From Rossellomorea aquimaris (lineage in GTDB: Bacteria; Bacillota; Bacilli; Bacillales; Bacillaceae_B), in contig NZ_VTEX01000005.1 in assembly GCF_008180865.1 (NCBI RefSeq), positions 248,001 to 312,000 of the forward strand: a stretch of 64,000 nucleotides of DNA, given 5' to 3'. Below are positions 1-64,000 of the stretch, piece after piece (the first letter of the stretch is position 1; every line of letters begins with the position of its first letter). The translations under genes were made by a program, and so were the position numbers. Under the pieces are notes generated by a model. It saw nothing but the letters and a program-made list of their open reading frames with translations. It was not told the DNA's origin and made no database searches.

Positions 1-811
1 ATCCCTCAGCTATCGCTTTCACTTTCTTCGTGACTACATTGCATGCTTCCCTGGTTGCAGCGCGTATATAGAAGCGGGCTTTTGCATAGTCAGGGACGAT
101 GTTCGGCGCGTCCCCGCCGTGGGTGATGATTCCGTGGATCCGTACATCATCGGTCACGTGCTGACGAAGGGCGTTAATGCCGTTGAACAGCTGGATCACA
201 CCGTCGAGGGCATTGATGCCGTCTTCAGGGGAAGCTGCCGCATGGGCAGACCTTCCTTTAAATTCGAAATCAAGGGGGTCCACTGCAAGGGTTTTCCCTG
301 TCTGCGTTGTCCTGTTGAACGGATGAACCATCATGCATGCATCCACTCCTTCGAACAAGCCTGCCTTTACAAAACTGCCCTTCGCACTTCCGTTCGGACC
401 TCCTTCCTCGGCAGGAGTCCCGAACACCACCACTTCCCCTCCTGTTTCATCGAGTACGGACGACAGGGCGATGGCCGCCCCGCAGCTTGCCGTCCCGATG
501 ATATTGTGACCGCAGGCGTGACCGAGTCCAGGCAGTGCGTCATATTCCGCCAGGTAGCCGATGACCGGCCCTTCTTTCCCTGAATGTTTGCGTGCCACAA
601 AGGAAGTCTCATGACCCGCCACTCCCCTTTCAATGGAGAACCCATTGGCTGCAAGGAGGGTGGTCAAGGTCTCTGAAGCAAAGAACTCTTCGTTTCCGAT
701 TTCAGGTTTGTCGTGGATCTGATGGCTGGTCAACACGAGTTTCACAGCCAGTTGGTCCACTGCCGAGACGATGTTGTTTTTACGATCGGCAATCGCTGCT
801 GGTTGACTCAT
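1..811 (-). CDS. M20 family metallopeptidase/amidohydrolase (N-terminal part, runs off the left edge)
   Basis: About 270 residues of the N-terminal part are present; the C-terminus lies outside the window. The visible metal site GHACGHN and the catalytic EEGG motif are those of zinc M20 peptidases. The AEYDALPGLGHACGHN context points to the AbgB/PM20D2-like amidohydrolases, which cleave N-acyl or dipeptide amides. The start is an ATG with a GGAGGG ribosome site. It lies 12 bp after metQ, so it is very likely the last visible gene of the S-box-controlled metNIQ operon. A role in releasing methionine or a related amino acid from an imported conjugate is inferred from position only. Confidence 0.85.
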   Translation of the reverse strand, partial: MSQPAAIADRKNNIVSAVDQLAVKLVLTSHQIHDKPEIGNEEFFASETLTTLLAANGFSIERGVAGHETSFVARKHSGKEGPVIGYLAEYDALPGLGHACGHNIIGTASCGAAIALSSVLDETGGEVVVFGTPAEEGGPNGSAKGSFVKAGLFEGVDACMMVHPFNRTTQTGKTLAVDPLDFEFKGRSAHAAASPEDGINALDGVIQLFNGINALRQHVTDDVRIHGIITHGGDAPNIVPDYAKARFYIRAATREACNVVTKKVKAIAEG

Positions 812-823
812 CTCTTTTCCCTC

Positions 824-1660
824 CTAATGCAATTCACTGACCGGCACGAATGTCGGGATCAGGGAATCTTTGTATGTTTTCTTGATATGTTCCGCTACGT
901 CATCTTCCTGATAGAGCTCCACAATCTTTTTATAGGTTTTATTGTCTTTCTCTTTTTCCTGGGCTGCGATGATATTGATGAACGGCTTGGATTCCGCTCC
1001 TTCGATATAGATGCTGTCATCAACCGGTACGAACCCTGCTTCAACAGCCACACCATTATTGATGATCGATGCCGCAACATCCGGCAGTACCCTCGGTGTC
1101 TGGGCAGCGACGACCGGTGTGAATTCAAGGTTTTTCGGGTTTTCTTTTATGGCTTCGAGACCCTGCGACTGATCAAATCCTTCTTTCAGTTGTATCAAAC
1201 CTGCTTCCTCCAGTAGGAGAAGGGCACGGCCAAGGTTCGTCGCCTCTTGAGGAACGGCTACTTTACTGCCTTTCGGTAAGTCTTCTACCGATTTATATGT
1301 TTCCGAATAGATTCCCATCGGCGCGATGATCGTCGAGCCGATCGGTACAAGGTCCAGATTATGTTCTTCAACGAAAGAATCAAAATACGAAATCGTCTGG
1401 AAGGCGTTCAGGTCGATATCCCCATCGGCCAGGGCCTGGTTCGGTCTCACGTAATCGGCAAACTCCACAATCTCGATTTCAATCCCTTCCTTCGCAGCTT
1501 TCTCCTTCATATACTCCCAAATCGGCACCCCAGATCCATTCACTCCGACTTTAACGACTTCTTTTTCACCTGAGCCGGCTGCGCTGTCTCCCGAGCAGCC
1601 GCTCAATATAAGGGTGATTAATAGAATGGCGATACTCGCCAGGCTGATTGATTTTTTCAT
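824..1660 (-). CDS. metQ: Methionine ABC transporter substrate-binding lipoprotein MetQ
   Basis: This 278-aa protein of the NlpA/MetQ family captures methionine outside the membrane and delivers it to MetNI. The N-terminus is a type II signal peptide with lipobox LSGC, so the mature protein is lipid-anchored at Cys22. The body has family-typical stretches such as DGDIDLNAFQ and VPQEATNLGRALLLLEEAGLI. Length matches the family. It follows metI by 11 bp and is third in the metNIQ order usual for Bacillus. Regulation should follow the S-box upstream of metN. The exact ligand (L- or D-methionine, or sulfoxide) cannot be read from sequence. Confidence 0.95.
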   Translation of the reverse strand: MKKSISLASIAILLITLILSGCSGDSAAGSGEKEVVKVGVNGSGVPIWEYMKEKAAKEGIEIEIVEFADYVRPNQALADGDIDLNAFQTISYFDSFVEEHNLDLVPIGSTIIAPMGIYSETYKSVEDLPKGSKVAVPQEATNLGRALLLLEEAGLIQLKEGFDQSQGLEAIKENPKNLEFTPVVAAQTPRVLPDVAASIINNGVAVEAGFVPVDDSIYIEGAESKPFINIIAAQEKEKDNKTYKKIVELYQEDDVAEHIKKTYKDSLIPTFVPVSELH

Positions 1661-1671
1661 ATTCCTCTCTC

Positions 1672-2334
1672 CTAACGTCTCCTGATGATTTTTGATAAGG
1701 TATTCCCTGCTGTCTGCAGTCCCTGCACCATCACGATTAAAATGATGACGGTCACGATCATGACGGATGTTTCAAATCGCTGATAACCGTAAGCGATGGC
1801 CAGATCCCCGAGGCCCCCGCCTCCGACTGCCCCGGCCATGGCCGATGCACCGACAAGGCCGATGGTCGCGATCGTGATATTCAGGACCAGTGTACTCAAT
1901 GCTTCCGGAATGAGGATCCCGAAGATGATCTGCCACGGCCCTGCCCCCATGGACTCCGCCGCTTCAATGACACCCGGTTCCACTTCAAGGAGCGAGCTTT
2001 CTACCAGTCTTGCAATATACGGTGCTGCAAATACGACAAGCGGTACTACGGCTGCCGCCGTTCCAATCGATGTGCCCACTACCAATCTTGTAAAGGGGAT
2101 GATTGCCACCATCAAGATGATGAACGGGATCGAACGGAACACGTTGATGATGCTGCTCAATATGGAAAAGACGATTTTATTTTCAAGTAAGTGCCCCTTC
2201 CTCGTCACCACGACGATGATGCCGAGGGGAAGCCCGATCAACGTTGCAAACAGGAGGGAGAATGACACCATCGCCACGGTATCCCACGTCGCTTCTATAA
2301 TTCTTGGCCAGAATAATTCCCAGTTAACTTGCAC
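1672..2334 (-). CDS. metI: Methionine ABC transporter permease MetI (MetP)
   Basis: A 220-aa inner-membrane permease with about five hydrophobic segments. The EAA loop that docks with the ATPase is visible around residues 120-140 (EAAESMGAGPWQIIFGILIPEA region). It forms the channel of the MetNIQ importer. The start codon lies inside the 3' end of metN, an 11-bp overlap that suggests translational coupling. Length and arrangement are normal for the family, and no oddities are seen. Confidence 0.95.
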   Translation of the reverse strand: MQVNWELFWPRIIEATWDTVAMVSFSLLFATLIGLPLGIIVVVTRKGHLLENKIVFSILSSIINVFRSIPFIILMVAIIPFTRLVVGTSIGTAAAVVPLVVFAAPYIARLVESSLLEVEPGVIEAAESMGAGPWQIIFGILIPEALSTLVLNITIATIGLVGASAMAGAVGGGGLGDLAIAYGYQRFETSVMIVTVIILIVMVQGLQTAGNTLSKIIRRR

Positions 2335-3349
2335 GCTTCTCCACCTCGCTTACGAATAATCTGTTCTTCCAATAATCCAGGATCTCTTCCGTTTCTTTCT
2401 TGCTGCCAATGATCTGTACGATGAGATTCCCGAACGGCTTACCCTGGAGTTCCGTGATCTGGCCGAATAACACATTGATGTGGGCATCGAATTTCTTTGC
2501 CGTTTCGGAAAGGATCGGCGTGCCCGTCGAATCCCCCTTGAAAATGAGGCGGCAGATTCGCCCTTCTTTGCTGTCATTCAATTTGTCGAGAACCGATGCC
2601 GGCAGCTGATCATTCATGACACTCTTCACAAAATTTTTCGTCGTCCGGGTCTGCGGGTTGGAGAAGATATCGAAGACGCTTCCCTCTTCAACGATTTCTC
2701 CATTTTCCATGACAGCGACCTTATCACAGATTTCCCGGATGACCCCCATTTCGTGGGTGATCATCACAATCGTAATGCCATACTCCGCGTTGATTCTCTT
2801 TAATAAGTTCAGAATCGAATCCGTCGTCTGAGGATCAAGTGCGGATGTTGCTTCATCGCAGAGCAGAATCGAAGGCGATGTCGCCAGGGCTCTTGCTATC
2901 CCCACCCTTTGCTTCTGCCCTCCTGACAGTTGATCCGGATAGTGCTTCGCTTTATCTTCAAGTCCGACAAACGCGAGCAGCTCCTTTACTCTCTCGCTGA
3001 TTTTTTCTTTTGGCCATTTTGCAAGTTTCAGAGGATAGGCGATATTCCCTGCCACCGTCCGGGATTGAAATAGATTGAAATGCTGAAAAATCATCCCGAT
3101 GCGGTGCCGCTCTTTCCTCAGATCGATTGCCGACTGATCTTTCAGGCTGCGCCCCTCTATGAAAATATCACCCGATGATGGTTTCTCTAAAAAATTGAGA
3201 CAGCGGACAAGCGTGCTTTTTCCCGCTCCGCTGAATCCGATCACACCATAAATCTCTCCCCTCTTCACATCGAAGGAAACATTCTTCAAAGCGGTGAATG
3301 GGCCATCCTTCGTCTCGAATACTTTCGTAACATTCTGAACTCTGATCAT
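2324..3349 (-). CDS. metN: Methionine ABC transporter ATP-binding protein MetN
   Basis: A 341-aa ABC ATPase that powers methionine import. Walker A is GFSGAGKSTL, the signature is LSGGQKQRVGIARAL and Walker B is ILLCDEATSALD. The last ~90 residues form the C-terminal NIL/ACT-like domain found in MetN, which in E. coli MetN binds methionine for feedback inhibition. The ATG follows an AAAGGAG ribosome site. It is the first gene of the operon, directly behind an S-box terminator, so expression should rise when S-adenosylmethionine is low. Confidence 0.96.
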   Translation of the reverse strand: MIRVQNVTKVFETKDGPFTALKNVSFDVKRGEIYGVIGFSGAGKSTLVRCLNFLEKPSSGDIFIEGRSLKDQSAIDLRKERHRIGMIFQHFNLFQSRTVAGNIAYPLKLAKWPKEKISERVKELLAFVGLEDKAKHYPDQLSGGQKQRVGIARALATSPSILLCDEATSALDPQTTDSILNLLKRINAEYGITIVMITHEMGVIREICDKVAVMENGEIVEEGSVFDIFSNPQTRTTKNFVKSVMNDQLPASVLDKLNDSKEGRICRLIFKGDSTGTPILSETAKKFDAHINVLFGQITELQGKPFGNLIVQIIGSKKETEEILDYWKNRLFVSEVEKRAS

Positions 3350-3409
3350 ACAGGACTTGCTCCTTTCGCTATGTATTCTTCTTGAAGGCTGTGTTTGAAG
3401 GACATGGCT

Positions 3410-3448
3410 GAAAATAAAAAGTGCCCCCCTTCATAAGAAGAGAGGCAC
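3410..3448 (-). terminator. S-box expression-platform terminator
   Basis: On the minus strand the hairpin GTGCCTCTCTTCTTATGAAG followed by GGGGGCAC is succeeded by a U-rich run. The CUCUUCU in its 5' arm can instead pair with AGAAGAG at the 3' side of the aptamer P1 stem, giving the antiterminator. This is the standard S-box OFF arrangement. Confidence 0.85.
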
Positions 3449-3466
3449 AAATATGTATATGTCCAC

Positions 3467-3575
3467 TCTTCTCATCTTTCAAGTCATATGACTTGATGGA
3501 ATTGGCACGGTATTCATAAGAACCCGTTGCCGAGGTATCGCAGGGCCAGTCCCTCCACCTCTCTGGATAAGAAGA
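3467..3575 (-). ncRNA. SAM-I riboswitch (S-box leader) of metNIQ
   Basis: The minus-strand RNA carries the S-box signature AGAGAGGUGGAGGGACUGGC, then CCUGCGAUACCUCGGCAAC. P1 is formed by UCUUCUUAUC and GAUGAGAAGA at the two ends. With SAM bound, the aptamer keeps P1 closed and the downstream terminator forms, switching off the methionine transporter operon. This matches the well-known Firmicute S-box regulon. Confidence 0.95.
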
Positions 3576-3622
3576 TATTGCTTTATTAAGTTAAAGTTAT
3601 GATGCGTTTAAGCATTAGGGTT

Positions 3623-3651
3623 ATGGTAAAGGATTTCAATTGGTTTGTCAA
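3623..3651 (-). promoter_or_regulatory. Sigma-A type promoter of the metNIQ operon
   Basis: On the minus strand a perfect -35 TTGACA is followed by a 17-bp spacer and a -10 TACCAT. This places the transcript start about 40-50 nt before the S-box aptamer. Confidence 0.7.
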
Positions 3652-4307
3652 TCCTGTTTTTGAATTAATTGTATTACGGAGGACTAATCAAATGGGGCAC
3701 TTTAACCAGTTTTCAACTAGTTGTTGAACTTTTTTACCTTTTTACTGGGATGTATATTGATGATTGACACAAAAGACCATATAAACGTTGTCCGGCTCTC
3801 CATTAATGTCCCTTTTTATTGAAGATGGATATAACTTTATTCATTCAGTTTTATGAGGGCATAGTATGTATCGTGTAAGAACTCATTATTTTCATCATTA
3901 AGTAACTAACTTTCACCGTCTTTTTCGAAGTGGAGTCCACCCATGGTTTGTTTCCAGACCTTTATATTCCACTCATATTCCTCCTTTTCACACGAATTAC
4001 ATAGGCTAAAACAACCATATAAAAAATTTCACCCTACTCGTCGCAAGATATTAATGTTGAAAAAATTAAAGGTTTTCCCCTAAATAATCTTCATTTTTCT
4101 TATTTTAGTTTCAGGCATAATACCATTCTATTCTATTGATTCTACATAGCCTAAACGTTCATTAGCTGCAGGAAAATGTAAGAAAAAATACTTGTTTTAA
4201 AGCACTTAAAAAGTTTTTGACGCTTCTCTCAACCAGTCTTGTAAATTACATTTTCACACAAAATGTTACAAATTCTGATAATATGTAGGTAAAAGGAGGT
4301 GTGAAAT
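3652..4307. other. AT-rich intergenic region, no intact gene
   Basis: This stretch between the met promoter and the TPR regulator holds no convincing gene. On the minus strand at about 3907-4010 a short open frame reads LCNSCEKEEYEWNIKVW, then KQTMGGLHFEKDGES before a stop. Its CxxC spacing is protein-like and may be a decayed zinc-ribbon fragment, but there is no start codon. The sequence just before 4308 (AAAAGGAGGTG at 4290-4300) is the ribosome site of the next gene. Confidence 0.4.
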
Positions 4308-5555
4308 ATACAAGAGTTTACTTTGGGAAGTCGAATTAAATTCGAGAGAAAAAAGCAAGAGATCCCTCAATCCGCTCTGGCCTATGGGGTATGTTCAATA
4401 TCTTATCTTAGTAAAATTGAAAACGATAAGATAAATCCGAATCCTGAAATCGTTTCTCTTATTTGCGATAAGCTAAATATACAGAACATCCAATCAGATG
4501 ATCCTAGAAAGCTAATTCCAAGATTTAGAGATGATATCGAGAGGTTATATACTGCAATAAAATATTCTGGAGAAGAAGAAGTCGTATCCTTATTCAACAG
4601 GATTGAGAAAGATTATGAATCACTTACTCTCCCTTCATTCTATCTTGTGAAGAAACTATTTTCATTAAGAATCGACTTGCTAAGGGGTCTAGTTGAAAGG
4701 TCTGAACAAACCTATTCAGAAATCCTGAATTTAACTGAATATCTCGACCCATTTTCATTTGATTTTTATCATAGGTTCTGTGGATTATATAACTACATGC
4801 TCGGAGACCTAAAACTTTCTCTCCATCACTACAAAGAAGCAGAACTATCATTGGAGAGACAGGACATCGAAGAGGTATATTACCAGATGGGCCTGGTATA
4901 TACTAAACTTGAAAATATATCTTTATCGACCTATTACACAACCATGGCTCTCTCTCGATATGAGAATATATTGAATTACAGATTATGTAAAAATTGCAAT
5001 CTTCTCCTGGCAGTAAACTATCGCAAAATGGGGGAAAACGATAAAGCTTTAGCTATGTACCAGGCCATCTTAAATGGATTAGACAATAATTCAGATGAAA
5101 AATTAAAAGCCAAAGTATTTCACAATATGGGTCTCATACATAACCAAATGGAGAAGTATATAGAAGCGGTAAAATATTATAAGAAATCTATTTCTTATAA
5201 AGGGGAGAGCGGGGACCCAAGTAATACCTTGTACCTTTTAGCTAAAACCCATTTACATCTGGATGAATACAGAGAGGCTCAGGAAATCGCTTTAGAAGGT
5301 CGTAGATATTCTTCTAATAAAGAAAACACCGAATATCTTATCAAATTTCAAGTTCTTCAATTTTTCATAGAAAAAACTGAGAAGTCCGCCGCTTTTGAGG
5401 AATACATGCAATCAACCGCTTTACCACACTTTAAAGCAAAAAAAGATCGGGCAACCGTAGTTGAGTTCACTCAATTATTAGCTGATTATTACGAAAACAA
5501 CCACAAGTACAAAAGTGCTTACCTATTACTTAAAAACCTATCAAAGGAGAAATGA
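4308..5555 (+). CDS. RRNPP-family (NprR/PlcR-like) HTH-TPR regulator, apparent ATA start
   Basis: About 415 aa. Residues 1-60 form an XRE/HTH_3 DNA-binding domain (LGSRIKFERKK, then SYLSKIENDKINPNPEIVSL). The rest is helical with repeated TPR-like units, for example YYQMGLVYTKL and KVFHNMGLIHNQMEKYIEAV. Size and layout match NprR-type receptors, whose TPRs bind an imported signal peptide. The only conventional start (TTG at 4323) lies ~22 nt from the strong AAAGGAGGTG site. An in-frame ATA at 4308, 7 nt from that site, restores the usual N-terminus (I/M)QEFTLGSR. The gene overlaps a secreted-peptide gene by 4 bp. The target genes are unknown. Confidence 0.85.
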   Translation: MQEFTLGSRIKFERKKQEIPQSALAYGVCSISYLSKIENDKINPNPEIVSLICDKLNIQNIQSDDPRKLIPRFRDDIERLYTAIKYSGEEEVVSLFNRIEKDYESLTLPSFYLVKKLFSLRIDLLRGLVERSEQTYSEILNLTEYLDPFSFDFYHRFCGLYNYMLGDLKLSLHHYKEAELSLERQDIEEVYYQMGLVYTKLENISLSTYYTTMALSRYENILNYRLCKNCNLLLAVNYRKMGENDKALAMYQAILNGLDNNSDEKLKAKVFHNMGLIHNQMEKYIEAVKYYKKSISYKGESGDPSNTLYLLAKTHLHLDEYREAQEIALEGRRYSSNKENTEYLIKFQVLQFFIEKTEKSAAFEEYMQSTALPHFKAKKDRATVVEFTQLLADYYENNHKYKSAYLLLKNLSKEK

Positions 5556-5710
5556 AAATGAAACTCAAATTAAAGTCTTTATTTATTACTACACTCTTAT
5601 TACTAGTCGGCACTACTGTTGCAACATCCACATTTGCTGACGATGAACTACCAGATCCTCGAGTGGGCGATATTAATACAATGACGGTCAACACATCTTC
5701 TTCAAAGTAA
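5552..5710 (+). CDS. Small secreted peptide precursor (Phr/NprX-like signal candidate)
   Basis: A 52-aa precursor whose ATG overlaps the regulator's TGA (ATGA), with the ribosome site AAAGGAGA inside the regulator gene. The N-terminus MKMKLKLK is followed by a hydrophobic core (LFITTLLLLVGTTVA) and a likely signal-peptidase site TFA|DD. The exported remainder is 23 residues, DDELPDPRVGD then INTMTVNTSSSK. Overlap of receptor and pro-peptide genes is the hallmark of Rap-Phr, NprR-NprX and PlcR-PapR cassettes. By analogy the peptide would be trimmed outside the cell, re-imported by an oligopeptide permease and bound by the TPR protein. The mature sequence cannot be fixed from sequence alone; it might lie at the C-terminus or at DPRVGD. 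Confidence 0.75.
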   Translation: MKMKLKLKSLFITTLLLLVGTTVATSTFADDELPDPRVGDINTMTVNTSSSK

Positions 5711-5730
5711 TCTATCGTCATAAATATTAA

Positions 5731-5770
5731 GCAACCTCCCCTAAGCCATATTAATGAGGAGGTTGCTTTT
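5731..5770 (+). terminator. Rho-independent terminator after the peptide gene
   Basis: GCAACCTCC pairs with GGAGGTTGC, followed by TTTTG. It closes the regulator-peptide transcript. Confidence 0.85.
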
Positions 5771-5950
5771 GTTCAATTCAGCCTTTATATGGAATCAAAT
5801 AATTAAACCCCTTTGATTATTAGTGGTAAGAAGTTCGTTCGAGAGCGAAAAAAAGCCTATTTGCAGTTGATTTTTCGATGCCCAATAAACATTGTTTTGA
5901 GCTGTAAGCCCTAATACAATTAAAGTGCTTATTCCCCTGAGTTACTATCA

Positions 5951-6265
5951 TTATCTTTTTTTGTTATATACAATTGCAGTAATTACATTAAGTCCTATAG
6001 TTACTATAGCTAGTAGGGATGAAAGACGGACCACACCTTTAGAAGTGTCCATAAGCGCTGACCAATCCTCTATTCTGACTAAGTAATCATTGTATAAAAT
6101 TTGAAAAATCAGGGCTACTACACAGGCACTAATACTTACTATAGAAAATATAACCCAAGTATTGTTATTTTCTTTATTGCGCTTTGCCAGACTTGCAATA
6201 GGCAATATCCATGCAATCAAACCTAACAAAAGACTACCGATATTTAAGAAACCATACATTGTCAT
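5951..6265 (-). CDS. Small integral membrane protein of unknown function
   Basis: A 104-aa protein with about three hydrophobic segments (residues ~5-25, ~35-57 and ~77-97). A lysine/asparagine-rich loop, KRNKENNN, follows the first. I do not recognise the family. It is the last gene of a leftward operon starting with a PadR regulator and a DUF2812 protein, 16 bp after the latter. It probably shares their PadR control. A membrane role linked to the DUF2812 protein is only inferred from linkage. Confidence 0.65.
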   Translation of the reverse strand: MTMYGFLNIGSLLLGLIAWILPIASLAKRNKENNNTWVIFSIVSISACVVALIFQILYNDYLVRIEDWSALMDTSKGVVRLSSLLAIVTIGLNVITAIVYNKKR

Positions 6266-6281
6266 GTCTCCTTTCTAAATT

Positions 6282-6839
6282 TTAATTTTCTTCAATTATT
6301 TTCTTAAGTTTGATAAAGCCCGATAAATACTTCGTTGAGTAAAGAGTTAGCATTAATCCTCCAAGCGATACCAGCGATACAATGAAAATGATTCCTAATG
6401 GGAAAAATCTATAATGAAACATATTTAATGCTAATACACACGAAACTAAAACGGAAATGACCGATAGCGGGATAAGTTGAACTAACTTACGTTTGATAAT
6501 CTTTCTGCACATAGCGATTTTCGTTTCTCGATCACTGAATATTTTCTCTTCGCTACACTGTAGAGCAGGTTTTGAAAAATAAAAGCTACCGTCTTTTTCA
6601 GTGATGAAGTCCCATCCAAAATCAGCAAATAATTGTACATATTCACTTTTACGCTGTTCTTTAGGATTAAAGTCAATCTGATAGGTAACAGCTTCTTTAT
6701 TGCATTCTTCAAAAAAGTATCTCTTACCTTTTATATCAGTCAATCTCCATCCTGCATCGTGTTGGGATGATAAATATTCTTGCTCCTCCTCAAAATCTGA
6801 AATATAGAAATTCTTTCTGATTGATTTCTTCTTAAGCAT
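6282..6839 (-). CDS. DUF2812 domain membrane protein
   Basis: A 185-aa protein. The first ~115 residues match the DUF2812 pattern (FYISDFEEEQEYLSSQHDAG, then GWRLT, and later FADFGWDFI). Two transmembrane segments follow (about residues 116-136 and 146-166), with a short basic tail. DUF2812 proteins are very often encoded directly after a PadR repressor in Firmicutes, as here, with 12 bp between the genes. The biochemical function is unknown; a membrane-stress or efflux-related role is often guessed but not shown. Confidence 0.8.
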   Translation of the reverse strand: MLKKKSIRKNFYISDFEEEQEYLSSQHDAGWRLTDIKGKRYFFEECNKEAVTYQIDFNPKEQRKSEYVQLFADFGWDFITEKDGSFYFSKPALQCSEEKIFSDRETKIAMCRKIIKRKLVQLIPLSVISVLVSCVLALNMFHYRFFPLGIIFIVSLVSLGGLMLTLYSTKYLSGFIKLKKIIEEN

Positions 6840-6851
6840 AATAATATCCCC

Positions 6852-7160
6852 CTATGCTCTAGTGTTTTTGTATAATCTCTCAATACGCATGATTTCTATG
6901 TCTAAGATTTCACGTCCTAAATCAGTGATTTTATAAAACTTTCGCTTGCTCTCTGTTTTCACAAAAACAATTAGTCCATCTTTTTCCATTTTGGACAAAC
7001 TAGTATAAACCGTCCCTGCACCTAAAGCTATTTCACCATCTGTAAGATCTTTCACATATTTCATGATACTATAACCATGCATTTCATTTTGCAAAGCAAA
7101 CAGAATATAAAAGCTAGTTTCTGTCATTGGCATATAAAATCTACGTATTCTTTTGTCCAA
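6852..7160 (-). CDS. PadR family transcriptional regulator
   Basis: A 102-aa short PadR repressor with winged helix (SFYILFALQNEMHGYSIMKY, then AGTVYTSLSKMEKDGLI). It is of the small PadR subtype without a long C-terminal domain. Two near-identical palindromes overlap its own consensus promoter, so it very likely represses itself and the two downstream genes. Such small PadR proteins often sense hydrophobic drugs or membrane-active compounds; the inducer here is unknown. Confidence 0.9.
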   Translation of the reverse strand: MDKRIRRFYMPMTETSFYILFALQNEMHGYSIMKYVKDLTDGEIALGAGTVYTSLSKMEKDGLIVFVKTESKRKFYKITDLGREILDIEIMRIERLYKNTRA

Positions 7161-7176
7161 TTAAACACCACCTTTT

Positions 7177-7227
7177 TATATCGTAGTATGATATAAAAAT
7201 TATATCGTACTACGATATAATTGTCAA
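7177..7227 (-). promoter_or_regulatory. PadR operon promoter with two operators
   Basis: On the minus strand a consensus promoter is present: TTGACA, 17-bp spacer, TATAAT. The spacer is filled by the perfect palindrome TATATCGTA-C-TACGATATA (7201-7219). A second, nearly identical copy, TATATCGTA-G-TATGATATA (7177-7195), lies just downstream. Their centres are 24 bp apart. The placement would block RNA polymerase directly, so these are strong candidate PadR operators. Confidence 0.8.
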
Positions 7228-7379
7228 AACCTCATTTGCGACAAAAGCTTGCTGCAAGCACTCCCACCCCAAGGTAGTAACGGACACGTTTTTTTGCTAT
7301 TACTGAAGCAGGGGAACAGCAAAAAAGTACCCACCCTAAGTTGATGTGGCGCTAATAGATTGAGTGGTCGGTATTACCA

Positions 7380-7411
7380 AAAAAGTGCTCCTATAAATAG
7401 GAACACTTTTC
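7380..7411 (-). terminator. Terminator of the secreted-protein gene
   Basis: On the minus strand AAAAGTGTTCCTAT pairs with ATAGGAGCACTTTT and runs into a T tract. It lies ~85 bp after the stop codon of the DUF2599-like gene. Confidence 0.75.
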
Positions 7412-7496
7412 TTATAGCTTTGTATAAGCCATCTACCGGGCTACCTTTCTTAAGTGAAAAAGTTGTTTTTACCAAAAACGTATTTATTACATTTAA

Positions 7497-8135
7497 TTAC
7501 TCTGGATTGCAACGTGATGTAAACATTTTCGTTCCAGAAACAATCGGTCTACCCACCTCTAAATCCCAGCTTCCTGCTACTGCACCAAAAACATCATAAT
7601 CCCAGTGGCATTTATATTGGTTCCATAGGCTTCCGTTGTCGTTGCGGATACCATAATAATTTCTTCCTAATTCATCCCAAGCAGCCTCCATTGTTGGTCC
7701 CCAAAGTCTGACGGACCACTTTGGTTCCATTGAATATGTCCAATAATCACCACGTTTATGATACCATACGTCATTAAAGTATTCGTCAAGATTTCCGCTA
7801 AGACTTGCGATTTGCACCATAGAGTTATCGCTAAGACTTGCATTTTTCACCATAGTGTTATCGCTTAAAAGACGCTTAACTACATCATTTTGCTCCTCTT
7901 CTGGAAAGGTTTCTAAATAAGCTTCCAGTCTCTCTCCAATTTCATCAATCCATTCACGGTTATCTTCTTCGTATTGAGTTCTTTCCTCAGAAGGTACAGC
8001 GTCAATTGTTGCGATTGCGTCCTTTAAGTACTCAAATTCATTCGTTTCAGTTGCTGCGGAAGCGGGAGTGAAATTGCCCAACACCATCAGTGTAGTTAAT
8101 GCGATGAAAATCATTTTTTTAAATTTGTTTTTCAT
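7497..8135 (-). CDS. Secreted DUF2599-like protein A
   Basis: A 212-aa exported protein of unknown function. I chose the ATG at 8135, preceded by GAGGAG, over an upstream in-frame ATG. A signal peptide ends near ASAATETN. An acidic helical region follows, then an ~11-residue tandem repeat (SLSDNTMVKNA-like, ~100-125). The C-terminal domain shares with its neighbour HKR..WTYSM.PK, QY.CH, WDLE.GRP and a terminal CNP. This fits my memory of DUF2599, but the assignment needs a profile search. The mature protein has exactly two cysteines (CH and CNP), ready for one disulfide, and a BdbC/BdbD pair lies nearby. Confidence 0.75.
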   Translation of the reverse strand: MKNKFKKMIFIALTTLMVLGNFTPASAATETNEFEYLKDAIATIDAVPSEERTQYEEDNREWIDEIGERLEAYLETFPEEEQNDVVKRLLSDNTMVKNASLSDNSMVQIASLSGNLDEYFNDVWYHKRGDYWTYSMEPKWSVRLWGPTMEAAWDELGRNYYGIRNDNGSLWNQYKCHWDYDVFGAVAGSWDLEVGRPIVSGTKMFTSRCNPE

Positions 8136-8281
8136 TATTGTTTCTCCTCTCATAAAAAATAATTTGTAGTTTTTCATTCAGTTTTTTAAGTTTCAATACT
8201 TTATTGCCCGTCGGTTCTTCAAAATGTTGCCTCTCTCAACCGACTCTCGCATTTAGTGGGTAAAGGGGGTTATTTCTTTTA

Positions 8282-8881
8282 TTATGGATTACACAAAGCA
8301 GCAATTGTCTTAATTAAACCTACATCTGGTCGCCCTTGTTCAATATCCCAATCTGATTCAATGAACGCTTCAAAATGGCACCAATATTGATCTTCCAAAC
8401 TATTTGTATCAATGTTTGAATAATAGTTTGTCAGTTCAGTCCATCCAGCACTAGCATAAGATCTCAACAATCTAGTAGATGTTTTTGGCCACATACTATA
8501 AGTCCACATACCATTTCTTTTGTGAAAATAATGATCGTTGAAATATTTGGAAGAGACAGCCATTGTACTAAATTGATTATCTCCATCACGTAAATTTAAC
8601 AATTCAGCTTCTTTTTCATCTTCAGGAACACTAGCCATATGAGCATCAAGTCTGTCGTTTACGTCAGCAATCCACTCTTTATTTTCTTCGTAAAAACTCT
8701 CTAGTTCATCAGGGCTTACACTTTCAATTTTTGCAATATCCTTTTCCAGTTTATCAATTTCCGTTTTCTCTTGTTTCAGTTGATCAACATTCATATTTCC
8801 TTTAGTGTTCTCAGCGGCGAAAGCAGCAGACGTACTTAGACTCATAATTGCTACAAAGAACAAAACAATTAACTTCTTCAT
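8282..8881 (-). CDS. Secreted DUF2599-like protein B (paralogue)
   Basis: A 199-aa exported protein with a Sec signal peptide (cleavage near AAFAAENT). A charged coiled-coil-like segment covers about residues 30-95. The C-terminal domain is homologous to its downstream neighbour (WTYSMWPKTSTRL, QYWCHFEAF, WDIEQGRPDVG, ALCNP). Again there are only two cysteines in the mature chain, at the same aligned positions. Tandem paralogues suggest duplication and divergence. The function is unknown; a secreted antagonistic or cell-wall protein stabilised by a disulfide is possible but not shown. Confidence 0.75.
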   Translation of the reverse strand: MKKLIVLFFVAIMSLSTSAAFAAENTKGNMNVDQLKQEKTEIDKLEKDIAKIESVSPDELESFYEENKEWIADVNDRLDAHMASVPEDEKEAELLNLRDGDNQFSTMAVSSKYFNDHYFHKRNGMWTYSMWPKTSTRLLRSYASAGWTELTNYYSNIDTNSLEDQYWCHFEAFIESDWDIEQGRPDVGLIKTIAALCNP

Positions 8882-8961
8882 CCAATTTCCCCTCTCTGTT
8901 TTTAGTTATGTACAGAATGTCGAATTTCTAAGTCCCTACATTTTTCTCACCCCTTTCAAAT

Positions 8962-9384
8962 TCACCTAAGCGGTTTGATTGATAGCAGAATGGCTATTGT
9001 CATAAACGCAATCATTGCTAAGAGCGGTATTGTAATAAAACCCCACATGTTTATGTATTCCATATTGCAAGGAACCCCATAATTGCAAGACTCTACCTTT
9101 AATCCTGGAACCTTCTGATGGAGATAATGATAGAGTGATAGGAGACTCCCTATTATAGCTATAGGCAAAACATATCTTTTAACCGCAGAATCTTTAAAAA
9201 ATGTACCTATACCCAGAATCACTATTAAAGGGTACATGAGAATACGTTGGTACCAACACAAATCACATGGGACAAACCCTCTAATTTCACTAAAATAGAG
9301 ACTTCCAAGGGTCCCGGCTATGGATACTAACCATGCAAGGTAGAGCAACCAATTCGACGATGCTTTATCCTCTATTTCTTTCAT
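8962..9384 (-). CDS. bdbC: BdbC-like disulfide bond formation protein (DsbB family)
   Basis: A 140-aa, four-helix membrane protein that re-oxidises its thioredoxin-like partner and passes electrons to quinone. The first cysteine pair is CDLC in FVPCDLCWYQRILMYP and the second is CNYGVPC, as in BdbB/BdbC. Its ATG overlaps the stop of bdbD by 4 bp (ATGA), so the pair is translationally coupled. Position next to two secreted two-cysteine proteins suggests these are substrates. General roles in competence or secretion are also possible. Confidence 0.93.
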   Translation of the reverse strand: MKEIEDKASSNWLLYLAWLVSIAGTLGSLYFSEIRGFVPCDLCWYQRILMYPLIVILGIGTFFKDSAVKRYVLPIAIIGSLLSLYHYLHQKVPGLKVESCNYGVPCNMEYINMWGFITIPLLAMIAFMTIAILLSIKPLR

Positions 9385-10061
9385 GTCCCTTCTCCGTGCC
9401 CATTGATCGCTTTTTCAATCTCTTCATAGTCAAATGGGTTTTCTAAAAGTGTTCCATTAATCATTAGAGATGGTGTTGGAGATACTCCATGCTCTTTAAT
9501 TAGCTTCTTATCCAACTCCAACTCTCTTGCGAATTCAGGCTTTTTCATATCTTCATTTAGATCCTCTATTGCAATGTCTGTGTGTTTTTTTATAAGTTCT
9601 TCTATTCCTTCTTGGTCTATTTCTCTTTCTTTTTTAATATGACGGAACAAGTTGTCATGAAACTTCCAATAGGAGCTGGGATCTCTCTTGTGTACTACCT
9701 CTGCAGCTAAAGAAGCTAGTTCCGAATCATCATGATAGAGCACATTTACGAAAGAAAATTTTGCTTTCCCTGATTTTATATAGTCTTCTTCAATCATTGG
9801 AAAGACCGTTTCATTCCACGTCTGACAAGCCGGGCAAATAAAATCTCCAAACTCTACTATCTGAACACTTACCTCCTCATCTCCAAGAGTAGGCTGGTCT
9901 TTAATTGAGTTTTCATTGAGTTCAACCTCTACCACATCTGTACTATCCTTATCTTCATTCGTGGTTGCTGTACTCGGTGTACTATTAAAATTAAAAATAA
10001 CAATGCCACAAAGGACAATTAAAAATGTTGTAATGATAACTATGAATTTATACCCTTTAAT
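9381..10061 (-). CDS. bdbD: BdbD-like membrane-anchored thiol-disulfide oxidase (DsbA family), apparent ATT start
   Basis: About 226 aa. An N-terminal anchor (KGYKFIVIITTFLIVLCGIV) is followed by a thioredoxin-fold DsbA domain with active site CPAC (GDFICPACQTWN) and the cis-proline motif SPTPS. It oxidises cysteines of exported proteins outside the membrane. No ATG, GTG or TTG exists in frame between the upstream stop and the GTG at 9935, which would delete the anchor. The ATT at 10061 stands ~8 nt after AGGGGG and gives (M)KGYKF, so it is the best start. It either initiates at a rare codon or has lost its ATG. Confidence 0.85.
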   Translation of the reverse strand: MKGYKFIVIITTFLIVLCGIVIFNFNSTPSTATTNEDKDSTDVVEVELNENSIKDQPTLGDEEVSVQIVEFGDFICPACQTWNETVFPMIEEDYIKSGKAKFSFVNVLYHDDSELASLAAEVVHKRDPSSYWKFHDNLFRHIKKEREIDQEGIEELIKKHTDIAIEDLNEDMKKPEFARELELDKKLIKEHGVSPTPSLMINGTLLENPFDYEEIEKAINGHGEGT

Positions 10062-10311
10062 AATTATTCCCCCTATATGAACAGAACCGAGTAGAGTTTA
10101 TGTTCAATTGTTTATGATTTCCAGTATTTCTTATACATTAAAACTAACAAGTAGCATAAGGAATGTATATGTATTATTGTTGAGAAAATCGAAGGTGAAT
10201 TTATAACAGAAAATTAAAAATGCCTAATGTTTTTTCAATATATATTTAGAGCAAAATGAATCACTATTATGTACAATATTAAGTCTATGGATATTTTTAA
10301 TTAAGATAAGA

Positions 10312-10351
10312 AACACAAAAAAACTTGTAGAGGTAGTCCCCCTACAAGTTT
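10312..10351 (-). terminator. Terminator of the ECF sigma/anti-sigma operon
   Basis: AAACTTGTAG pairs with CTACAAGTTT around a short loop. On the minus strand it is followed by a T run. It separates the sigma operon from bdbD. Confidence 0.85.
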
Positions 10352-10369
10352 CTAAATCTTAATTGCCTT

Positions 10370-10957
10370 TTACCGATGTATTAACTTCTTTACAGTAAAT
10401 ATTAGAATTAAAAGAACTAAGCCTACATTTACCCAACGCATATACAGCCAGAACCATCCACCAGAAGCCTGAATTACGTTTCCACCATAGTCATCTGCAT
10501 ACACACCCAGATTAAAGAATAGTTTCAAAGAAATTATTATAGAAAACAAACTTGCTATTAAAACCGTAATAAGAAACGATTTATTATTCATATTGCCCCT
10601 CACTCCTTCATTTTTAGTTCTAATCACGAAAAACAACAACGCAATACCCAATACAACTAGCGATAGCATTAGGTTAAAGAATACTAAGGAACCAATGAAA
10701 ACACCAACTAGCAAAGACAACAATATAAGGTTGTTCATTCTTCGTTTAACACCGTTCAGTAGCTGCTGATCGGATTTATCGTCAATTGAACCTGTTGATT
10801 CGTCTGTTGGCAGAACCTTTTCAATACCCTCCAAGTAATCCTGACATTCTTTACATGACTCCACATGATCCTCAATAAATTGGTTTGTTTCTTCACTTGT
10901 AAGATCCTCTTTATACATCGGAAGTAAATCTTTAACTACACTACATTTCTTACTCAA
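10370..10957 (-). CDS. Anti-sigma factor with N-terminal zinc finger (zf-HC2)
   Basis: A 195-aa membrane protein. The N-terminus has the zf-HC2 pattern C..VKDLLPMY then H..SCKEC, which in ZAS-type anti-sigma factors binds the cognate sigma. Four hydrophobic segments follow (about residues 74-90, 93-110, 125-147 and 170-190). Its ATG overlaps the stop of the upstream ECF sigma gene by 4 bp, so the two are made together. It probably holds the sigma factor at the membrane until an envelope signal arrives. Confidence 0.88.
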   Translation of the reverse strand: MSKKCSVVKDLLPMYKEDLTSEETNQFIEDHVESCKECQDYLEGIEKVLPTDESTGSIDDKSDQQLLNGVKRRMNNLILLSLLVGVFIGSLVFFNLMLSLVVLGIALLFFVIRTKNEGVRGNMNNKSFLITVLIASLFSIIISLKLFFNLGVYADDYGGNVIQASGGWFWLYMRWVNVGLVLLILIFTVKKLIHR

Positions 10958-11457
10958 GTTTCTACACCTCCATCAAGAATATTTGACAACTTACCCTTAG
11001 CCCTATAGAAGTTAACCCTTGCCCATAAATCAGTTTTATCAAAAATGTCACCGATTTCCTTAAAACTCAATTCATTATAAAAACGTAAAATCATGATTTC
11101 TTGTTGCGGTTGTTTCAGCTTTTTTATTGCATTCATTAAGCGGATAGATTCTTCTTTTTTTTCATATATTTCCTCAGGTGTTTGCTGGATAGCCAAACTC
11201 TCTTGGATAGTAGCGGGATCTATATTTCTATCGATCTTCTTATTCTTCCTCATATAAGTATAATATGTATTCTTGGCAATCTGGAATAACCAAGTAGACA
11301 CTTTGCTTTTGCCTTTAAAACGATGTATTGACTTAAATGCTTGAAAAAATGTCTCTTGGGTCAACTCTTCAGCGAGATGTTTGTTTCCAACTAAATAAAA
11401 TAAGTATTTATAAATCTGTTTTTCATGTTTATCGTATAATTGTTTAAATTCATCCAA
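10954..11457 (-). CDS. ECF-type RNA polymerase sigma factor
   Basis: About 167 aa. Region 2 (LVGNKHLAEELTQETFFQAF, then WLFQIAKNTYYTYMRK) and region 4 (QQEIMILRFYNELSFKEIGD) are complete, with no region 1 or 3, as in group 4 sigmas. I start it at TTG 11457, 8 nt after a perfect AAAGGAGG site; a longer reading frame upstream lacks a ribosome site. It is co-transcribed with its anti-sigma factor. An inverted pair GTAAC/GTTAC lies at about 11490-11515. The regulon is unknown; the adjacent secreted-protein/disulfide cluster is a candidate. Confidence 0.9.
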   Translation of the reverse strand: MDEFKQLYDKHEKQIYKYLFYLVGNKHLAEELTQETFFQAFKSIHRFKGKSKVSTWLFQIAKNTYYTYMRKNKKIDRNIDPATIQESLAIQQTPEEIYEKKEESIRLMNAIKKLKQPQQEIMILRFYNELSFKEIGDIFDKTDLWARVNFYRAKGKLSNILDGGVET

Positions 11458-11734
11458 TAATGTACCTCCTTTCAGTGCTGTCATATGTTTAGTAACTTCA
11501 AAAAGAAAAACGTTACACATTTATGAAAATTATTAAAAACCCAAAGAATTTACAATTCCGTTTAAGGAGAGAATACCTTATCATACCCAAATTAGCATCA
11601 GGAATAGCAGTGTGAATAACACTGTATTTAACAGTAATAACCCAGGCCAATATGACTCTGGGTTTTTACGTTTTTATTAACTTCTTATTCTGTTAAAGTC
11701 CCCTTTAGTTGAAGATTGACTCTATGTATAAGCA

Positions 11735-12517
11735 TCACTTACCTATAAACGCATAGACTTGAAAACTAGAATTAGTAATAAAACCTACTTTTTCGTAAAT
11801 AAGTTTGCCAGCTTCAGTTGCGTGTAAAATACAATCTGAAGCACCTTGTTGGGAAGCGATTTGCAATATACTTTTTAGATAGTTCGTTGCCAGTCCCTTT
11901 CTCCGCATATTATGGGCAGTGGTTATACAATACAAACCTGCAATCCCATCATTCATAAACAAAGATCCTACCACTGCTGGTTTGTTATTAAAGTAACCTA
12001 TATATAAGTGATAATGATCCTGGTCACTGTTCATAATTTGCTTATACCGATTATAAAGTGCACTTTTATAAGCAATTGGTTTTTGGTACCCTTCTACATA
12101 AACATCAATCCACTCTTTTAATTCAGTTTCAGAATTAACTCGTTTGATATCAAAACCTAAACGTTTTTCGTTTTTTGACTTAGTGCGATTTACACTTAAA
12201 CCCATCCCAGTCCATTCTTGGTAAAGGTTAAAATTCTCCTCTAAGAAAGATTTATCTGTGTCTGAGAGTTTAGTAGAAGGACCTATAATCCACAATAGAG
12301 GTTCACCTTCGTTGTGTAGTAGCTTTTTCAATTCACTTTCTTCTATTTCAAGTTGATTTGCGTATAACACACGATTATAGGGGTTCGCTGAAACATGTTT
12401 AAAATAGTCAGAATCAATACTTTTACTCCCTTGAGTGCTTTTAAAAATCATCCAATGCTTAATTAAATGCTCTTCAGTAAATTTTGCTATGTATTCTTCT
12501 TGAGATTTAACAGTCAT
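11735..12517 (-). CDS. GNAT family N-acetyltransferase
   Basis: A 260-aa protein with a poorly conserved N-terminal half and a C-terminal GNAT fold. The acetyl-CoA binding segment is ITTAHNMRRKGLATNYLKS, and the last strands (GASDCILHATEAGKLIYEKV) are typical. The substrate is unknown. It stands alone with ~200 bp on one side and ~800 bp of decayed sequence on the other. Its codon usage is AT-richer than the core genes, in keeping with an accessory region. Confidence 0.85.
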   Translation of the reverse strand: MTVKSQEEYIAKFTEEHLIKHWMIFKSTQGSKSIDSDYFKHVSANPYNRVLYANQLEIEESELKKLLHNEGEPLLWIIGPSTKLSDTDKSFLEENFNLYQEWTGMGLSVNRTKSKNEKRLGFDIKRVNSETELKEWIDVYVEGYQKPIAYKSALYNRYKQIMNSDQDHYHLYIGYFNNKPAVVGSLFMNDGIAGLYCITTAHNMRRKGLATNYLKSILQIASQQGASDCILHATEAGKLIYEKVGFITNSSFQVYAFIGK

Positions 12518-12843
12518 TTATATCCCTCCATATTGAAGAAGTTACCTGATACTCATAATTCCAACAAGCAAAGTTTGTTGCTTTGCCTGACGCATTCCAT
12601 TATAGAAAAAGCATATCACCTCTAAGTTTGAAAATATAATGAACTTGATTGTTGAGTTCTTCAATTAAACTGCCCGTTAATTTAATACCAATTATTTCAA
12701 AATATTTTAAATTAAACAATCTCCTTATTCAAATAACTGTCCCTTTAACGGAATAATCATCAAATAAATAACACCGCCTCCGTCCATTCTCTAAGAAGCC
12801 GTGACATTTTATTCCGTTAACACCCCATCAAATCACCGGCCCC
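12518..12843. other. Intergenic region without a visible gene
   Basis: AT-rich sequence upstream of the GNAT gene. I see no coding frame with a ribosome site, no clear hairpin terminator and no mobile-element ends here. It borders the wreck of a nucleoside deoxyribosyltransferase gene. Confidence 0.5.
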
Positions 12844-13138
12844 TCATACGGAGCTTTCGGTATCCGGTGAAAATTGTATGTCGCCAGTTCCGCTGTCCAC
12901 ATACTTGCCTTCGTAATCGCGGATACCCAACACTACATCCGAACGCCTTAAATGCCTCAGGTCATTGCGGAATACTTTCCGCCTTCATTCTTTGATCCAA
13001 ATTCAAGATGTCCGAATTGATGAAATCGTGCGGAGAAGATTTCTGACACATACGGATTCGTATGAGGGATTGTTCAAGTCTTTGTACCCGATCAACTTGT
13101 TCCTCACTGAAGAAGGGACTTGCAATGAATACTCTCAT
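12844..13138 (-). pseudogene. Decayed nucleoside 2-deoxyribosyltransferase-like gene
   Basis: Translating the minus strand from the ATG at 13138 gives MRVFIASPFFSEEQVDRVQR, then LEQSLIR. A few frame changes later, another frame gives FRNDLRHLRRSDVVLGIRDY followed by EGKYVDSGT. The pieces match the two ends of the PF05014 fold: an N-terminal FIASPFFS strand and the D-x-E-x-x-x-VDSGT motif holding active-site residues. At least two frameshifts and a premature stop break the gene, and its C-terminal third is missing. It is therefore a remnant; an intact copy would act in nucleoside salvage. Confidence 0.65.
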
Positions 13139-13219
13139 GTTTCTGATGCCTTTTTAAATAGTAATGCTGAGTTAAGCGGAATTTTTCCGTGTATCTGTCA
13201 GCTCTGGTAAGTAAGCGCC

Positions 13220-13275
13220 ACGGGGACAGGCACCACAGCTCCTATTCAAAGAGCCAATGGACCTGTCCCCGCGTC
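13220..13275. repeat. Imperfect inverted repeat of the GGGGACAGG type
   Basis: CGGGGACAGG at the left pairs with CCTGTCCCCG at the right. Hairpins of this sort recur in Bacillus intergenic DNA. Related GGGGACGGTTC hairpins occur at about 33336 and 34590 of this window. Confidence 0.6.
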
Positions 13276-13324
13276 TGAAGGAATAGTAATGCCAAAGAAT
13301 GCAGTTACTATTCCTCTTGGAAAA

Positions 13325-14251
13325 TCACTTAAAAGAATTCAGTACAACCTTGGCCGCCTTTGCTATAAGTTCATTATGATAGGTGGCGTTCTCAGTATCA
13401 CGGCTGGATAGAATCGTGATGATGATGGGATCTCTATTCGGCGGCCAGACGATAGCGATATCGTTTCGCGTTCCGTAGCCTCCCGCTCCGGTTTTATCGC
13501 CTGCCTCCCATCCTTTAGGTACAGACGCACGGATCAGTTCATCTCCAGTAGTATTCCCCTTCATCCAATCTGTCAGGATTGTACGCTTATCAATCGGGAG
13601 CACGTCGTCGACCGTGAAAGCCTTCAGGTTAATGGCTAGTGCTCTTGCTGTACTGGTATCACGGATGTCTCCTGGGATGGCACTGTTCAAATCCGTCTCA
13701 AAGCGATCAGCCTCGGTGACATGATCGCCGATTTGCCTCAGTGCATTTTCGAAGCCGTCAGGTCCGCCGATTTCCTCTAATAGAAGGTTCCCTGCGGTAT
13801 TATCGCTGTACCGGATAGCCGCATCGCAAATTTCTCTAAGGGTCATCCCGGTATCCACGTGTTGCTCAGTAATTGGGGAATACGTGACGAGGTCATCTTT
13901 GGTGTAGGTGATGACCTCGTCAAGTTCTTCAATTGAGTTTTGCTGTAGTACTGCCCCTGCAGCCAAAGCCTTAAAGGTGGATGAGTACGCGAACCGTTCA
14001 TCAGGTCGATAGACCACCGTGCGATTTGTACCGGTGTCAATAGCATAGACGCCGAGCCGGGCATCAAACTTTTTCTCGAGTTGCATGAACTTATGAGCAG
14101 TCCCATGACTTGTACCTTGTGATTGTTCTCCTTTTTCTTTTGCCTCCGTCTGCTTTAATCCGTTTCCAAAGAGGCTTAGACTGATAAGACTTAGAACGAA
14201 TAGACCAACACACATCCGAATTATTAACATTCTGACACTTTTCAACATCAT
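13325..14251 (-). CDS. Class A beta-lactamase
   Basis: About 308 aa, exported by an N-terminal signal peptide (hydrophobic core [20 protein letters not shown]). All class A landmarks are present: the serine motif STFK, the SDN loop (YSDNTAGN), the omega-loop Glu in ETDLN and KTG ([13 protein letters not shown]). It should hydrolyse penicillins; its spectrum cannot be read. I start it at ATG 14251 after GAGGGG. No blaI or blaR1 is adjacent. Instead the promoter region holds two copies of AGTCTAATTAGACT shared with a divergent esterase/PadR operon, so control by that PadR protein is plausible. Confidence 0.93.
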
Positions 14252-14270
14252 CAGTCCCCTCATAGTATAT

Positions 14271-14318
14271 TGACAATAGTCTAATTAGACTCTATACTAG
14301 CTTAGTCTAATTAGACTA
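14271..14318. promoter_or_regulatory. Divergent promoter region with duplicated palindromic operator
   Basis: A perfect 14-bp palindrome, AGTCTAATTAGACT, occurs twice (14279-14292 and 14305-14318), with centres 26 bp apart. The first copy fills the spacer of a plus-strand promoter: TTGACA at 14271, 17 bp, TATACT at 14294. The second copy lies where the bla promoter would be. It is a likely operator for the PadR regulator encoded downstream on the plus strand. Confidence 0.7.
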
Positions 14319-14341
14319 TTGTGTAAAGGAATGAAACTGTA

Positions 14342-15184
14342 ATGATAAAATCTTTTTTAATGGTAGGACAATCGAATATGGCCGGTCGTGGATTCTTGCA
14401 TGAGGTAGAACCGATCTATAATGAAAAAATAAAGATGCTTCGGAACGGACAGTGGCAAATGATGACTGAGCCAATTAATTATGACCGTCCTGTGGCTGGT
14501 GTTAGTCTGGCAGCCTCTTTTGCCGACCTGTGTTCGAAAGCCAACCCGGATGATGAAATTGGATTGATTCCTTGTGCGGAAGGTGGCAGTTCTTTGAATG
14601 ATTGGCACCCGCAAGATACTCTTTTTCAACATGCTTTGTCAGAAGGCCGCTTTGCTCTTGAAACCAGTGAAATTTGTGGCATCCTTTGGCATCAAGGTGA
14701 GAGTGACAGCCATCAATCTCTACATGAGACGTATTATGAAAAGTTATCTCTTATCATTGAAACGTTACGTAACGAATTAAACCTTCAAGATGTCCCACTA
14801 ATCATTGGTGAGCTTGGTCATTTCTTAGGGAAAGAAGGTTTCGGAAAGTACTCATCAGAGTTTCAAAAAATCAACGAAGAATTACGTCGGTTTGCACATG
14901 AGCAGCCAAATTGTTATTTTGTATCGGCAGAAGGTCTAACTGCCAATCAGGATGGTATTCATTTGAATGCCGTTTCCCAACGCAAATTCGGTTTTCGCTA
15001 CTTCGAGGCATTTTCGAAAAAGTGTCATATCTCAGGGCCTCTTGCAGATGAAAATCAATCACTAAAGACAAACCATACCTATTCAAAAAATGAACAAATC
15101 TATATTCACAGTATGAATTTGGCTCTGGGCAAAATCACATACTCTGAATTTGAAGCACAGATGGCGAAGGTAATGCACCCTTGA
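14342..15184 (+). CDS. SGNH/SASA family carbohydrate or sialate O-acetylesterase-like hydrolase
   Basis: A 280-aa cytoplasmic protein with no signal peptide. The nucleophile block is LMVGQSNMAGRG, followed by CAEGGSSL, WHQGESD and the catalytic DGIHLN near residue 205. These fit the SASA (sialate O-acetylesterase, CE6-like) branch of the SGNH hydrolases, which remove acetyl groups from sugars. The true substrate is unknown. The last ~60 residues are an unusual extension. Its TGA overlaps the TTG of the PadR gene by 4 bp, so the two are coupled, and it diverges from a beta-lactamase gene. Confidence 0.85.
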   Translation: MIKSFLMVGQSNMAGRGFLHEVEPIYNEKIKMLRNGQWQMMTEPINYDRPVAGVSLAASFADLCSKANPDDEIGLIPCAEGGSSLNDWHPQDTLFQHALSEGRFALETSEICGILWHQGESDSHQSLHETYYEKLSLIIETLRNELNLQDVPLIIGELGHFLGKEGFGKYSSEFQKINEELRRFAHEQPNCYFVSAEGLTANQDGIHLNAVSQRKFGFRYFEAFSKKCHISGPLADENQSLKTNHTYSKNEQIYIHSMNLALGKITYSEFEAQMAKVMHP

Positions 15185-15720
15185 TTCCCTTACTTATCCT
15201 TGGCTTACTTATTCAAAACCCCGGCGCTCATGGATACGAACTATTAAGTTTAATGGAAAAACGCCATTACAAATATATCGTAAACTATACAAAAGGATCA
15301 TTTTATTACAATTTGCAACAACTTGAAGAGAAAGGGTTCATTGAAGAAACACATCAAGTACGTCCAAACAACAATCGTGATATTCATACCTTTAAGATCA
15401 CGTCTTTAGGAAAAGAAGAATTTGATAAATTAATGGCCAAATACGGAACGAAATCCGAGTATGTAAACTTACCAGTATATGGGGCAATACTCTTTGCAGA
15501 TGTATTCGATCAAAACAAATTAGTAGCATTAATCCAATCCCAAATTGATCAAACTGAAGCAAGAATTGCTCTCCTCGATGATTATTTAGCTACCATTGAG
15601 GAATTACCTGGTGAAATTGATTATTTTCGTCGCATGAACGAAAATTCCCGTTCTCACCATTTAGTGAACTTAAAATGGTTTAAAGAATTGAAGGCAGATA
15701 TAGAAGAAAGTACTGATTAA
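15181..15720 (+). CDS. PadR family transcriptional regulator with C-terminal helical domain
   Basis: A 179-aa protein of the long PadR type. The winged helix is at residues 1-85 (NPGAHGYELLSLMEKRHY, then FYYNLQQLEEKGFI). A Vir_act_alpha_C-like helical domain follows, used for dimerisation. Translation begins at TTG inside the esterase stop codon. It is the only regulator encoded at this locus, so it probably binds the twin AGTCTAATTAGACT sites and controls itself, the esterase and perhaps the beta-lactamase. The ligand is unknown. Confidence 0.88.
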   Translation: MIPLLILGLLIQNPGAHGYELLSLMEKRHYKYIVNYTKGSFYYNLQQLEEKGFIEETHQVRPNNNRDIHTFKITSLGKEEFDKLMAKYGTKSEYVNLPVYGAILFADVFDQNKLVALIQSQIDQTEARIALLDDYLATIEELPGEIDYFRRMNENSRSHHLVNLKWFKELKADIEESTD

Positions 15721-15731
15721 ATAAAACTAAA

Positions 15732-15759
15732 ATCACCTGTCCAAAAATCGACAGGTGAT
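15732..15759 (+). terminator. Terminator after the PadR gene
   Basis: ATCACCTGTC pairs with GACAGGTGAT, loop CAAAAATC. The following sequence, CTTAAT, is only weakly T-rich. Confidence 0.65.
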
Positions 15760-15845
15760 CTTAATAACCAGCGGGAACCGAACCGTCCCTCTGCATTATT
15801 TTATTAAATAGGCGATTGCTTAATATGATCAGCATGACATTCGTT

Positions 15846-16291
15846 TTAGCCCTTAAAAAGTTGCTCATTCATTACCCTAATTGAATAGATGTTTTCTTCT
15901 AATAAGTTATTAATTATTTGTTTTAGTACATGCGGTTCTCGTAAATCCTCTTTTTCAAATGCTAAAAGGTCATTTGTTTTTATCCATCTGCTGTCTGTAA
16001 TTACATCTTCTTCAAGATGTAAGATACCTCCAGTAACCTCACCAATAAAATGACTTGATTGTTCGTATTACTAATAAAATTATATCCCCCTGTCGTGCCA
16101 ATCAGTTTTACATCTAAACCCGTTTCCTCTTTGGCTTCCCTCCTAGCTGAATAAAGAATATCCTCTCCATACTCTATATGCCCACTCGGAAAGTTCCACT
16201 TATGGATGGCATTGGGTTCATTTTCTTTTAACATTAAGACTTTATCATGATTAAAAATTGATATACTTGCCAGTATAACGGAATACTCAAA
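15846..16291 (-). pseudogene. NUDIX hydrolase gene broken by a 1-nt frameshift
   Basis: The N-terminal half carries an intact Nudix box (GHIEYGEDILYSA, then RREAKEETGL). After SNTNNQ the frame runs to an early stop. A shift of one base continues as SHFIGEVTGGILHLEED and on to a natural C-terminus ending QLFKG. One missing A near 16055 would explain it. No clear start codon is seen: the 5' end abuts the truncated serine hydrolase fragment, so a deletion may have joined them. An intact enzyme would hydrolyse a nucleoside-diphosphate-linked compound. Confidence 0.75.
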
Positions 16292-16301
16292 TTTAAGATA
16301 T

Positions 16302-16645
16302 TCAATATAAACTTACTGTGGATTCGTTAGTAAATCCGAGTATTTGGTATGAACCTTTGGGTACTTGATGACCTATCTCTGTCTTTGTAGCCGGTAAATC
16401 CTTAACCAACCACAAGAATCCATTTTGAAGTAAGTCTTTATGAATAGTCAATGGACTTTGAAGAGAAGTTGCCATATCTATGATTTCTCTAGGAACAATT
16501 TGCTTTTCGTTTATTTTTCCTTTATTCAAATGGAGATAACCCCAGTATGCTAACTCTCTGGTTGATAAATACATATTCATTTTGTCACCTTCAATGCTAT
16601 CACTAGTCCTCCAATCTTCATCCCCTTCATATAAGTTTCTTTGTT
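16302..16645 (-). pseudogene. C-terminal fragment of a beta-lactamase-related serine hydrolase
   Basis: The frame reads MYLSTRELAYWGYLHLNKGK, later HQVPKGSYQILGF. This is typical of the C-terminal part of serine hydrolases of the beta-lactamase/DD-peptidase superfamily. The upstream part (DEDWRTSDSIEGDK) is in frame but lacks the SxxK half, and the chain stops before the last strands. Both ends are gone, so it is a remnant. Just upstream, at 16627-16722, another frame encodes ~31 residues (VGYTLFKPTGVKSHF) of unknown origin. Confidence 0.7.
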
Positions 16646-16765
16646 AAATCGACCTTAGTAAAATGGCTCTTCACACCTGTTGGTTTAAATAAGGTATATC
16701 CTACATTTACATCCTTCTTCACAATACATACCCCATTGAAATATTTTTTTACCAGGCTATGATGT

Positions 16766-18037
16766 TCAAATTCCTTTCAAAGCATCCTTATACCGCTGAT
16801 AATACGCTTCCACATTATTCAACAACAACAACTCCGTATACAAATATACCTTCATATTAAAGTCATTAAAATCAATCGTAGTCAGTTCCTGTATCTTTTT
16901 GATCCGATAATTCAACGTGTTCGGATGGATGAACAGTTCATTAGCGGTCTGTTTACCCTTTCCGTCATTTGCCAGGTACACCTCAAGTGTCTTAAGAAGG
17001 TCTGTCTGTTTCTTCACATCATTCTTAATCAATACCAACAAGTCATCACTGTAATAGTCCTTTGATGTGTTTTTCTCATAGAGCGTTGGCAAGTATCGAT
17101 AAATGCCCAATTGAGCAAATTCCCGCGGCATCGATTCAGGACGCGGACTGATAAAATTAGCCGTCTCAATGACTTCTGACGCTTCCAAGAAGCTCTTTCT
17201 CATTTGAGATAACGTGGTGTATTCCTTTCCGACCCCGATCAGGAAATGGTAGAATTCTTCCTCGCCTGTTTGCTCCTTCACTTTTTCAACTAGATCTCTG
17301 GCTAATTCCAGGGAAGAAGACGGTGTATCTGCTTTGCCGTAGAGAACGAGGATCACCTGGTATTCCGTTCGTAGTGAATAAATCTTTGTGTTGAAGCTGG
17401 ATTCCTGGACCAGCTTCTCCAATTGGTCGAGCATAGGCTTATAGTCCGACGATGCGATCGAGTACACCGCTACCGTGAACCGTCCAGGCAGGGTCAACTT
17501 AACGAGTGATGCATCATGGCGGAGCTGGCTTTCACTTCCGTACTCGTGCTGTAGGAGATGCCACAGTACTTCTTCTTTTCTGTCCTTTTTGATATTGACC
17601 TTTGCGAACATATCATTGATCAGGTTTCCAAGATGAGCGGAGATTTCTTCAAGGAAAGCGAGCTCTTCATTTTCGAGAAGACGGTTGGATTCCTGAACCC
17701 AAATATACCCCATCGTGTTTCCCAAGTACTTGGCGGCAATGACGACGCGCTGGTGAAATCCTAACTCTTCCATCGCCTGTACCCGGATCGGATCCGTATG
17801 TTTCTCGAGCTGATGGACGATGCCCTCTTTTTTCAGTCGATCGATGATGAAGACCGGACATTTTTTCGTGAGGATTGTCTTTAGCTGTGTTTGATCGAAC
17901 TTATTAGAAGAGGAACTGTATGAAATCAGTTCGAAATTTTTGTTTTCAATGATGACGGGATTGCCCAATTTTGAGCTGATCAATTCCGTTGCTTTATGAA
18001 TATCTTCTGTTTGGAGGATGATATCAAGTGCTTCCAT
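16766..18037 (-). CDS. putR: PucR/CdaR-type regulator, probable proline-utilisation activator PutR
   Basis: A 423-aa protein. It has an N-terminal sensory region, a central GGDEF-like CdaR segment and a C-terminal HTH_30 helix-turn-helix (ELFIHPNTLNYRIKKIQELT). This is the layout of B. subtilis PutR, which activates putBCP with proline as inducer. It lies directly downstream of the proline dehydrogenase and P5C dehydrogenase genes on the same strand, separated by a terminator. Identity rests on architecture and neighbourhood. Confidence 0.85.
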   Translation of the reverse strand: MEALDIILQTEDIHKATELISSKLGNPVIIENKNFELISYSSSSNKFDQTQLKTILTKKCPVFIIDRLKKEGIVHQLEKHTDPIRVQAMEELGFHQRVVIAAKYLGNTMGYIWVQESNRLLENEELAFLEEISAHLGNLINDMFAKVNIKKDRKEEVLWHLLQHEYGSESQLRHDASLVKLTLPGRFTVAVYSIASSDYKPMLDQLEKLVQESSFNTKIYSLRTEYQVILVLYGKADTPSSSLELARDLVEKVKEQTGEEEFYHFLIGVGKEYTTLSQMRKSFLEASEVIETANFISPRPESMPREFAQLGIYRYLPTLYEKNTSKDYYSDDLLVLIKNDVKKQTDLLKTLEVYLANDGKGKQTANELFIHPNTLNYRIKKIQELTTIDFNDFNMKVYLYTELLLLNNVEAYYQRYKDALKGI

Positions 18038-18103
18038 AGGAATCTTACCTTTCCACGAGTGTTTGTGATTCCTATTATAGCGTTAAATCCCTCAATAAAA
18101 AAT

Positions 18104-18134
18104 GAAAAGCTCCCCCATGTCGGGAGAGCTTTTC
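18104..18134. terminator. Terminator between pruA and putR
   Basis: GAAAAGCTCCC pairs with GGGAGAGCTTTTC; A-rich and T-rich flanks allow function in the minus direction after the dehydrogenase gene. Confidence 0.75.
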
Positions 18135-18143
18135 GTGTTCGAT

Positions 18144-19775
18144 TTATTCCTCATCCATAAATGGATAGGTAATGTCTGTTGTTGGAGCAAAGTTTTCTTT
18201 GATAATACGAGGACTGGTCCAGCGAATCATATTGAAAATAGAGCCTGCTTTATCGTTTGTACCAGAACCGCGTGAACCGCCGAATGGTTGTTGGTTGATC
18301 ACGGCACCTGTTGGTTTATCGTTGATGTAGAAGTTACCAGCTGCACCGGATAGGCGGCGTTCCAAGTGCATGATCGCTTCACGGTCTTGTGCAAAGATCG
18401 CACCCGTTAAGGCATACATGGAAGCAGTATCCACTGAAGTCAGTGTTTCTTCTAATTGTTCGTTTTCATATACATAGATCGTTAAGACAGGTCCGAAAAT
18501 TTCTTCGGTCATTGTTTTGAAGTTTGGATTTGTTGTCACGATGACAGTCGGTTGAACGAAGTATCCAACAGAATCATCATACGTACCGCCGGCAATGATT
18601 TCAGCTTCTTCAGAATCAGCCGCATAGTCGATGTAGCTTGTGATGGAATCAAAGGCAGGTTTATCAATGACCGCACCCATGAAGTTCCTGAAGTCTCTGA
18701 CATCCCCTACTTTAAGCTTAGCCGTTTCTTCCACGACACCATTCTTCACTTCTTCCCACATGCTTGCAGGGATGTAAGCACGGGAAGCTGCTGAACATTT
18801 TTGACCTTGGTATTCGAATGCACCACGAACAAGTGCAGCGACTACTTTGTCTGCTTGAGCTGTTTCGTGAGCGAAGACAAAGTCTTTACCGCCTGTTTCC
18901 CCAACTAAACGAGGATATGATTTGTAGTTTGTGATGTTTTCCCCTACTGTCTTCCAAATCGTCTGGAACACGCTTGTTGATCCAGTGAAGTGGAATCCGG
19001 ACATGCGTGGGTCTGTTAAAACGACCTCTGACACTTGTGAACCGCGGGATGGGACGAAGTTGATAACGCCTTTAGGCAGTCCAGCTTCTTCCAGGATACG
19101 CATAAAGTAGTAGTTTGATAGTAGAGCCGTTGTAGCCGGTTTCCACACAACTACGTTCCCCATGATGGCAGGAGCTGACGGCAAGTTTCCACCGATGGCC
19201 GTGAAGTTGAATGGAGAAATCGCTAGTACGAAACCATCTAAAGCACGGTACTCCAGGCGATTCCAGATGTTCTTCATGCTGTCCGGCTGCATTTGATAGA
19301 TTTGGTTTGCATAATCCACACCAAAGCGTAAGAAATCAGCTAATTCTTGTGCCGCATCGATTTCCGTTTGGTAGGCTGTTTTGGATTGGCCTAACATTGT
19401 AGCCGCATTGATGACATCACGGTATGGACCAGAAATTAAGTCAGCCGCTTTCAAGAAGATAGATGCTCTGTGCTGCCATGGCATATTGGACCAAGAATCC
19501 TTCGCAGCCATTGCCGCTTCCACTGCATCGCGAAGCTCTTTTTCACCTGCTTGTGAATAGGTAGCCAATACATGTTTGTGATCATGTGGCATCACTACTT
19601 GCTTCACTGTATCTGTCTTGATTTTCTCACCATTGATGATGACCGGAATCTCAACCTCGATACCAGCTTGGCGCTCTAATTCAGCTTTTAACGTTTCTCT
19701 TTCTTTCGTACCTGGGGCATATGTATTGCCAGGCTCATTTGTAGGTGTTGGGATGTTGTAAATTCCGTTACTCAT
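18144..19775 (-). CDS. pruA: L-glutamate gamma-semialdehyde (P5C) dehydrogenase, long ALDH4-like type
   Basis: A 543-aa NAD-dependent aldehyde dehydrogenase that oxidises pyrroline-5-carboxylate/glutamate semialdehyde to glutamate. The catalytic cysteine lies in FEYQGQKCSAASRAYI and the general-base glutamate in VGETGGKDFV. The N-terminus, SNGIYNIPTPTNEPGNTYAP, and the length resemble the ALDH4A1/long PruA branch rather than the ~515-aa RocA/PutC of B. subtilis. I start at ATG 19775; a GTG three codons earlier is possible. It follows proline dehydrogenase by ~40 bp and forms the second step of proline catabolism. Confidence 0.93.
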   Translation of the reverse strand: MSNGIYNIPTPTNEPGNTYAPGTKERETLKAELERQAGIEVEIPVIINGEKIKTDTVKQVVMPHDHKHVLATYSQAGEKELRDAVEAAMAAKDSWSNMPWQHRASIFLKAADLISGPYRDVINAATMLGQSKTAYQTEIDAAQELADFLRFGVDYANQIYQMQPDSMKNIWNRLEYRALDGFVLAISPFNFTAIGGNLPSAPAIMGNVVVWKPATTALLSNYYFMRILEEAGLPKGVINFVPSRGSQVSEVVLTDPRMSGFHFTGSTSVFQTIWKTVGENITNYKSYPRLVGETGGKDFVFAHETAQADKVVAALVRGAFEYQGQKCSAASRAYIPASMWEEVKNGVVEETAKLKVGDVRDFRNFMGAVIDKPAFDSITSYIDYAADSEEAEIIAGGTYDDSVGYFVQPTVIVTTNPNFKTMTEEIFGPVLTIYVYENEQLEETLTSVDTASMYALTGAIFAQDREAIMHLERRLSGAAGNFYINDKPTGAVINQQPFGGSRGSGTNDKAGSIFNMIRWTSPRIIKENFAPTTDITYPFMDEE

Positions 19776-19814
19776 TCTCTTCACATTCCTTTCTGATTAC
19801 ATTCTGTCTGGATG

Positions 19815-20732
19815 TTACTTGCTGAAGATTCCTTTTAATGCAAATGCGATGTTCGCCGGCCGTTCCGCCAGACGTCGCATGAAATACCCGAACCAATCCT
19901 CGCCATATGGCAGGTAAATGCGGACAGTATATCCTTTTTCTAACAATTCGGATTGCAGTTGGTTCCGCATTCCGTAAAGCATTTGGAACTCGAAGCGGTC
20001 ATTCGGAATATTATGTTCTTTCACTAATCCGATGGTGTAATCGATGATCGCTTCATCATGGCTTGCGATCGCTGTATAATGGCCGTTCAAGAGCTGCTTC
20101 TTGATAAGATGCTTCAGATTGTCATCCACTTTTTTCTTCTCTTGGAACGCCACTTTACCCGATTCATTATATGCACCCTTCACAAGCCTCAAATAAGGGG
20201 AACACTGATTGAGATCATCCACATCCCTCTCTGAAACATAGAGATAAGATTGGATCACCGTCCCCACATTGTCGTACTTTTGACAGAGCTTCTTGTAAAC
20301 GTCAAGGATGGCATGGCACCTCGAGGAATCCTCCATATCGAGAGTGACCGTGATTCCGCTTTCTTTTGCCTTCGCAAGAATCAACTCCATACTTTCCATG
20401 ACAAGATCTTGACTGATATCCAATCCCAGGGAAGTCAGCTTGACAGAGATTTCAGTCTCCAGCCCATGATAGGCAATGGCACTGATACTCTCAATACATC
20501 GTTGGACATTCTCCCGCACCACCTCTGTGGAATCGACGAACTCACCAAGATGATCGACCGTAACCTGGAATCCCTCTTCGTTCAATTGCGTAATCAATGG
20601 AATCGCCTGTGCAAAGGTTTCTCCCCCTACAAGCTTGTTAGCCCCAAATCTTGATCCCCACCGTTTGGCCATCTTATCCAACGCCTTATTGTGAGAAAGA
20701 AACAAGAAAAAACGCTTACTGATTGCTTCCAT
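19815..20732 (-). CDS. putB: Proline dehydrogenase (PutB/FadM)
   Basis: A 305-aa FAD enzyme of the monofunctional Gram-positive type. It oxidises proline to pyrroline-5-carboxylate and passes electrons to the membrane quinone pool. The barrel is recognisable by DMEDSSRCHAILDVY, YLRLVKGAYNES, ASHDEAII and the C-terminal YGEDWFGYFMRRLAERPAN, which holds the substrate-carboxylate arginines. It is first in the put operon, with the P5C dehydrogenase next and the PucR-type regulator last. Confidence 0.95.
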   Translation of the reverse strand: MEAISKRFFLFLSHNKALDKMAKRWGSRFGANKLVGGETFAQAIPLITQLNEEGFQVTVDHLGEFVDSTEVVRENVQRCIESISAIAYHGLETEISVKLTSLGLDISQDLVMESMELILAKAKESGITVTLDMEDSSRCHAILDVYKKLCQKYDNVGTVIQSYLYVSERDVDDLNQCSPYLRLVKGAYNESGKVAFQEKKKVDDNLKHLIKKQLLNGHYTAIASHDEAIIDYTIGLVKEHNIPNDRFEFQMLYGMRNQLQSELLEKGYTVRIYLPYGEDWFGYFMRRLAERPANIAFALKGIFSK

Positions 20733-21039
20733 GATTACAACACCTCCTTATAGTGACTGTTACCTCAAGACCGGGGTGATTAAACGAAGAATTTAAATCT
20801 TAAGACAATTATATCGATAAGCATCGACACGAAACAACGTGCTAAAACCACAAACATTTCAGTGCTGATTTATGGTGTAAACACAAAAGGGGTGATGTAG
20901 AATAGGTAATCAAATGAAAAAACAACTAGCTTGACGTGGAAACTGCATTCGAAATACAGAGGAAGAATCCCTGTAAAATTTCTCATATCCCCATCAAGTA
21001 GTTGTTGATCTCTAACACCTATCCATTTCAACCCTACAT
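20733..21039 (-). promoter_or_regulatory. put operon promoter region
   Basis: On the minus strand TTGTTT, 18 bp and TATAAT (20808-20837) form a likely promoter ~75 bp before the putB start. Upstream of it are two similar half-sites, TTTGTGGTTT and TTTGTGTTTA. These may be activator sites for the PucR-type regulator; this is inference. Nothing else is seen in this intergenic region. Confidence 0.45.
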
Positions 21040-21555
21040 TTATTCCTCATTCTCATCATTTTTCTTCCGCAGTTTCGGCAGACTCATCGCCTTGATTTCC
21101 CGTTCTTCAAAGAAGTTTCCGATCCTCGTCATGATGAACGTGACGAGAGTGGCGAAGATGACAATCGAGTAAAACCCTGCGCCAATTCCGATTCCTACAC
21201 CCCCCACGTAGAAAATCATCGCCGCAGAAGTGAGGCCCTTCACCCGCAGACCGTCTTTCAGGATCACGCCTGCACCTAAGAATCCGAGCCCTGATACAAT
21301 CTGGGCAGCCAGACGGAAAGGATCCATCATTTTTCCGCTATCCGGCTGACTGAGCATCTCTGCGCCTTCGATCGATACGATTGTGATCAACGTACATGCC
21401 ACTGACACATACGTATAGGTTTTTAATCCAGCGGGCTTGTTCTTCGCGGATCGGTCCCATCCGATGATGAATCCCAAGACCGCGCTCACCACAATCCGGA
21501 AAAAGATGTCATGCTGCCAGAAGAAATTCGTTGCTTCATTTATATAATCTGTCAT
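21040..21555 (-). CDS. MgtC/SapB family membrane protein
   Basis: A 171-aa integral membrane protein with four to five hydrophobic segments. The family core is clear: FIIGWDRSAKNKPAGLKTYT near the N-terminus, SGLGFLGAGVILKDG in the middle and GLTSAAMIFYVGGVGIGIG. A charged cytoplasmic tail follows. MgtC-type proteins act in growth at low magnesium in pathogens; the function in Bacillus is unclear. The start ATG follows GGAGG. It is monocistronic and preceded by a structured leader that may control it by attenuation. Confidence 0.92.
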   Translation of the reverse strand: MTDYINEATNFFWQHDIFFRIVVSAVLGFIIGWDRSAKNKPAGLKTYTYVSVACTLITIVSIEGAEMLSQPDSGKMMDPFRLAAQIVSGLGFLGAGVILKDGLRVKGLTSAAMIFYVGGVGIGIGAGFYSIVIFATLVTFIMTRIGNFFEEREIKAMSLPKLRKKNDENEE

Positions 21556-21574
21556 CCCGCCATCCTCCTTATAT

Positions 21575-21686
21575 GAAAAAGAGACCCCTCCACGAAACGA
21601 ATGCAGATTTTCTCCTCCTACTATGAAAAAATCATACAGTTCGCTTCATAAGTGTCTCTACTATACCTTCTATCAGGATTCGTTTC
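21575..21686 (-). promoter_or_regulatory. Candidate transcription-attenuation leader upstream of mgtC
   Basis: Three segments compete on the minus strand. Segment 1, GAAACGAAT (21678-21686), and segment 2, GAAGCGAA (21640-21647), can each pair with segment 3, ATTCGTTTC (21594-21602). Segment 2/3 pairing extends to AGAGAC/GTCTCT (21654-21659 with 21580-21585) and runs into a U tract, forming a terminator. Segment 1/3 pairing would prevent it. A mini-ORF, ATG AAG CGA ACT GTA TGA, overlaps segment 2. The arrangement is seen directly; the sensed signal is unknown. Confidence 0.6.
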
Positions 21687-21965
21687 TAAGAATATTCTTT
21701 TTATCGTACACTCATTTTTCACTCTTTTCAATGAATAAAGTAAAATTTCTGTAAAATGCCGGTTTTCGCAGAACTAGCCTCATTTCTTTATTGCCGTGCT
21801 AACATTCATCCCAATTTAGCGAATCTATGAGAAGAGAAAAATAATAAACATCCAGCATCCCAATAAAAAGACTGGATAAAATGACCGTGATCTATTATTG
21901 TGCCCTGACCCTCGGTACATTAATTCTCCACCGTGCCGAGGGTCAATACTTGCACATTGCTACAA

Positions 21966-23411
21966 TCAATCACCATCTTCAGTATAAGAATGCTTGCTAT
22001 TAGTAAGCTTCTGTAAATCTTCTCGATAAAACGTATCCTTCAATTCCTGCATCTTAAAAGGAATGATAGGTGAAAGATAAGGAACACAGACCGATTTCAG
22101 ACTCACCATATACAAAATTAGAATGGTTGTCCCAATGATGATTCCATTAAATCCAAAAAAATTAGCCGTTATCAAAAAAAGTATCCTTAAGGTGGAATCA
22201 GGTTCCACCAGTCCTCTGTTAGCTCCCAAGAAACTGGAAAGAGCGGTTATCCCTATGACGATCAGACTGACTGGGTGGATCAATTTGGCGGTGACCGCCG
22301 TTTCGCCAATGACGATCGTCCCGATTAATGACACCAATATGACCGCGCTTTGCGGAAGACGAAACGAAACATCTACTAATATTCTTACCAAGAATAAAAG
22401 AATGGCGATTTCCCAAAAGGTTGGCAATAGTTCATCGTCAGAAATGATTACTTTCGAAATCTTGTTTGGTAAGTCATCTTTATGAAAATTTGCTAACGCT
22501 ATGTAAACCGCTGGCAGGTACACTCCTAATAGAAAGGCGATAAAACGGATGATTCGGCTCGTAAATTTGCCCATTGATATGTGATAATCATCAGGTGCTT
22601 GAATAAAATCGATAAATAAAGCAGGAGCTATTATGGCGAAAGGGTACCCGTCCACAATCACTACCACTCTTCCTTCAAATAAGGAAGAGACTGCCCCGTC
22701 AATTCGTTCTGAATGTCTTAGCCGGGAAAAAATAGACCTTGGATTTCCTTCTAATACATCCTCCAATACTCTTTCACTAAGGACATACTTTAAGTTTAGA
22801 CTATTTAACCTGTTTTTGACTTCTTTTAATATCCCTTTATCGACAGAGCCTTCTATATATAAGATGGAAACAAATGTTGGTGAAGTGGTGCCAATTTCTA
22901 CTGTTTCCACACACAAATCCGGCGTTTTTAATGAACCTCTTATCAAATTGATATTTGTCTTCATCTTTTCTGTTAATCCAATTTGTGGACCTCTTACCGA
23001 ACGTTCTCCGATTGACGCTTCGACGCTTCTTTCTGCCCACTTCGGAGATGGTATAATGATGCCTTCTTGAAACCCGTTTATCAGTAATACGGTACTTCCT
23101 TGTACGATGGCATCGATCAATTCTTGATACTGAGAAGTGGTTTTTACATCTGCAGATTCAACTATTCTTCCAATGATTTGATCGATGAGTGTTTCATTAA
23201 AATCTATTGCCTTGAATGATTCTAATAACGGTCCTACCACATAATCCTGAATAAGATCTGTATCGATAATTCCGTCTAAGTAGACAATATTCATTTCTAG
23301 GGAACCCTCGCAGCCAGACTTTATATTTCTTACGATAAGGTCAGATGTCTCGTGAAAGGTATTCTTTATGTTTTCGATGTTTTCTTTTAGGCACATTTCT
23401 ATTTTAGGCAT
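21966..23411 (-). CDS. GerA family spore germination protein (A subunit)
   Basis: A 481-aa protein of the GerAA/GerBA/GerKA family, part of inner-spore-membrane germinant receptors. The soluble N-terminal half has the family segments LIDQIIGRIVESADVKTTSQ and DGYPFAIIAP. The C-terminal half has about five membrane spans (FIAFLLGVYLPAVYIALANFH and so on). B and C subunit genes are not adjacent, so it is an orphan in this window. A 9-bp inverted repeat, GACCCTCGG/CCGAGGGTC (21907-21943), lies after its stop codon. Confidence 0.92.
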   Translation of the reverse strand: MPKIEMCLKENIENIKNTFHETSDLIVRNIKSGCEGSLEMNIVYLDGIIDTDLIQDYVVGPLLESFKAIDFNETLIDQIIGRIVESADVKTTSQYQELIDAIVQGSTVLLINGFQEGIIIPSPKWAERSVEASIGERSVRGPQIGLTEKMKTNINLIRGSLKTPDLCVETVEIGTTSPTFVSILYIEGSVDKGILKEVKNRLNSLNLKYVLSERVLEDVLEGNPRSIFSRLRHSERIDGAVSSLFEGRVVVIVDGYPFAIIAPALFIDFIQAPDDYHISMGKFTSRIIRFIAFLLGVYLPAVYIALANFHKDDLPNKISKVIISDDELLPTFWEIAILLFLVRILVDVSFRLPQSAVILVSLIGTIVIGETAVTAKLIHPVSLIVIGITALSSFLGANRGLVEPDSTLRILFLITANFFGFNGIIIGTTILILYMVSLKSVCVPYLSPIIPFKMQELKDTFYREDLQKLTNSKHSYTEDGD

Positions 23412-23477
23412 CCTTCATCCTCCCTAAAGTTAGTATGAGGAGTTGTCAAGATACTATACTTTCCGAGAAAATCACTT

Positions 23478-23897
23478 TCACAACTTAAGTTCGTCATTCA
23501 ACATCTGCCTGAAACAATAATCAATGATTTCTCTTCTTCTGATGATCCCTATAAAGTGATCCTGATCATCGACTACCGGAACAAAATTCTGTTCCATTGA
23601 TTTGGAAATGATATCTTCCATCTCCGCATCTATATGAATAGGTTGTTGCTGCCTGTGCAAAGGAATGTCAGAGAGCATTACTTTACTGGTATTTTGAAAC
23701 GTGAGTCCGGTGGTGTTTTTTATTTTCCATAGGAGATCCCCTTCTGTAAGGGTCCCTGCATATTTCCCATCCTCACTGATCAGCGGGACTGATGTGTAAC
23801 GATGATACTCCATCTTTTCGAGTGCCTGCCTCATAGTCGATTCATATTTAATATAGGCAACGTCCCTTTTGGGAACTAAGAAAAAAGCGATATTCAA
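23478..23897 (-). CDS. CBS domain protein (YkuL-like)
   Basis: A 139-aa protein made of two CBS motifs (TSVPLISEDGKYAGTLTEGD and FVPVVDDQDHFIGIIRRREI), forming one Bateman module of the kind that binds adenine nucleotides. It is close in layout to B. subtilis YkuL. It follows kdpD by 15 bp and is the last gene of the potassium operon. It might sense ATP/AMP or a cyclic dinucleotide and tune Kdp activity; this is inference from position. Confidence 0.85.
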   Translation of the reverse strand: MNIAFFLVPKRDVAYIKYESTMRQALEKMEYHRYTSVPLISEDGKYAGTLTEGDLLWKIKNTTGLTFQNTSKVMLSDIPLHRQQQPIHIDAEMEDIISKSMEQNFVPVVDDQDHFIGIIRRREIIDYCFRQMLNDELKL

Positions 23898-23912
23898 ATT
23901 CCGTCCTCCTCT

Positions 23913-25061
23913 TTATCTTCCATCCGCAACGATGTGTATATCGATATTCGTTGTTTCCCTCATGATCATGTTGACGATAGATCCTTTTCTTATTTCCTCC
24001 CATCTGGTTCTGGCAGACTGCCCTAGTAAGATTTGGGTGACGTTATATTTTTTGGCGACTTCGATGATGACAGCAGCAGGCTTCCTGTTTTGTTGTTCTT
24101 CGAAAATCAATGTGGCATTAAACTGTTCGGCAAGCATTTTCCATTCTTTTATTTTTTGCTCTCTAACATGATCTGCATGGGATAATCTCTCTGAAGTAAT
24201 GTTCAAAATATATAATTCTGCCTTCAGGCGATGTGCCATCCTCCAGCCTCTTCTTATCAGCTTTTCTGCCGTGGGTCCGTAATGGATACAAACCAGTATT
24301 TTCTCGTTCACTCCGATGGGTCCATGCTGGAGATCACCGCTTATTTGTTCGATTCTCTCATCAACATCATTTGCAATCTCCCTTAATGCCAGTTCACGAA
24401 GTGCTGATAAATTTGTTGTGGTGAAGAAATGGGTTAAACTTTTTTCAATCTTCACGGGAGCATAAATTTTGCCTTCCCTCAGCCTCTTTCTTAAGGCTTC
24501 AGGTGTCACATCTATCAGTTGGATTTCAGCGGCCTTTTGGACAAAGGTATCCGGCACTCTTTCTCTTACTTTCACACCTGTTATGTGCTGGACGATATCG
24601 TTCACGCTTTCCAGGTGTTGAATATTCACAGCTGACAGGACATCGATTCCGGCATCGAGGATCAAAGCTACATCTTCATATCTCTTTGAATTGATGGAAC
24701 CTGTTATATTCGTATGGGCAAGTTCGTCAACAAGGACAATATCCGGTTTTCTCTCAATGATTCCTTCAACATTCAGTTCGTAAAATTTCTTTCCTTTATA
24801 ATTCATGATCTTTAACGGTACCTGCTCAAGATCTTTCAGTTGAGCTTCCGTTTCTGCACGTCCGTGGGTCTCGATGAATCCAATCACCACGTCTTTTCCT
24901 TCCTTTTTTAAATCAGCAGCGTCCTGAAGCATTTTATAAGACTTTCCCACTCCAGGTGCAGCACCGATATATAATTTCAATTGCCCTCGTGTGGATTCTG
25001 TGATTGTCTGGAGAATTTCTTCAGGGGTCCTTCTCCTGAAATAAGGATGATCCGTTTCCAC
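23913..25061 (-). CDS. kdpD: Kinase-less KdpD (N-terminal KdpD plus universal-stress domain)
   Basis: 382 aa against ~890 in E. coli. Residues ~25-235 are the KdpD N-terminal domain with Walker A GAAPGVGKSYKM and the DELAHTN Walker B. Residues ~250-375 are a UspA-like domain (VCIHYGPTAEKLIRRGWRMA). No membrane spans, dimerisation helix or histidine-kinase domain follow, and no kdpE is present. Such short KdpD proteins are known in the Bacillus cereus group, and USP domains of KdpD bind c-di-AMP in Staphylococcus. It starts with GTG after GGAGGTG. Confidence 0.92.
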   Translation of the reverse strand: METDHPYFRRRTPEEILQTITESTRGQLKLYIGAAPGVGKSYKMLQDAADLKKEGKDVVIGFIETHGRAETEAQLKDLEQVPLKIMNYKGKKFYELNVEGIIERKPDIVLVDELAHTNITGSINSKRYEDVALILDAGIDVLSAVNIQHLESVNDIVQHITGVKVRERVPDTFVQKAAEIQLIDVTPEALRKRLREGKIYAPVKIEKSLTHFFTTTNLSALRELALREIANDVDERIEQISGDLQHGPIGVNEKILVCIHYGPTAEKLIRRGWRMAHRLKAELYILNITSERLSHADHVREQKIKEWKMLAEQFNATLIFEEQQNRKPAAVIIEVAKKYNVTQILLGQSARTRWEEIRKGSIVNMIMRETTNIDIHIVADGR

Positions 25062-25121
25062 TCCTGTTCACCTCCAAGCAGGATGAGACCCCGACCAACA
25101 AAATTGTCAGGGCTCTTCCGT

Positions 25122-25718
25122 TTATAAAATCTCCTGCAGGTCGAGATTAAGCATGAGCACATTGACACGCTCTTCTCCGAAAATCCCCCATTCCTTCCCT
25201 TTGGTGTTCTTTTCAATCAATTCCTTCAGTTTCTCCTTCGAAACACCAGTCATCTCTGATATTCTGTTCACCTGCGCTAGTGCACCTTGAACCGAAATAT
25301 GAGGATCAAGACCTGAGCCTGAATCTGTCACGAGATCGACCGGAACTTCACTGATCGGTGTGTCCGGATTAGCTTTTTTCCACACTTCCAATGATTCCTC
25401 TGTTCGGTTGATCATATCCTCATTGGATGGGGCATAGTTATTGGATCCAGAACCTGAAGCATCGTATTCGATGGCGGACACCCTTCCATGAAAGAAGGTT
25501 GGATCACTAACGTTTTGCCCGATCAATTCCGATCCCACCACTTCATTTCGATCATTATAAACTAAACTCCCATCCGCCTTATCCGGCATGATGGCCTGTG
25601 CTATCCCTGTTGATGCCAGTGGGTACACCAGTCCCGCGAGCACCATGATGGTAAAGCTTGATCTGATAATCGGACCGGCAAGTTGGCTATGCTTCATTTT
25701 AATCTCCCTTTCTCTCAT
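25122..25718 (-). CDS. kdpC: Potassium-transporting ATPase subunit KdpC
   Basis: A 198-aa subunit with one N-terminal membrane span ([20 protein letters not shown]). A soluble domain follows, carrying family markers [32 protein letters not shown] and the C-terminal [10 protein letters not shown]. It stabilises the KdpFABC complex and assists ATP binding. The start is immediately next to the kdpB stop codon. Length is normal. Confidence 0.96.
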
Positions 25719-27848
25719 TTATATAAATAATGAAATCGTCATATCGATCAGTTTAATTCCTATGAAAGGCACCAGGACCCCGCCAAGACCATAGATCGTC
25801 AAGTTCCTTCCTAATAATGCATTGGAACTCATCGGCTTATATGCGACTCCTTTCATGGCAAGTGGAATCAACAATGGAATGATGATGGCATTAAAGATCA
25901 GTGCTGAAAGGATAGCCGATATCGGCGTTGACAGCCCCATTACATTCAATGCTGTCATCTCTGGGATGGCGAGCATGAACATGGCAGGGATGATCGCAAA
26001 GTATTTCGCGATATCGTTGGCGATACTGAACGTGGTCAGCGCCCCCCTGGTCATAAGCAATTGTTTTCCGATTGAAACCACTTCAATGATCTTTGTCGGA
26101 TCCGAGTCCAAATCAACCATATTCGCCGCTTCTTTTGCGGCTGTGGTCCCGCTATTCATAGCAAGCCCCACATCTGCCTGGGCGAGTGCAGGGGCATCAT
26201 TCGTACCGTCACCTGTCATCGCCACCAATTTCCCTTGTGACTGTTCATATTTGATCACTTCAATTTTGTCTTCTGGTTTACATTCAGCGATAAATTCATC
26301 AACCCCTGCTTCCCGTGCAATCGTCGCAGCCGTCAATGGGTTATCCCCTGTTGCCATGATGGTTTTGATCCCCATTTGACGGAGTTTAGCAAACCGTTCT
26401 TTCATTCCCGGTTTCACGGTATCTTTCAGGTAGATCAATCCATAGATTCGCCCTTCCACCGCTACGGCCAATGGGGTACCGCCTTCACGTGCGATTTCTT
26501 TCGCCCCTTCATCCAGACTTGCCGGGATTGTACCACCTTGCGCTTTCACCCACGCCTTTACGGAATCGACAGCCCCTTTACGTACCTGGCGACCGTCTGT
26601 CAGATCCATTCCGCTCATCCTCGTCTCTGCTTTAAATTCGATGAACTGAGCGTCTACTGCAACAGAAGCATCGAACTTGCTTCCTTTCTCTTTCAGCAGT
26701 TCGATGATGGAACGTCCTTCTGGTGTTTCATCTTGTAACGAACTGATTCCCGTCCAGTAGAAGAGCTCTTCTTTTGATGCATCCCCAACCGGTATAAATT
26801 CACTCGCCATACGGTTACCGAATGTGATGGTACCGGTCTTATCCAGAATGATGGTGTTGATATCCCCCGCGGCTTCCACTGCCTTCCCTGACATGGCGAG
26901 TACATTGAACTGAGTCACACGGTCCATGCCCGCAATCCCGATTGCTGACAACAGTCCCCCGATGGTTGTCGGAATCAAACAGACAAGCAGCGAAATCAAC
27001 ACAGGAATCTCCAGGGAGAACCCCAAATAGTCCGTAAAGAATGGAAGAGTGACGACAACAATCATGAAAATCAGGGTCAAGCTTGTCAAAACCGTATTCA
27101 AGGCTATTTCGTTCGGGGTCTTTTGACGCTCTGCCCCTTCCACCAATGAAATCATACGGTCTAAGAACGACTCACCCGGATTGCTGGTGATTCGGACTTT
27201 AATCTGGTCACTGACGACTCTTGTTCCACCGGTGACGGAATTGAAATCGCCGCCGGCTTCCTTGATGACAGGAGCAGATTCCCCCGTGATGGCGGACTCA
27301 TCCACCGAGGCAAGCCCTTCAATGACTTCACCGTCACCGGGAATCATTTCACCTTGGTAGACAACGACTACGTCCCCTTTTTTGAGAGAGGTAGAAGCCA
27401 CGCTTTCTGTTTTCCCATTCCCTTTAAGAAGATTGGCCGACATTTCCTGTTTTGACTTTTTCAATGAATCGGCCTGTGCCTTCCCTCGCCCTTCTGCCAA
27501 TGCTTCAGCAAAATTTGCAAACAGCACTGTAAATAAAAGAATCAGGCTGACTGTTATATTGAACCATGGTGCCACATCACTGTTGCCGAATGCATCAGGT
27601 ACAAAACACAGGATCAATGTAATGATGAATCCAATCTCCACTACAAACATGATCGGGTTCTTCACCATGATTCTAGGGTCGAGCTTGATGAATGAATCTT
27701 TCAGGGCCTTCATGACCATTTCTTTATCCATCATGTTGTTTCCGTCCTTCTGTTCATTTTGATTGGAATGCTGAGGAGGAAGACCTTTTCGCTCTTTACC
27801 TGGAAACTCAGCAACCTTATGTGTCTCTTTCAGTAATGGATTTGCCAT
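25719..27848 (-). CDS. kdpB: Potassium-transporting P-type ATPase catalytic subunit KdpB
   Basis: About 709 aa. The phosphorylation site is [10 protein letters not shown], with TGES earlier, TGDNPLTA and the hinge [10 protein letters not shown]. It hydrolyses ATP to drive K+ through KdpA. An ATG five codons upstream (27863) directly abuts the kdpA stop. I prefer the ATG at 27848, which has GGGAG about 9 nt before it. The N-terminal ~55 residues form a charged extension. Gene order kdpFABC is intact. Confidence 0.96.
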
Positions 27849-27863
27849 TTCTTCCACTCCCAT

Positions 27864-29552
27864 CTACAATGTCAGATATTCTGCTACCGGGCCCAATACA
27901 AGTGTCGGGAAGAACGTTAGCGCTCCGACTATAAAGAACGTTCCAATAAGGATCACACCGAATAACGACGTATCCGTTCGGAAGGTTCCTATGGTCTCGG
28001 GTACCATTTTCTTGGATGCAAGCGACCCGGCAACAGCAAGCATCGTGACTAGTCCAAAGAATCTTCCAATATACATGACGATTCCTGTCGAGATGTTCCA
28101 GAATGGAGTGGCATCTCCAAGTCCTTCAAAGCCCGAACCATTATTGGCAGCGGATGACGTATACTCATAAACCACTTGGGAAATCCCATGAAAACCGTTG
28201 TTAGAAATGCCTTCCACCCCAAGAGGAGTGTAAAGGGCAAGAGCAGATGCCCCTAATATTAAGAGAGGATGCATGAGCATCGTAATGGCAATCAGCTTCA
28301 TTTCTCTGCCTTCGATTTTTTTGCCTAAGAATTCCGGTGTCCGGCCAACCATCAATCCTGAAAGGAACACAGCGATCATGGCGTACATGACCACATTGAT
28401 GAAGCCGGCCCCCACCCCTCCGAATACTGTGTTCAACAACATATTGGAAAGGGCAAGCATCCCTCCGATAGGGGTTAATGTATCATGCATCGTATTCACT
28501 GCACCTGTTTCCGTTGCTGTCGTGACCATGGCATAAAGGATCGATTGACCGGTACCGAACCGCACTTCCTTCCCTTCCATACTCCCTTGATCGGTCTGGA
28601 TCCCCATGGCATTCAGTGCCGGGTTTCCTTGAGATTCATAGAATAGGGCCGTTGAAAGGAACACAACGAAAACCATAACCATCGATACAAACAGGACACG
28701 TCCTTGCTTTGGATTCCCGACCATCTTTCCATACGTAAAAGGCAGGGCGGATGGAAGCAGGAACATTAACAGAATCTGAATAAAGTTGCTGATGGCATTC
28801 GGATTCTCAAAGGGATGGGCGGAATTGACGCCGAAGAATCCTCCACCATTATTCCCAAGTTCTTTAATGGACAAGAACGTTCCTACAGGACCACGGGCGA
28901 TTTCCTGGCTACCACCTTCAATCGTGTTCACTGTAACCGATGGCTCCAACGTTTGTGGGGTCCCTAACGCTATGAAAATAAAGCCAGTGACAAAGGCGAT
29001 CGGCATGAGAACACGAGTAATGGCCCTGAATAAATCGACAAAGAAGTTACCGATTTCAGCACCTGTCAGCCCTCTTACAAAGGCGATGGCTACCGCCAAA
29101 GCCGTTCCCGGTGCGGCGAACATCATGAAGAGAATACCGATCATCTGTCCAAGGTAGGAAAGACCTGATTCCCCGCTGTAATGCTGAAGATTTGTATTGG
29201 TCATAAAACTGATCGCTGTATTAAAGGCAAGGGTGGGATCCATTCCAGGATTGCCACTGGGATTCAATGGCAGGACCCCTTGCATTCTGAAAACAAGATA
29301 AACAATGAAAATCATGAAACCGTTCGTGAAGACAAGCTCCAATGCGTATTGCTTCCAGGTTTGATTTACTTTTTTTATTCCACTGACCTTGAAAAGTAAA
29401 TGTTCAAATGGACCAAAAATTTGGTCTAAAGGCGTATGATTATAGTCGAACGCCTTTGCCAAATAGACTCCGGCCGGCTTTGCAATCAGAATCATTGCCG
29501 CCAATGTAATGATGATGGATAGAATGGTCGTCATCACCTGTGATACCCCCAA
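27864..29552 (-). CDS. kdpA: Potassium-transporting ATPase subunit KdpA
   Basis: A 562-aa channel-like subunit with about ten membrane spans, related to Trk/Ktr potassium transporters. It selects and conducts K+ in the KdpFABC pump. Family markers include FNTAISFMTNTNLQHYSGES and ELGNNGGGFFGVNSAHPFEN, which hold filter-loop glycines. It follows kdpF by 4 bp and begins with ATG. No oddities are seen. Confidence 0.97.
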   Translation of the reverse strand: MGVSQVMTTILSIIITLAAMILIAKPAGVYLAKAFDYNHTPLDQIFGPFEHLLFKVSGIKKVNQTWKQYALELVFTNGFMIFIVYLVFRMQGVLPLNPSGNPGMDPTLAFNTAISFMTNTNLQHYSGESGLSYLGQMIGILFMMFAAPGTALAVAIAFVRGLTGAEIGNFFVDLFRAITRVLMPIAFVTGFIFIALGTPQTLEPSVTVNTIEGGSQEIARGPVGTFLSIKELGNNGGGFFGVNSAHPFENPNAISNFIQILLMFLLPSALPFTYGKMVGNPKQGRVLFVSMVMVFVVFLSTALFYESQGNPALNAMGIQTDQGSMEGKEVRFGTGQSILYAMVTTATETGAVNTMHDTLTPIGGMLALSNMLLNTVFGGVGAGFINVVMYAMIAVFLSGLMVGRTPEFLGKKIEGREMKLIAITMLMHPLLILGASALALYTPLGVEGISNNGFHGISQVVYEYTSSAANNGSGFEGLGDATPFWNISTGIVMYIGRFFGLVTMLAVAGSLASKKMVPETIGTFRTDTSLFGVILIGTFFIVGALTFFPTLVLGPVAEYLTL

Positions 29553-29556
29553 CTAA

Positions 29557-29634
29557 TTAGAATTTTTCAGGATTGAATAATACATAAAATAAATAAAGTG
29601 TAATAACTGCCGTTACACCAAGTAAGAGCATCAT
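29557..29634 (-). CDS. kdpF: KdpF, small membrane subunit of the Kdp ATPase
   Basis: A 25-aa single-span peptide, MMLLLGVTAVITLYLFYVLF then NPEKF. The C-terminal NPEKF is the classic KdpF ending and the gene lies directly before kdpA. It stabilises the complex in lipid. The ribosome site GAGGAGG is ~9 nt upstream. Its ATG overlaps the stop of another tiny ORF by 4 bp, so translation is probably coupled. Confidence 0.93.
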   Translation of the reverse strand: MMLLLGVTAVITLYLFYVLFNPEKF

Positions 29635-29738
29635 GAGTCCTTACCTCCTCGATCCACCACAGTGGAGGACCAATTGGCAACCCCCGACATTAAAACCGGG
29701 AGAAGGAAGAAAAAACCGATCATTATGAGATCCAACAT
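29631..29738 (-). CDS. 35-aa membrane mini-protein upstream of kdpF
   Basis: Reads MLDLIMIGFFFLLPVLMSGV, then ANWSSTVVDRGGKDS. It has one hydrophobic span with a polar, charged tail. A strong AGGAGG site lies 8 nt before the ATG, and the stop overlaps kdpF as ATGA. The ribosome site, coupling and protein-like composition argue that it is translated. I do not recognise a family. It may be an additional small subunit or a coupling peptide of Kdp. Confidence 0.7.
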   Translation of the reverse strand: MLDLIMIGFFFLLPVLMSGVANWSSTVVDRGGKDS

Positions 29739-29756
29739 GTGTAAAACCTCCTGATA

Positions 29757-30188
29757 TTATCTTAGAAAACACGAAACATTCCTGCTTTTTGTATACACGA
29801 CATATCTTGCACCGATTGACTGATAAAGGCGCACTGGATAACCATGGACACCCGTGACCACTATGATTGGTGCGGACGTACTGTTTTGAATGATTTTCAT
29901 TATCGATAACGTATCTGAAAAGTGACTTTCAAATACGATGACCTTATTGAAATGATTTCGATGATCGAGAAATTCTTCATATTGACCTAGCCTCATGACA
30001 TCTTGAAACCCTCGCCCCTTCAGAACTTCGACAACTTGTGGAATGGATGAAACAAAACAGCAAGCATGGGATCTATCTAAGCAATCCTCTATTTCCTGCA
30101 GCATTTCCCAAGTGGGGATATAAACAAGCGTTGTACCCTTTTGCCGTTCTTGAATGAACACATTAATCCTCCTTCCAAATGCAGTCAT
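29757..30188 (-). CDS. Receiver-like protein of unknown function at the head of the kdp operon
   Basis: About 143 aa, started at ATG 30188 after AGAGGTGTG; an upstream in-frame ATG lacks a ribosome site. The N-terminal half (INVFIQERQKGTTLVYIP) is not recognised. The C-terminal half looks like the end of a response-regulator receiver: KVIVFESHFSDTLSIM, then APIIVVTGVHG and GARYVVYTK. The lysine after the last strand matches the receiver Thr/Lys pattern. A clear phospho-acceptor aspartate is not evident, so it may be a degenerate receiver. It is the first gene after the c-di-AMP riboswitch and lies 18 bp before the mini-protein gene. Confidence 0.65.
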   Translation of the reverse strand: MTAFGRRINVFIQERQKGTTLVYIPTWEMLQEIEDCLDRSHACCFVSSIPQVVEVLKGRGFQDVMRLGQYEEFLDHRNHFNKVIVFESHFSDTLSIMKIIQNSTSAPIIVVTGVHGYPVRLYQSIGARYVVYTKSRNVSCFLR

Positions 30189-30552
30189 CACACCTCTACC
30201 ATTCCTTACTACAGAGATCATTGAGGCACACCCTAGAAAAAGACATGGACGGTCATCCAAAAGATCCCCTTACAGGAAGAAAGATCCACCTTCAGAAAAC
30301 AAAAATAGACCAATGCTCACTTTTCCCCCAGTATGACAGGCAAGAGCAAAGATGAATCAGCATCCTGAAAGAATGCGATCCTCTGACATCTCTTGTTCAT
30401 CTGAAGAAAAAGTACACATTGGTCTACTTAACGCCTAGCCGGCTGTTATAGCCTTCTATGCATTCTGTCTTCCATGTTCACTTCTTCAAAATAGGCATAA
30501 TAAAAAGACCTACTTATTAGTCAAGCTGCCCCTTTTGCCATTATGAAAACAA

Positions 30553-30598
30553 CAAAAAAAGCCCCCTGAAAAAGGTGGTCTTTATGACCTCCTTCGCT
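30553..30598 (-). terminator. Riboswitch-controlled terminator of the kdp operon
   Basis: On the minus strand AAGC...GGAGGTC and GACCACC...GCTT form a hairpin followed by seven Ts, directly after the aptamer. Ligand binding is expected to favour it. Confidence 0.8.
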
Positions 30599-30722
30599 TT
30601 AGCCGACGAAGTTAGCTGACGGGTAGGATGGCGAAAGAGTTTTAATCTCATCCCTTCTACATACGTAGAATTAACCCCACTTGATTGGGTCCTCCGTTCT
30701 CGTTTCCGAGACTAGGCCGAAA
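30597..30722 (-). ncRNA. c-di-AMP riboswitch (ydaO-yuaA motif) controlling kdp
   Basis: The minus-strand RNA has the conserved ydaO blocks: GAACGGAGGACCCAAU, GUGGGGUUAAUUC, CUUUCGCC, and CCGUCAGCUAACUUCGUCGG. The ends can pair as UUUCGGCC with GGCUAAAG to form P1. In Bacillus this class senses c-di-AMP and turns off K+ uptake genes when K+ is high. A kdp-controlling member has been described in B. thuringiensis. Confidence 0.95.
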
Positions 30723-30968
30723 TATTGAGCTGTGCTTTACAAGGAATATATTACTCCCGGCTTATTGAATTTGTAAATTATTAAAAATCTCTAAATCTAG
30801 CTAAATAGGTTTATTTTTCTAACGAAAATCATCAAATACTCTAAATCTCTAACTGATTCGAATTATTTCAGCTATTTTATTCTATGAAAATTAATGATTG
30901 ACAACTTTTAACACGTCTGAGTAAGATAATCCTTGAAATTGATCTGATAGTGGCAAGGGGGAGAAAAC

Positions 30969-31337
30969 GTGAAAATCTCTAAACGGCGATTAGAAGCTGA
31001 ATTAAGCGAAGCCTTCATAAAAATGCAAAGAGAACTGATCGGCCGCGGTCCACAGGAAACCCGAACATACATCTTAGAGGACATGGTCATTGCAAGGTTC
31101 AAGGGCGTGTTAACGGTTGAAGAAAAACACCTTGTCGAGCACGATAAAGGTAGAGTCCTCGTGAAACAAATGCGTCAGGTATTGCGGGAAATGTACAGCC
31201 AAAACATCGAAGAGATAGTAGAACAGCATACAAAATGCAAAGTCCTGTCGAGCCATAGTGACATCAGTACGAAAATGGGAGAGCGTATGGAGGTATTCGT
31301 ACTCGATAAGAATCTTGAAAAGCAGTTAGAAAATTAA
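30969..31337 (+). CDS. DUF2294 family protein
   Basis: A 122-aa soluble protein with the family pattern GRGPQETRTYILEDMVIARF near residues 25-45, LTVEEKHLVEHDKGR, and a C-terminal half with DISTKMGERMEVFVLDKNLE. The start is GTG after AAGGGGG. It stands alone, divergent from the kdp riboswitch region. Some DUF2294 proteins have been suggested to act in sodium or redox stress; I can only say that it is a conserved small Bacillus protein. Confidence 0.85.
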   Translation: MKISKRRLEAELSEAFIKMQRELIGRGPQETRTYILEDMVIARFKGVLTVEEKHLVEHDKGRVLVKQMRQVLREMYSQNIEEIVEQHTKCKVLSSHSDISTKMGERMEVFVLDKNLEKQLEN

Positions 31338-31399
31338 ACAACTGAATGTATATTTATAAGTAAATTCGAAAGTTTCTATTATCTCTTTATAAATATAGG

Positions 31400-31442
31400 A
31401 AGCCCTGAATCTATCGAGCCGCATCCTCAAAGATTCAGGGCA
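31400..31442. terminator. Hairpin after the DUF2294 gene
   Basis: GCCCTGAATCT pairs with AGATTCAGGGC. T-richness is modest on either side, so terminator function is likely but not certain. Confidence 0.55.
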
Positions 31443-31562
31443 TTAAAGATTGTTACCCTTACACCGGTGACTGAAGAAGCTAGGGAACTCCAACCCCTTA
31501 CTGTTGAATCTAATTCCACTATCCCTACATGCCACCTTCGCTCAGAGGGTCTGACCTCAATT

Positions 31563-32609
31563 TCAGCTTGTGATTTCCACAAATGATTCTCCATTCTTTA
31601 ATAAGAATTGAATGGTATACTCGTCATTACGAATTTGCTCTTTCGTTTCTGGTAAAGCTAAATATTCTTGTACTGCTTTTTCAATTTCTTCAATATGTTC
31701 TTGAGAAAGTGGTTCATCCAGATCCGTTTTTATCCATACATAAGAGTGTCCTTTCTTCACATTGTACGATAGTCCTGCCAATTGATAAGTCGATTTTCCT
31801 GCCATTGCGTCATATATATCAGATGAAATAAAGGACCAACGATTATCTTGCTGACGATGTTCTAAGTTGAAAGTATTCACCTCAATACCTTTCACATCTA
31901 AATTTTGTAATTCTATTTCTTTTTCAATATCTGCAATAATTTCCTTTGACTCTTCAATATGGTCGGGCATATCAATTGTGACGATTGTTGTAGCGTCAGT
32001 TCCCTTAATTCCCGCTAACTCATACTCTGCCTCTTCGGCATATCCATAGGATGCGAATACTTCCTTCACAATCTCCCGTACCTGGTCATAAAGTTTTTTA
32101 GAATCTTCGCCTCGCTCATTATTGGGAACTTCAGGTGCTTCGATAATCTTTAATTCGTACTCGTCATACCCATTTTCATATAGATAATTTGTGATCTTAG
32201 ATTCAAGGTCTTCTTTTGCTTGCTTTAATGTAGATTCTTTCAAAACGAGTGAAATTTCAATGGTGAATGGAGATGGTGTTGTCCCTACGGAATTAACAGT
32301 GTATCCTTCCTTTTCGACTAATTTAAAGAGCTTAGATGTTAAATCAGGATTCTGTTGTCCATCTGACACATTAGGAGTGATAGAAATTGGTAACACTTTC
32401 TCTACAATACTTGCCATCGTCGTTGAGTAGAACGGAGATATGACAATAAAGAGCATACACGCTGCTGCAATCCAACCATATTTTTTAAAATGGCTCTTTT
32501 TATTTTTATATGTACTCTTCATTATTTTACTTCTAAGTTGTTCTTTCGATTTGTCTGCTATCTTTAATTGGTCTTCTAATTCTTTAAATTGATCATTAGA
32601 GTATTTCAT
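31563..32609 (-). CDS. Membrane-anchored DUF4030-like protein, probable anti-sigma factor
   Basis: A 348-aa protein. Residues 1-50 are cytoplasmic and charged. One span follows (YGWIAAACMLFIVISPFY), then a large extracellular domain of repeated alpha/beta units that fits the Bacillus DUF4030 group. There is no zinc-finger motif. It overlaps the ECF sigma gene by 14 bp, which strongly suggests that it is the cognate anti-sigma factor, with the outer domain as sensor. Confidence 0.75.
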   Translation of the reverse strand: MKYSNDQFKELEDQLKIADKSKEQLRSKIMKSTYKNKKSHFKKYGWIAAACMLFIVISPFYSTTMASIVEKVLPISITPNVSDGQQNPDLTSKLFKLVEKEGYTVNSVGTTPSPFTIEISLVLKESTLKQAKEDLESKITNYLYENGYDEYELKIIEAPEVPNNERGEDSKKLYDQVREIVKEVFASYGYAEEAEYELAGIKGTDATTIVTIDMPDHIEESKEIIADIEKEIELQNLDVKGIEVNTFNLEHRQQDNRWSFISSDIYDAMAGKSTYQLAGLSYNVKKGHSYVWIKTDLDEPLSQEHIEEIEKAVQEYLALPETKEQIRNDEYTIQFLLKNGESFVEITS

Positions 32610-33111
32610 CGATTATCCCTCCTTTACTCAATACCTTCTTCAATTCAACTAGCGCCCTTTTTAACGTCATTTTCACTTTACTTTCTGACCAGTTTAAAAC
32701 AATAGCTGTTTCTGCTGTTGAAAATTCTTTTAACTTCCTTAAAATGATGACATGCCTATAAGAAGTTTTTAATTGTTGAATGGCTCTATATAATTGTTCA
32801 GATTCGAAATTCATTTCTACGATTTGTTCAGGTAGCGGCTTGCAGTCTTTCTCTTCCATTGTTAAGCCCAGATAGTGTTTTAACGGATTTTTCTTTCTAA
32901 AATAGTCCTTTGTTACATTATGAGCAATAGCAAATAGCCACGTTTTCACAGATGATTTCCCTTCAAATTGCTGTTGACGCCTATATGCTTTAAGAAAGGT
33001 CTCCTGTGTTAAATCCTCTGCTTGTTGATAGTCTCGTACCATTAAAAGTATGTAAGTCAGGATTGACTCTCCATATTGATTAAACCATTCATTTAATTCT
33101 TGTTGCTCCAA
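32596..33111 (-). CDS. ECF-type RNA polymerase sigma factor
   Basis: About 171 aa with regions 2 (MVRDYQQAEDLTQETFLKAY, then WLFAIAHNVTKDYFRK) and 4 (YRHVIILRKLKEFSTAETAI). I start it at TTG 33111, 8 nt after AAGGGGG; the longer frame has no ribosome site. The promoter region contains a group-4-like pair, GTGACC, 16 bp, CGTC, suggesting self-activation. It is paired with the overlapping DUF4030-like membrane protein. The regulon is unknown. Confidence 0.9.
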   Translation of the reverse strand: MEQQELNEWFNQYGESILTYILLMVRDYQQAEDLTQETFLKAYRRQQQFEGKSSVKTWLFAIAHNVTKDYFRKKNPLKHYLGLTMEEKDCKPLPEQIVEMNFESEQLYRAIQQLKTSYRHVIILRKLKEFSTAETAIVLNWSESKVKMTLKRALVELKKVLSKGGIIDEIL

Positions 33112-33139
33112 AACTGTTCCCCCTTTTCTTATACACTTA

Positions 33140-33165
33140 GACGCAAATGAAAATAAATCGGTCAC
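33140..33165 (-). promoter_or_regulatory. Candidate ECF-dependent autoregulatory promoter
   Basis: On the minus strand GTGACC, a 16-bp spacer and CGTC lie just upstream of the sigma gene. This resembles ECF promoters, with a -10 core of CGTC. Confidence 0.4.
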
Positions 33166-33222
33166 GTTTTAAATAAATTTATAAAAAGAAATAGAATCCA
33201 TTAGGAATATCACTTCATAAAA

Positions 33223-33253
33223 AAAGCATTTATCCCAAGTTGGAACAATGCTA
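33223..33253 (-). terminator. Terminator following the chemoreceptor gene
   Basis: AGCATT pairs with AATGCT around a 19-nt loop, and a T run follows on the minus strand. It sits ~230 bp after the chemoreceptor stop. Confidence 0.5.
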
Positions 33254-33335
33254 GTTCATCTTAAATAAATCATTAAAATCCAAATCTAAAATTGGGTCAG
33301 TCACCAACCCTTTAATCCATCACCGTGCAGACAGA

Positions 33336-33381
33336 GTGGGGACGGTTCCGTCTTAACCTTTCCCTTACGAACGTCCCCGGT
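33336..33381. repeat. GGGGACGGTTC-type intergenic hairpin repeat, copy 1
   Basis: GTGGGGACGGTTCCGTCT is followed ~15 bp later by ACGAACGTCCCCGG, giving an imperfect inverted repeat. A second copy lies at 34590-34652. Confidence 0.6.
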
Positions 33382-33479
33382 TTGCATGGGTTGCATTTAA
33401 AGAGCCTATTTAACCATAGTTGTTCAGAACACGCTCTTTATATTCTCCTAATATGTAACACAGCACCCGCTACCTACAC

Positions 33480-34310
33480 TTACTCTTTATTTGTAGTAAG
33501 GTTTTCTAACTTGTTAATGGTTTGATCAATTTCATTTTTAGATTCTGTAACAATTCTTTGTAAGTCTTCTGAAATTTGATTAACTTTTATTAGTTCATTT
33601 GTAATATTTTCAATGTTAGTATTAACCTCTTTAATGGCATTATCAGCATTCACAGAGAGCTTCCTCACTTCCTGGGCTACTACATTAAATCCTCTTCCGT
33701 GTTCACCCGCTCTGGCTGCTTCAATCGCCGCATTTAAAGAAAGCAAGTTTGTTTGAGAAGAAATATTTTTTATCGATTTCGACGTTTCATCAATTAATTT
33801 AATTTGTTCCCTTAAAGACTCTAACGCTTCTACTTTTTCATTAGAATTGTCCATAACTGAGTTAACTAGATTATTCGGCATGCTCTTTAATTTGGAAATG
33901 ATCTCTATCGTTGTAGTTTCCCTTTTTGTAATGTCTGTGGCAATTTTCAGGACTGCATGGACAGAACCCTTTCCATCTAAAATAGGAATATATGTTGCTT
34001 CCAGCCAAAGTTTGTTTCCCTGTCTATCAACTCTTTCAATTTTTTCTTGAGATTTTTTCCCTTGCCGGAGGTTGTCCCACAACTCTGTATATTCTTTGCT
34101 TTGGCTATATTCCATCGTGCAGAACTGTTTGTGATCCATCCCTTGCATTTCCTGTACCCGGTAATTCATTGCATCGGCGAAGTTATCATTTACCCAAATT
34201 ACCTTTCTGTCTAAGGAGAACTCTATCATAGCCAAATTTGTTTCAAGAGCTAATAGAACATCCTTTATATCTAAAACTTGGGTGCTTGCCTTACTAGTTA
34301 ATTGGTTCAT
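33480..34310 (-). CDS. Soluble PAS-domain methyl-accepting chemotaxis protein
   Basis: About 276 aa with no membrane span. An N-terminal PAS domain ([20 protein letters not shown]) is followed by PAC-like [11 protein letters not shown] short signalling domain holds the conserved hairpin [20 protein letters not shown]. It resembles cytoplasmic chemoreceptors, with a shortened coiled coil. The start is ATG 34310 after AAGAAGGGG. A terminator-like hairpin lies in its leader. The PAS ligand is unknown; FAD or haem is possible. Confidence 0.88.
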
Positions 34311-34401
34311 ATACGTATCCCCTTCTTTTGAACATTTGCTTATGTACTTCATTATTCATTCATCTTTAGGTTTCTGGGCATAGAAAGTAACGTTCAATAA
34401 T

Positions 34402-34437
34402 AAAAAAAAGCTAATCAAACAGTAAAGTTCAATTAGC
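34402..34437 (-). terminator. Leader hairpin with U run upstream of the chemoreceptor gene
   Basis: On the minus strand GCTAATTGAAC and GTTTGATTAGC form a hairpin followed by eight Ts, ~90 nt before the chemoreceptor start. The ~60 nt before it (GGATAATCGGGGAGCAACTA, then GCGCAACCGGC) is GC-rich and could fold. It may end a small RNA or be a leader attenuator. I could not match it to a known riboswitch. Confidence 0.55.
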
Positions 34438-34589
34438 CGGTTGCGCTAGTTGCTCCCCGATTATCCAAGCGCCCACATACAGATAACCATTCATCGCATC
34501 TAAATTAATATATTTAATATATCGACACATTCAAAAATATATTTAGACTACAAATAGGTGAAGAAATAGATGATGGTAATTATGGATAC

Positions 34590-34652
34590 AGTGGGGACGG
34601 TTCCGTCTCTACTAGATTCCCGAAAAGTGGAGTAAGAACCGTCCCGGTTTGC
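34590..34652. repeat. GGGGACGGTTC-type intergenic hairpin repeat, copy 2
   Basis: GTGGGGACGGTTCCGTCT and AAGAACCGTCCCGG flank a ~28-bp loop, so the ends are complementary. The left arm is identical to the copy at 33336. Confidence 0.65.
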
Positions 34653-34661
34653 GCAGACACT

Positions 34662-35240
34662 CTAAGATGTCATTCCAAACGTGCCTCTTTTCCGGACAGT
34701 CTTGAATCCTATTCGTTCATAAAGCTTTATGGCTCCGGGATTGTTTTGATTCACGTGGAGGACGACGGATTGCATACCATCTTGTCGGAGGTCTTCTAAG
34801 CATTTACAAGTCAATACAACAGCGATCCCTTTTCCCCTCCACTCCGGAATCACACCCACTTGAATGATATACCCGATTGTATCAGTCTCCTGATCGGTTG
34901 CAATGAAACCTACCGCCTGGTCATTGACAGTTACGATATAGGACCGTTCCGGTAGAAAATCAGAACCGGACGATATCCACTCCACCCACTTCTCCCTGGG
35001 CCACCCTGGAAAACCGGGACGGTCCTTGAATGAAGCCTCGTAAACTTCATAAAATGGCTCTTTCAATGATGGTGACCAACTTTTGAAAATAAATGGAAAT
35101 GGTGTTTCGATTTTAGGGATGTCCGTTAAGGAGTGTTCCATCACATATTCTTGGAATACCAGCTCATAGCCCTTTTGTTGGTATTCCTGAATGATATCAT
35201 CTGTTATGTTTTCACATTTAATGTTCGTCACGTCGTTCAT
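34662..35240 (-). CDS. GNAT family N-acetyltransferase
   Basis: About 192 aa with a complete GNAT domain: IIQVGVIPEWRGKGIAVVLT holds the acetyl-CoA loop, and LHVNQNNPGAIKLYERIGF is the usual last segment. I chose ATG 35240 because GGAGG lies ~8 nt upstream; the frame is open further upstream but lacks a start. The first ~60 residues may be the remains of a second GNAT-like half. The substrate is unknown. Confidence 0.87.
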   Translation of the reverse strand: MNDVTNIKCENITDDIIQEYQQKGYELVFQEYVMEHSLTDIPKIETPFPFIFKSWSPSLKEPFYEVYEASFKDRPGFPGWPREKWVEWISSGSDFLPERSYIVTVNDQAVGFIATDQETDTIGYIIQVGVIPEWRGKGIAVVLTCKCLEDLRQDGMQSVVLHVNQNNPGAIKLYERIGFKTVRKRGTFGMTS

Positions 35241-35402
35241 CCATTTCGGCCTCCGTTCCATTACATACCTTGATAATCTGAAGATACCACGCCCGTTGCA
35301 TCTGGTCCAGACTGTGATTGGATTTTTGGGTAAGTCTGCTGATCGATCTATTTGGAGTCTGTGATCACCTAATACTTAAATGGATGAACATTAACATTCT
35401 AT

Positions 35403-35469
35403 TTGACAAATAACAAACAATTTTATATTATGTTTATAAATTAACAAACATATTTTAAATACGTTTATA
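35403..35469 (+). promoter_or_regulatory. Promoter with tandem operators for the DUF2087 regulator gene
   Basis: TTGACA (35403), a 17-bp spacer and TATTAT form a promoter. A 28-bp motif is repeated directly at 35411-35438 and 35442-35469: TAACAAACA, then W/T-rich sequence, then GTTTATA. The spacing is 31 bp, about three helical turns. Each unit is itself a loose inverted repeat (ACAAACA/TGTTTAT). It probably is a binding site for the regulator encoded next. Confidence 0.6.
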
Positions 35470-35518
35470 TAATAATAATTAATTCGTTAAAGATAAAAAG
35501 AATAGGATGTGTTAAGGA

Positions 35519-36265
35519 ATGGAGCTTTCCAACTTGTTTTGGAGTGCCTCTTTGGAAGAAATGAAAAGGGGGTTTATCGAAGAAGAAGATTCCTTTATTT
35601 GTCTTATGTGCGGAGAGATCATTGAAAAAGGCATGGTCTATCCTTACGAAGATAAATTTTACCTTGCTGAAAAATATATGGGTGTTCACATTGAACGTAC
35701 GCACCTGTCTGTATTTGATTATTTAATTGGAATGGATAAAAAGCTCACGGGTCTGACCGATCACCAAAAACGTTTATTGACCCTCTTTTATCAAGGGAAA
35801 AATGATAAAGAAATCAAAGAAGAACTGGATATCGGAAGTGCGTCCACTATTCGGCATCACCGGTTTGCTTTAAAAGAAAAGGAGCGTCAAGCCAAGACCT
35901 TCCTGACCATGATGGAATTGCTGAAAGAAAAAGACGAAAATGCCCCGACGTTTGTCCCTGTTCATAAAACAGCCACCATGGTAGACGAACGGTACAATAT
36001 TACACAGACCGAACAGGATCAAATCGTGAAGAAGTACTTCTCTGACGGTGCATTGACGAAATTCCCCCCAAAGGAAAAGCAAAGGCTGGTCATTCTTCGT
36101 GAGATTTCGAAACAGTTAAAGAAAGACGATGTGTACGAGGAAAAAGAAATAAATCAAGTATTAAAAGGCATTTATGACGATTATGTGCTCATCAGAAGAT
36201 ATCTCATCGAATATGGGTTTATAGACCGTAAATCAGACGGAAGCAAGTACTGGTTAAAGAAGTAA
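35519..36265 (+). CDS. DUF2087 domain transcriptional regulator
   Basis: A 248-aa protein. Residues ~20-60 have a CLMCGE motif. A LuxR-like helix-turn-helix follows around residues 78-110 (LTDHQKRLLTLFYQGKNDKE). The C-terminal DUF2087 domain covers ~170-245 (KFPPKEKQRLVILREISKQL, then EINQVLKGIYDDYVLIRRYL). Proteins of this build are common in Bacillus but their targets are unknown. It is followed 22 bp later by a GIY-YIG gene, so the two are probably co-transcribed. Confidence 0.85.
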   Translation: MELSNLFWSASLEEMKRGFIEEEDSFICLMCGEIIEKGMVYPYEDKFYLAEKYMGVHIERTHLSVFDYLIGMDKKLTGLTDHQKRLLTLFYQGKNDKEIKEELDIGSASTIRHHRFALKEKERQAKTFLTMMELLKEKDENAPTFVPVHKTATMVDERYNITQTEQDQIVKKYFSDGALTKFPPKEKQRLVILREISKQLKKDDVYEEKEINQVLKGIYDDYVLIRRYLIEYGFIDRKSDGSKYWLKK

Positions 36266-36287
36266 AGAACTAACAGGAGGTCTAAAC

Positions 36288-36638
36288 ATGGATCGAAAAA
36301 GAGAGTTAAAACAACAGTATAAAGAAACACCGGTTGAAGCAGGTGTCTTTCAAATCTTGAATCAGCAAAACAATAAAATCTATATCGGAAGGACGAAAAA
36401 CCTGAAGACCCTGAACGGGATCATGTTCATGCTCGAAAACAATGGATTCACCACCAGCAAAGCGTTACAAACCGAATGGAACCAGTACGGGAAAGACGCT
36501 TTTACATTCGAGCTGTTGGAAAAACTGAAAAAGAATGATGATCCATTTGTCACTGAAAAAGAAGCTCTGGATGAGTTGGAAGAAAAGTGGTTGGAGAAAC
36601 TGCAGCCGTATGGAGAACGAGGGTATAATCAGAAGTAG
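36288..36638 (+). CDS. GIY-YIG nuclease family protein
   Basis: A 116-aa single-domain protein. The GIY-YIG equivalent is GVFQILNQQNNKIYIGRTKN, with an arginine and a C-terminal glutamate (EALDELEEKWLEKL) as further catalytic candidates. The first motif is GVF rather than GIY. The ribosome site AGGAGG precedes ATG. Small free-standing members of this fold include DNA-repair and mobile-element nucleases and some with no known activity. Pairing with a DUF2087 regulator recurs in my reading of Bacillus genomes, but this needs checking. Confidence 0.8.
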   Translation: MDRKRELKQQYKETPVEAGVFQILNQQNNKIYIGRTKNLKTLNGIMFMLENNGFTTSKALQTEWNQYGKDAFTFELLEKLKKNDDPFVTEKEALDELEEKWLEKLQPYGERGYNQK

Positions 36639-36718
36639 GTACGATGATCACAATATATTCAGCCAGAAAAGCTCAGAATATTTGATCTCTGAGCACTCCA
36701 TATTCTCAAGACAAAATA

Positions 36719-36748
36719 AGGGCTTACCCAAACTCGGATAAGCCCTAA
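36719..36748. terminator. Convergent terminator between the GIY-YIG gene and ileS
   Basis: AGGGCTTA pairs with TAAGCCCT around a 12-nt loop. It serves convergent genes. Confidence 0.7.
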
Positions 36749-36762
36749 AATGGTTATGTTAA

Positions 36763-39700
36763 TCACACTTCTACAAATATCCTTACGCAGTCACCATCAA
36801 TCTCGACTGTCTTCATGCTATCTCTTTTCTCAAACACCATGCTTTTAATTAAGAGACTGCTTTGCAGTAAATCTTCGAATTGTTCCACAACTTCTTTCAT
36901 TGATTTATCAACATCCAGCACAAGATTCACACGCTCTTCCACAGCAAGATTCAATTCTTTTCTGTATTGCTGGACGGCGCGAACAAGCTCCCGGGCCTTC
37001 CCTTCTTTACGCAAATCCTCTGTGATAGTTGTATCCAGGAAAACACTGAAGGTTGTGTTTGAAGCCATTTCCAACCCTTTCTGTGTTTTTTTATGAACGA
37101 TGAGATCATCTTTCTCGACTGATACCTTTTCCCCGGTTGGAGACTCAAAGTCAAGATCCCCTTGTTCTACAATCTTGCTTGCTTCTTCATGATCTAACGA
37201 TTGTAAATGTTTCTGCACAAGGCCCACGAGCTTACCGAGTTTCGGGCCGGCAGTCGGGAAGTTCAGCTTTAATTCATATTGCACGGAATCTCCTGCTTGG
37301 TCCTGCAATTGTACATTCTTTACATTGATTTCATCTTGAATGATGTATTCATACTTCCTAAGTAATTCCGTATCTTCCATCTCTCCCACTACCGTTAGCC
37401 TGGATAGAGGCTGCTTTGTTTTGATATTCGTCGTATTACGGGCAGATCGGGCAAGTTCGACTACTTGTAAGACGCGATCCATTTCCGTTTCCAATGCTGG
37501 ATTGATGTCTTCTTGATTTTCTTTAGGAAAATCAGCCAGATGGGCGCTTTCATTGGTCAAGTTTTTGTGGATATCCTCTGCAATGAACGGAGTGAATGGT
37601 GCCAGCAACCGGCTTACACTGACTAATACTCGATTTAATGTGTGGTATGCTGCCAATTTATCTTCATTCAACCCTTCGCTCCAAAAGCGTTCACGTGATC
37701 TGCGGATATACCAATTACTCACCTGATCAACCAGGATGGATAATTCTCTTGCTCCTGCGGTAAAGTCATATTGATCTAAATGGTCCGTTACGTTTTTGAT
37801 AACCGAATTCAGTCGTGATAACATCCACTGATCGAGTAGAGACGGGGTTCCAGCCTCGTGTTTATGAGGATCGAACCCATCGATCACTGCATACAGGGTG
37901 TAAAAGGAATGAACGTTATTCAGCGTGTCCACAAGTTTCGATTTTGCCTGGCTGACGACGTTTTCTGAGAAGCGTTTGTTATTCCAAGGGGCACTATCTG
38001 CAAGCAATGCCCATCTGAGAGCATCTGCCCCAAACTTCTCAACGAGATCCATTGGATTGATGACATTCCCTTTACTTTTAGACATTTTACGTCCGTCTTC
38101 ATCCAGTATGTGCCCGAGTGATAGAACACGCTTATATGGAGCTTTCCCTGTGAAGAGGGAGGAAACCGTCAACAGACTGTAGAACCAGCCCCTCGTTTGG
38201 TCTACTCCTTCGGCAATCACATCTGCCGGGAATTGTTGATCAAATAACTCTTTGTTTTCAAATGGATAATGATACTGTGCAAACGGCATCGAACCACTGT
38301 CAAACCAGACCTCGATGACTTCTTTCGTCCTGTTCATTTCATGGGAACAGGACGGACATTCCACGATGACTTCATCGACATATGGTTTATGAAGTTCAAG
38401 ATTGTCCTGCCAACCCCTGATCGCATGTTCTTTTAGATCCTGAATGCTTCCCGGGACATACTGATGATCACATTCCCCGCAAACCCAAACGTTTAGTGGT
38501 GTTCCCCAATAACGATTCCTTCCCAGGTTCCAATCCACCATATTTTCAAGGAATTTCCCAAATCTTCCTTCTTTCATATGTTCCGGATACCACTCGACGG
38601 ATTGATTGTTCTTTAAGATGGTCTCTTTTATGGCCGTTGTCTTGATGAACCAGCCTTCCATTGCGTAATAGAGGAGGGGTGAGTCACAGCGCCAGCAGTG
38701 TGGATAGCTGTGTTCATACTTCTCCTTGGAAAAGAGAAGATTGCTATCCGAGAGCATCTTGATGATCTTCACGTCGCTGTCCTTTGTGAATTCTCCTGCA
38801 AGAGGCGCGAATTCGTTGGTATAACAGCCTTTTTCATCGACAATATTGACAAAATCCAATCCGCTTTCTCTGATGGCATTATAATCATCTTCACCGTGAG
38901 CGGGAGCCAGATGAACAATCCCGGTTCCGCTGTCATCGGTCACAAACGATGCCGAAATCACTTCATGCCCGCGTTCAAGCGTGAGATTGTTGAACGGCGG
39001 CTGATACGAAACCCCTACAAATTCGTGCCCTTTATGCTCACTGACCATTTCGAAGTCGTCTCCCAACACATCGTTCACAAGGTTCTTTGCCAGGATATAC
39101 GTCTCTTCACCCCGTTTGGCTTTCACGTAATCCACGTCTTCATGGACGGCGAGCGCAACATTGGCAGGAAGCGTCCAAGGTGTTGTCGTCCAGCCCAGAA
39201 AGTATTCATGCTCTTTTCCTTCCACCTTGAATTTAGCTGTCGCGGATAAATCTTTTACATCCTTATATCCTTGAGCTACCTCATGGGAACTGAGGGAGGT
39301 TTGGCAGCTCGGGCAATAAGGAGCGACCCGATGCCCTTGATAGAGCAACCCTTTCTCATGGATTTTTGAAAGAATGTGCCAGACACTTTCGATATAATCA
39401 TTCTGAAGGGTTACATAGGGATCATCCATATCAACCCAGTATCCAATTGCCTCCGTAAAGGTGCGCCACTGCCTCTCATAATCGAACACACTCTTTTTAC
39501 ATTCTTCAATGAATTTCTCAACACCGTATTCCTCGATTTCTTGTTTACCGGACACGCCGATTTTCTTTTCGACGCCCAATTCCACAGGGAGACCGTGTGT
39601 GTCCCAGCCTGCCTTACGTTTGACTTGATATCCACGCATAGTCTGATACCTTGCGACAAAATCTTTGATCACACGCCCCAGAACGTGACCGGCATGTGGT

Positions 39701-39855
39701 AGCCCATTGGCAGTCGGAGGTCCTTCATAGAAGACGAACGACTTTTGCCCTTCACGGTTTGCCACTGACTTTTCAAAAATATGATTCGAATTCCAGAAAT
39801 CCTGGATCCGCTGCTCTCTTTCGACCGACTTTTCGTTTACATTCACCTTTTTCAT
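36763..39855 (-). CDS. ileS: Isoleucyl-tRNA synthetase, long (type 2-like) form
   Basis: 1030 aa against ~921 for the standard B. subtilis enzyme. It charges tRNA-Ile with isoleucine. The HIGH motif reads HAGH ([11 protein letters not shown]) and the KMSKS loop is intact ([12 protein letters not shown]). The editing domain lies between them. The length and the HAGH-type N-terminus ([12 protein letters not shown]) suggest the eukaryote-like IleRS2 branch, which is known to be less sensitive to mupirocin; this is an inference from family knowledge. It is preceded by a full T-box leader, so it responds to uncharged tRNA-Ile. A second, housekeeping copy may exist elsewhere. Confidence 0.95.
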
Positions 39856-39883
39856 GTCATCACACCTCTATTTTTTTGTAAAT

Positions 39884-40160
39884 AAAAAAACTCGTCCCTA
39901 ACCAATGTTAGGGACGAGTTTCAACCCGCGATACCACCCTGATTCTATCCATAAACTCGATTTCAAGTTTATTTGACAGCGCTCATTCAACGTACAATCA
40001 TACGCGTTCCTTTTAACGGCGGAAACCCGTCAAAGCTTAAAGTACCTTCAGCTTTGCTTCTCGGAGAGGATATTCAATATGATCTGAACGTTGACTTCCA
40101 CCAAATCGTCAACTCTCTGTAGAACAGATTCCATACCTACTCGTTCTCGTCATGGAATGT
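39884..40160 (-). ncRNA. T-box leader of ileS (Ile specifier)
   Basis: The minus-strand RNA contains the T-box core AGGGUGGUAUCGCGG (39926-39940). The terminator AACTCGTCCCTAAC/GTTAGGGACGAGTT with a T run follows (39884-39920). In stem I an AUC isoleucine codon (40069-40071, GAATATC) is a good specifier. Uncharged tRNA-Ile would stabilise the antiterminator and allow transcription. Confidence 0.95.
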
Positions 40161-40186
40161 AAGTGATCCAATATATGTTAGAACAA

Positions 40187-40215
40187 ATGTAAATGATACA
40201 AGTTAAATTTGTCAA
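40187..40215 (-). promoter_or_regulatory. Promoter of the ileS T-box transcript
   Basis: On the minus strand TTGACA, a 17-bp spacer and TTACAT lie directly before the T-box leader. Confidence 0.6.
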
Positions 40216-40319
40216 TATTTTTATTTTTTTATTATAGACGGTGCTGCATCCATTTATTCACTATTCTTTACTAACGTATTAACTTATGTATATAATAAAA
40301 ATAGTTAAGTACACTAAAA

Positions 40320-40346
40320 AAGGAGCCTGACGGCAATCAGGACTCC
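40320..40346 (-). terminator. Terminator of the toxin mRNA
   Basis: AGGAGCCTGA pairs with TCAGGACTCCT (small bulge). The minus strand continues with a run of Ts, ending the toxin transcript. Confidence 0.75.
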
Positions 40347-40374
40347 TCCACAACATAAACTGCATCGAAAGTGC

Positions 40375-40573
40375 AGCGGCTCACTTTAGAGTCAATCGAA
40401 ACGAAGTAATCATCAATGATCCTCATGAGCGGTGGGGACGATGGTTACTTCTTTTTTTGTGTAACCGCGACAATTGCTACAATCAATGTTCCAAAGGCAA
40501 TCATGATTTGTAATACATCTCCTACAGCAATCATTAGCGTATCACCTCCCTTCACTCGGGAGTGTGAGCCGCT
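40375..40573. repeat. Long-range 10-bp inverted repeat flanking the toxin ORF
   Basis: AGCGGCTCAC at 40375-40384 and its exact complement GTGAGCCGCT at 40564-40573 lie on either side of the small ORF. In the toxin mRNA the 5' leader could pair with the 3' tail. Such long-range pairing keeps several type I toxin mRNAs inactive until processing. Confidence 0.7.
40445..40534 (-). CDS. Putative holin-like type I toxin (29 aa)
   Basis: Reads MIAVGDVLQIMIAFGTLIVA, then IVAVTQKKK. It has one membrane span and a basic tail, the typical build of the Firmicute holin-like/TxpA-Fst small toxins. The ribosome site GGGAGGTGA is very strong and 7 nt from the ATG. A TGATATAAT extended -10 element lies ~70 bp upstream (40606-40611), and a strong terminator follows. 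In known systems an antisense RNA from the opposite strand over the 3' end silences the toxin. I could not pinpoint its promoter here. Confidence 0.8.
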   Translation of the reverse strand: MIAVGDVLQIMIAFGTLIVAIVAVTQKKK

Positions 40574-40611
40574 ACCCCATCTTCCGTATTATGTTGTGTA
40601 CTCTCATTATA

Positions 40612-40860
40612 TCATAGGCATTCGATTGATTACGCCCTTCCGAATGGACCAGTCCGGAAATTCGTAAGGGGGCCATGCTCGTCCTCTATTCTGTTTATAA
40701 AGGTAATAGGACAGAACGACAAAGAAATCGGTAGATCGGAATGAGTGGAGAAGCTGCAACAAGATATATGATCCAACCTCATCATAAACGGCCGGGTCTG
40801 CCCCACAGCATTCCGCCAATGGGCTGTGTGGCAGACCCGTAACCATTTCCTCCCGGGATT
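40612..40860. other. Intergenic region with a long hairpin
   Basis: No gene is supported here. The inverted repeat at 40793-40839 (CGGGTCTGCC/GGCAGACCCG plus CACAGC/CTGTGT) could end transcription of the Lrp gene, although no T tract is obvious. Confidence 0.5.
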
Positions 40861-41343
40861 TTAGCTTTCCCTCTGTATCGGCAACACCGTAGAATCCTTG
40901 ATCTCCCTTAACGCAAGGCTCGTCTGAATCTTCGTGATCCCCATTTCATTCAGCCTTCTGATGAAGAGCTCCAACCCCTTGCGATCCTTACTGGCCACCT
41001 TTAAGAGATAATCATATTCCCCGGTCAAACAATGACATTCCAGGACTTCTTCCATGGATTCCAATGTCTCTTCCACTGCTTCCAACTTTTCTGTTCGATG
41101 TTCATTCGTGCTCATAAATACGAAGCATAATAAGTCAAATCCCAGTTTTTCATGGTTTAGAATGGCTACCTGCTTTTTGATATATCCTTCCATTTCCAAC
41201 CGTTTGATTCTTGCGTGTACGGCTGGCGCTGATAAATTGACCCGCTTCGAAAGTTCCAGATTACTGAGTTGCCCATCCTTTTGAAGCAAATCCAATAGCT
41301 TGAGATCCATTTGGTCCAGAACCCTGCTTACAACCGTCTCCAT
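40861..41343 (-). CDS. Lrp/AsnC family transcriptional regulator
   Basis: About 160 aa with an N-terminal winged HTH (QLSNLELSKRVNLSAPAVHA, then RIKRLEMEGYI). A C-terminal RAM ligand-binding domain follows (ECHCLTGEYDYLLKVASKD). I chose ATG 41343 after AAGGGTGG over an upstream ATG. It is divergent from an EamA exporter with ~210 bp between starts, so it probably controls that gene in response to an amino acid. Confidence 0.9.
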   Translation of the reverse strand: METVVSRVLDQMDLKLLDLLQKDGQLSNLELSKRVNLSAPAVHARIKRLEMEGYIKKQVAILNHEKLGFDLLCFVFMSTNEHRTEKLEAVEETLESMEEVLECHCLTGEYDYLLKVASKDRKGLELFIRRLNEMGITKIQTSLALREIKDSTVLPIQRES

Positions 41344-41554
41344 GCTCCATCCACCCTTTTCAATTGTTCCAAAAACCACTGATAAAACGATGTATAAATG
41401 AATTTTCATAATCTAAATAGCTATTAAACTTTCAATTTATTCGATTAATACTAATTATACAATATGTTCTTTTGTATTTTCAGTAAAATGTTAAAATTAT
41501 TCTTATAGACAATGTCATTGTGCACAATGGCTCTTCGAAAAGGGGCTAAATGAC

Positions 41555-42496
41555 GTGAAATATTATTATCTGTTGTTACTGACAAGTCTTCTCTGGGGAG
41601 GCAATTTCATTGTGGGGAAAACCCTTGTGGAACATGCATCCCCGGGAACGTTGACCATATTAAGATGGGCCATCGCCGTCGTCTGCCTGTTCCCGATTGT
41701 CTGGTGGAAAGAAAAAAAACTGGTTCCACCCATTCAATCGATCCTGCCGTTATTTTTCATGGGCCTGACAGGGGTAGCCCTTTTTCAGGCACTTCAATTC
41801 ATGGCGTTGGAAAAGACATCTGCCACCAATGTGGGCCTGATCTCCACGTTAAATATGTTCTCCATTGCCGGGATCTCTTTTATTTTTCTGAAGGAAAAGA
41901 TGAACGCATTTCAACTGTCATCCATGTTCATCTCGCTCTTTGGCGTGTTGCTTGTCCTGTCCAAAGGGAACGTGGAGATGGTCTATTCCTTGCAATTTAA
42001 TGAAGGGGATCTCTATATGCTGGCTGCGGTTGTGATGTGGGGGATCTATTCCGTTTGCAGTAAGTGGGCAATGAAGACCGTCACTCCCATGATGTCCATT
42101 TTATACTCCGGACTATTTGGCCTGCTCATCCTTCTTCCTTTTAATCTTTCTACTTTCCGGGTGACCAGTATAGACGCCTCTTTCGTGCAGTCAATCTTAT
42201 ATACCGGCGTGATTTCCACGGTTGTCTGCATGGTCTTATGGAATATCGGGGTGAATAACCTGGGGCCGAGTACTTCAGGATTGTTCTTGAACTTCAACCC
42301 TGTATTCACAGCCTTATTGGCCTTCGTCTTTTTGGGAGAAAAGATGAATGGTCTTCAAGCTGCCGGCAGTGTCATTGTCATAGCAGGGTGTGTCTTGTTC
42401 TCTCTTTTCAAGTCCAAGCCTGGCATCATCATCAAAGAAACAGGGATCGGAGTCCCTTCAAAAATGGTATCAAGTGAATCTGTCAAGACTTCATAG
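41555..42496 (+). CDS. EamA/DMT family transporter
   Basis: A 313-aa membrane protein with ten predicted spans in two EamA repeats (SLLWGGNFIVGKTLVEHASP in the first and MWGIYSVCSKWAMK in the second). Such proteins export small metabolites, often amino acids. Divergence from an Lrp-type regulator supports amino acid export, by analogy with LysE/ArgO or YdcR/YcxC-type pairs. The last ~25 residues form a soluble tail. Confidence 0.9.
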   Translation: MKYYYLLLLTSLLWGGNFIVGKTLVEHASPGTLTILRWAIAVVCLFPIVWWKEKKLVPPIQSILPLFFMGLTGVALFQALQFMALEKTSATNVGLISTLNMFSIAGISFIFLKEKMNAFQLSSMFISLFGVLLVLSKGNVEMVYSLQFNEGDLYMLAAVVMWGIYSVCSKWAMKTVTPMMSILYSGLFGLLILLPFNLSTFRVTSIDASFVQSILYTGVISTVVCMVLWNIGVNNLGPSTSGLFLNFNPVFTALLAFVFLGEKMNGLQAAGSVIVIAGCVLFSLFKSKPGIIIKETGIGVPSKMVSSESVKTS

Positions 42497-42574
42497 AAAG
42501 AAGCGGTATGGGGGTCCTTTTTGAGGTACTAAAGCCAACCTTCAAGGCTTTAATGATATACTGACAGCAAATAT

Positions 42575-42614
42575 AAGCAAAGAAGACTCGTCAATTGACG
42601 AGTCTTCTTTGCTT
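42575..42614. terminator. Perfect 40-bp palindrome between convergent genes
   Basis: AAGCAAAGAAGACTCGTCAA is followed directly by its exact reverse complement. It lies between the EamA gene and the methyltransferase gene and probably serves as a bidirectional terminator. Confidence 0.7.
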
Positions 42615-42708
42615 AAAGGGAAGAAAGCTTGCATACCGCCTTCCGCTTGAAGACACTGTAGGGGAAGGCGAAAATCCCCCCTACATTCCGTAGGAGCGAT
42701 GAGATGCA

Positions 42709-43440
42709 TTACTTTTCAGCTGAGATGATCAAGAACATAGGTCTGCGGAGTTCATCTTTCATTTCAGGTGCACTTTCTAACATTTCATCAGAGGGAATCG
42801 GTTCTTTCAATTTTCTTATATTAAAGCCTTCATTTAGTAAGTCATTGACATAAGTAGAAAATGTACGGTGATATTTTACAACATTTTCGGTCAGGAACGT
42901 TGTTTCACGTAGACCTTCTAATTGGTAATGGTCAACGGGCCAATGTAACCGATTCCCTTGGTCATCACAATACCAATCTTGTTCCTGTCGGGAAGTGAAC
43001 ATTGGATGTTCAACTGAAAAGATAAAAGAACCTCCCGGCTGTAAACTATCATAGATCTTTTTACAGATTGCTCCAAAGGACTCAATATAGTGAAAAGCCA
43101 GTGAACTGATCACAACATCAAATTGTGAATTAGAAAAATCAATGTCTTCAATTGGCATCTTAATGTAAGAAATGAAAGGATCATCGGTCATTTCACGGGC
43201 TTGTTGAAGCATGTTTTCAGATATATCTACTCCGATAACAGACTTTGCTTGCTGTTCCCGAGCATATCGACAATGACAGCCAAAACCGCACCCCAAATCA
43301 AGTACACTCTTATTTCGGAGTTCGGGTAAAAGCTCTTTTAATACGTGCCATTCTCCCGCACTTTCAAGACCTTTAACGGAACGTTCCATATTTTTATATT
43401 CAGAAAAAAAGTTCTCATCATCATACTTATTTTGCTTCAT
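42709..43440 (-). CDS. Class I SAM-dependent methyltransferase
   Basis: A 243-aa Methyltransf_11-type enzyme. The SAM-binding motif I is VLDLGCGFGCHCRYA, followed by GVDISENML, and motif IV is FDVVISSLAFHYIE. The C-terminal region (SVEHPMFTSR) resembles small-molecule methyltransferases. The substrate is unknown. No operon partner is evident. Confidence 0.88.
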   Translation of the reverse strand: MKQNKYDDENFFSEYKNMERSVKGLESAGEWHVLKELLPELRNKSVLDLGCGFGCHCRYAREQQAKSVIGVDISENMLQQAREMTDDPFISYIKMPIEDIDFSNSQFDVVISSLAFHYIESFGAICKKIYDSLQPGGSFIFSVEHPMFTSRQEQDWYCDDQGNRLHWPVDHYQLEGLRETTFLTENVVKYHRTFSTYVNDLLNEGFNIRKLKEPIPSDEMLESAPEMKDELRRPMFLIISAEK

Positions 43441-43653
43441 AATATTTCCAACCCCTACTTAATTAGTTAGCCTCCAAAATTTAATACAAATCAAATTGAG
43501 GAGGCAATCTATATTCTTCTAACCATCTCTTTCTCCTCGTTTAGTAGTACTTCAACTAAAATGACAGCCGGTATATTTAAACACATCAGAGACGCAGCAC
43601 CATCTAACATCCTCTATATATGAGTGTATAATGACTATTGCCACCTGTACAAT

Positions 43654-43944
43654 TTATGATTGTTTATCATCATAGGTTTTATATACACCATTTAATGCAG
43701 TGAGCAGCAATTCATATTCTATATCATTAAATAATCCTGTACTGATTTTGTATTCCTCAAGAATTCCATAGCCGCCGTTCGAACCTTTATATGAAACAAT
43801 CGGAATACCCGCCAGGTTAATTGAATCGATATCTCTTTGAATCGTCCGTACAGAGACCTCGAACTCTTCGGCTAGCTTTTTTGCCGTTATTCTATTGGTA
43901 TTTAATAACTTGATGATAATCGCCAGTAATCGTTCCACTTTCAT
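43654..43944 (-). CDS. Truncated YafY-type HTH regulator (WYL domain missing)
   Basis: A 96-aa protein with a complete N-terminal HTH_11 domain (ITAKKLAEEFEVSVRTIQRD) and the linker GSNGGYGILEEYKI. The family is normally ~300 aa with a WYL ligand-binding domain, which is absent. A stop follows YKTYDDKQS. It may be a decayed gene fragment or a stand-alone DNA-binding protein. No homologous continuation is seen in the next 200 bp. Confidence 0.65.
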   Translation of the reverse strand: MKVERLLAIIIKLLNTNRITAKKLAEEFEVSVRTIQRDIDSINLAGIPIVSYKGSNGGYGILEEYKISTGLFNDIEYELLLTALNGVYKTYDDKQS

Positions 43945-44185
43945 GTTTCATTGTTCCATTTATTTATGATTTGATTAGGTTTAAAAGTATATATTCTATT
44001 CTTAGGTTACTTATTTCCCGATAAATCTTGCTATATTAATAATTTAACACATATACCCTGGCCCTTATCGTCCTAATCCGTCAGTTGTCTTTCATTCATT
44101 CACGGAACCTCGTATATCTAGACACCGACTATGCACTATACACCTTTCGATTTCAAAATCATATAAAGAATAAAATAGTGTTTCA

Positions 44186-44712
44186 CTATATGCCCCTGCT
44201 TAAATATTTCTTAATCTGCCAAGCAAAAATCAGATTGACTGTTAAGACGCAACAATAGAAAACATAAGAATAGGATGTCTTCCACGTTTTAAATTGAAAA
44301 ACGTCAAAGTATTCTGCTGAAATCCATTCGAGCCCAACAAGAAAGAAGCCATACAATAAAATATAAACAACCTTGTTTGGCTTCCATTTTCGATAGAAGT
44401 GAATGAAAAGGATGATCGGGATGGGGTATACGACTATTTGCAGAATGGAGTCAAAAAATTCCCCATGCCCATAATCGAGTGTGTCGTATAAATCCAGTGG
44501 TGGTTCTGCCAGGATTCGATCTCCTATTGTTCCAAGTAAAATGTTAAAACAAACAAAGCTATGATTTCTGTTTGCAGTAGGTGTGGCTCCAGATGATGGA
44601 CCAATACCAAAATACACACGCATAGGACAACAATAGAAAGGACAAAAATTTCATTTTCATCGAATGTTTTAGGTGTCAGAGGCTCTAGAATCTTTGGTAT
44701 GTTAGTCAACAA
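44186..44712 (-). pseudogene. CBO0543-like membrane protein gene with a 1-nt frameshift
   Basis: The first frame, from the ATG at 44712, reads MLTNIPKILEPLTPKTFDEN and ends at FVLTFYLEQ. The second frame takes over at FNILLGTIGDRILAEPPLDL, then YDTLDYGHGEFFDS, and continues to YLSRGI. The composite resembles the CBO0543 family of multi-span Firmicute proteins. One missing T in the TTTT run near 44545 explains the shift. It could be genuine inactivation or a sequencing error. It overlaps the upstream membrane gene by 11 bp. Confidence 0.65.
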
Positions 44713-45199
44713 AAACGAGCTCCTTTTTTAAAATAAAGGCAAAACGAACCATGAAAATATACGAAAATAGAAGAATTCCAGCCGTGATACACACATCTAC
44801 TATTGGGTACCATCCAGCAGTCTCAGATTTCAACATCCCTATTTGTAATAAAAAAGATTTTGATCCAACATCAATCCCCATCCAGACCATGGCAATCATA
44901 AGTTTAAAAACCGTTGGTATCTTTGAACGGAAGAAATACAATACCCACATTAATAAGAGCGGCAGTAATAATCCATAATGAAGATAACTTACTACTCTGG
45001 GAATGATCTCTTCTTTAACGGAAAGTCGATCATATGCAGAAAAGATTTTGAAATTGATGTGTTGGCATAAAAAGGAATTGAATAAACTGAGGATCATTAC
45101 CTCGATCGCCCTCAATCTATTGAATAATCCCTTTAGAGAGTACAACAATACGAGTGAAAATAATGCCGTGAATAAGATCAGTATCATTTTCCTGATCAC
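44702..45199 (-). CDS. Integral membrane protein of unknown function
   Basis: A 165-aa protein with about four spans (residues ~5-23, ~70-90, ~97-115 and ~133-155). I recognise no domain with certainty. Its downstream partner, which it overlaps by 11 bp, is a frameshifted CBO0543-like protein, so the two may have formed a membrane pair. The start is ATG with a moderate ribosome site. Confidence 0.65.
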   Translation of the reverse strand: MIRKMILILFTALFSLVLLYSLKGLFNRLRAIEVMILSLFNSFLCQHINFKIFSAYDRLSVKEEIIPRVVSYLHYGLLLPLLLMWVLYFFRSKIPTVFKLMIAMVWMGIDVGSKSFLLQIGMLKSETAGWYPIVDVCITAGILLFSYIFMVRFAFILKKELVFVD

Positions 45200-45272
45200 C
45201 CCTTCTCGTATTAGACTTCCCGCTTTTTGGCTTTTTATTGTTGTGAATGTAATTCTCTATCAACTAAAAAAA

Positions 45273-45324
45273 GAGGGAGAATAACGGAAGAGATCACCTC
45301 TGATCTTTTCCGTTATTTCCCCTC
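45273..45324 (-). terminator. Terminator after the sugar-nucleotide reductase gene
   Basis: A long stem, AATAACGGAAgAGATC/GATCTTTTCCGTTATT, extends to GAGGG/CCCCTC. The minus strand continues with seven Ts. Confidence 0.85.
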
Positions 45325-45339
45325 CTGCACAAGACTTCT

Positions 45340-46161
45340 TCATGATGAACCAACTACATTGGCTATCATTTCACTATTCGTCTTCAACAAACTCTCCGGA
45401 AGATCGTTTCGAATGCTCTTCAATCCAAAATAATATGTATCCGGTGTATCTTGAAGCAAACGATAATGAACTTCTATTTCTTTATCCGTAAGAATGCTGA
45501 CTAATTCTTCAATAAAACGATCTTGAGACATCATATCGACTGCACCCAGGTGAAAAACTCCTGAAAGTTTATGGAGGATGATGTATTTCAGCTGTTTGGC
45601 AAGGAATTCATCCGTTAGATGATTACACTCCAGATTGCTGTATGCATCGATCGAGTTATTCTCAATTCCACTTCTGATTTGATCCAATCTCGGAGACTTC
45701 TTCCCCCATATTTGCGGAATCCGTATCATGACCGCACGTTCCTTTAAAACTTCCTGCAGCATATTTTCACACTCAATTTTGAACTGTCCATAAGGGGATG
45801 CAGCGTTAGGAGTGTCTTCTTCTGAATGATGCTTCGTGAAATCCCCATCAAACACATTTGCCGTTGAAAAATAATAGAGTACGCTTTCTGTGTTTTCGAT
45901 TTCCAATGCCAGCTCCCTATGAAATTCAAGCTGTTGGTCAAAATCACCTCTTAGACAAGAAATGATGCTATCGGGTTTGATGGACTGAACGATTTCTTTC
46001 ATCTTATCCATATCGCTGATTTCTAATTGAAATTGTTTTTCTTCAGGGAGATCTACTGGTCTGGTTGCATATGTACCATATACATCAAAGGAACCTTTGC
46101 ACTCTTCCACCAACGCTTTCCCCACTAATCCACTTGCGCCGAACACGAGCAGTTTTCTCAA
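45340..46161 (-). CDS. RmlD-like NAD-dependent epimerase/reductase
   Basis: About 273 aa of the atypical SDR (RmlD substrate-binding) family. The Rossmann motif is FGASGLVGKA, the serine strand is YYFSTANVFDGD and the catalytic YxxxK pair is YGQFK. RmlD reduces dTDP-4-keto-rhamnose, but no other rhamnose genes are adjacent. The substrate is therefore open; close relatives include MAT2B-like proteins. The start is probably TTG 46161 after GGAGGG, with an in-frame ATG five codons upstream. Confidence 0.8.
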   Translation of the reverse strand: MRKLLVFGASGLVGKALVEECKGSFDVYGTYATRPVDLPEEKQFQLEISDMDKMKEIVQSIKPDSIISCLRGDFDQQLEFHRELALEIENTESVLYYFSTANVFDGDFTKHHSEEDTPNAASPYGQFKIECENMLQEVLKERAVMIRIPQIWGKKSPRLDQIRSGIENNSIDAYSNLECNHLTDEFLAKQLKYIILHKLSGVFHLGAVDMMSQDRFIEELVSILTDKEIEVHYRLLQDTPDTYYFGLKSIRNDLPESLLKTNSEMIANVVGSS

Positions 46162-46246
46162 GAAACATCCCTCCATTCACAGAAATTGTATTCTCACTTT
46201 TCATATTCTACTAAACTCCTGTGAAAACCCTTTAAATGTCCATAAA

Positions 46247-46273
46247 AAAACGCAATCTCCTTCATTGCGTTTT
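46247..46273 (-). terminator. Terminator after the small membrane protein gene
   Basis: AAAACGCAAT pairs with ATTGCGTTTT. A T tract follows on the minus strand. Confidence 0.8.
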
Positions 46274-46285
46274 CCTTGAGGGGCG

Positions 46286-46471
46286 TCACTTTTTTAAATA
46301 GAGGAACATAATCAGGAAGATGATTAGTCCAATAAATAAAAGATATCCCAACCCCATGCTATACACGAAGTAAACTTTAACGTGAAGGATGATCCGGATG
46401 ATATGAAAGATAAGGATGCAAAAGAGCAATACAATGACGATATTCACAAGTCTATCTCTATTTCGATACAT
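46286..46471 (-). CDS. Small two-span membrane protein of unknown function
   Basis: About 61 aa from ATG 46471, with two hydrophobic spans (IVIVLLFCILIFHIIRIIL and YLLFIGLIIFLIMFLYL) and a basic N-terminus MYRNRDR. The ribosome site (GGATTGGGG) is weak. It is followed by its own terminator and sits after another tiny membrane ORF, so it is probably real. No family is recognised. Confidence 0.5.
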   Translation of the reverse strand: MYRNRDRLVNIVIVLLFCILIFHIIRIILHVKVYFVYSMGLGYLLFIGLIIFLIMFLYLKK

Positions 46472-46576
46472 AGAATCAGCCCCAATCCAGAGCTCAGTAC
46501 AAAATGGAACTTGTACCAACAGTCTTTCTATATACCTATTTTGCCTTCGTCCTTATTATTCATGGGATCTTCTTTT

Positions 46577-46672
46577 TCACTTGTTTTGTTTGTTAGCCTT
46601 CGCATTATTTCCTACAATCCAAGCCAATGCGAGAACGGCACCTGTTATGATTATCGGTGTTAATAGAGTCAT
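46577..46672 (-). CDS. 31-aa membrane mini-protein
   Basis: Reads MTLLTPIIITGAVLALAWIV, then GNNAKANKQNK: one span and a short polar tail. The ribosome site AAGAGGAGA is strong and well placed. It precedes another small membrane protein gene on the same strand. No family is recognised; the function is unknown. Confidence 0.6.
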   Translation of the reverse strand: MTLLTPIIITGAVLALAWIVGNNAKANKQNK

Positions 46673-46687
46673 TTAGTCTCCTCTTTT

Positions 46688-47281
46688 TTAATCATTCAAT
46701 CCCTTACCCTCAAGAATATGCTCCATATATTTTTCAATCCTGGATTCGCGGGTTTTGGACTGTTTTGCTTTAGAGAAATAAAGAATGTAGGCTCGTTGCC
46801 TTCCAGGCGTCAATTCTTCAAAAGCCGTCTTCAAGGCAGGGACTTCGTCGAATTTAGTTTGAAGTTCTTCAGGAATGGTGTATTCTTCCGTCTTTTTTAA
46901 TTCCACTTGCAAACCGGCCTTTTCCACTTCAATGGCTTCCTGGATATACGCTTTCAAGATTGGCTTCATTTCTATGATTTCTTGAACATTCGTGAACCGG
47001 ATCTGGCGCGCTGCCTGCACATTCTCCGTTTGTTGGATGAGAATCCCGTCGGGGTCCTTTAATAAGGCGCCTTTGTGAAACAGAAGAGCACAATAGTCTT
47101 TGAATCCATGCATTAATACAATGTTTTTACCCTCTAGCGTGTAACAAGGATGCATCCACTTGATTTCTTCGTCCAACTCCTCAAAGCCAAGAAGGATGCT
47201 TCTCAACCTCTCAAATTCTTCCTTCCACGTCTTGGTTTTTTTTATAAATCCATCAACCTTACGATTCGGCTTTATCATCAT
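46688..47281 (-). CDS. ydeI: YdeI/OmdA-associated, DUF1801-type protein
   Basis: A 197-aa cytoplasmic protein. The N-terminal DUF1801 fold (ELDEEIKWMHPCYTLEGKNI) is followed by a C-terminal YdeI block (FEELTPGRQRAYILYFSKAK, then KTRESRIEKYMEHI). It matches B. subtilis YdeI in length and layout. The exact role is unknown; DUF1801 proteins have been called iron chaperones on weak evidence. The next gene downstream on the chromosome also encodes a DUF1801 protein. Confidence 0.85.
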   Translation of the reverse strand: MMIKPNRKVDGFIKKTKTWKEEFERLRSILLGFEELDEEIKWMHPCYTLEGKNIVLMHGFKDYCALLFHKGALLKDPDGILIQQTENVQAARQIRFTNVQEIIEMKPILKAYIQEAIEVEKAGLQVELKKTEEYTIPEELQTKFDEVPALKTAFEELTPGRQRAYILYFSKAKQSKTRESRIEKYMEHILEGKGLND

Positions 47282-47316
47282 GGAACACTCCTTCTTATAT
47301 GGACTCTAAGTGTTAT

Positions 47317-47688
47317 CTACTTCCGCCAAAAGGCTGTGTATTCTGCTTTATCCTGAATATTATATGTAATCATATCCTCAAGCAATTTGTAATCCACCGG
47401 GTCTTTCCACTTAATTCGAAACAAGCCCTTAGTGGCACTGTAGCCGGCTTGTTCAATCCTTTCGGCAAACTCCGTCATGGTTACCGCCTCAGGTGCTACG
47501 CTTACATGATGCTTCGCTGCGTCAATACCGAGGATAAATGTGCCGTGATCGGTAAACATAGGGGTATTCCATTTCATCACTGGTTCCATTTGCGGGAATT
47601 TCTCCATAACCCACGTCAGGATTTCTTCCAATCGATTGCGGTGATCGGGATTATCGATACCTGCTAAATATGGAGCAAAAACATCCAT
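47317..47688 (-). CDS. DUF1801 protein (YdhG-like, putative iron chaperone)
   Basis: A 123-aa single-domain protein with the DUF1801 pattern (FPQMEPVMKWNTPMFTDHGT, then HHVSVAPEA) and a typical C-terminal helix ending TAFWRK. The frataxin-like fold of B. subtilis YdhG led to the iron-chaperone name; biochemical proof in this organism is absent. It lies just upstream of ydeI on the same strand. Confidence 0.85.
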   Translation of the reverse strand: MDVFAPYLAGIDNPDHRNRLEEILTWVMEKFPQMEPVMKWNTPMFTDHGTFILGIDAAKHHVSVAPEAVTMTEFAERIEQAGYSATKGLFRIKWKDPVDYKLLEDMITYNIQDKAEYTAFWRK

Positions 47689-47781
47689 CTTGTTCCCTCC
47701 TATTTTAAAATGATGCCGTTCAAGATAAACCTTATCTGATTACAACTATATATTTTCAAGCCTGGATAGTCAAAAACTCCC

Positions 47782-48327
47782 CTAACCACAGCGTTGACTT
47801 CGTAAAATCGTGATAAATCCGTCCAGGATATCATGAGAAATTGAGAACCCTTTACGCTGATAGAATTCCAATGCCTCTTGATTCCCATTCGATGTAAAGA
47901 CAAAATAATCCTCGACATCCTCGAATGTTTTCAACCAATCCATAGACATGTTAAAGAGTCTGGATCCCACACCAAATTGTCGATACCCCTCTTTAATATA
48001 AAATTGAGATAGACAACCTACGTTCCCTCTCTTAACCGATGAAAGATCGAAAAATGTGGCAAAATCATTCGAATACGATTCCTTAGGTGAAATGTTGGTA
48101 TACACATAGGCGACAATTTCGTCATGTTTATGAGGATCCTTCACCACCACTATGTAATTGTGTAAAGCACTTTGGATCGATGGCAGCATCCTGGTATCAA
48201 AATTCATGCTGTCAAACCGTTCAGGTGTAATGGATGCCTTTGACTGTTGAAAGTCCATCAATTCATTGCACAGATCCCGGCAGTATTCTGCCTGTTCTTC
48301 CGGAATCACTTCATATATAAGATTCAT
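47782..48327 (-). CDS. GNAT family N-acetyltransferase
   Basis: About 181 aa. The acetyl-CoA motif region is LSQFYIKEGYRQFGVGSRLF and the C-terminal part is NGNQEALEFYQRKGF. The start ATG 48327 follows GGGGGA. The substrate is unknown. It is monocistronic, about 90 bp from the ydhG-like gene. Confidence 0.85.
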   Translation of the reverse strand: MNLIYEVIPEEQAEYCRDLCNELMDFQQSKASITPERFDSMNFDTRMLPSIQSALHNYIVVVKDPHKHDEIVAYVYTNISPKESYSNDFATFFDLSSVKRGNVGCLSQFYIKEGYRQFGVGSRLFNMSMDWLKTFEDVEDYFVFTSNGNQEALEFYQRKGFSISHDILDGFITILRSQRCG

Positions 48328-48466
48328 CAATACGTCCCCCATTAAATGAATGACTGTCCCGCTGACTCTTGAAACAATTAATTCTACTCTATTACATTTT
48401 AGCTTGAACTTAGATTGTAAGGAAAGCTATTACAAAATAAAAAACTTTTAAATTGACACACAAAAA

Positions 48467-48515
48467 ATGACACAAAAGTAAGATTGGTTACTAAAACCAG
48501 CCACCTTTGTGTCAT
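48467..48515 (-). terminator. Terminator of the MMPL operon
   Basis: ATGACACAAA and TTTGTGTCAT at the ends, with TGGTT/AACCA inside, form a long hairpin. The minus strand continues with ATTTTTTG. Confidence 0.8.
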
Positions 48516-48533
48516 TCATCAAATACTTTCAGT

Positions 48534-50330
48534 TTACTTAAACAAATCCATCAGCAGATCCCAAAATCCTTTTTCTTTCTTCGGCTCTGCTTTCTTCGTT
48601 TCTTGTTCTTCTTTTTCGATGCTTTCTGTCTTGATCACAAATTGCACGGAAGATACTTTTTCGTTTTTGGAGGAAACGAAGGATACCGGCTTGAAATCCG
48701 ATTTATCGTATTCAGCCATCATCTTATTGATTTCCTCTTGCATTTTGTCAGGAAGGTTTTTCGTTTCCTTATGCAATTCGCTCGTTCCACTGTGAAGGTC
48801 TGCGACTCCACCTTCCAATTCGTTTGTTCCTCCAGCCAGTTCAGCAATGCCGGAATGAAGCTTCCCGTAAGAAGTGGATAACTGACCTACGCCTTCTGTA
48901 TAGCGGACCAATCCGGAGTGGAAGTCGCCGTAGTTGGCGGACAATTCACCCAGTCCTTTTTGCAGCTGAGCAAACCCGCTCATATCCGTTTCTTTCAATG
49001 ATGCAGACAGATTATTCGAGATGGAAGTCAGCTGTCCGCTCATCTCGTTCACGGAACCACTCACCTGATTCAAGGTCGGTTCCACGGCCGCGAAGGCTTC
49101 CTTGACGCTTGCATAGGTCCCCTTCACTTTTTGCGCAGCTTGATGGGACTCCACCAGTTTATCCACTACCTGCCGGTCCGCTCCGCTTTCATATAATGCG
49201 GCAATTTCTTCTTCCGAAAGCTCGGAAGAAGGGATTCCCGCCATAGCAGCGTCCAATGTTGCGTAGGCTGAAGAATAGTTTTTCTGCAGGGTCGATAACC
49301 CATTCGCGGCTTGTGTCAGGCCATCTGCCAATTGCGTTAAACCAGCCGGCAGCTCATTCAAAGCTGATAAATCCATTTCAGCAGGATTCGCAGCCAGTGA
49401 CTGATTGATGGTTCGCAGTGCATCGACGATAGAATTCGAGGCTCCGACAATTTGAGACGAAGAACCGTTCAATTCATTGATGCCATTTTTATATTGAGCC
49501 GAACCGTCACGCAGGCTCGATGCCCCATCGTTCAATTGGGACACACCATTTTTCAGGTCGGCCACCCCGGTATTTAACTTCCCGATGGCATCTGATAGTT
49601 CCGACATATCATCCGTCATACCTTCTGTTCCCGTCGTATCGATTGGGAGTGTGGAAGGGACCGCCGCGATTTGAACACCCTCGAACTCAAAGTCCGATAC
49701 ATCCGCTTCCACGCTTAGCTTTTTCTCTTTTCCAGGCATGACGGTAAAGGTGATTTGCTTATTCTTCCCAGCATTCGCCACCATTCCGTCTGTCGCTTCG
49801 ATGTTCTCATACGTATTCGGCAGGTTCAGGGAAACCTGCAATAAATAGTTCTCATAGAAGACAGTACCTGCATTCTTATTTTCAGCAGTATCGATGTTGA
49901 TTTCGAGGTGTCCACTTTTACCTGCAAGTTGTGATGGATCGATTTTCTTCCCATCCAAGCTATACGATACCGTCACATCCCATGGTAACTTTGTATCTTC
50001 TTTCATGTTTCCTTGATACGTGAACTTTCCTTCTGGGGCATCCATTTCAATCTTCTGCCCCTCCAGCTCAAGCTTCTTCAGATTCGTCAGATTCTTGACG
50101 CTGCTGAATTCCCCGTAATCGAGGATCTTTCCGGCACGAGCTACCTCGAAGGTATTCACGACATAGATAGAATCCAGGTCTCCAGCTGCGTCCAATGTCA
50201 CGTACACGACTTCATCCTTTGAAGTGACCTTTCCTTCCGATGCCGCTTGGGCTGGTACACTAAGAAATGAAGGCAAGAATAGCATCAACGCGAGTGCAGA
50301 ATAACGTAATTGTTTTTTTCTCATCATCAT
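48534..50330 (-). CDS. Exported heptad-repeat protein (YhgE/Pip-like, X-X-X-Leu-X-X-Gly repeats)
   Basis: A 598-aa protein with a signal peptide (ALALMLFLPSFLSVPAQAAS). A beta-rich domain covers ~30-230, followed by long helical tracts of XXXLXXG heptads (LNTGVADLKNGVSQLNDGAS around 252-280, and again at ~480-530). The tail (GFWDLLMDLFK) is short and hydrophobic-aromatic. Such repeats are found in YhgE-type proteins and extracellular partners of MMPL transporters. It overlaps the MMPL gene by 4 bp (ATGA). The start may be any of three consecutive ATGs; the third has the best ribosome spacing. Confidence 0.8.
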   Translation of the reverse strand: MMMRKKQLRYSALALMLFLPSFLSVPAQAASEGKVTSKDEVVYVTLDAAGDLDSIYVVNTFEVARAGKILDYGEFSSVKNLTNLKKLELEGQKIEMDAPEGKFTYQGNMKEDTKLPWDVTVSYSLDGKKIDPSQLAGKSGHLEINIDTAENKNAGTVFYENYLLQVSLNLPNTYENIEATDGMVANAGKNKQITFTVMPGKEKKLSVEADVSDFEFEGVQIAAVPSTLPIDTTGTEGMTDDMSELSDAIGKLNTGVADLKNGVSQLNDGASSLRDGSAQYKNGINELNGSSSQIVGASNSIVDALRTINQSLAANPAEMDLSALNELPAGLTQLADGLTQAANGLSTLQKNYSSAYATLDAAMAGIPSSELSEEEIAALYESGADRQVVDKLVESHQAAQKVKGTYASVKEAFAAVEPTLNQVSGSVNEMSGQLTSISNNLSASLKETDMSGFAQLQKGLGELSANYGDFHSGLVRYTEGVGQLSTSYGKLHSGIAELAGGTNELEGGVADLHSGTSELHKETKNLPDKMQEEINKMMAEYDKSDFKPVSFVSSKNEKVSSVQFVIKTESIEKEEQETKKAEPKKEKGFWDLLMDLFK

Positions 50331-52384
50331 TTCTCCTCATAATAATTTGCTTTATAGGTTGTTTTCTTAATGACTTTATCGAATACCAGGAGCATCGCCG
50401 GCAGGACCAAGAGGACCATGATAAAAGCTAGCAGCGCCCCCCTGCCCATCAATAGACCGATGGATCCAACGATTGGATTGGAAGAGGTGATCCACAGAAT
50501 AAAGCCGACACTCGAAAGGATCGCTGCCGAAATCGAAATCGAGAATGTCTTCTCATCCAGGGTTCTCACCATTGCTTCTTTAGCAGGCATTTCCTTGCGA
50601 TAATGGGTATAGGCCTCAGTGAATAAAATCCCATAATCGACCGTCGCGGCAAGCTGTACCGTACTGATGATCAAGTAGCCTACAAATACGAGTGGTGTAT
50701 TCGTGAAATATGGAATCGATAAATTGATCCATACGGCTGCTTCAATTGTGATGAGCAGCACCACCGGAATCGTAATCGATTTAAAGCTGAACAGAAGCAC
50801 AAGGGCAATCGTCACGACCGTCAGCACATTCACGACCACATTATCCTTATTGACGGTATTCTTGATGTCATAAAGCGTCACGCTCTCCCCCAGCGCCAGA
50901 GCTTCATCCCCGTAATAATCCGCCGCCGCTTCTTCCACCTTCTCTACGATGGCAAAAGGAACCGCTCCTTCTGTACCCTGATTCGTATTAATGACGATCC
51001 GGCTGTAATTTTCAGAGTAGAATTCATCCGTGATCGATTTATCCAGGTATTCAGGGGGGATCTCAGAGCCAACCTGATTCACATACGCCATGACTCCAGT
51101 CACATAATCAAGGGATTCGATGTCCTCCACGAGCTCCTTTTCTTTGGCCGTATCTCCTTTTGGAACTAAAAGAACGATGGGTGTCGTTTCACCAAATGCC
51201 TCTTCCACCTTCTTGAAGTCACTCCCGACACGGGTGTTTTCCGGCTGCTCACCTGACCCGTAAATGAATGACGTATTCGTTTGCCCCAGGAAGGCAGGGA
51301 CCAGAATCGCAAATACAAAGATCAGGCTCGGAACCTTCCATTTCAATACCTTGTTCCCGATACCCGTGAAGCTCGGAACAAAGCTCTTATGTTTCGTCTT
51401 ATCCATCCATTTATAGAAAACAAGCGTCAATGCAGGCAGGAACACCATCACACTGATGAAACTCAGGACGATCCCCTTCACCAGGTTCACCCCGAGATCC
51501 GACCCGATCTGAAACTCCATGAACGTAAGGGCGATAAAACCGAAGAACGTCGTTGCCGCACTTGCCGTGATCGCAGGAAAACTCTTCTTCATCGCCAGCT
51601 TCATCGCTTCTTCAGGATCATCCGTCACTTTCCGGTAATCAGAAAAGCTATGAAGCAGGAACACCGCGTAATCCAGCGATACCGCCAGCTGCAGGATCGG
51701 GGCAACCGACTGGGTGACGAAGGAAACCTCCCCAAGGAAGATATTCGTTCCCAGGTTGATGAGAACCGACACCCCGATCGCCGTCAGGAAGAACAGCGGT
51801 TCGATCCACGAAGTCGTTGAAACGACCAGAATCAAAATAATGAGGGGTACCAGTAACATCCCTGCATACATCGATTCACTTCCGGCCATTTTTTGAGAAC
51901 TTGCCGTATTGGCCGCTTCACCGGCAATCGCACCATCACTACCGATCAGCTCATAGATTACATCGGTGATCCGGACCTCATCGCCGGTAGCGACACTGAT
52001 GGAATACAGCGCATTCTGATCACTATAGTAATTCTCGACCGTCTCCTTGTCCGCCACTTCCAAAGGCGTTTTCAGGTCGACCATATCATCCAGCCACATC
52101 ACATCCGACACTCCGTCTATGGCTTCCAGCTTTTCTTTAAATTCGAGTGCCTCCTGTATCGTCACACCCGTAACCATGACCCGCGTATCAGGAACGTCAC
52201 CCGTGAACTCCTTTTCCATGATGTCCATGGCCTGTGTCGACTGGGCATCATCGGGCAAATAATCGACCATATTATAATTGACCTTCACAAAAAACTGCGC
52301 CGCCGTTGACAGCACCGTCACCAGCATAAACGCAATCAGAACAGCTTTCTTATGCTTTATGATCCAAGATGCAATATTTATCAT
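50327..52384 (-). CDS. MMPL/RND family transporter
   Basis: A 685-aa membrane protein with two halves of six spans. Each half has a large outer loop (~residues 40-165 and ~375-500), the RND/MMPL layout. The motif LDYAVFLLHSFSDYRK in half one and its pair VDYGILFTEAYTHYRK in half two are the typical proton-relay GxxxDY segments. It probably exports a lipid or lipophilic compound. It is divergent from a TetR regulator with paired operator-like sites, and the heptad-repeat protein gene follows in the operon. Confidence 0.92.
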   Translation of the reverse strand: MINIASWIIKHKKAVLIAFMLVTVLSTAAQFFVKVNYNMVDYLPDDAQSTQAMDIMEKEFTGDVPDTRVMVTGVTIQEALEFKEKLEAIDGVSDVMWLDDMVDLKTPLEVADKETVENYYSDQNALYSISVATGDEVRITDVIYELIGSDGAIAGEAANTASSQKMAGSESMYAGMLLVPLIILILVVSTTSWIEPLFFLTAIGVSVLINLGTNIFLGEVSFVTQSVAPILQLAVSLDYAVFLLHSFSDYRKVTDDPEEAMKLAMKKSFPAITASAATTFFGFIALTFMEFQIGSDLGVNLVKGIVLSFISVMVFLPALTLVFYKWMDKTKHKSFVPSFTGIGNKVLKWKVPSLIFVFAILVPAFLGQTNTSFIYGSGEQPENTRVGSDFKKVEEAFGETTPIVLLVPKGDTAKEKELVEDIESLDYVTGVMAYVNQVGSEIPPEYLDKSITDEFYSENYSRIVINTNQGTEGAVPFAIVEKVEEAAADYYGDEALALGESVTLYDIKNTVNKDNVVVNVLTVVTIALVLLFSFKSITIPVVLLITIEAAVWINLSIPYFTNTPLVFVGYLIISTVQLAATVDYGILFTEAYTHYRKEMPAKEAMVRTLDEKTFSISISAAILSSVGFILWITSSNPIVGSIGLLMGRGALLAFIMVLLVLPAMLLVFDKVIKKTTYKANYYEEK

Positions 52385-52439
52385 CTTTCATCCTCTCTTG
52401 TCTCTTTCACATTTTCACATTATCATTATAATAAACACC

Positions 52440-52490
52440 GTGTTGGATATTCAACGGACAGTTGCATAAGGAATGTTCAATACTCAACAC
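52440..52490. promoter_or_regulatory. Paired inverted operator-like sites between MMPL and TetR genes
   Basis: GTGTTGGATATTCAAC (52440-52455) and GTTCAATACTCAACAC (52475-52490) are near-perfect inverted copies (GTGTTGRRTATTVAAC). A third partial copy, TGTTGGATAACT, lies at ~52504. They are likely TetR-type operators for the divergent genes. Confidence 0.6.
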
Positions 52491-52543
52491 ATCTTTCGCG
52501 TATGTTGGATAACTCAGAAAAAGCAGGAAAGGAACGCTGATCT

Positions 52544-53110
52544 TTGAACTCAAAAATGGACCGACGAAAAAAATATACACGCATGGTTTTAAAAGAAAGC
52601 CTCTTAAAACTACTGCAGGATAAATCAATTTCAAGCATCACCATCAAAGAAATCTGTGAAACAGCAGACATCAACCGATCCACCTATTATGCCCACTACT
52701 CAAACCAATACGAACTGCTCGAAGCAATCGAAGAAGAATTCATCGAGGACCTGACCGTCACACTGGGTAAGTATAACTTCTCAAAAGAAGAAGAAGCCCT
52801 GCAAATGACCGAAAAACTATTCGAATACATCGCCGACAAAAGCGATATCTGCGAGGCCCTTCTCAGCGAGAACACCGATATGTACTTTCTAAAAAAAGGC
52901 ATGATCATCACCCACGAATTCATCTTCAAAAACTGGATCACCGAAAGCCGGATCGATCAAGAAACCTATGAATACATCAATATGTTCATGGTGAGCGGAA
53001 GTATTCATGTCATCAAAAATTGGGTCGAGAATGGAATGGATAAGACGCCGGAAGAGATGGCGGCGATATTGCACCGGTTTATTAATCGGGGGTTGTCGGG
53101 GGTGAGGTAG
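52544..53110 (+). CDS. TetR/AcrR family transcriptional regulator
   Basis: About 188 aa. The HTH is at residues ~15-60 (ISSITIKEICETADINRSTY, then YAHYSNQYELLEAIEEE). The C-terminal ligand domain resembles TetR_C types of the Bacillus YxbF/dhaS group. The start is uncertain: TTG 52544 with AAAGGA 12 nt upstream, or ATG 52556. It very likely represses the divergent MMPL operon. Confidence 0.9.
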   Translation: MNSKMDRRKKYTRMVLKESLLKLLQDKSISSITIKEICETADINRSTYYAHYSNQYELLEAIEEEFIEDLTVTLGKYNFSKEEEALQMTEKLFEYIADKSDICEALLSENTDMYFLKKGMIITHEFIFKNWITESRIDQETYEYINMFMVSGSIHVIKNWVENGMDKTPEEMAAILHRFINRGLSGVR

Positions 53111-53312
53111 GGATATTGTTCACAAAAAAAGCCCACCCGAAGACGTTGTTAGATTACGCTTTTGGGTAGGGTCTTTTATCTTTATATTAATGTGGATGCT
53201 AATATTCAATTCTGCGTTCATAGAATCATATACCCTTTCATTCAACTACCGCTTCCGCTATTTCAAGGGCAACGGTGTTCTCTTAATCTGAGAAATCGTT
53301 CTCAGAAAGGAT

Positions 53313-54278
53313 CTATACCTTAATCAACACTTTCCCCTCATAATCACGACTCTCTATCATTTCATGCGCTTTTGCTGCATCTCTCAATTCAAAGATCTGT
53401 GCGACGGGCAGGATGACTTTCTTGGAGGCAAATAACTTTATAACCTGATCAGCAACAGGAGCTAAAAGATTCGGTCGATGTTTCCTGGTCGTTCCCAAGC
53501 TGAAACCTTTTACATTCCTGCAGGAACTATGCACATCGCTTGTTTTAAAGGTACCGGCTTTTCCACTGCTGTTGCCGAATTGAACAAGGGTTCCATATAG
53601 ACCCAAACACTCTAGACTCCTGGAAGTGACTTCACCTGCTACTGAATCAAAAATTACATTTGCTCCTTGATCAAATGTGCTCTTAAGGACTTCCTCTGTA
53701 AACGAGTCGTATGTACAAACGAGATCTGCCCCTAAGTTCTTCACATAGTTTTCTTTCCGAATGTTCCCCACTGTTGCAATGATCGTTTCTACCCCAGCAA
53801 GTTTTGCTAATTGTACAAGCATTGAACCAACGCCACCAGCCGCACTATGGATGACGATCGTATCGCCCTTTTTTACTTGACCGACTTCATGTAAGAGAAG
53901 GTAAGACAAGATTGATACGGTCGGCATGGCAGCAGCCTGTTCAAGAGGAAGACTGTCTGGGATCTTGAATACCAATTGTTTATTTGCCTTCACATATTCT
54001 GCGTATGAGCCACCTATGGGAAAGGCGATGACACGGTCTCCGACGGAAAATGCAGACGATTTTCCAACTTTCTCAATGGTTCCCGAAACATCCAATCCAA
54101 GAGTGAAGGGGAAGTTACCCTTCACTTTAGTGCCTTTCCGTGATTTTATATCTGCATAGTTCACACTGGTAAATGCGGTTTTTATCAACACTTCATCTTC
54201 ATTTATTTCCGGGCATTTCACATCCGTGAACACAAGTACATCTGAATTTCCGAACTCATTTTGAATAACGGCTTTCAT
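53313..54278 (-). CDS. Zinc-type alcohol dehydrogenase-like protein / NADPH:quinone oxidoreductase
   Basis: About 321 aa of the MDR superfamily. The N-terminal GroES-like part has LGLDVSGTIEKVGKSSAFSV, and the Rossmann part has VIHSAAGGVGSMLVQLAKLA. The catalytic zinc ligands of classic ADH are missing (no GHE), which fits quinone oxidoreductases. The start ATG 54278 follows AAGGGAG. It is monocistronic; the substrate is unknown. Confidence 0.88.
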   Translation of the reverse strand: MKAVIQNEFGNSDVLVFTDVKCPEINEDEVLIKTAFTSVNYADIKSRKGTKVKGNFPFTLGLDVSGTIEKVGKSSAFSVGDRVIAFPIGGSYAEYVKANKQLVFKIPDSLPLEQAAAMPTVSILSYLLLHEVGQVKKGDTIVIHSAAGGVGSMLVQLAKLAGVETIIATVGNIRKENYVKNLGADLVCTYDSFTEEVLKSTFDQGANVIFDSVAGEVTSRSLECLGLYGTLVQFGNSSGKAGTFKTSDVHSSCRNVKGFSLGTTRKHRPNLLAPVADQVIKLFASKKVILPVAQIFELRDAAKAHEMIESRDYEGKVLIKV

Positions 54279-54451
54279 TATTGCAGCTCCCTTATAAAAC
54301 AAAGTGGAATCTCCTGCATAACATATTTTCCCATAATTTACTTTTCATTCTACTGTAAAAAGGGGCATTCGAATAATATGAAAACTGAAAGGACATTCAT
54401 AACATTCTCTTATTGATATAAGAAAAATCAGTCCATGACAGCCAATAAAAA

Positions 54452-54478
54452 AGCAAGCAGGAAAATATCCTGCTTGCT
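54452..54478 (-). terminator. Terminator of the 50-aa protein gene
   Basis: AGCAAGCAGGA pairs with TCCTGCTTGCT; a T run follows on the minus strand. Confidence 0.85.
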
Positions 54479-54553
54479 CTCGACTGCCTTTATTCAGCTT
54501 CATATATATTACCCTAAGCATGGAAGCTTGTAGAAAATAGGTATCTTTACTGC

Positions 54554-54706
54554 CTACTTCTCATTCTCTTCATTCTCATACGTGCCATATTGACCATTCT
54601 CCGTATCAATGACTCCGCTAGTATAAGAATCCATGATCTGCTGGCTCACCTGTTCATTTGCCTGCTCATCATACGAAAACTGCTCTTTCGGATCCCTCTT
54701 CTTCAT
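54554..54706 (-). CDS. 50-aa acidic small protein (possibly DUF4025/YozQ-like)
   Basis: Reads MKKRDPKEQFSYDEQANEQV, then SQQIMDSYTSGVIDT, and ends in an acidic tail (ENEENEK). The ribosome site AAGGGGG is 6-7 nt from the ATG and a good terminator follows, so expression is likely. The EQVSQQIMDSYTSGVID core is reminiscent of Bacillus YozQ-type spore-associated small proteins, but this is a weak match from memory. Confidence 0.65.
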   Translation of the reverse strand: MKKRDPKEQFSYDEQANEQVSQQIMDSYTSGVIDTENGQYGTYENEENEK

Positions 54707-54813
54707 GTCGATTCCCCCTTATACTAAGTAATCTATTCCCTTATATTGTTCGAAAATTGGCTACAGATATGAGTGGAAAAATATAGTATGATAATGGTAA
54801 GGAGGGGATAACA

Positions 54814-55266
54814 GTGAGTTTAAAATATCAGAACATATTAGTAGCTGTAGATGGATCCAAAGAAGCGGAATGGGCATTCAAAAAAGGGATTGCCATCGCT
54901 AAACGGAATGATGCTATTCTTTCATTGATACACGTAATCGATACCCGCTCCTTCGCGGCAATCGAATCCTATGATCGGACGGTAGGAGAAAGAGCTATCA
55001 AGTATGCTGAAGAATTGTTAGAAGAGTACAAAGCAGAAGCTGCAGAAGCAGGGTTAACAAAAGTGAAAACCTATGTCGAGTACGGCTCCCCGAAAGTGAT
55101 CATCCCAAGAGAAGCAACAAAGAACGTAGGAGCAGACCTTGTCATATGCGGCGCAACCGGACTCAACGCCGTTGAACGATTCCTCATCGGAAGTGTGTCA
55201 GAGCATATCACACGTGCTGCCCATTGTGATGTTCTTGTTGTAAGAACAGAAGAAGTGGAAGAGTAA
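54814..55266 (+). CDS. Universal stress protein (UspA family)
   Basis: A 150-aa single Usp domain. ILVAVDGSKEAEWAFKKGIA starts the fold, and the ATP-binding signature GATGLNAVERFLIGSVSEHI (G-2x-G-9x-GS) is intact, so it should bind ATP. The start is GTG with GGAGGGG. It resembles B. subtilis YxiE/NhaX. It is monocistronic with a strong shared terminator. Confidence 0.93.
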   Translation: MSLKYQNILVAVDGSKEAEWAFKKGIAIAKRNDAILSLIHVIDTRSFAAIESYDRTVGERAIKYAEELLEEYKAEAAEAGLTKVKTYVEYGSPKVIIPREATKNVGADLVICGATGLNAVERFLIGSVSEHITRAAHCDVLVVRTEEVEE

Positions 55267-55280
55267 TTTCATATAAATAA

Positions 55281-55324
55281 GAGAGCCGTTGAATGTAGAT
55301 TGTCACTACGTTCAACGGCTCTCT
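55281..55324. terminator. Bidirectional terminator between usp and argH
   Basis: AGAGCCGTTGAA pairs with TTCAACGGCTCT. T runs on both outer sides serve the convergent genes. Confidence 0.9.
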
Positions 55325-55328
55325 TTTT

Positions 55329-56723
55329 CTACACTGATTGAGCTGTAAGGTATTTCAAATGAGCTTTCCCCTTCTCAATCTGAACCTTCACTTGTTCAAA
55401 CCCGGTACCACCATACGACTTTCTTCTTTCAACAGCAGAATACGGAGTCAAAATCGAATAAATATCTTCTTCAATCAAGGAAGAAAATTCACCGTACTCC
55501 TCCAAAGAAACATCCTTCAGATAGCAGCCTCTTTCAATACAATAGAGAACCAGCTTCCCGACGATTTCATGGGCTTGTCTGAACGGAATGCCTTTCGTCG
55601 CCAAATAGTCTGCAAGCTCTGTCGCGTTGGAAAAGTCGTTCCCTACCGCTTCCTCCATTTGTTTCGTGTTCACTTTCATCGTAGAGATCATTCCCGTAAA
55701 AATCTTCAGGGATCCCACCACCGTTTTAACGGTATCAAACATACCTTCCTTGTCTTCCTGCATATCCTTGTTGTACGCAAGAGGCAAGCCTTTTAAAACG
55801 GTGAGTAGAGAAATGAGATTTCCATTCACTCTTCCTGTCTTCCCTCTGACAAGCTCCGCCATATCCGGGTTTTTCTTTTGCGGCATGATGCTGCTGCCTG
55901 TCGTGAAGCTGTCATCAAGCTCGATGAATCGAAACTCTTCCGTGGACCACAGAATCATTTCTTCCGCTAAACGGGAAAGATGCGTCATCATAATCGAACT
56001 GTTGCTCAGGAATTCCAGGATAAAATCACGATCACTTACGGCATCGAGACTGTTTTCATAGCATGAACCGAAGCCGAGAAGATCAGCTGAATATTCCCTG
56101 TCGATCGGGAATGTCGTCCCAGCCAGTGCACCTGCGCCTAATGGAGATATGTCGATTCTTTTAAGAGAGTCAACGAGACGCTCCTTATCCCGATTGATCA
56201 TCCAGAAATAACACATCAGATGATGAGCGAAAGAGATCGGCTGGGCACGTTGAAGATGAGTATATCCAGGAATGATCGTTTCTACATTTTTTTCCGCCTG
56301 AAGGATGATCGCCTCCTGAAGGTCCTCAACGAGTTTCACGATCTCCTCTACGCGTCTCTTTAGAAACAGATGCATGTCGGTCGCAATCTGGTCATTTCGG
56401 CTTCTGCCTGTATGAAGTTTACCGCCGACCTCGCCGATTAAATCAATCAGCTGCTTCTCCAAATTCAGGTGGATATCTTCATACTCGACAGAAAACTGAA
56501 GTTCATTCTTTTCGGCTTTTCCGTACAGCACATGAAGTCCGTCAAGGATTTGATCCGCTTCACTGACAGTCAAGATCCCGCATTTCTTTAACATTTTCAC
56601 ATGGGCGATGCTGCCTTCTATATCTTCTAGAACGAGCTCCTGATCGAAAGAGATGGATGCGTTGAATTCATCCACCCATTCTTCCGGCTTCTTTGTGAAA
56701 CGTCCTCCCCAGAGCTTGCTCAT
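55329..56723 (-). CDS. argH: Argininosuccinate lyase
   Basis: A 464-aa enzyme that splits argininosuccinate into arginine and fumarate, the last step of arginine synthesis. The family signature [12 protein letters not shown] is intact, as are [12 protein letters not shown] and the catalytic-histidine segment [10 protein letters not shown]. Length is normal. It overlaps argG by 4 bp (ATGA), so the two are coupled. Confidence 0.98.
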
Positions 56724-57931
56724 AGAGTCACTTTCTCCTTCTTCTCAGCGTTGACCATTGCTGAAACCTTTGTCGGCAGACCCCATAACTGAATGAATCC
56801 AACGGCTGCATCATGATCGAATTCATCTGCTTTTGTATACGTCGCAAGTTTTTCATCATATAAGGAATTCGGTGATTTTCTTCCTTCCACGATTGCATGG
56901 CCCTTGAATAACTTCACGCGTACGACACCATTCACATACACCTGAGTTTGATCAAGGAATGCTTTCAGTGCTTTATTCAGTGGTGAAAACCATAATCCTT
57001 CATAAATCAACTCCGTCATTTTCTTCTCGATCACAGGTTTGTAATGAGCAAGCTCTTTCACAAGCGTGAGGTCTTCAAGTTCCTTATGTGCCTTTAACAG
57101 CGTGACGGCAGCTGGACACTCATACACTTCACGTGACTTGATCCCGACCAGGCGGTTCTCCACATGATCGATACGTCCGACCCCATGCTTACCAGCGATG
57201 ACATTCAGTTTGGAAATGATCTCATGCAGCGGATATGCGACATGATTCAATTCAACAGGAACACCATTAGAGAATGTAATCTCTACCACATCAGCTTCGT
57301 TTGGTGACTCTTCAATACTGGAAGTTAAATCATATGCATCCTCAGGTGGAGCGGCCCATGGATCTTCAAGAACACCACATTCATTGCTTCTTCCCCATAA
57401 GTTCTGATCGATGCTATAAGGAGAATCAAGATTGATTGGAATAGGAATGCCCTTGTCCTTCGCATATTCAATCTCTTCCTCACGTGACCATTTCCATTCG
57501 CGAACCGGTGCAATCACTTCTAAATTAGGATTCAATGCAGCGATGGATACTTCAAATCTCACCTGGTCATTCCCTTTCCCTGTACATCCATGTGCGACCG
57601 CAGTAGCATTTTCCTGCTCAGCGATTTCCACAAGTTTTTGGGCAATCAAAGGTCTTGATAGAGCAGATACCAGTGGGTACTTTCCTTCGTACAGGGCGTG
57701 ACTTTGTAATGCAAGAAGGGCATATTCATTCGCAAATTCTTCCTTGGCATCAATCACAAAGCTTTTTGAAGCTCCTACTTTCAGCGCCTTCGCTTGAACA
57801 AAATCTAAATCTTTTCCTTCCCCGACATCCAGGCAACATGCAACCACTTCATATCCTTTTTCCTTTAACCATTGAACCGCGACTGACGTATCTAAACCAC
57901 CTGAATAGGCTAATACCACTTTTTTATTCAT
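56720..57931 (-). CDS. argG: Argininosuccinate synthase
   Basis: A 403-aa ATP-dependent enzyme joining citrulline and aspartate. The PP-loop [29 protein letters not shown] and the [13 protein letters not shown] region are intact. It is first in the argGH operon. The promoter holds ARG-box-like sites, so repression by an ArgR/AhrC-type protein is expected. Confidence 0.98.
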
Positions 57932-57961
57932 CCGTATCTCCTCCTGTTGATTTTATATAAA

Positions 57962-58036
57962 ATGAATATTTATTCTTTAAGATGAATTTATATTAGCAGT
58001 TAATGAGAGATACATCAATACTTATTCATAAATTTG
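57962..58036 (-). promoter_or_regulatory. argGH promoter with ARG-box-like sites
   Basis: On the minus strand TTGATG, 17 bp and TAATAT (57990-58018) form a promoter. ARG-box-like AT-rich palindromes flank it: ATGAATATTTATTC (57962-57975) and TTATTCATAAATTTG (58022-58036). They resemble the ATGAATWWWWATTCA sites bound by AhrC/ArgR. Confidence 0.65.
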
Positions 58037-58141
58037 TATAAATATTTTATCGATGGAATGTGAGATTCCCTTTGTACTGGGCTTGTCGGTTCATTTATTG
58101 TAGGATGAAAGAAGAATGAAACGTAAGGAGAATCCATATAG

Positions 58142-58459
58142 ATGAAAAACGAATTTTTTTCATATAATTCAAGACTTGGAATTCATCTTCCCCGGGTCTC
58201 GAAGGATTGGCCCTCTTACTCTCCTGAGGAACAGGAAATCATTCTTCTTGAATGGGAGCGCGTTAGGGGAATGATTCCTGACCGGATCCAGGAAATAGAA
58301 GAGGAGATTGAAAGACTGCAGGCGAAGTTAGCCCAGGAAGACAATTTCGACAGATCCTGCATGATCAACGGAGAGATTTCCGAGAGAGCTTCAGAGATCA
58401 ATGATTTATGGATCTGGTATCGGAACACTCCGGATAAAACACAAAGGGGAATGATGTGA
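58142..58459 (+). CDS. Small hypothetical protein with coiled-coil segment
   Basis: A 105-aa acidic soluble protein. Its middle part (DRIQEIEEEIERLQAKLAQE) should form a coiled coil. Tryptophan-rich ends include KDWPSYSPEEQ and DLWIWYRNTPD. The ATG lies 7 nt after GTAAGGAG. I do not recognise the family. It is convergent with the EcsC gene and separated from argG by the divergent arg promoter region. Confidence 0.7.
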   Translation: MKNEFFSYNSRLGIHLPRVSKDWPSYSPEEQEIILLEWERVRGMIPDRIQEIEEEIERLQAKLAQEDNFDRSCMINGEISERASEINDLWIWYRNTPDKTQRGMM

Positions 58460-58473
58460 GCACATCATTCCCC
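58446..58473. terminator. Bidirectional terminator between the small protein and ecsC genes
   Basis: GGGGAATGATGTG pairs with CACATCATTCCCC. It overlaps the end of the upstream coding sequence. Confidence 0.75.
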
Positions 58474-58478
58474 GTCGT

Positions 58479-59327
58479 TTATTGGTCATTTTTCTTTTCG
58501 CGTAAATAGCGGTACTGATAATATTTTTCCGCAAAATCGGTAATTTTTCTGGAAAGCTGATAATTCGAACCCGCTCCGATGGCGATGCTGACAAGGGGCA
58601 GACCGGACCACTTCTTCCCTTTGAACATAGTGATGGCCATGGCTTTAAGCGCCTGTTTCATGGATCCTTCCAGCCACGTGTAGTCCGTCAGCTGCTCCGA
58701 TCCATCATAGAAGTAATTGGAATCCTTCTTATTTAAATCCTCCATCAGATCTTCCCACGCAAGGGCACGGAGCCTTGCAGGAAGGGTCGCTGCATGAAAC
58801 ACTTTCAGTGACGTCATCATTTCAAATGGGGTCTGCACATCAAATCCATAGGTGATGGCAATGAGCTGCACCGAACGAAGATTGATGACGAGCATGGCAG
58901 GCAGATCAGAACCGATCGCTACTAGGCCGCCGGTCCCCGTCACCCCTCCTTGTAACAGGGAGTAGATGCGATGTCGTCCCGCATGCTGTTCCGCTATGTA
59001 ATGAAGCTGATCAATCGTTAAATAATGAAGATCCTCGACCGTCTGAATGTCTTGATTAAAGGCTCGTGCCGTCACAAGGATGCGCTCACGGGCGTCATTT
59101 TGCATCTGTGAACCTTGAATAAGAGAGTGCATGTGGAACAACCAGCCATCCAGCCGCTGGAAAAATTGAGCCTGAACATCTTCAGGGATGGATTCAAATG
59201 CGTAATCCAACCATTTCACATATGTATGCTCCAAATCATTCGCTTCGTATTCAAATAATTCTTCTCTCCACGCTTTAATCGACTGCCATACCTGATTATC
59301 TCGTTCTGACCAATTCACTTCTCCCAC
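58479..59327 (-). CDS. ecsC: EcsC family protein
   Basis: A 282-aa protein of the EcsC family. Glycine-rich hydrophobic stretches (LLQGGVTGTGGLVAIGSDLP and PLVSIAIGAGSNYQL) mark the family. In B. subtilis ecsC sits in the ecsABC operon, but here it stands alone between arg and ack genes, so it is a free-standing paralogue. The function is unknown. The ribosome site GGAGTGGGAG precedes the ATG. Confidence 0.85.
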   Translation of the reverse strand: MGEVNWSERDNQVWQSIKAWREELFEYEANDLEHTYVKWLDYAFESIPEDVQAQFFQRLDGWLFHMHSLIQGSQMQNDARERILVTARAFNQDIQTVEDLHYLTIDQLHYIAEQHAGRHRIYSLLQGGVTGTGGLVAIGSDLPAMLVINLRSVQLIAITYGFDVQTPFEMMTSLKVFHAATLPARLRALAWEDLMEDLNKKDSNYFYDGSEQLTDYTWLEGSMKQALKAMAITMFKGKKWSGLPLVSIAIGAGSNYQLSRKITDFAEKYYQYRYLREKKNDQ

Positions 59328-59473
59328 TCCTTTTACATTCGTTAAATTACGTATAGTATACCATATCTAGGGAGGACAATCCTTTTGTTATGAGTAAGCG
59401 TTTGGAATAGTCAGTAAAGTTAGTCACTTAGTGAAATGCTTGTGGGACGGCACATAGACATTTCGACAATGTG
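59328..59473. other. Start of a 600-bp gene-free region
   Basis: There is no gene between the ecsC start and the ackA terminator. This first part carries the ecsC promoter region, and the rest contains two periodic arrays described separately. The interval 59542-59735 shows no gene or clear signal. Confidence 0.5.
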
Positions 59474-59541
59474 GCACGATTTTTTAAAATCCCGCACGAT
59501 AATCGCTAATCCGGAATGATTCCCATCATATCTCGCATGAT
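59474..59541. repeat. Degenerate tandem array, ~20-bp period (GCACGAT type)
   Basis: GCACGAT, GCACGAT, GAATGAT and GCATGAT recur at 59474, 59494, 59514 and 59535, each preceded by two to three C/G/T and followed by ~10 AT-rich bases. The period is 20, 20 and 21 bp. Units are diverged but the register is kept. Confidence 0.7.
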
Positions 59542-59735
59542 TTTTCGTGGAAGGTGATCCTCACTAAAGAATCCTCTAGCTTGTACAGCATAATGCCCCT
59601 ATCACCAGAAACAAACCTACATGAAATAGTGAAAATTCCATTACAAATTGGACTATAACAGGGTGATCAAGGTCATTAAAAGCCTTCACACATTTAACCA
59701 GCATGATCCAATCCACTATAAGACCCTCTGTTTAG

Positions 59736-59857
59736 ATATATGAACCGGTTTTGACAATTTTCGAACCGGAAATCTGATATATGAACCGGTTTCGACAACT
59801 TATGATCCAAGATTCTCATATATGATCCGCTTTTCAATTTTATGATCCTTTTGTCGA
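59736..59857. repeat. Tandem array of 41-bp units (TATGAACCGG type)
   Basis: GATATATGAACCGGTTTTGA at 59736 recurs as GATATATGAACCGGTTTCGA at 59777 and CATATATGATCCGCTTTTCA at 59818, exactly 41 bp apart. Each unit contains a half-copy ~20 bp later (TCGAACCGG, TTATGATCC, TTATGATCC), so the basic period is again ~20.5 bp. Confidence 0.8.
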
Positions 59858-59883
59858 AAATTATCGTTTTCTACGACTAGAAA

Positions 59884-59919
59884 GTAAAAAAACAGGATCC
59901 CCCCGAAAGGCGATCCTGT
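59884..59919 (-). terminator. Terminator of ackA
   Basis: ACAGGATC pairs with GATCCTGT, followed on the minus strand by seven Ts. Confidence 0.85.
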
Positions 59920-59928
59920 GTAAGTTTA

Positions 59929-61122
59929 TTAGATATTTCCTTTTTCCACTACATCACGTGCAATCATGACTTCTTCGTTTGTCGGAATGATCATGACTTT
60001 TACAGGTGAATGCGGGTAGTTAACGAATGCTTCTTTACCGCGGACCTGATTACGTGCCGGATCCCAGTATACGCCCATGAATTCCAAGCCTTGAAGGACT
60101 CTTTCACGGATTAGCGTACTGTTTTCACCGATACCTGCTGTGAAGACAATTGCGTCTACACCGTACATGCGGGATGCATAAGAACCGATGTATTTATGGA
60201 TACGGTTGGCGAACACTTCAAGAGCCAGTTCCGCACGCTCGTTACCTTCAGAAGCCTGTTGCTCGATATCACGAAGGTCACTTGAGAACCCGGATACACC
60301 AAGCATACCGGATTTCTTGTTCAGGATGTTCAATACTTCATCAGCCGTTGATCCCGTTTTCTCCATAATGAACGGGATAAGGGCAGGGTCGATATTACCT
60401 GAACGAGTTCCCATGGCAACACCGGCAAGTGGAGTGAAGCCCATGGATGTATCGATTGATTTACCGCCTTCGATCGCTGCGATACTTGCCCCATTCCCAA
60501 GGTGACAAGAAATCAAGCGGACTTGCTCTTTCGGACGGCCAAGCATTTCCGCAGCACGCTCGGATACATACTTATGGGAAGTACCGTGGAAGCCGTACTT
60601 ACGGATTCCGTAATCTTCATAGTACTCATAAGGAAGGCTGTATAAGAACGAGCTTTCCGGCATGGATTGGTGGAACGCTGTATCAAAGACAGCAACCGCA
60701 GGTACATTCGGCAATACATTATGGAATGCCTTGATACCCGTCAGGTTTGCCGGGTTATGAAGTGGAGCCAGATCAGAAAGTTCTTCAATCTTGGATACTA
60801 CTTCGTCCGTGATCAGAACGGATTCATTAAAGACCTCGCCACCATGTACGACACGATGTCCGATCCCGTCGATTTCATCAAGTGAATCGATGATGCCAAA
60901 GCCTGTCAGCTTTTCAAGCAGCATTTTAACCGCTACCTCATGGTTCGGAATATCTGTCACTTCTTCACGTTTCTCATCATTAACCGTTATATTAAATACC
61001 GCATCATTCAGTCCGATACGTTCAATAAGACCTTTTGTAATAACCGTTTCTTCAGGCATATCAAAAAGCTGAAACTTTAAAGAAGAGCTTCCAGCATTAA
61101 TTGCAATCACTTTTTTTGCCAC
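59929..61122 (-). CDS. ackA: Acetate kinase
   Basis: A 397-aa enzyme that makes ATP and acetate from acetyl phosphate. The ASKHA fold markers are [14 protein letters not shown] at the N-terminus, [30 protein letters not shown] and FTAGIGENS. Length is normal. It stands alone between two repeat-bearing intergenic regions. A consensus cre site ~125 bp upstream suggests CcpA activation, as in B. subtilis. Confidence 0.98.
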
Positions 61123-61246
61123 GTTGTATCGCTCCTTTTGTTTTCGATCTCTTGACTCTTATTTATTCTGTTCATTGAATCATTTTTTATCTCTCAATTC
61201 CCCATTAAATCACTGACTCCCCCCTATTTCAAGAAAAAGCTTGAAA

Positions 61247-61260
61247 TGACATCGTTTTCA
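61247..61260. promoter_or_regulatory. Candidate CcpA (cre) site upstream of ackA
   Basis: TGACATCGTTTTCA fits the cre consensus TGWNANCGNTNWCA at every position. It lies upstream of ackA, where CcpA activates the gene in B. subtilis. Confidence 0.65.
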
Positions 61261-61345
61261 TGTTAAATTAAATATTTTCACAAAAAACAGAATTCGTGGT
61301 GATAAAAAGATAGTAGCGTGGAAGCGGGAGCTTGGAGGTCCGCAA

Positions 61346-61425
61346 ATTTTGTCGGATTGTGTAGAACGGTCGATATATCCGATTAAAGGTTGATAAGTCG
61401 CAAAAACGGTCGATATCCCAAAATC
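61346..61425. repeat. Degenerate tandem array, 20-bp period (ACGGTCGATAT type)
   Basis: ACGGTCGATAT occurs at 61366 and 61406. AAGGTTGATAA sits midway at 61386, and a weaker unit lies at 61346. The period is 20 bp. Confidence 0.65.
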
Positions 61426-61479
61426 GAATGCCTCGTTTCCTTCATACCCGTAACAGATGGAGAGTAAAACACAAAAAAA

Positions 61480-61497
61480 GACCGCCAAAAGGCAGTC
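61480..61497 (-). terminator. Terminator of ytxK
   Basis: GACCGCC and GGCAGTC form a short stem with loop AAAA; seven Ts follow on the minus strand. Confidence 0.8.
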
Positions 61498-61507
61498 CAG
61501 TAAAATT

Positions 61508-62503
61508 TTATTGTTTATTCTGTGCAAGCCACTGATCGATCTTAGACATGATGTCCTGCAGGGCTCTTTGATTCGATAAGCTTGGCAGCTGGGCAAGCAA
61601 TACTTCTTTAGGTGGCTTCAGGCCATCTTTTTTCTTTTGAAGGATCAGAATGCTTTTCGCTGAGTTTTTGTTTTTGAACAGGGAAAGAGGCAGCTGTAAG
61701 AAGCCTTGGATGTCTGCCTTTTCTTTCAAATACGTTTGCAGCTGTGCACTGTATGGAGATTCGAAAAGTCCATTTGGCACGATGAAGAAAAGGTATCCTC
61801 CGTCTTTCGTGTGCTTCAGGCTTTGTTCCATAAACAGATGGTGGGCATATGAATGGCCTTCTTCTGCTTTCAGCTCATAGTCCTGTGCACGTAAATCGTT
61901 CGGGTAATAGCCGATTGGCAGATCACATAACACAAGGTCTACAGGGTCGATGAACAGTGGTTCGATTGAATCCTGATTAAAGAGCTGTAGTGGATGTTTT
62001 TGAAGATCGGCTCCTACGTATGCAAGTTTGATCAATACTTCATCAATTTCAACCCCGATGGATTGTGTTTCTTTTCCTGGCATTTGATTCAATACCGTCG
62101 TCAGGAGGTTTCCTGTTCCGATCGCCGGATCCAGGATGGTTAGTTTGTCCATGCCCCGGGTGAATTTATTGACTAAGTAGCTGATAAATAAGCCAAGTGA
62201 GTCAGGTGTCATCTGATGATTCGGCTGTACGTTTTCTTTCATTCCTTTTAGTATCGCAAATTGAAAGGCTTTACGGATATTTTCATTCTCCAGCTGAGAA
62301 AGTGTCACTTCATCGTACTTTTTGTTCAAACGTTTCTTGGTCAGTTCACTTACTTCTTCTTGCAGGACGTCACCCTGAAATAGGTTTTCCCCTGTTTCGG
62401 CAACGGCTTCTAAATAGCTGCATGCTAATTCCTCTTGCAGCAGTGTAGCAGTTTCATCGATTATTCCAAATAATGATTCGACTGGCGAATTAATCATCGG
62501 CAC
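61508..62503 (-). CDS. ytxK: YtxK-like N6-type SAM methyltransferase
   Basis: A 331-aa protein of the adenine N6-methylase-like class I methyltransferases. Motif I is ILDPAIGTGNLLTTVL. Motif IV reads DLPIGYYP in place of (N/D)PP(Y/F), so DNA methylation is doubtful. YtxK in B. subtilis neighbours ackA, as here, and has been linked to competence-regulated genes; its substrate is unknown. It ends with its own terminator. Confidence 0.9.
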   Translation of the reverse strand: MPMINSPVESLFGIIDETATLLQEELACSYLEAVAETGENLFQGDVLQEEVSELTKKRLNKKYDEVTLSQLENENIRKAFQFAILKGMKENVQPNHQMTPDSLGLFISYLVNKFTRGMDKLTILDPAIGTGNLLTTVLNQMPGKETQSIGVEIDEVLIKLAYVGADLQKHPLQLFNQDSIEPLFIDPVDLVLCDLPIGYYPNDLRAQDYELKAEEGHSYAHHLFMEQSLKHTKDGGYLFFIVPNGLFESPYSAQLQTYLKEKADIQGFLQLPLSLFKNKNSAKSILILQKKKDGLKPPKEVLLAQLPSLSNQRALQDIMSKIDQWLAQNKQ

Positions 62504-62570
62504 TCATTCCTTTATCACAATTTCATTCATCTATTTTACCTCTGTCCATAACGTTTGTAAAAAAAACAAT

Positions 62571-62595
62571 GCTGACCATGGAAAGTCAGGTCAGC
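62571..62595 (-). terminator. Terminator of tpx
   Basis: GCTGACC pairs with GGTCAGC. The minus strand continues with a T-rich stretch. Confidence 0.75.
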
Positions 62596-62625
62596 ATGTC
62601 TAAGCATTGTTCAGTTGGGACGGAA

Positions 62626-63126
62626 TTATTTAGCATTCTTCACTGCTTCAACGGCAGCGTCATAATCCGGGTGGTTCGTTGCTTCGCTTACATATTCCAC
62701 ATATGTCACTTCATCGTTGCTGTTTACCACGAACACAGCACGTGCAAGCAGACGAAGCTCTTGGATGTGTACGCCGAATGCTTCACCGAAAGAAAGATCG
62801 CGGTGATCGGAAAGCGTTTGAACGTTTTCGATACCGTTTGCTCCACACCAGCGCTTTTGAGCGAATGGAAGATCCACGGAAATCGTCAATACTTCTACAT
62901 TATCAAACTTGGTTGCTTCTTCATTGAATTTTCTTGTTTGTGCATCACAAACACCTGTATCGATGGAAGGAACGACACTGATCAAACGCACCTTGCCTTT
63001 GGAATCATTCAGTGTGACTTCCGATAAATCATTAGCTAATACTGTGAAGTTAGGAGCTTTGTCCCCTACTTTTACCTCATTACCTAATAGAGTGACAGGG
63101 TTATTCTTAAATGTAATGTTTGCCAT
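62626..63126 (-). CDS. tpx: Thiol peroxidase Tpx (atypical 2-Cys peroxiredoxin)
   Basis: A 166-aa enzyme that reduces hydroperoxides with thioredoxin. The peroxidatic cysteine is in [20 protein letters not shown] and the resolving cysteine in [12 protein letters not shown] start it at ATG 63126 after GGAGGAAC; an upstream in-frame ATG is out of keeping with family length. The place next to ytxK and ytfJ matches B. subtilis. Confidence 0.97.
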
Positions 63127-63221
63127 TATTTGTTCCTCCTCCATAATAATATGTACATGTTTATAGTACAGAAAAACGATACGGTAAAGCAAATAATAGG
63201 GGTTCTTTTCAAAAAAAAGAT

Positions 63222-63247
63222 GAGCTCACTCATACTCGAGTAAGCTC
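63222..63247 (-). terminator. Terminator of the ytfI-ytfJ operon
   Basis: GAGCTcACTC pairs with GAGTaAGCTC, loop ATACTC. A run of eight Ts follows on the minus strand. Confidence 0.85.
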
Positions 63248-63255
63248 TCTATCTT

Positions 63256-63738
63256 TTACAGATCAAGTTTTTGATTGTGATTACCCTGACTGTTATTGTC
63301 CTGCTTGTTATCGTCCTTTTTCATCATGCCCTGAATCTTTTCGATGGCACCGGGAGCTAAGTCCAGCAGGCGATCGATCAGATGAGTGCTTTCATCTAAA
63401 TGAAGCATCTTGATTCCTTTTGAACTAACGATCAAGAAAGCGATCGGGGTGATGGAGACACCGCCCCCGCTACCTCCACCGAATGGCTGCTGCTTCTGGG
63501 ATGATTGATTGCTTCCGCTATCTCCGCCTTTTCCGCCACCATCATCTTTTCCTTTACCACCATCAAGGATGAATTCACTTCCGCCTGCAGCAAATCCAAA
63601 GCCAACCTTTGATACTGTCAGGATGACACTTCCATCGGGTGTTTCAACGGGATCACCGATAATCGTATTCACATCGATCATTTCTTTTAAATTTTCCATT
63701 GCCGTGGTCATTAGACCTTCAATAGGATGTTCTGACAT
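63256..63738 (-). CDS. ytfJ: Sporulation protein YtfJ (GerW family)
   Basis: A 160-aa protein with the GerW/YtfJ start HPIEGLMTTAMENLKEMIDV. A glycine-rich middle (GGKGKDDGGGKGGDSG) is followed by a hydrophobic block (PIAFLIVSSKGIKMLHLDES) and an Asn/Gln-rich tail. In B. subtilis it is made in the forespore and affects germination. It follows ytfI closely on the same strand. Confidence 0.95.
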   Translation of the reverse strand: MSEHPIEGLMTTAMENLKEMIDVNTIIGDPVETPDGSVILTVSKVGFGFAAGGSEFILDGGKGKDDGGGKGGDSGSNQSSQKQQPFGGGSGGGVSITPIAFLIVSSKGIKMLHLDESTHLIDRLLDLAPGAIEKIQGMMKKDDNKQDNNSQGNHNQKLDL

Positions 63739-63753
63739 GTAAAGACCTCCTTA

Positions 63754-64000
63754 TTAAACTGAATGTTTTTCTCCAGAAAGTGTGGAAAGGGGCTTTGTCT
63801 TGAACTTAGCCATACCGCCTCTCCAGTACCGAAGTATCTTGAAACCTACTAGGATAGCATTCCCTATGCGAAACTGGATAATACATGAAAATTGCGTTTG
63901 GATCACAGCATGCTGGAACGTCGGAGTCACCTCTATGACGGGCATGGACTGAAGGCGCATATAACCGCTCAGAATCCCGATGATACTCCCTTTCATCCCC
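63754..64000 (-). CDS. ytfI: DUF2953 protein YtfI (C-terminal part, runs off the right edge)
   Basis: Only about 80 C-terminal residues are visible, including VIEVTPTFQHAVIQTQFSCI and RIGNAILVGFKILRYWRGG. They fit the end of DUF2953 membrane proteins, which precede ytfJ in Bacillus. The start lies beyond the window. The function is unknown, with a likely sporulation link by operon. Confidence 0.8.
   Translation of the reverse strand, partial: GMKGSIIGILSGYMRLQSMPVIEVTPTFQHAVIQTQFSCIIQFRIGNAILVGFKILRYWRGGMAKFKTKPLSTLSGEKHSV

Follow-up and report, generated by a model that had tools for sequence, protein, structure and literature searches.

A very probable quorum-sensing cassette, NprR-like in the broad sense, in an accessory block of Rossellomorea aquimaris, and a signal core common to many NprR-like propeptides

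Background

The described system closest to the locus reported here is NprR–NprX of the Bacillus cereus group. Binding of the peptide is described as turning NprR from a dimer that inhibits sporulation via Spo0F into a DNA-binding tetramer; the peptide contacts are given as R126, W167, H201, N306 and D309 and the Spo0F contacts as D107, Y118, E188 and Y223 (PMC4970707), and the NprX signal, SKPDIVG, was identified by mass spectrometry (PMC5641580). NprR propeptides have been called excessively divergent, one having been found for 40% of NprR, and repeats are reported in 17/17 of the unusually large ones (PMC9765709). A narrow text search of the NprR/NprX literature found no statement of a core shared among them. 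A plasmid of Priestia koreensis FS-1 is also reported to carry NprR–NprX systems (PMC10075063).

With NprR–NprX the present locus shares the HTH and nine-TPR fold, the downstream propeptide and the top match by sequence and by fold. Rap–Phr is alike in its TPR fold and downstream secreted propeptide, and PlcR–PapR in its HTH, TPRs and secreted peptide. Rap, as characterized in PMC9765709, is without an HTH, unlike the receptor described below, which has a DNA-binding domain (HTH_3, E 2.6e-7), and PlcR is placed among the five-TPR folds (PMC12700828), as against the nine helix pairs of our model. The PapR7 peptide, ADLPFEF, also contains the order acidic residue, Leu, Pro that is found in the core of our locus, which we regard as a resemblance and nothing more.

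Results

The window, by which we mean the whole stretch of 64,000 nucleotides that was analysed, contains the following features of the cassette and its setting.

3743..16765 (about 13 kb), no strand: accessory block that contains the cassette and is flanked by metNIQ (with a SAM riboswitch) and a gene at 16766 that, from its neighbours, we take to be PutR-like
4240..4250, forward strand: possible operator TGTAAATTACA just upstream of the -35-like box, seen in the sequence and unproven
4253..4282, forward strand: promoter-like site TTCACA, 18 nt, GATAAT, from a consensus scan (10/12)
4293..4299, forward strand: AAGGAGG Shine-Dalgarno of the receptor gene, read from the sequence
4308..5555, forward strand: NprR-like receptor with an HTH and nine TPR-like pairs of helices, 415 aa (from ATA 4308) or 410 aa (from TTG 4323)
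5558..5710, forward strand: 50-aa propeptide (52 aa if started at ATG 5552), with a predicted signal peptide that ends ...STFA and the exported part DDELPDPRVGDINTMTVNTSSSK
5639..5668, forward strand: predicted pheromone-bearing region DDELPDPRVG, placed by the shared core motif, ends approximate
5729..5768, forward strand: intrinsic terminator of the cassette, hairpin of -17.6 kcal/mol (z -4.37) with TTTTGTT behind it

A sequence-only reading of this DNA had described an HTH-TPR gene, then a small ORF with a signal-like N-terminus, then a terminator, and that arrangement stands. In addition to the N-terminal HTH_3 domain (Pfam), the receptor matches TPR_12 (E 2.1e-13), and its predicted structure contains nine helix pairs. 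NprR is nearest to it both by sequence and by predicted fold, the fold match covering residues 65–415 and the HTH resting on Pfam and the model; Rap proteins are also among the top fold matches. The architecture of HTH and nine TPRs that characterizes the strict NprR type is present, as are the two features looked for in an RRNPPA system, namely a TPR receptor of the quorum-sensing fold (from domains and predicted fold) and an adjacent small gene with a Sec-type signal sequence (from hydropathy and the (-3,-1) rule). In NCBIfam, no family scored above its cut-off for the receptor and none for the propeptide.

The receptor may start at either of two codons: the codon at 4308, 8 nt behind AAGGAGG and thus the best-spaced start, is ATA, and TTG 4323, the sole common in-frame start codon nearby, lies 23 nt behind the same element. 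ATA 4308 is a possible non-standard, weak start. The relative P0002 (65% identity) is given with an upstream GTG start, which puts VREINELTSG.. in front, and has Ile where the window receptor has ATA in the alignment; in the few relatives inspected at the DNA level the start is ATG or TTG. The receptor frame is open throughout.

As for the propeptide, the ATGA overlap with a 52-aa ORF that had been claimed exists in the DNA, where ATG 5552 overlaps the receptor's TGA and stands 2 nt behind GGAG. It is probably not the translated arrangement, since ATG 5558 has an 8-nt spacing from the Shine-Dalgarno and gives a 50-aa protein, the form held in the protein database (entry P0052). The signal-like N-terminus was judged by hydropathy, and the cleavage site was placed by a script applying a simple (-3,-1) rule, not by SignalP. 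The exported part has a single core, whose proline comes four residues after the predicted cut by signal peptidase; the pheromone is likely to lie around DDELPDPRV, and DDELPDPRVGDINTM is a candidate peptide from this region. Among shuffled sequences, 1/200 folds as well as the terminator hairpin. A protein search with the 52-aa ORF, by a method that requires shared five-residue words, returned its own cluster only.

The neighbourhoods of related receptors were surveyed at 174 loci (44 from the first genome searches, 27 from the order-level search, 100 by region and three from plasmid records), which are best matches, partly redundant, and not a random draw, and which are without the nearest receptors, P0002–P0004 (59–65% identity). 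The set holds near-identical loci (e.g. L026, L028 and L173), one site included under two names (L043 and L072) and three loci, L011–L013, that are probably outside the receptor family. A small ORF of secreted type, recognized downstream of the receptor by a hydrophobic N-terminus and a ribosome site, is found at 136/174 loci, compared with 50/1740 random antisense anchors; the ORF together with the core pattern described below is found at 116/174 loci, compared with 1/1740. This control is lenient, as any gene end is likelier to precede another gene. At 38/174 loci, seven paralogues of the own genome included, the rule found no small ORF. That the receptor might belong to a family without peptide partners, a weakness the sequence-only reading had itself foreseen, is in general not borne out by the sampled loci.

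The exported parts have a common core, in its short form [DE]-x-[HYLF]-P-[DEP], which was scored as an acidic residue, 0–2 residues, [HYFLVWN], P and [DEPKRQSI]. This pattern, chosen on the same data, occurs in 54/66 non-redundant exported tails, with 13.5 ± 3.0 expected from 500 shuffles. When it was fixed and applied to 23 newly fetched loci, 19 of them with an ORF, it was present in 14/19 tails, whereas 2000 shuffles gave 3.05 on average and 9 at most. These tails are not independent: there is one identical pair among them, and several match first-set peptides exactly or closely. The pattern is missing in five of these 19 held-out tails, among which the ENNPGIR repeats of L160 and the TYPRPL of L152 look like variant forms of this core. 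A more permissive expression, used without a shuffle control of its own, places the core in 68/80 non-redundant tails, once in 43 and more than once in 25; its commonest letters are E/D at -3 and -2, H/Y/L/F at -1, and P, followed by D (26) and then by P (31) or I (13). The unit is repeated in many relatives (for example L058, L067 and L117), and this repetition marks it as the pheromone-bearing part.

The DDELPDPRVG of the window fits the shared core. Its tail reads L-P-D-P, the NprX form being x-P-D followed by I, as in SKPDIVG; plain x-P-D occurs in 30/66 non-redundant tails versus 18.6 ± 3.3 in shuffles, so that the likeness to NprX itself is modest. Both signals have P-D, whereas the residues before the proline are S-S-K in NprX and acidic residues plus Leu in the window, where, as a further difference, the core lies on the N-terminal side of the exported part. 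The earlier suggestion of an unassigned signal, perhaps of a new pheromone type, gives way before a core common to many NprR-like propeptides and a P-D as in NprX: judged by its letters, the predicted window signal is a new spelling of the shared core, not a new signal type.

In a midpoint-rooted tree of 94 chosen receptor rows, an NprR fragment consisting of the TPR part only groups with L079 and L081 (100/99), and the window receptor stands elsewhere, in an 11-row clade (100/99). For a comparison of the pockets, the 4gpk chain was numbered by matching the named contact residues of NprR. In both of two alignments, R126, W167, H201, N306 and D309 correspond to G127, L168, K200, D and N of the window receptor, and D107, Y118 and Y223 to L, S and L, while E188 faces E in one alignment and I in the other, all with the reservation that at about 20% identity single aligned positions may be misplaced. 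In NprR, R126 is essential for peptide binding and W167 and H201 stack on the lysine of NprX, in contrast to the G127, L168 and K200 of the window receptor. NprR N275, which we take to have a functional role, is kept as N273 and is present in 48/49 relatives, and R121, aligned by count with NprR R120, is nearly invariant. The pocket comparison that had been proposed as a check thus points to the same kind of receptor, with contact residues that, in a weak alignment, are mostly not conserved. By these comparisons the receptor is NprR-like yet not a strict NprR of the B. cereus group type, and is probably one of the NprR kind with a different pocket and without Spo0F activity.

The locus L172, which we take to be one of the NprR–NprX systems of the P. 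koreensis FS-1 plasmid, is like the window in having an HTH regulator with a hypothetical 42-aa ORF behind it, which ends SEEEFPEPTVAQVLI and has the same type of core. It is unlike the window in its receptor, which is 25.8% identical and pairs in the tree with L003, a paralogue from the window's own genome.

At E ≤ 1e-3 the protein search returned 51 proteins, own included, with three (P0002–P0004) at 59–65% identity; the receptor's own protein cluster, P0001, has 8 member sequences. Within the genus, 2/36 genomes match at E ≤ 1e-45, the own genome and one at 30% identity, and 34/36 at E ≤ 1e-30, mostly via a separate paralogue at 27–31% identity. Across the order, 216/397 sampled genomes match at 1e-18, and across the class 1/398, the own genome only, at E ≤ 1e-52. 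The own genome yields 12 matches at E ≤ 0.01, among them ten full-length receptors, the window gene included. A downstream propeptide accompanies two of the nine paralogues, L002 (ending EEEFPPYSGKL) and L003 (ending SEEEFPDPTIIKVLS); behind the other seven, L004–L010, the small-ORF rule finds none, and a looser rule that dispenses with the ribosome site gives unconvincing ORFs behind four. L004, L006, L007, L009 and L010 form a loose HTH-TPR receptor cluster on own contig C11 (about 251–303 kb and 506 kb) and, together with L005 and L008, one branch of the tree.

Among plasmids, 97 records match the receptor, with identities of at most 28% among the matches listed, and a scan of genome contigs picked up a single TPR stretch, from a Bacteroidetes genome. 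A phage link of the cassette was considered and dropped, as there was no match in phage records and no relative in viral contigs. The plasmid locus L173 (NZ_CP089998.1) lies on a linear 'plasmid' of 690 kb that was deposited as Cytobacillus spongiae. Over 4.2 kb it has 99.7–99.8% identity with loci from two genomes in the window's genus, and the record may need checking for its species name or its type of replicon.

The cassette lies in DNA of which the relatives' stretches that were compared show at most short pieces. MetN has a match at 1e-150 in 18/36 genus genomes, own included, and the DNA downstream of metN was compared over up to 1.5 kb in these 17 relatives and over 18.5–19.5 kb in four. 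Similarity stops at 3660–3774 in 15/17 relatives (full range 3413–3823); the one that stops at 3413 is a locus that ends early, the other 16/17 stopping at 3660–3823. In L177 similarity resumes at 16766, about 0.5 kb later, and three of the four longer stretches carry 16766–20888 nearby, after other DNA, which indicates that the site is variable. For 3760–16760, only pieces of 48–62 bp were matched in the relatives' stretches.

Other products of the block are a DUF2812 protein, PadR regulators, a GNAT protein, a SASA esterase and a sigma factor of the ECF type together with a zf-HC2 protein. At 7497–8881 two DUF2599 proteins are encoded side by side; they are 41% identical, their N-termini are signal-like and the conserved end of each contains two Cys. 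Next to this pair are DsbB- and DsbA-like genes at 8962–9935. The DsbA-like protein is found in 1/36 genus genomes at 1e-60 and DUF2599 in 2/36 at 1e-5, one of them weak. This shared absence from relatives fits a joint gain of the block genes and is not proof of regulation. The block further holds a beta-lactamase gene (Beta-lactamase2, 2.3e-37; 13325–14263, reverse strand). The RNA elements of the window, all on the reverse strand, are the SAM riboswitch in front of metNIQ (3469–3573), a c-di-AMP riboswitch (30586–30728), a c-di-GMP-II riboswitch (34426–34510) and a T-box leader (39907–40162).

The promoter-like site is only suggestive, given that the scan found 19 sites versus 22.4 in shuffles. 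Several candidate operators were rejected: TGTAANTTACA has 3 matches in the window (at most one mismatch) versus 2.1 expected; the inverted repeats of 4150–4325 amount to one 9-nt overlapping palindrome, of no use; and TATT-N5-AATA is absent from the window. In dyad enumeration the latter stands upstream of 16/97 non-redundant receptor genes versus 3.0 expected, a count inflated by related loci. Motif search of the window and dyad enumeration found no operator and no target genes of the receptor. The remark that no obvious target operon is adjacent agrees with this, in that no target could be shown, the block having the two DUF2599 and the DsbB- and DsbA-like genes. Elsewhere in the genus, TAATTAtaGGAaTATTc is a conserved block upstream of the core paralogue receptor (L002, L015–L042) and possibly an operator or promoter.

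Discussion

We consider it very probable that the locus is a quorum-sensing cassette of the RRNPPA superfamily and, broadly taken, of NprR type. The RRNPP-type cassette proposed from the sequence alone is upheld by its domains and fold prediction, its gene order and its relatives; the shared signal core, the accessory location and the presence of Opp-type binding proteins are likewise observed. On this reading, we infer export, processing, import, peptide binding and regulation as follows. The propeptide would be exported by Sec, and signal peptidase would cut after ...STFA, leaving DDELPDPR... at the new N-terminus. Extracellular proteases would trim the exported part to a short pheromone around DDELPDPRV, which an oligopeptide permease would re-import; the eight Opp-type binding proteins encoded in the own genome make such import possible. 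The pheromone would then bind the concave face of the TPR superhelix and alter the oligomeric state and DNA binding of the receptor, whose probable targets are the cassette itself and accessory-block genes or genes elsewhere.

Other readings differ in what the receptor does, where the pheromone lies and whether the system is still made. If the receptor without peptide were a Spo0F-binding phosphatase of the Rap/NprR kind that restrains sporulation until the peptide relieves it, the presence of Rap proteins among the top fold matches would be accounted for, and NprR is described as having both activities (PMC4970707). We nevertheless think this unlikely, as the Spo0F contacts D107, Y118 and Y223 are replaced by L, S and L, with E188 as E or I, at an identity so low that positions may shift. 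Still less probable, in our view, is a decaying accessory element that no longer has the usual receptor start codon and makes little or no receptor. The ATA at the best-spaced start, the 23-nt distance of TTG from the Shine-Dalgarno and the upstream GTG given for the 65% relative P0002 speak for decay; against it, the frame is open throughout, the signal-like N-terminus and the core are intact, the protein cluster has 8 member sequences and the propeptide has its own Shine-Dalgarno.

The pheromone of Phr and PapR is usually C-terminal in the propeptide, and by that precedent the signal could be sought at the C-terminus (..TVNTSSSK) instead of in the DELPDP core, the more so as the core is close to the C-terminus in several relatives. 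It is nonetheless the P core that is common to the relatives and contained in the tandem repeat units, and no counterpart of the window's last residues was seen in relatives, so that we give a C-terminal pheromone the least credence of these alternatives. Improbable as one joint claim, if less so than any of them, is a distinct RRNPPA branch that would combine a pure transcription switch without Spo0F activity, a pheromone of the form acidic-(Leu/Tyr)-Pro-(Asp/Glu)-Pro with its N-terminus set by signal peptidase, a low-level receptor started at AUA, and control, within the block, of the DUF2599 proteins (secreted and disulfide-bonded) along with their DsbA/DsbB pair.

Conclusion

The cassette looks genuine and, as a relative of a known system, rather ordinary; it is a further accessory signalling module. 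The core shared by NprR-like propeptides is a useful by-product of its analysis, since it predicts the pheromone from sequence and defines peptides to test.
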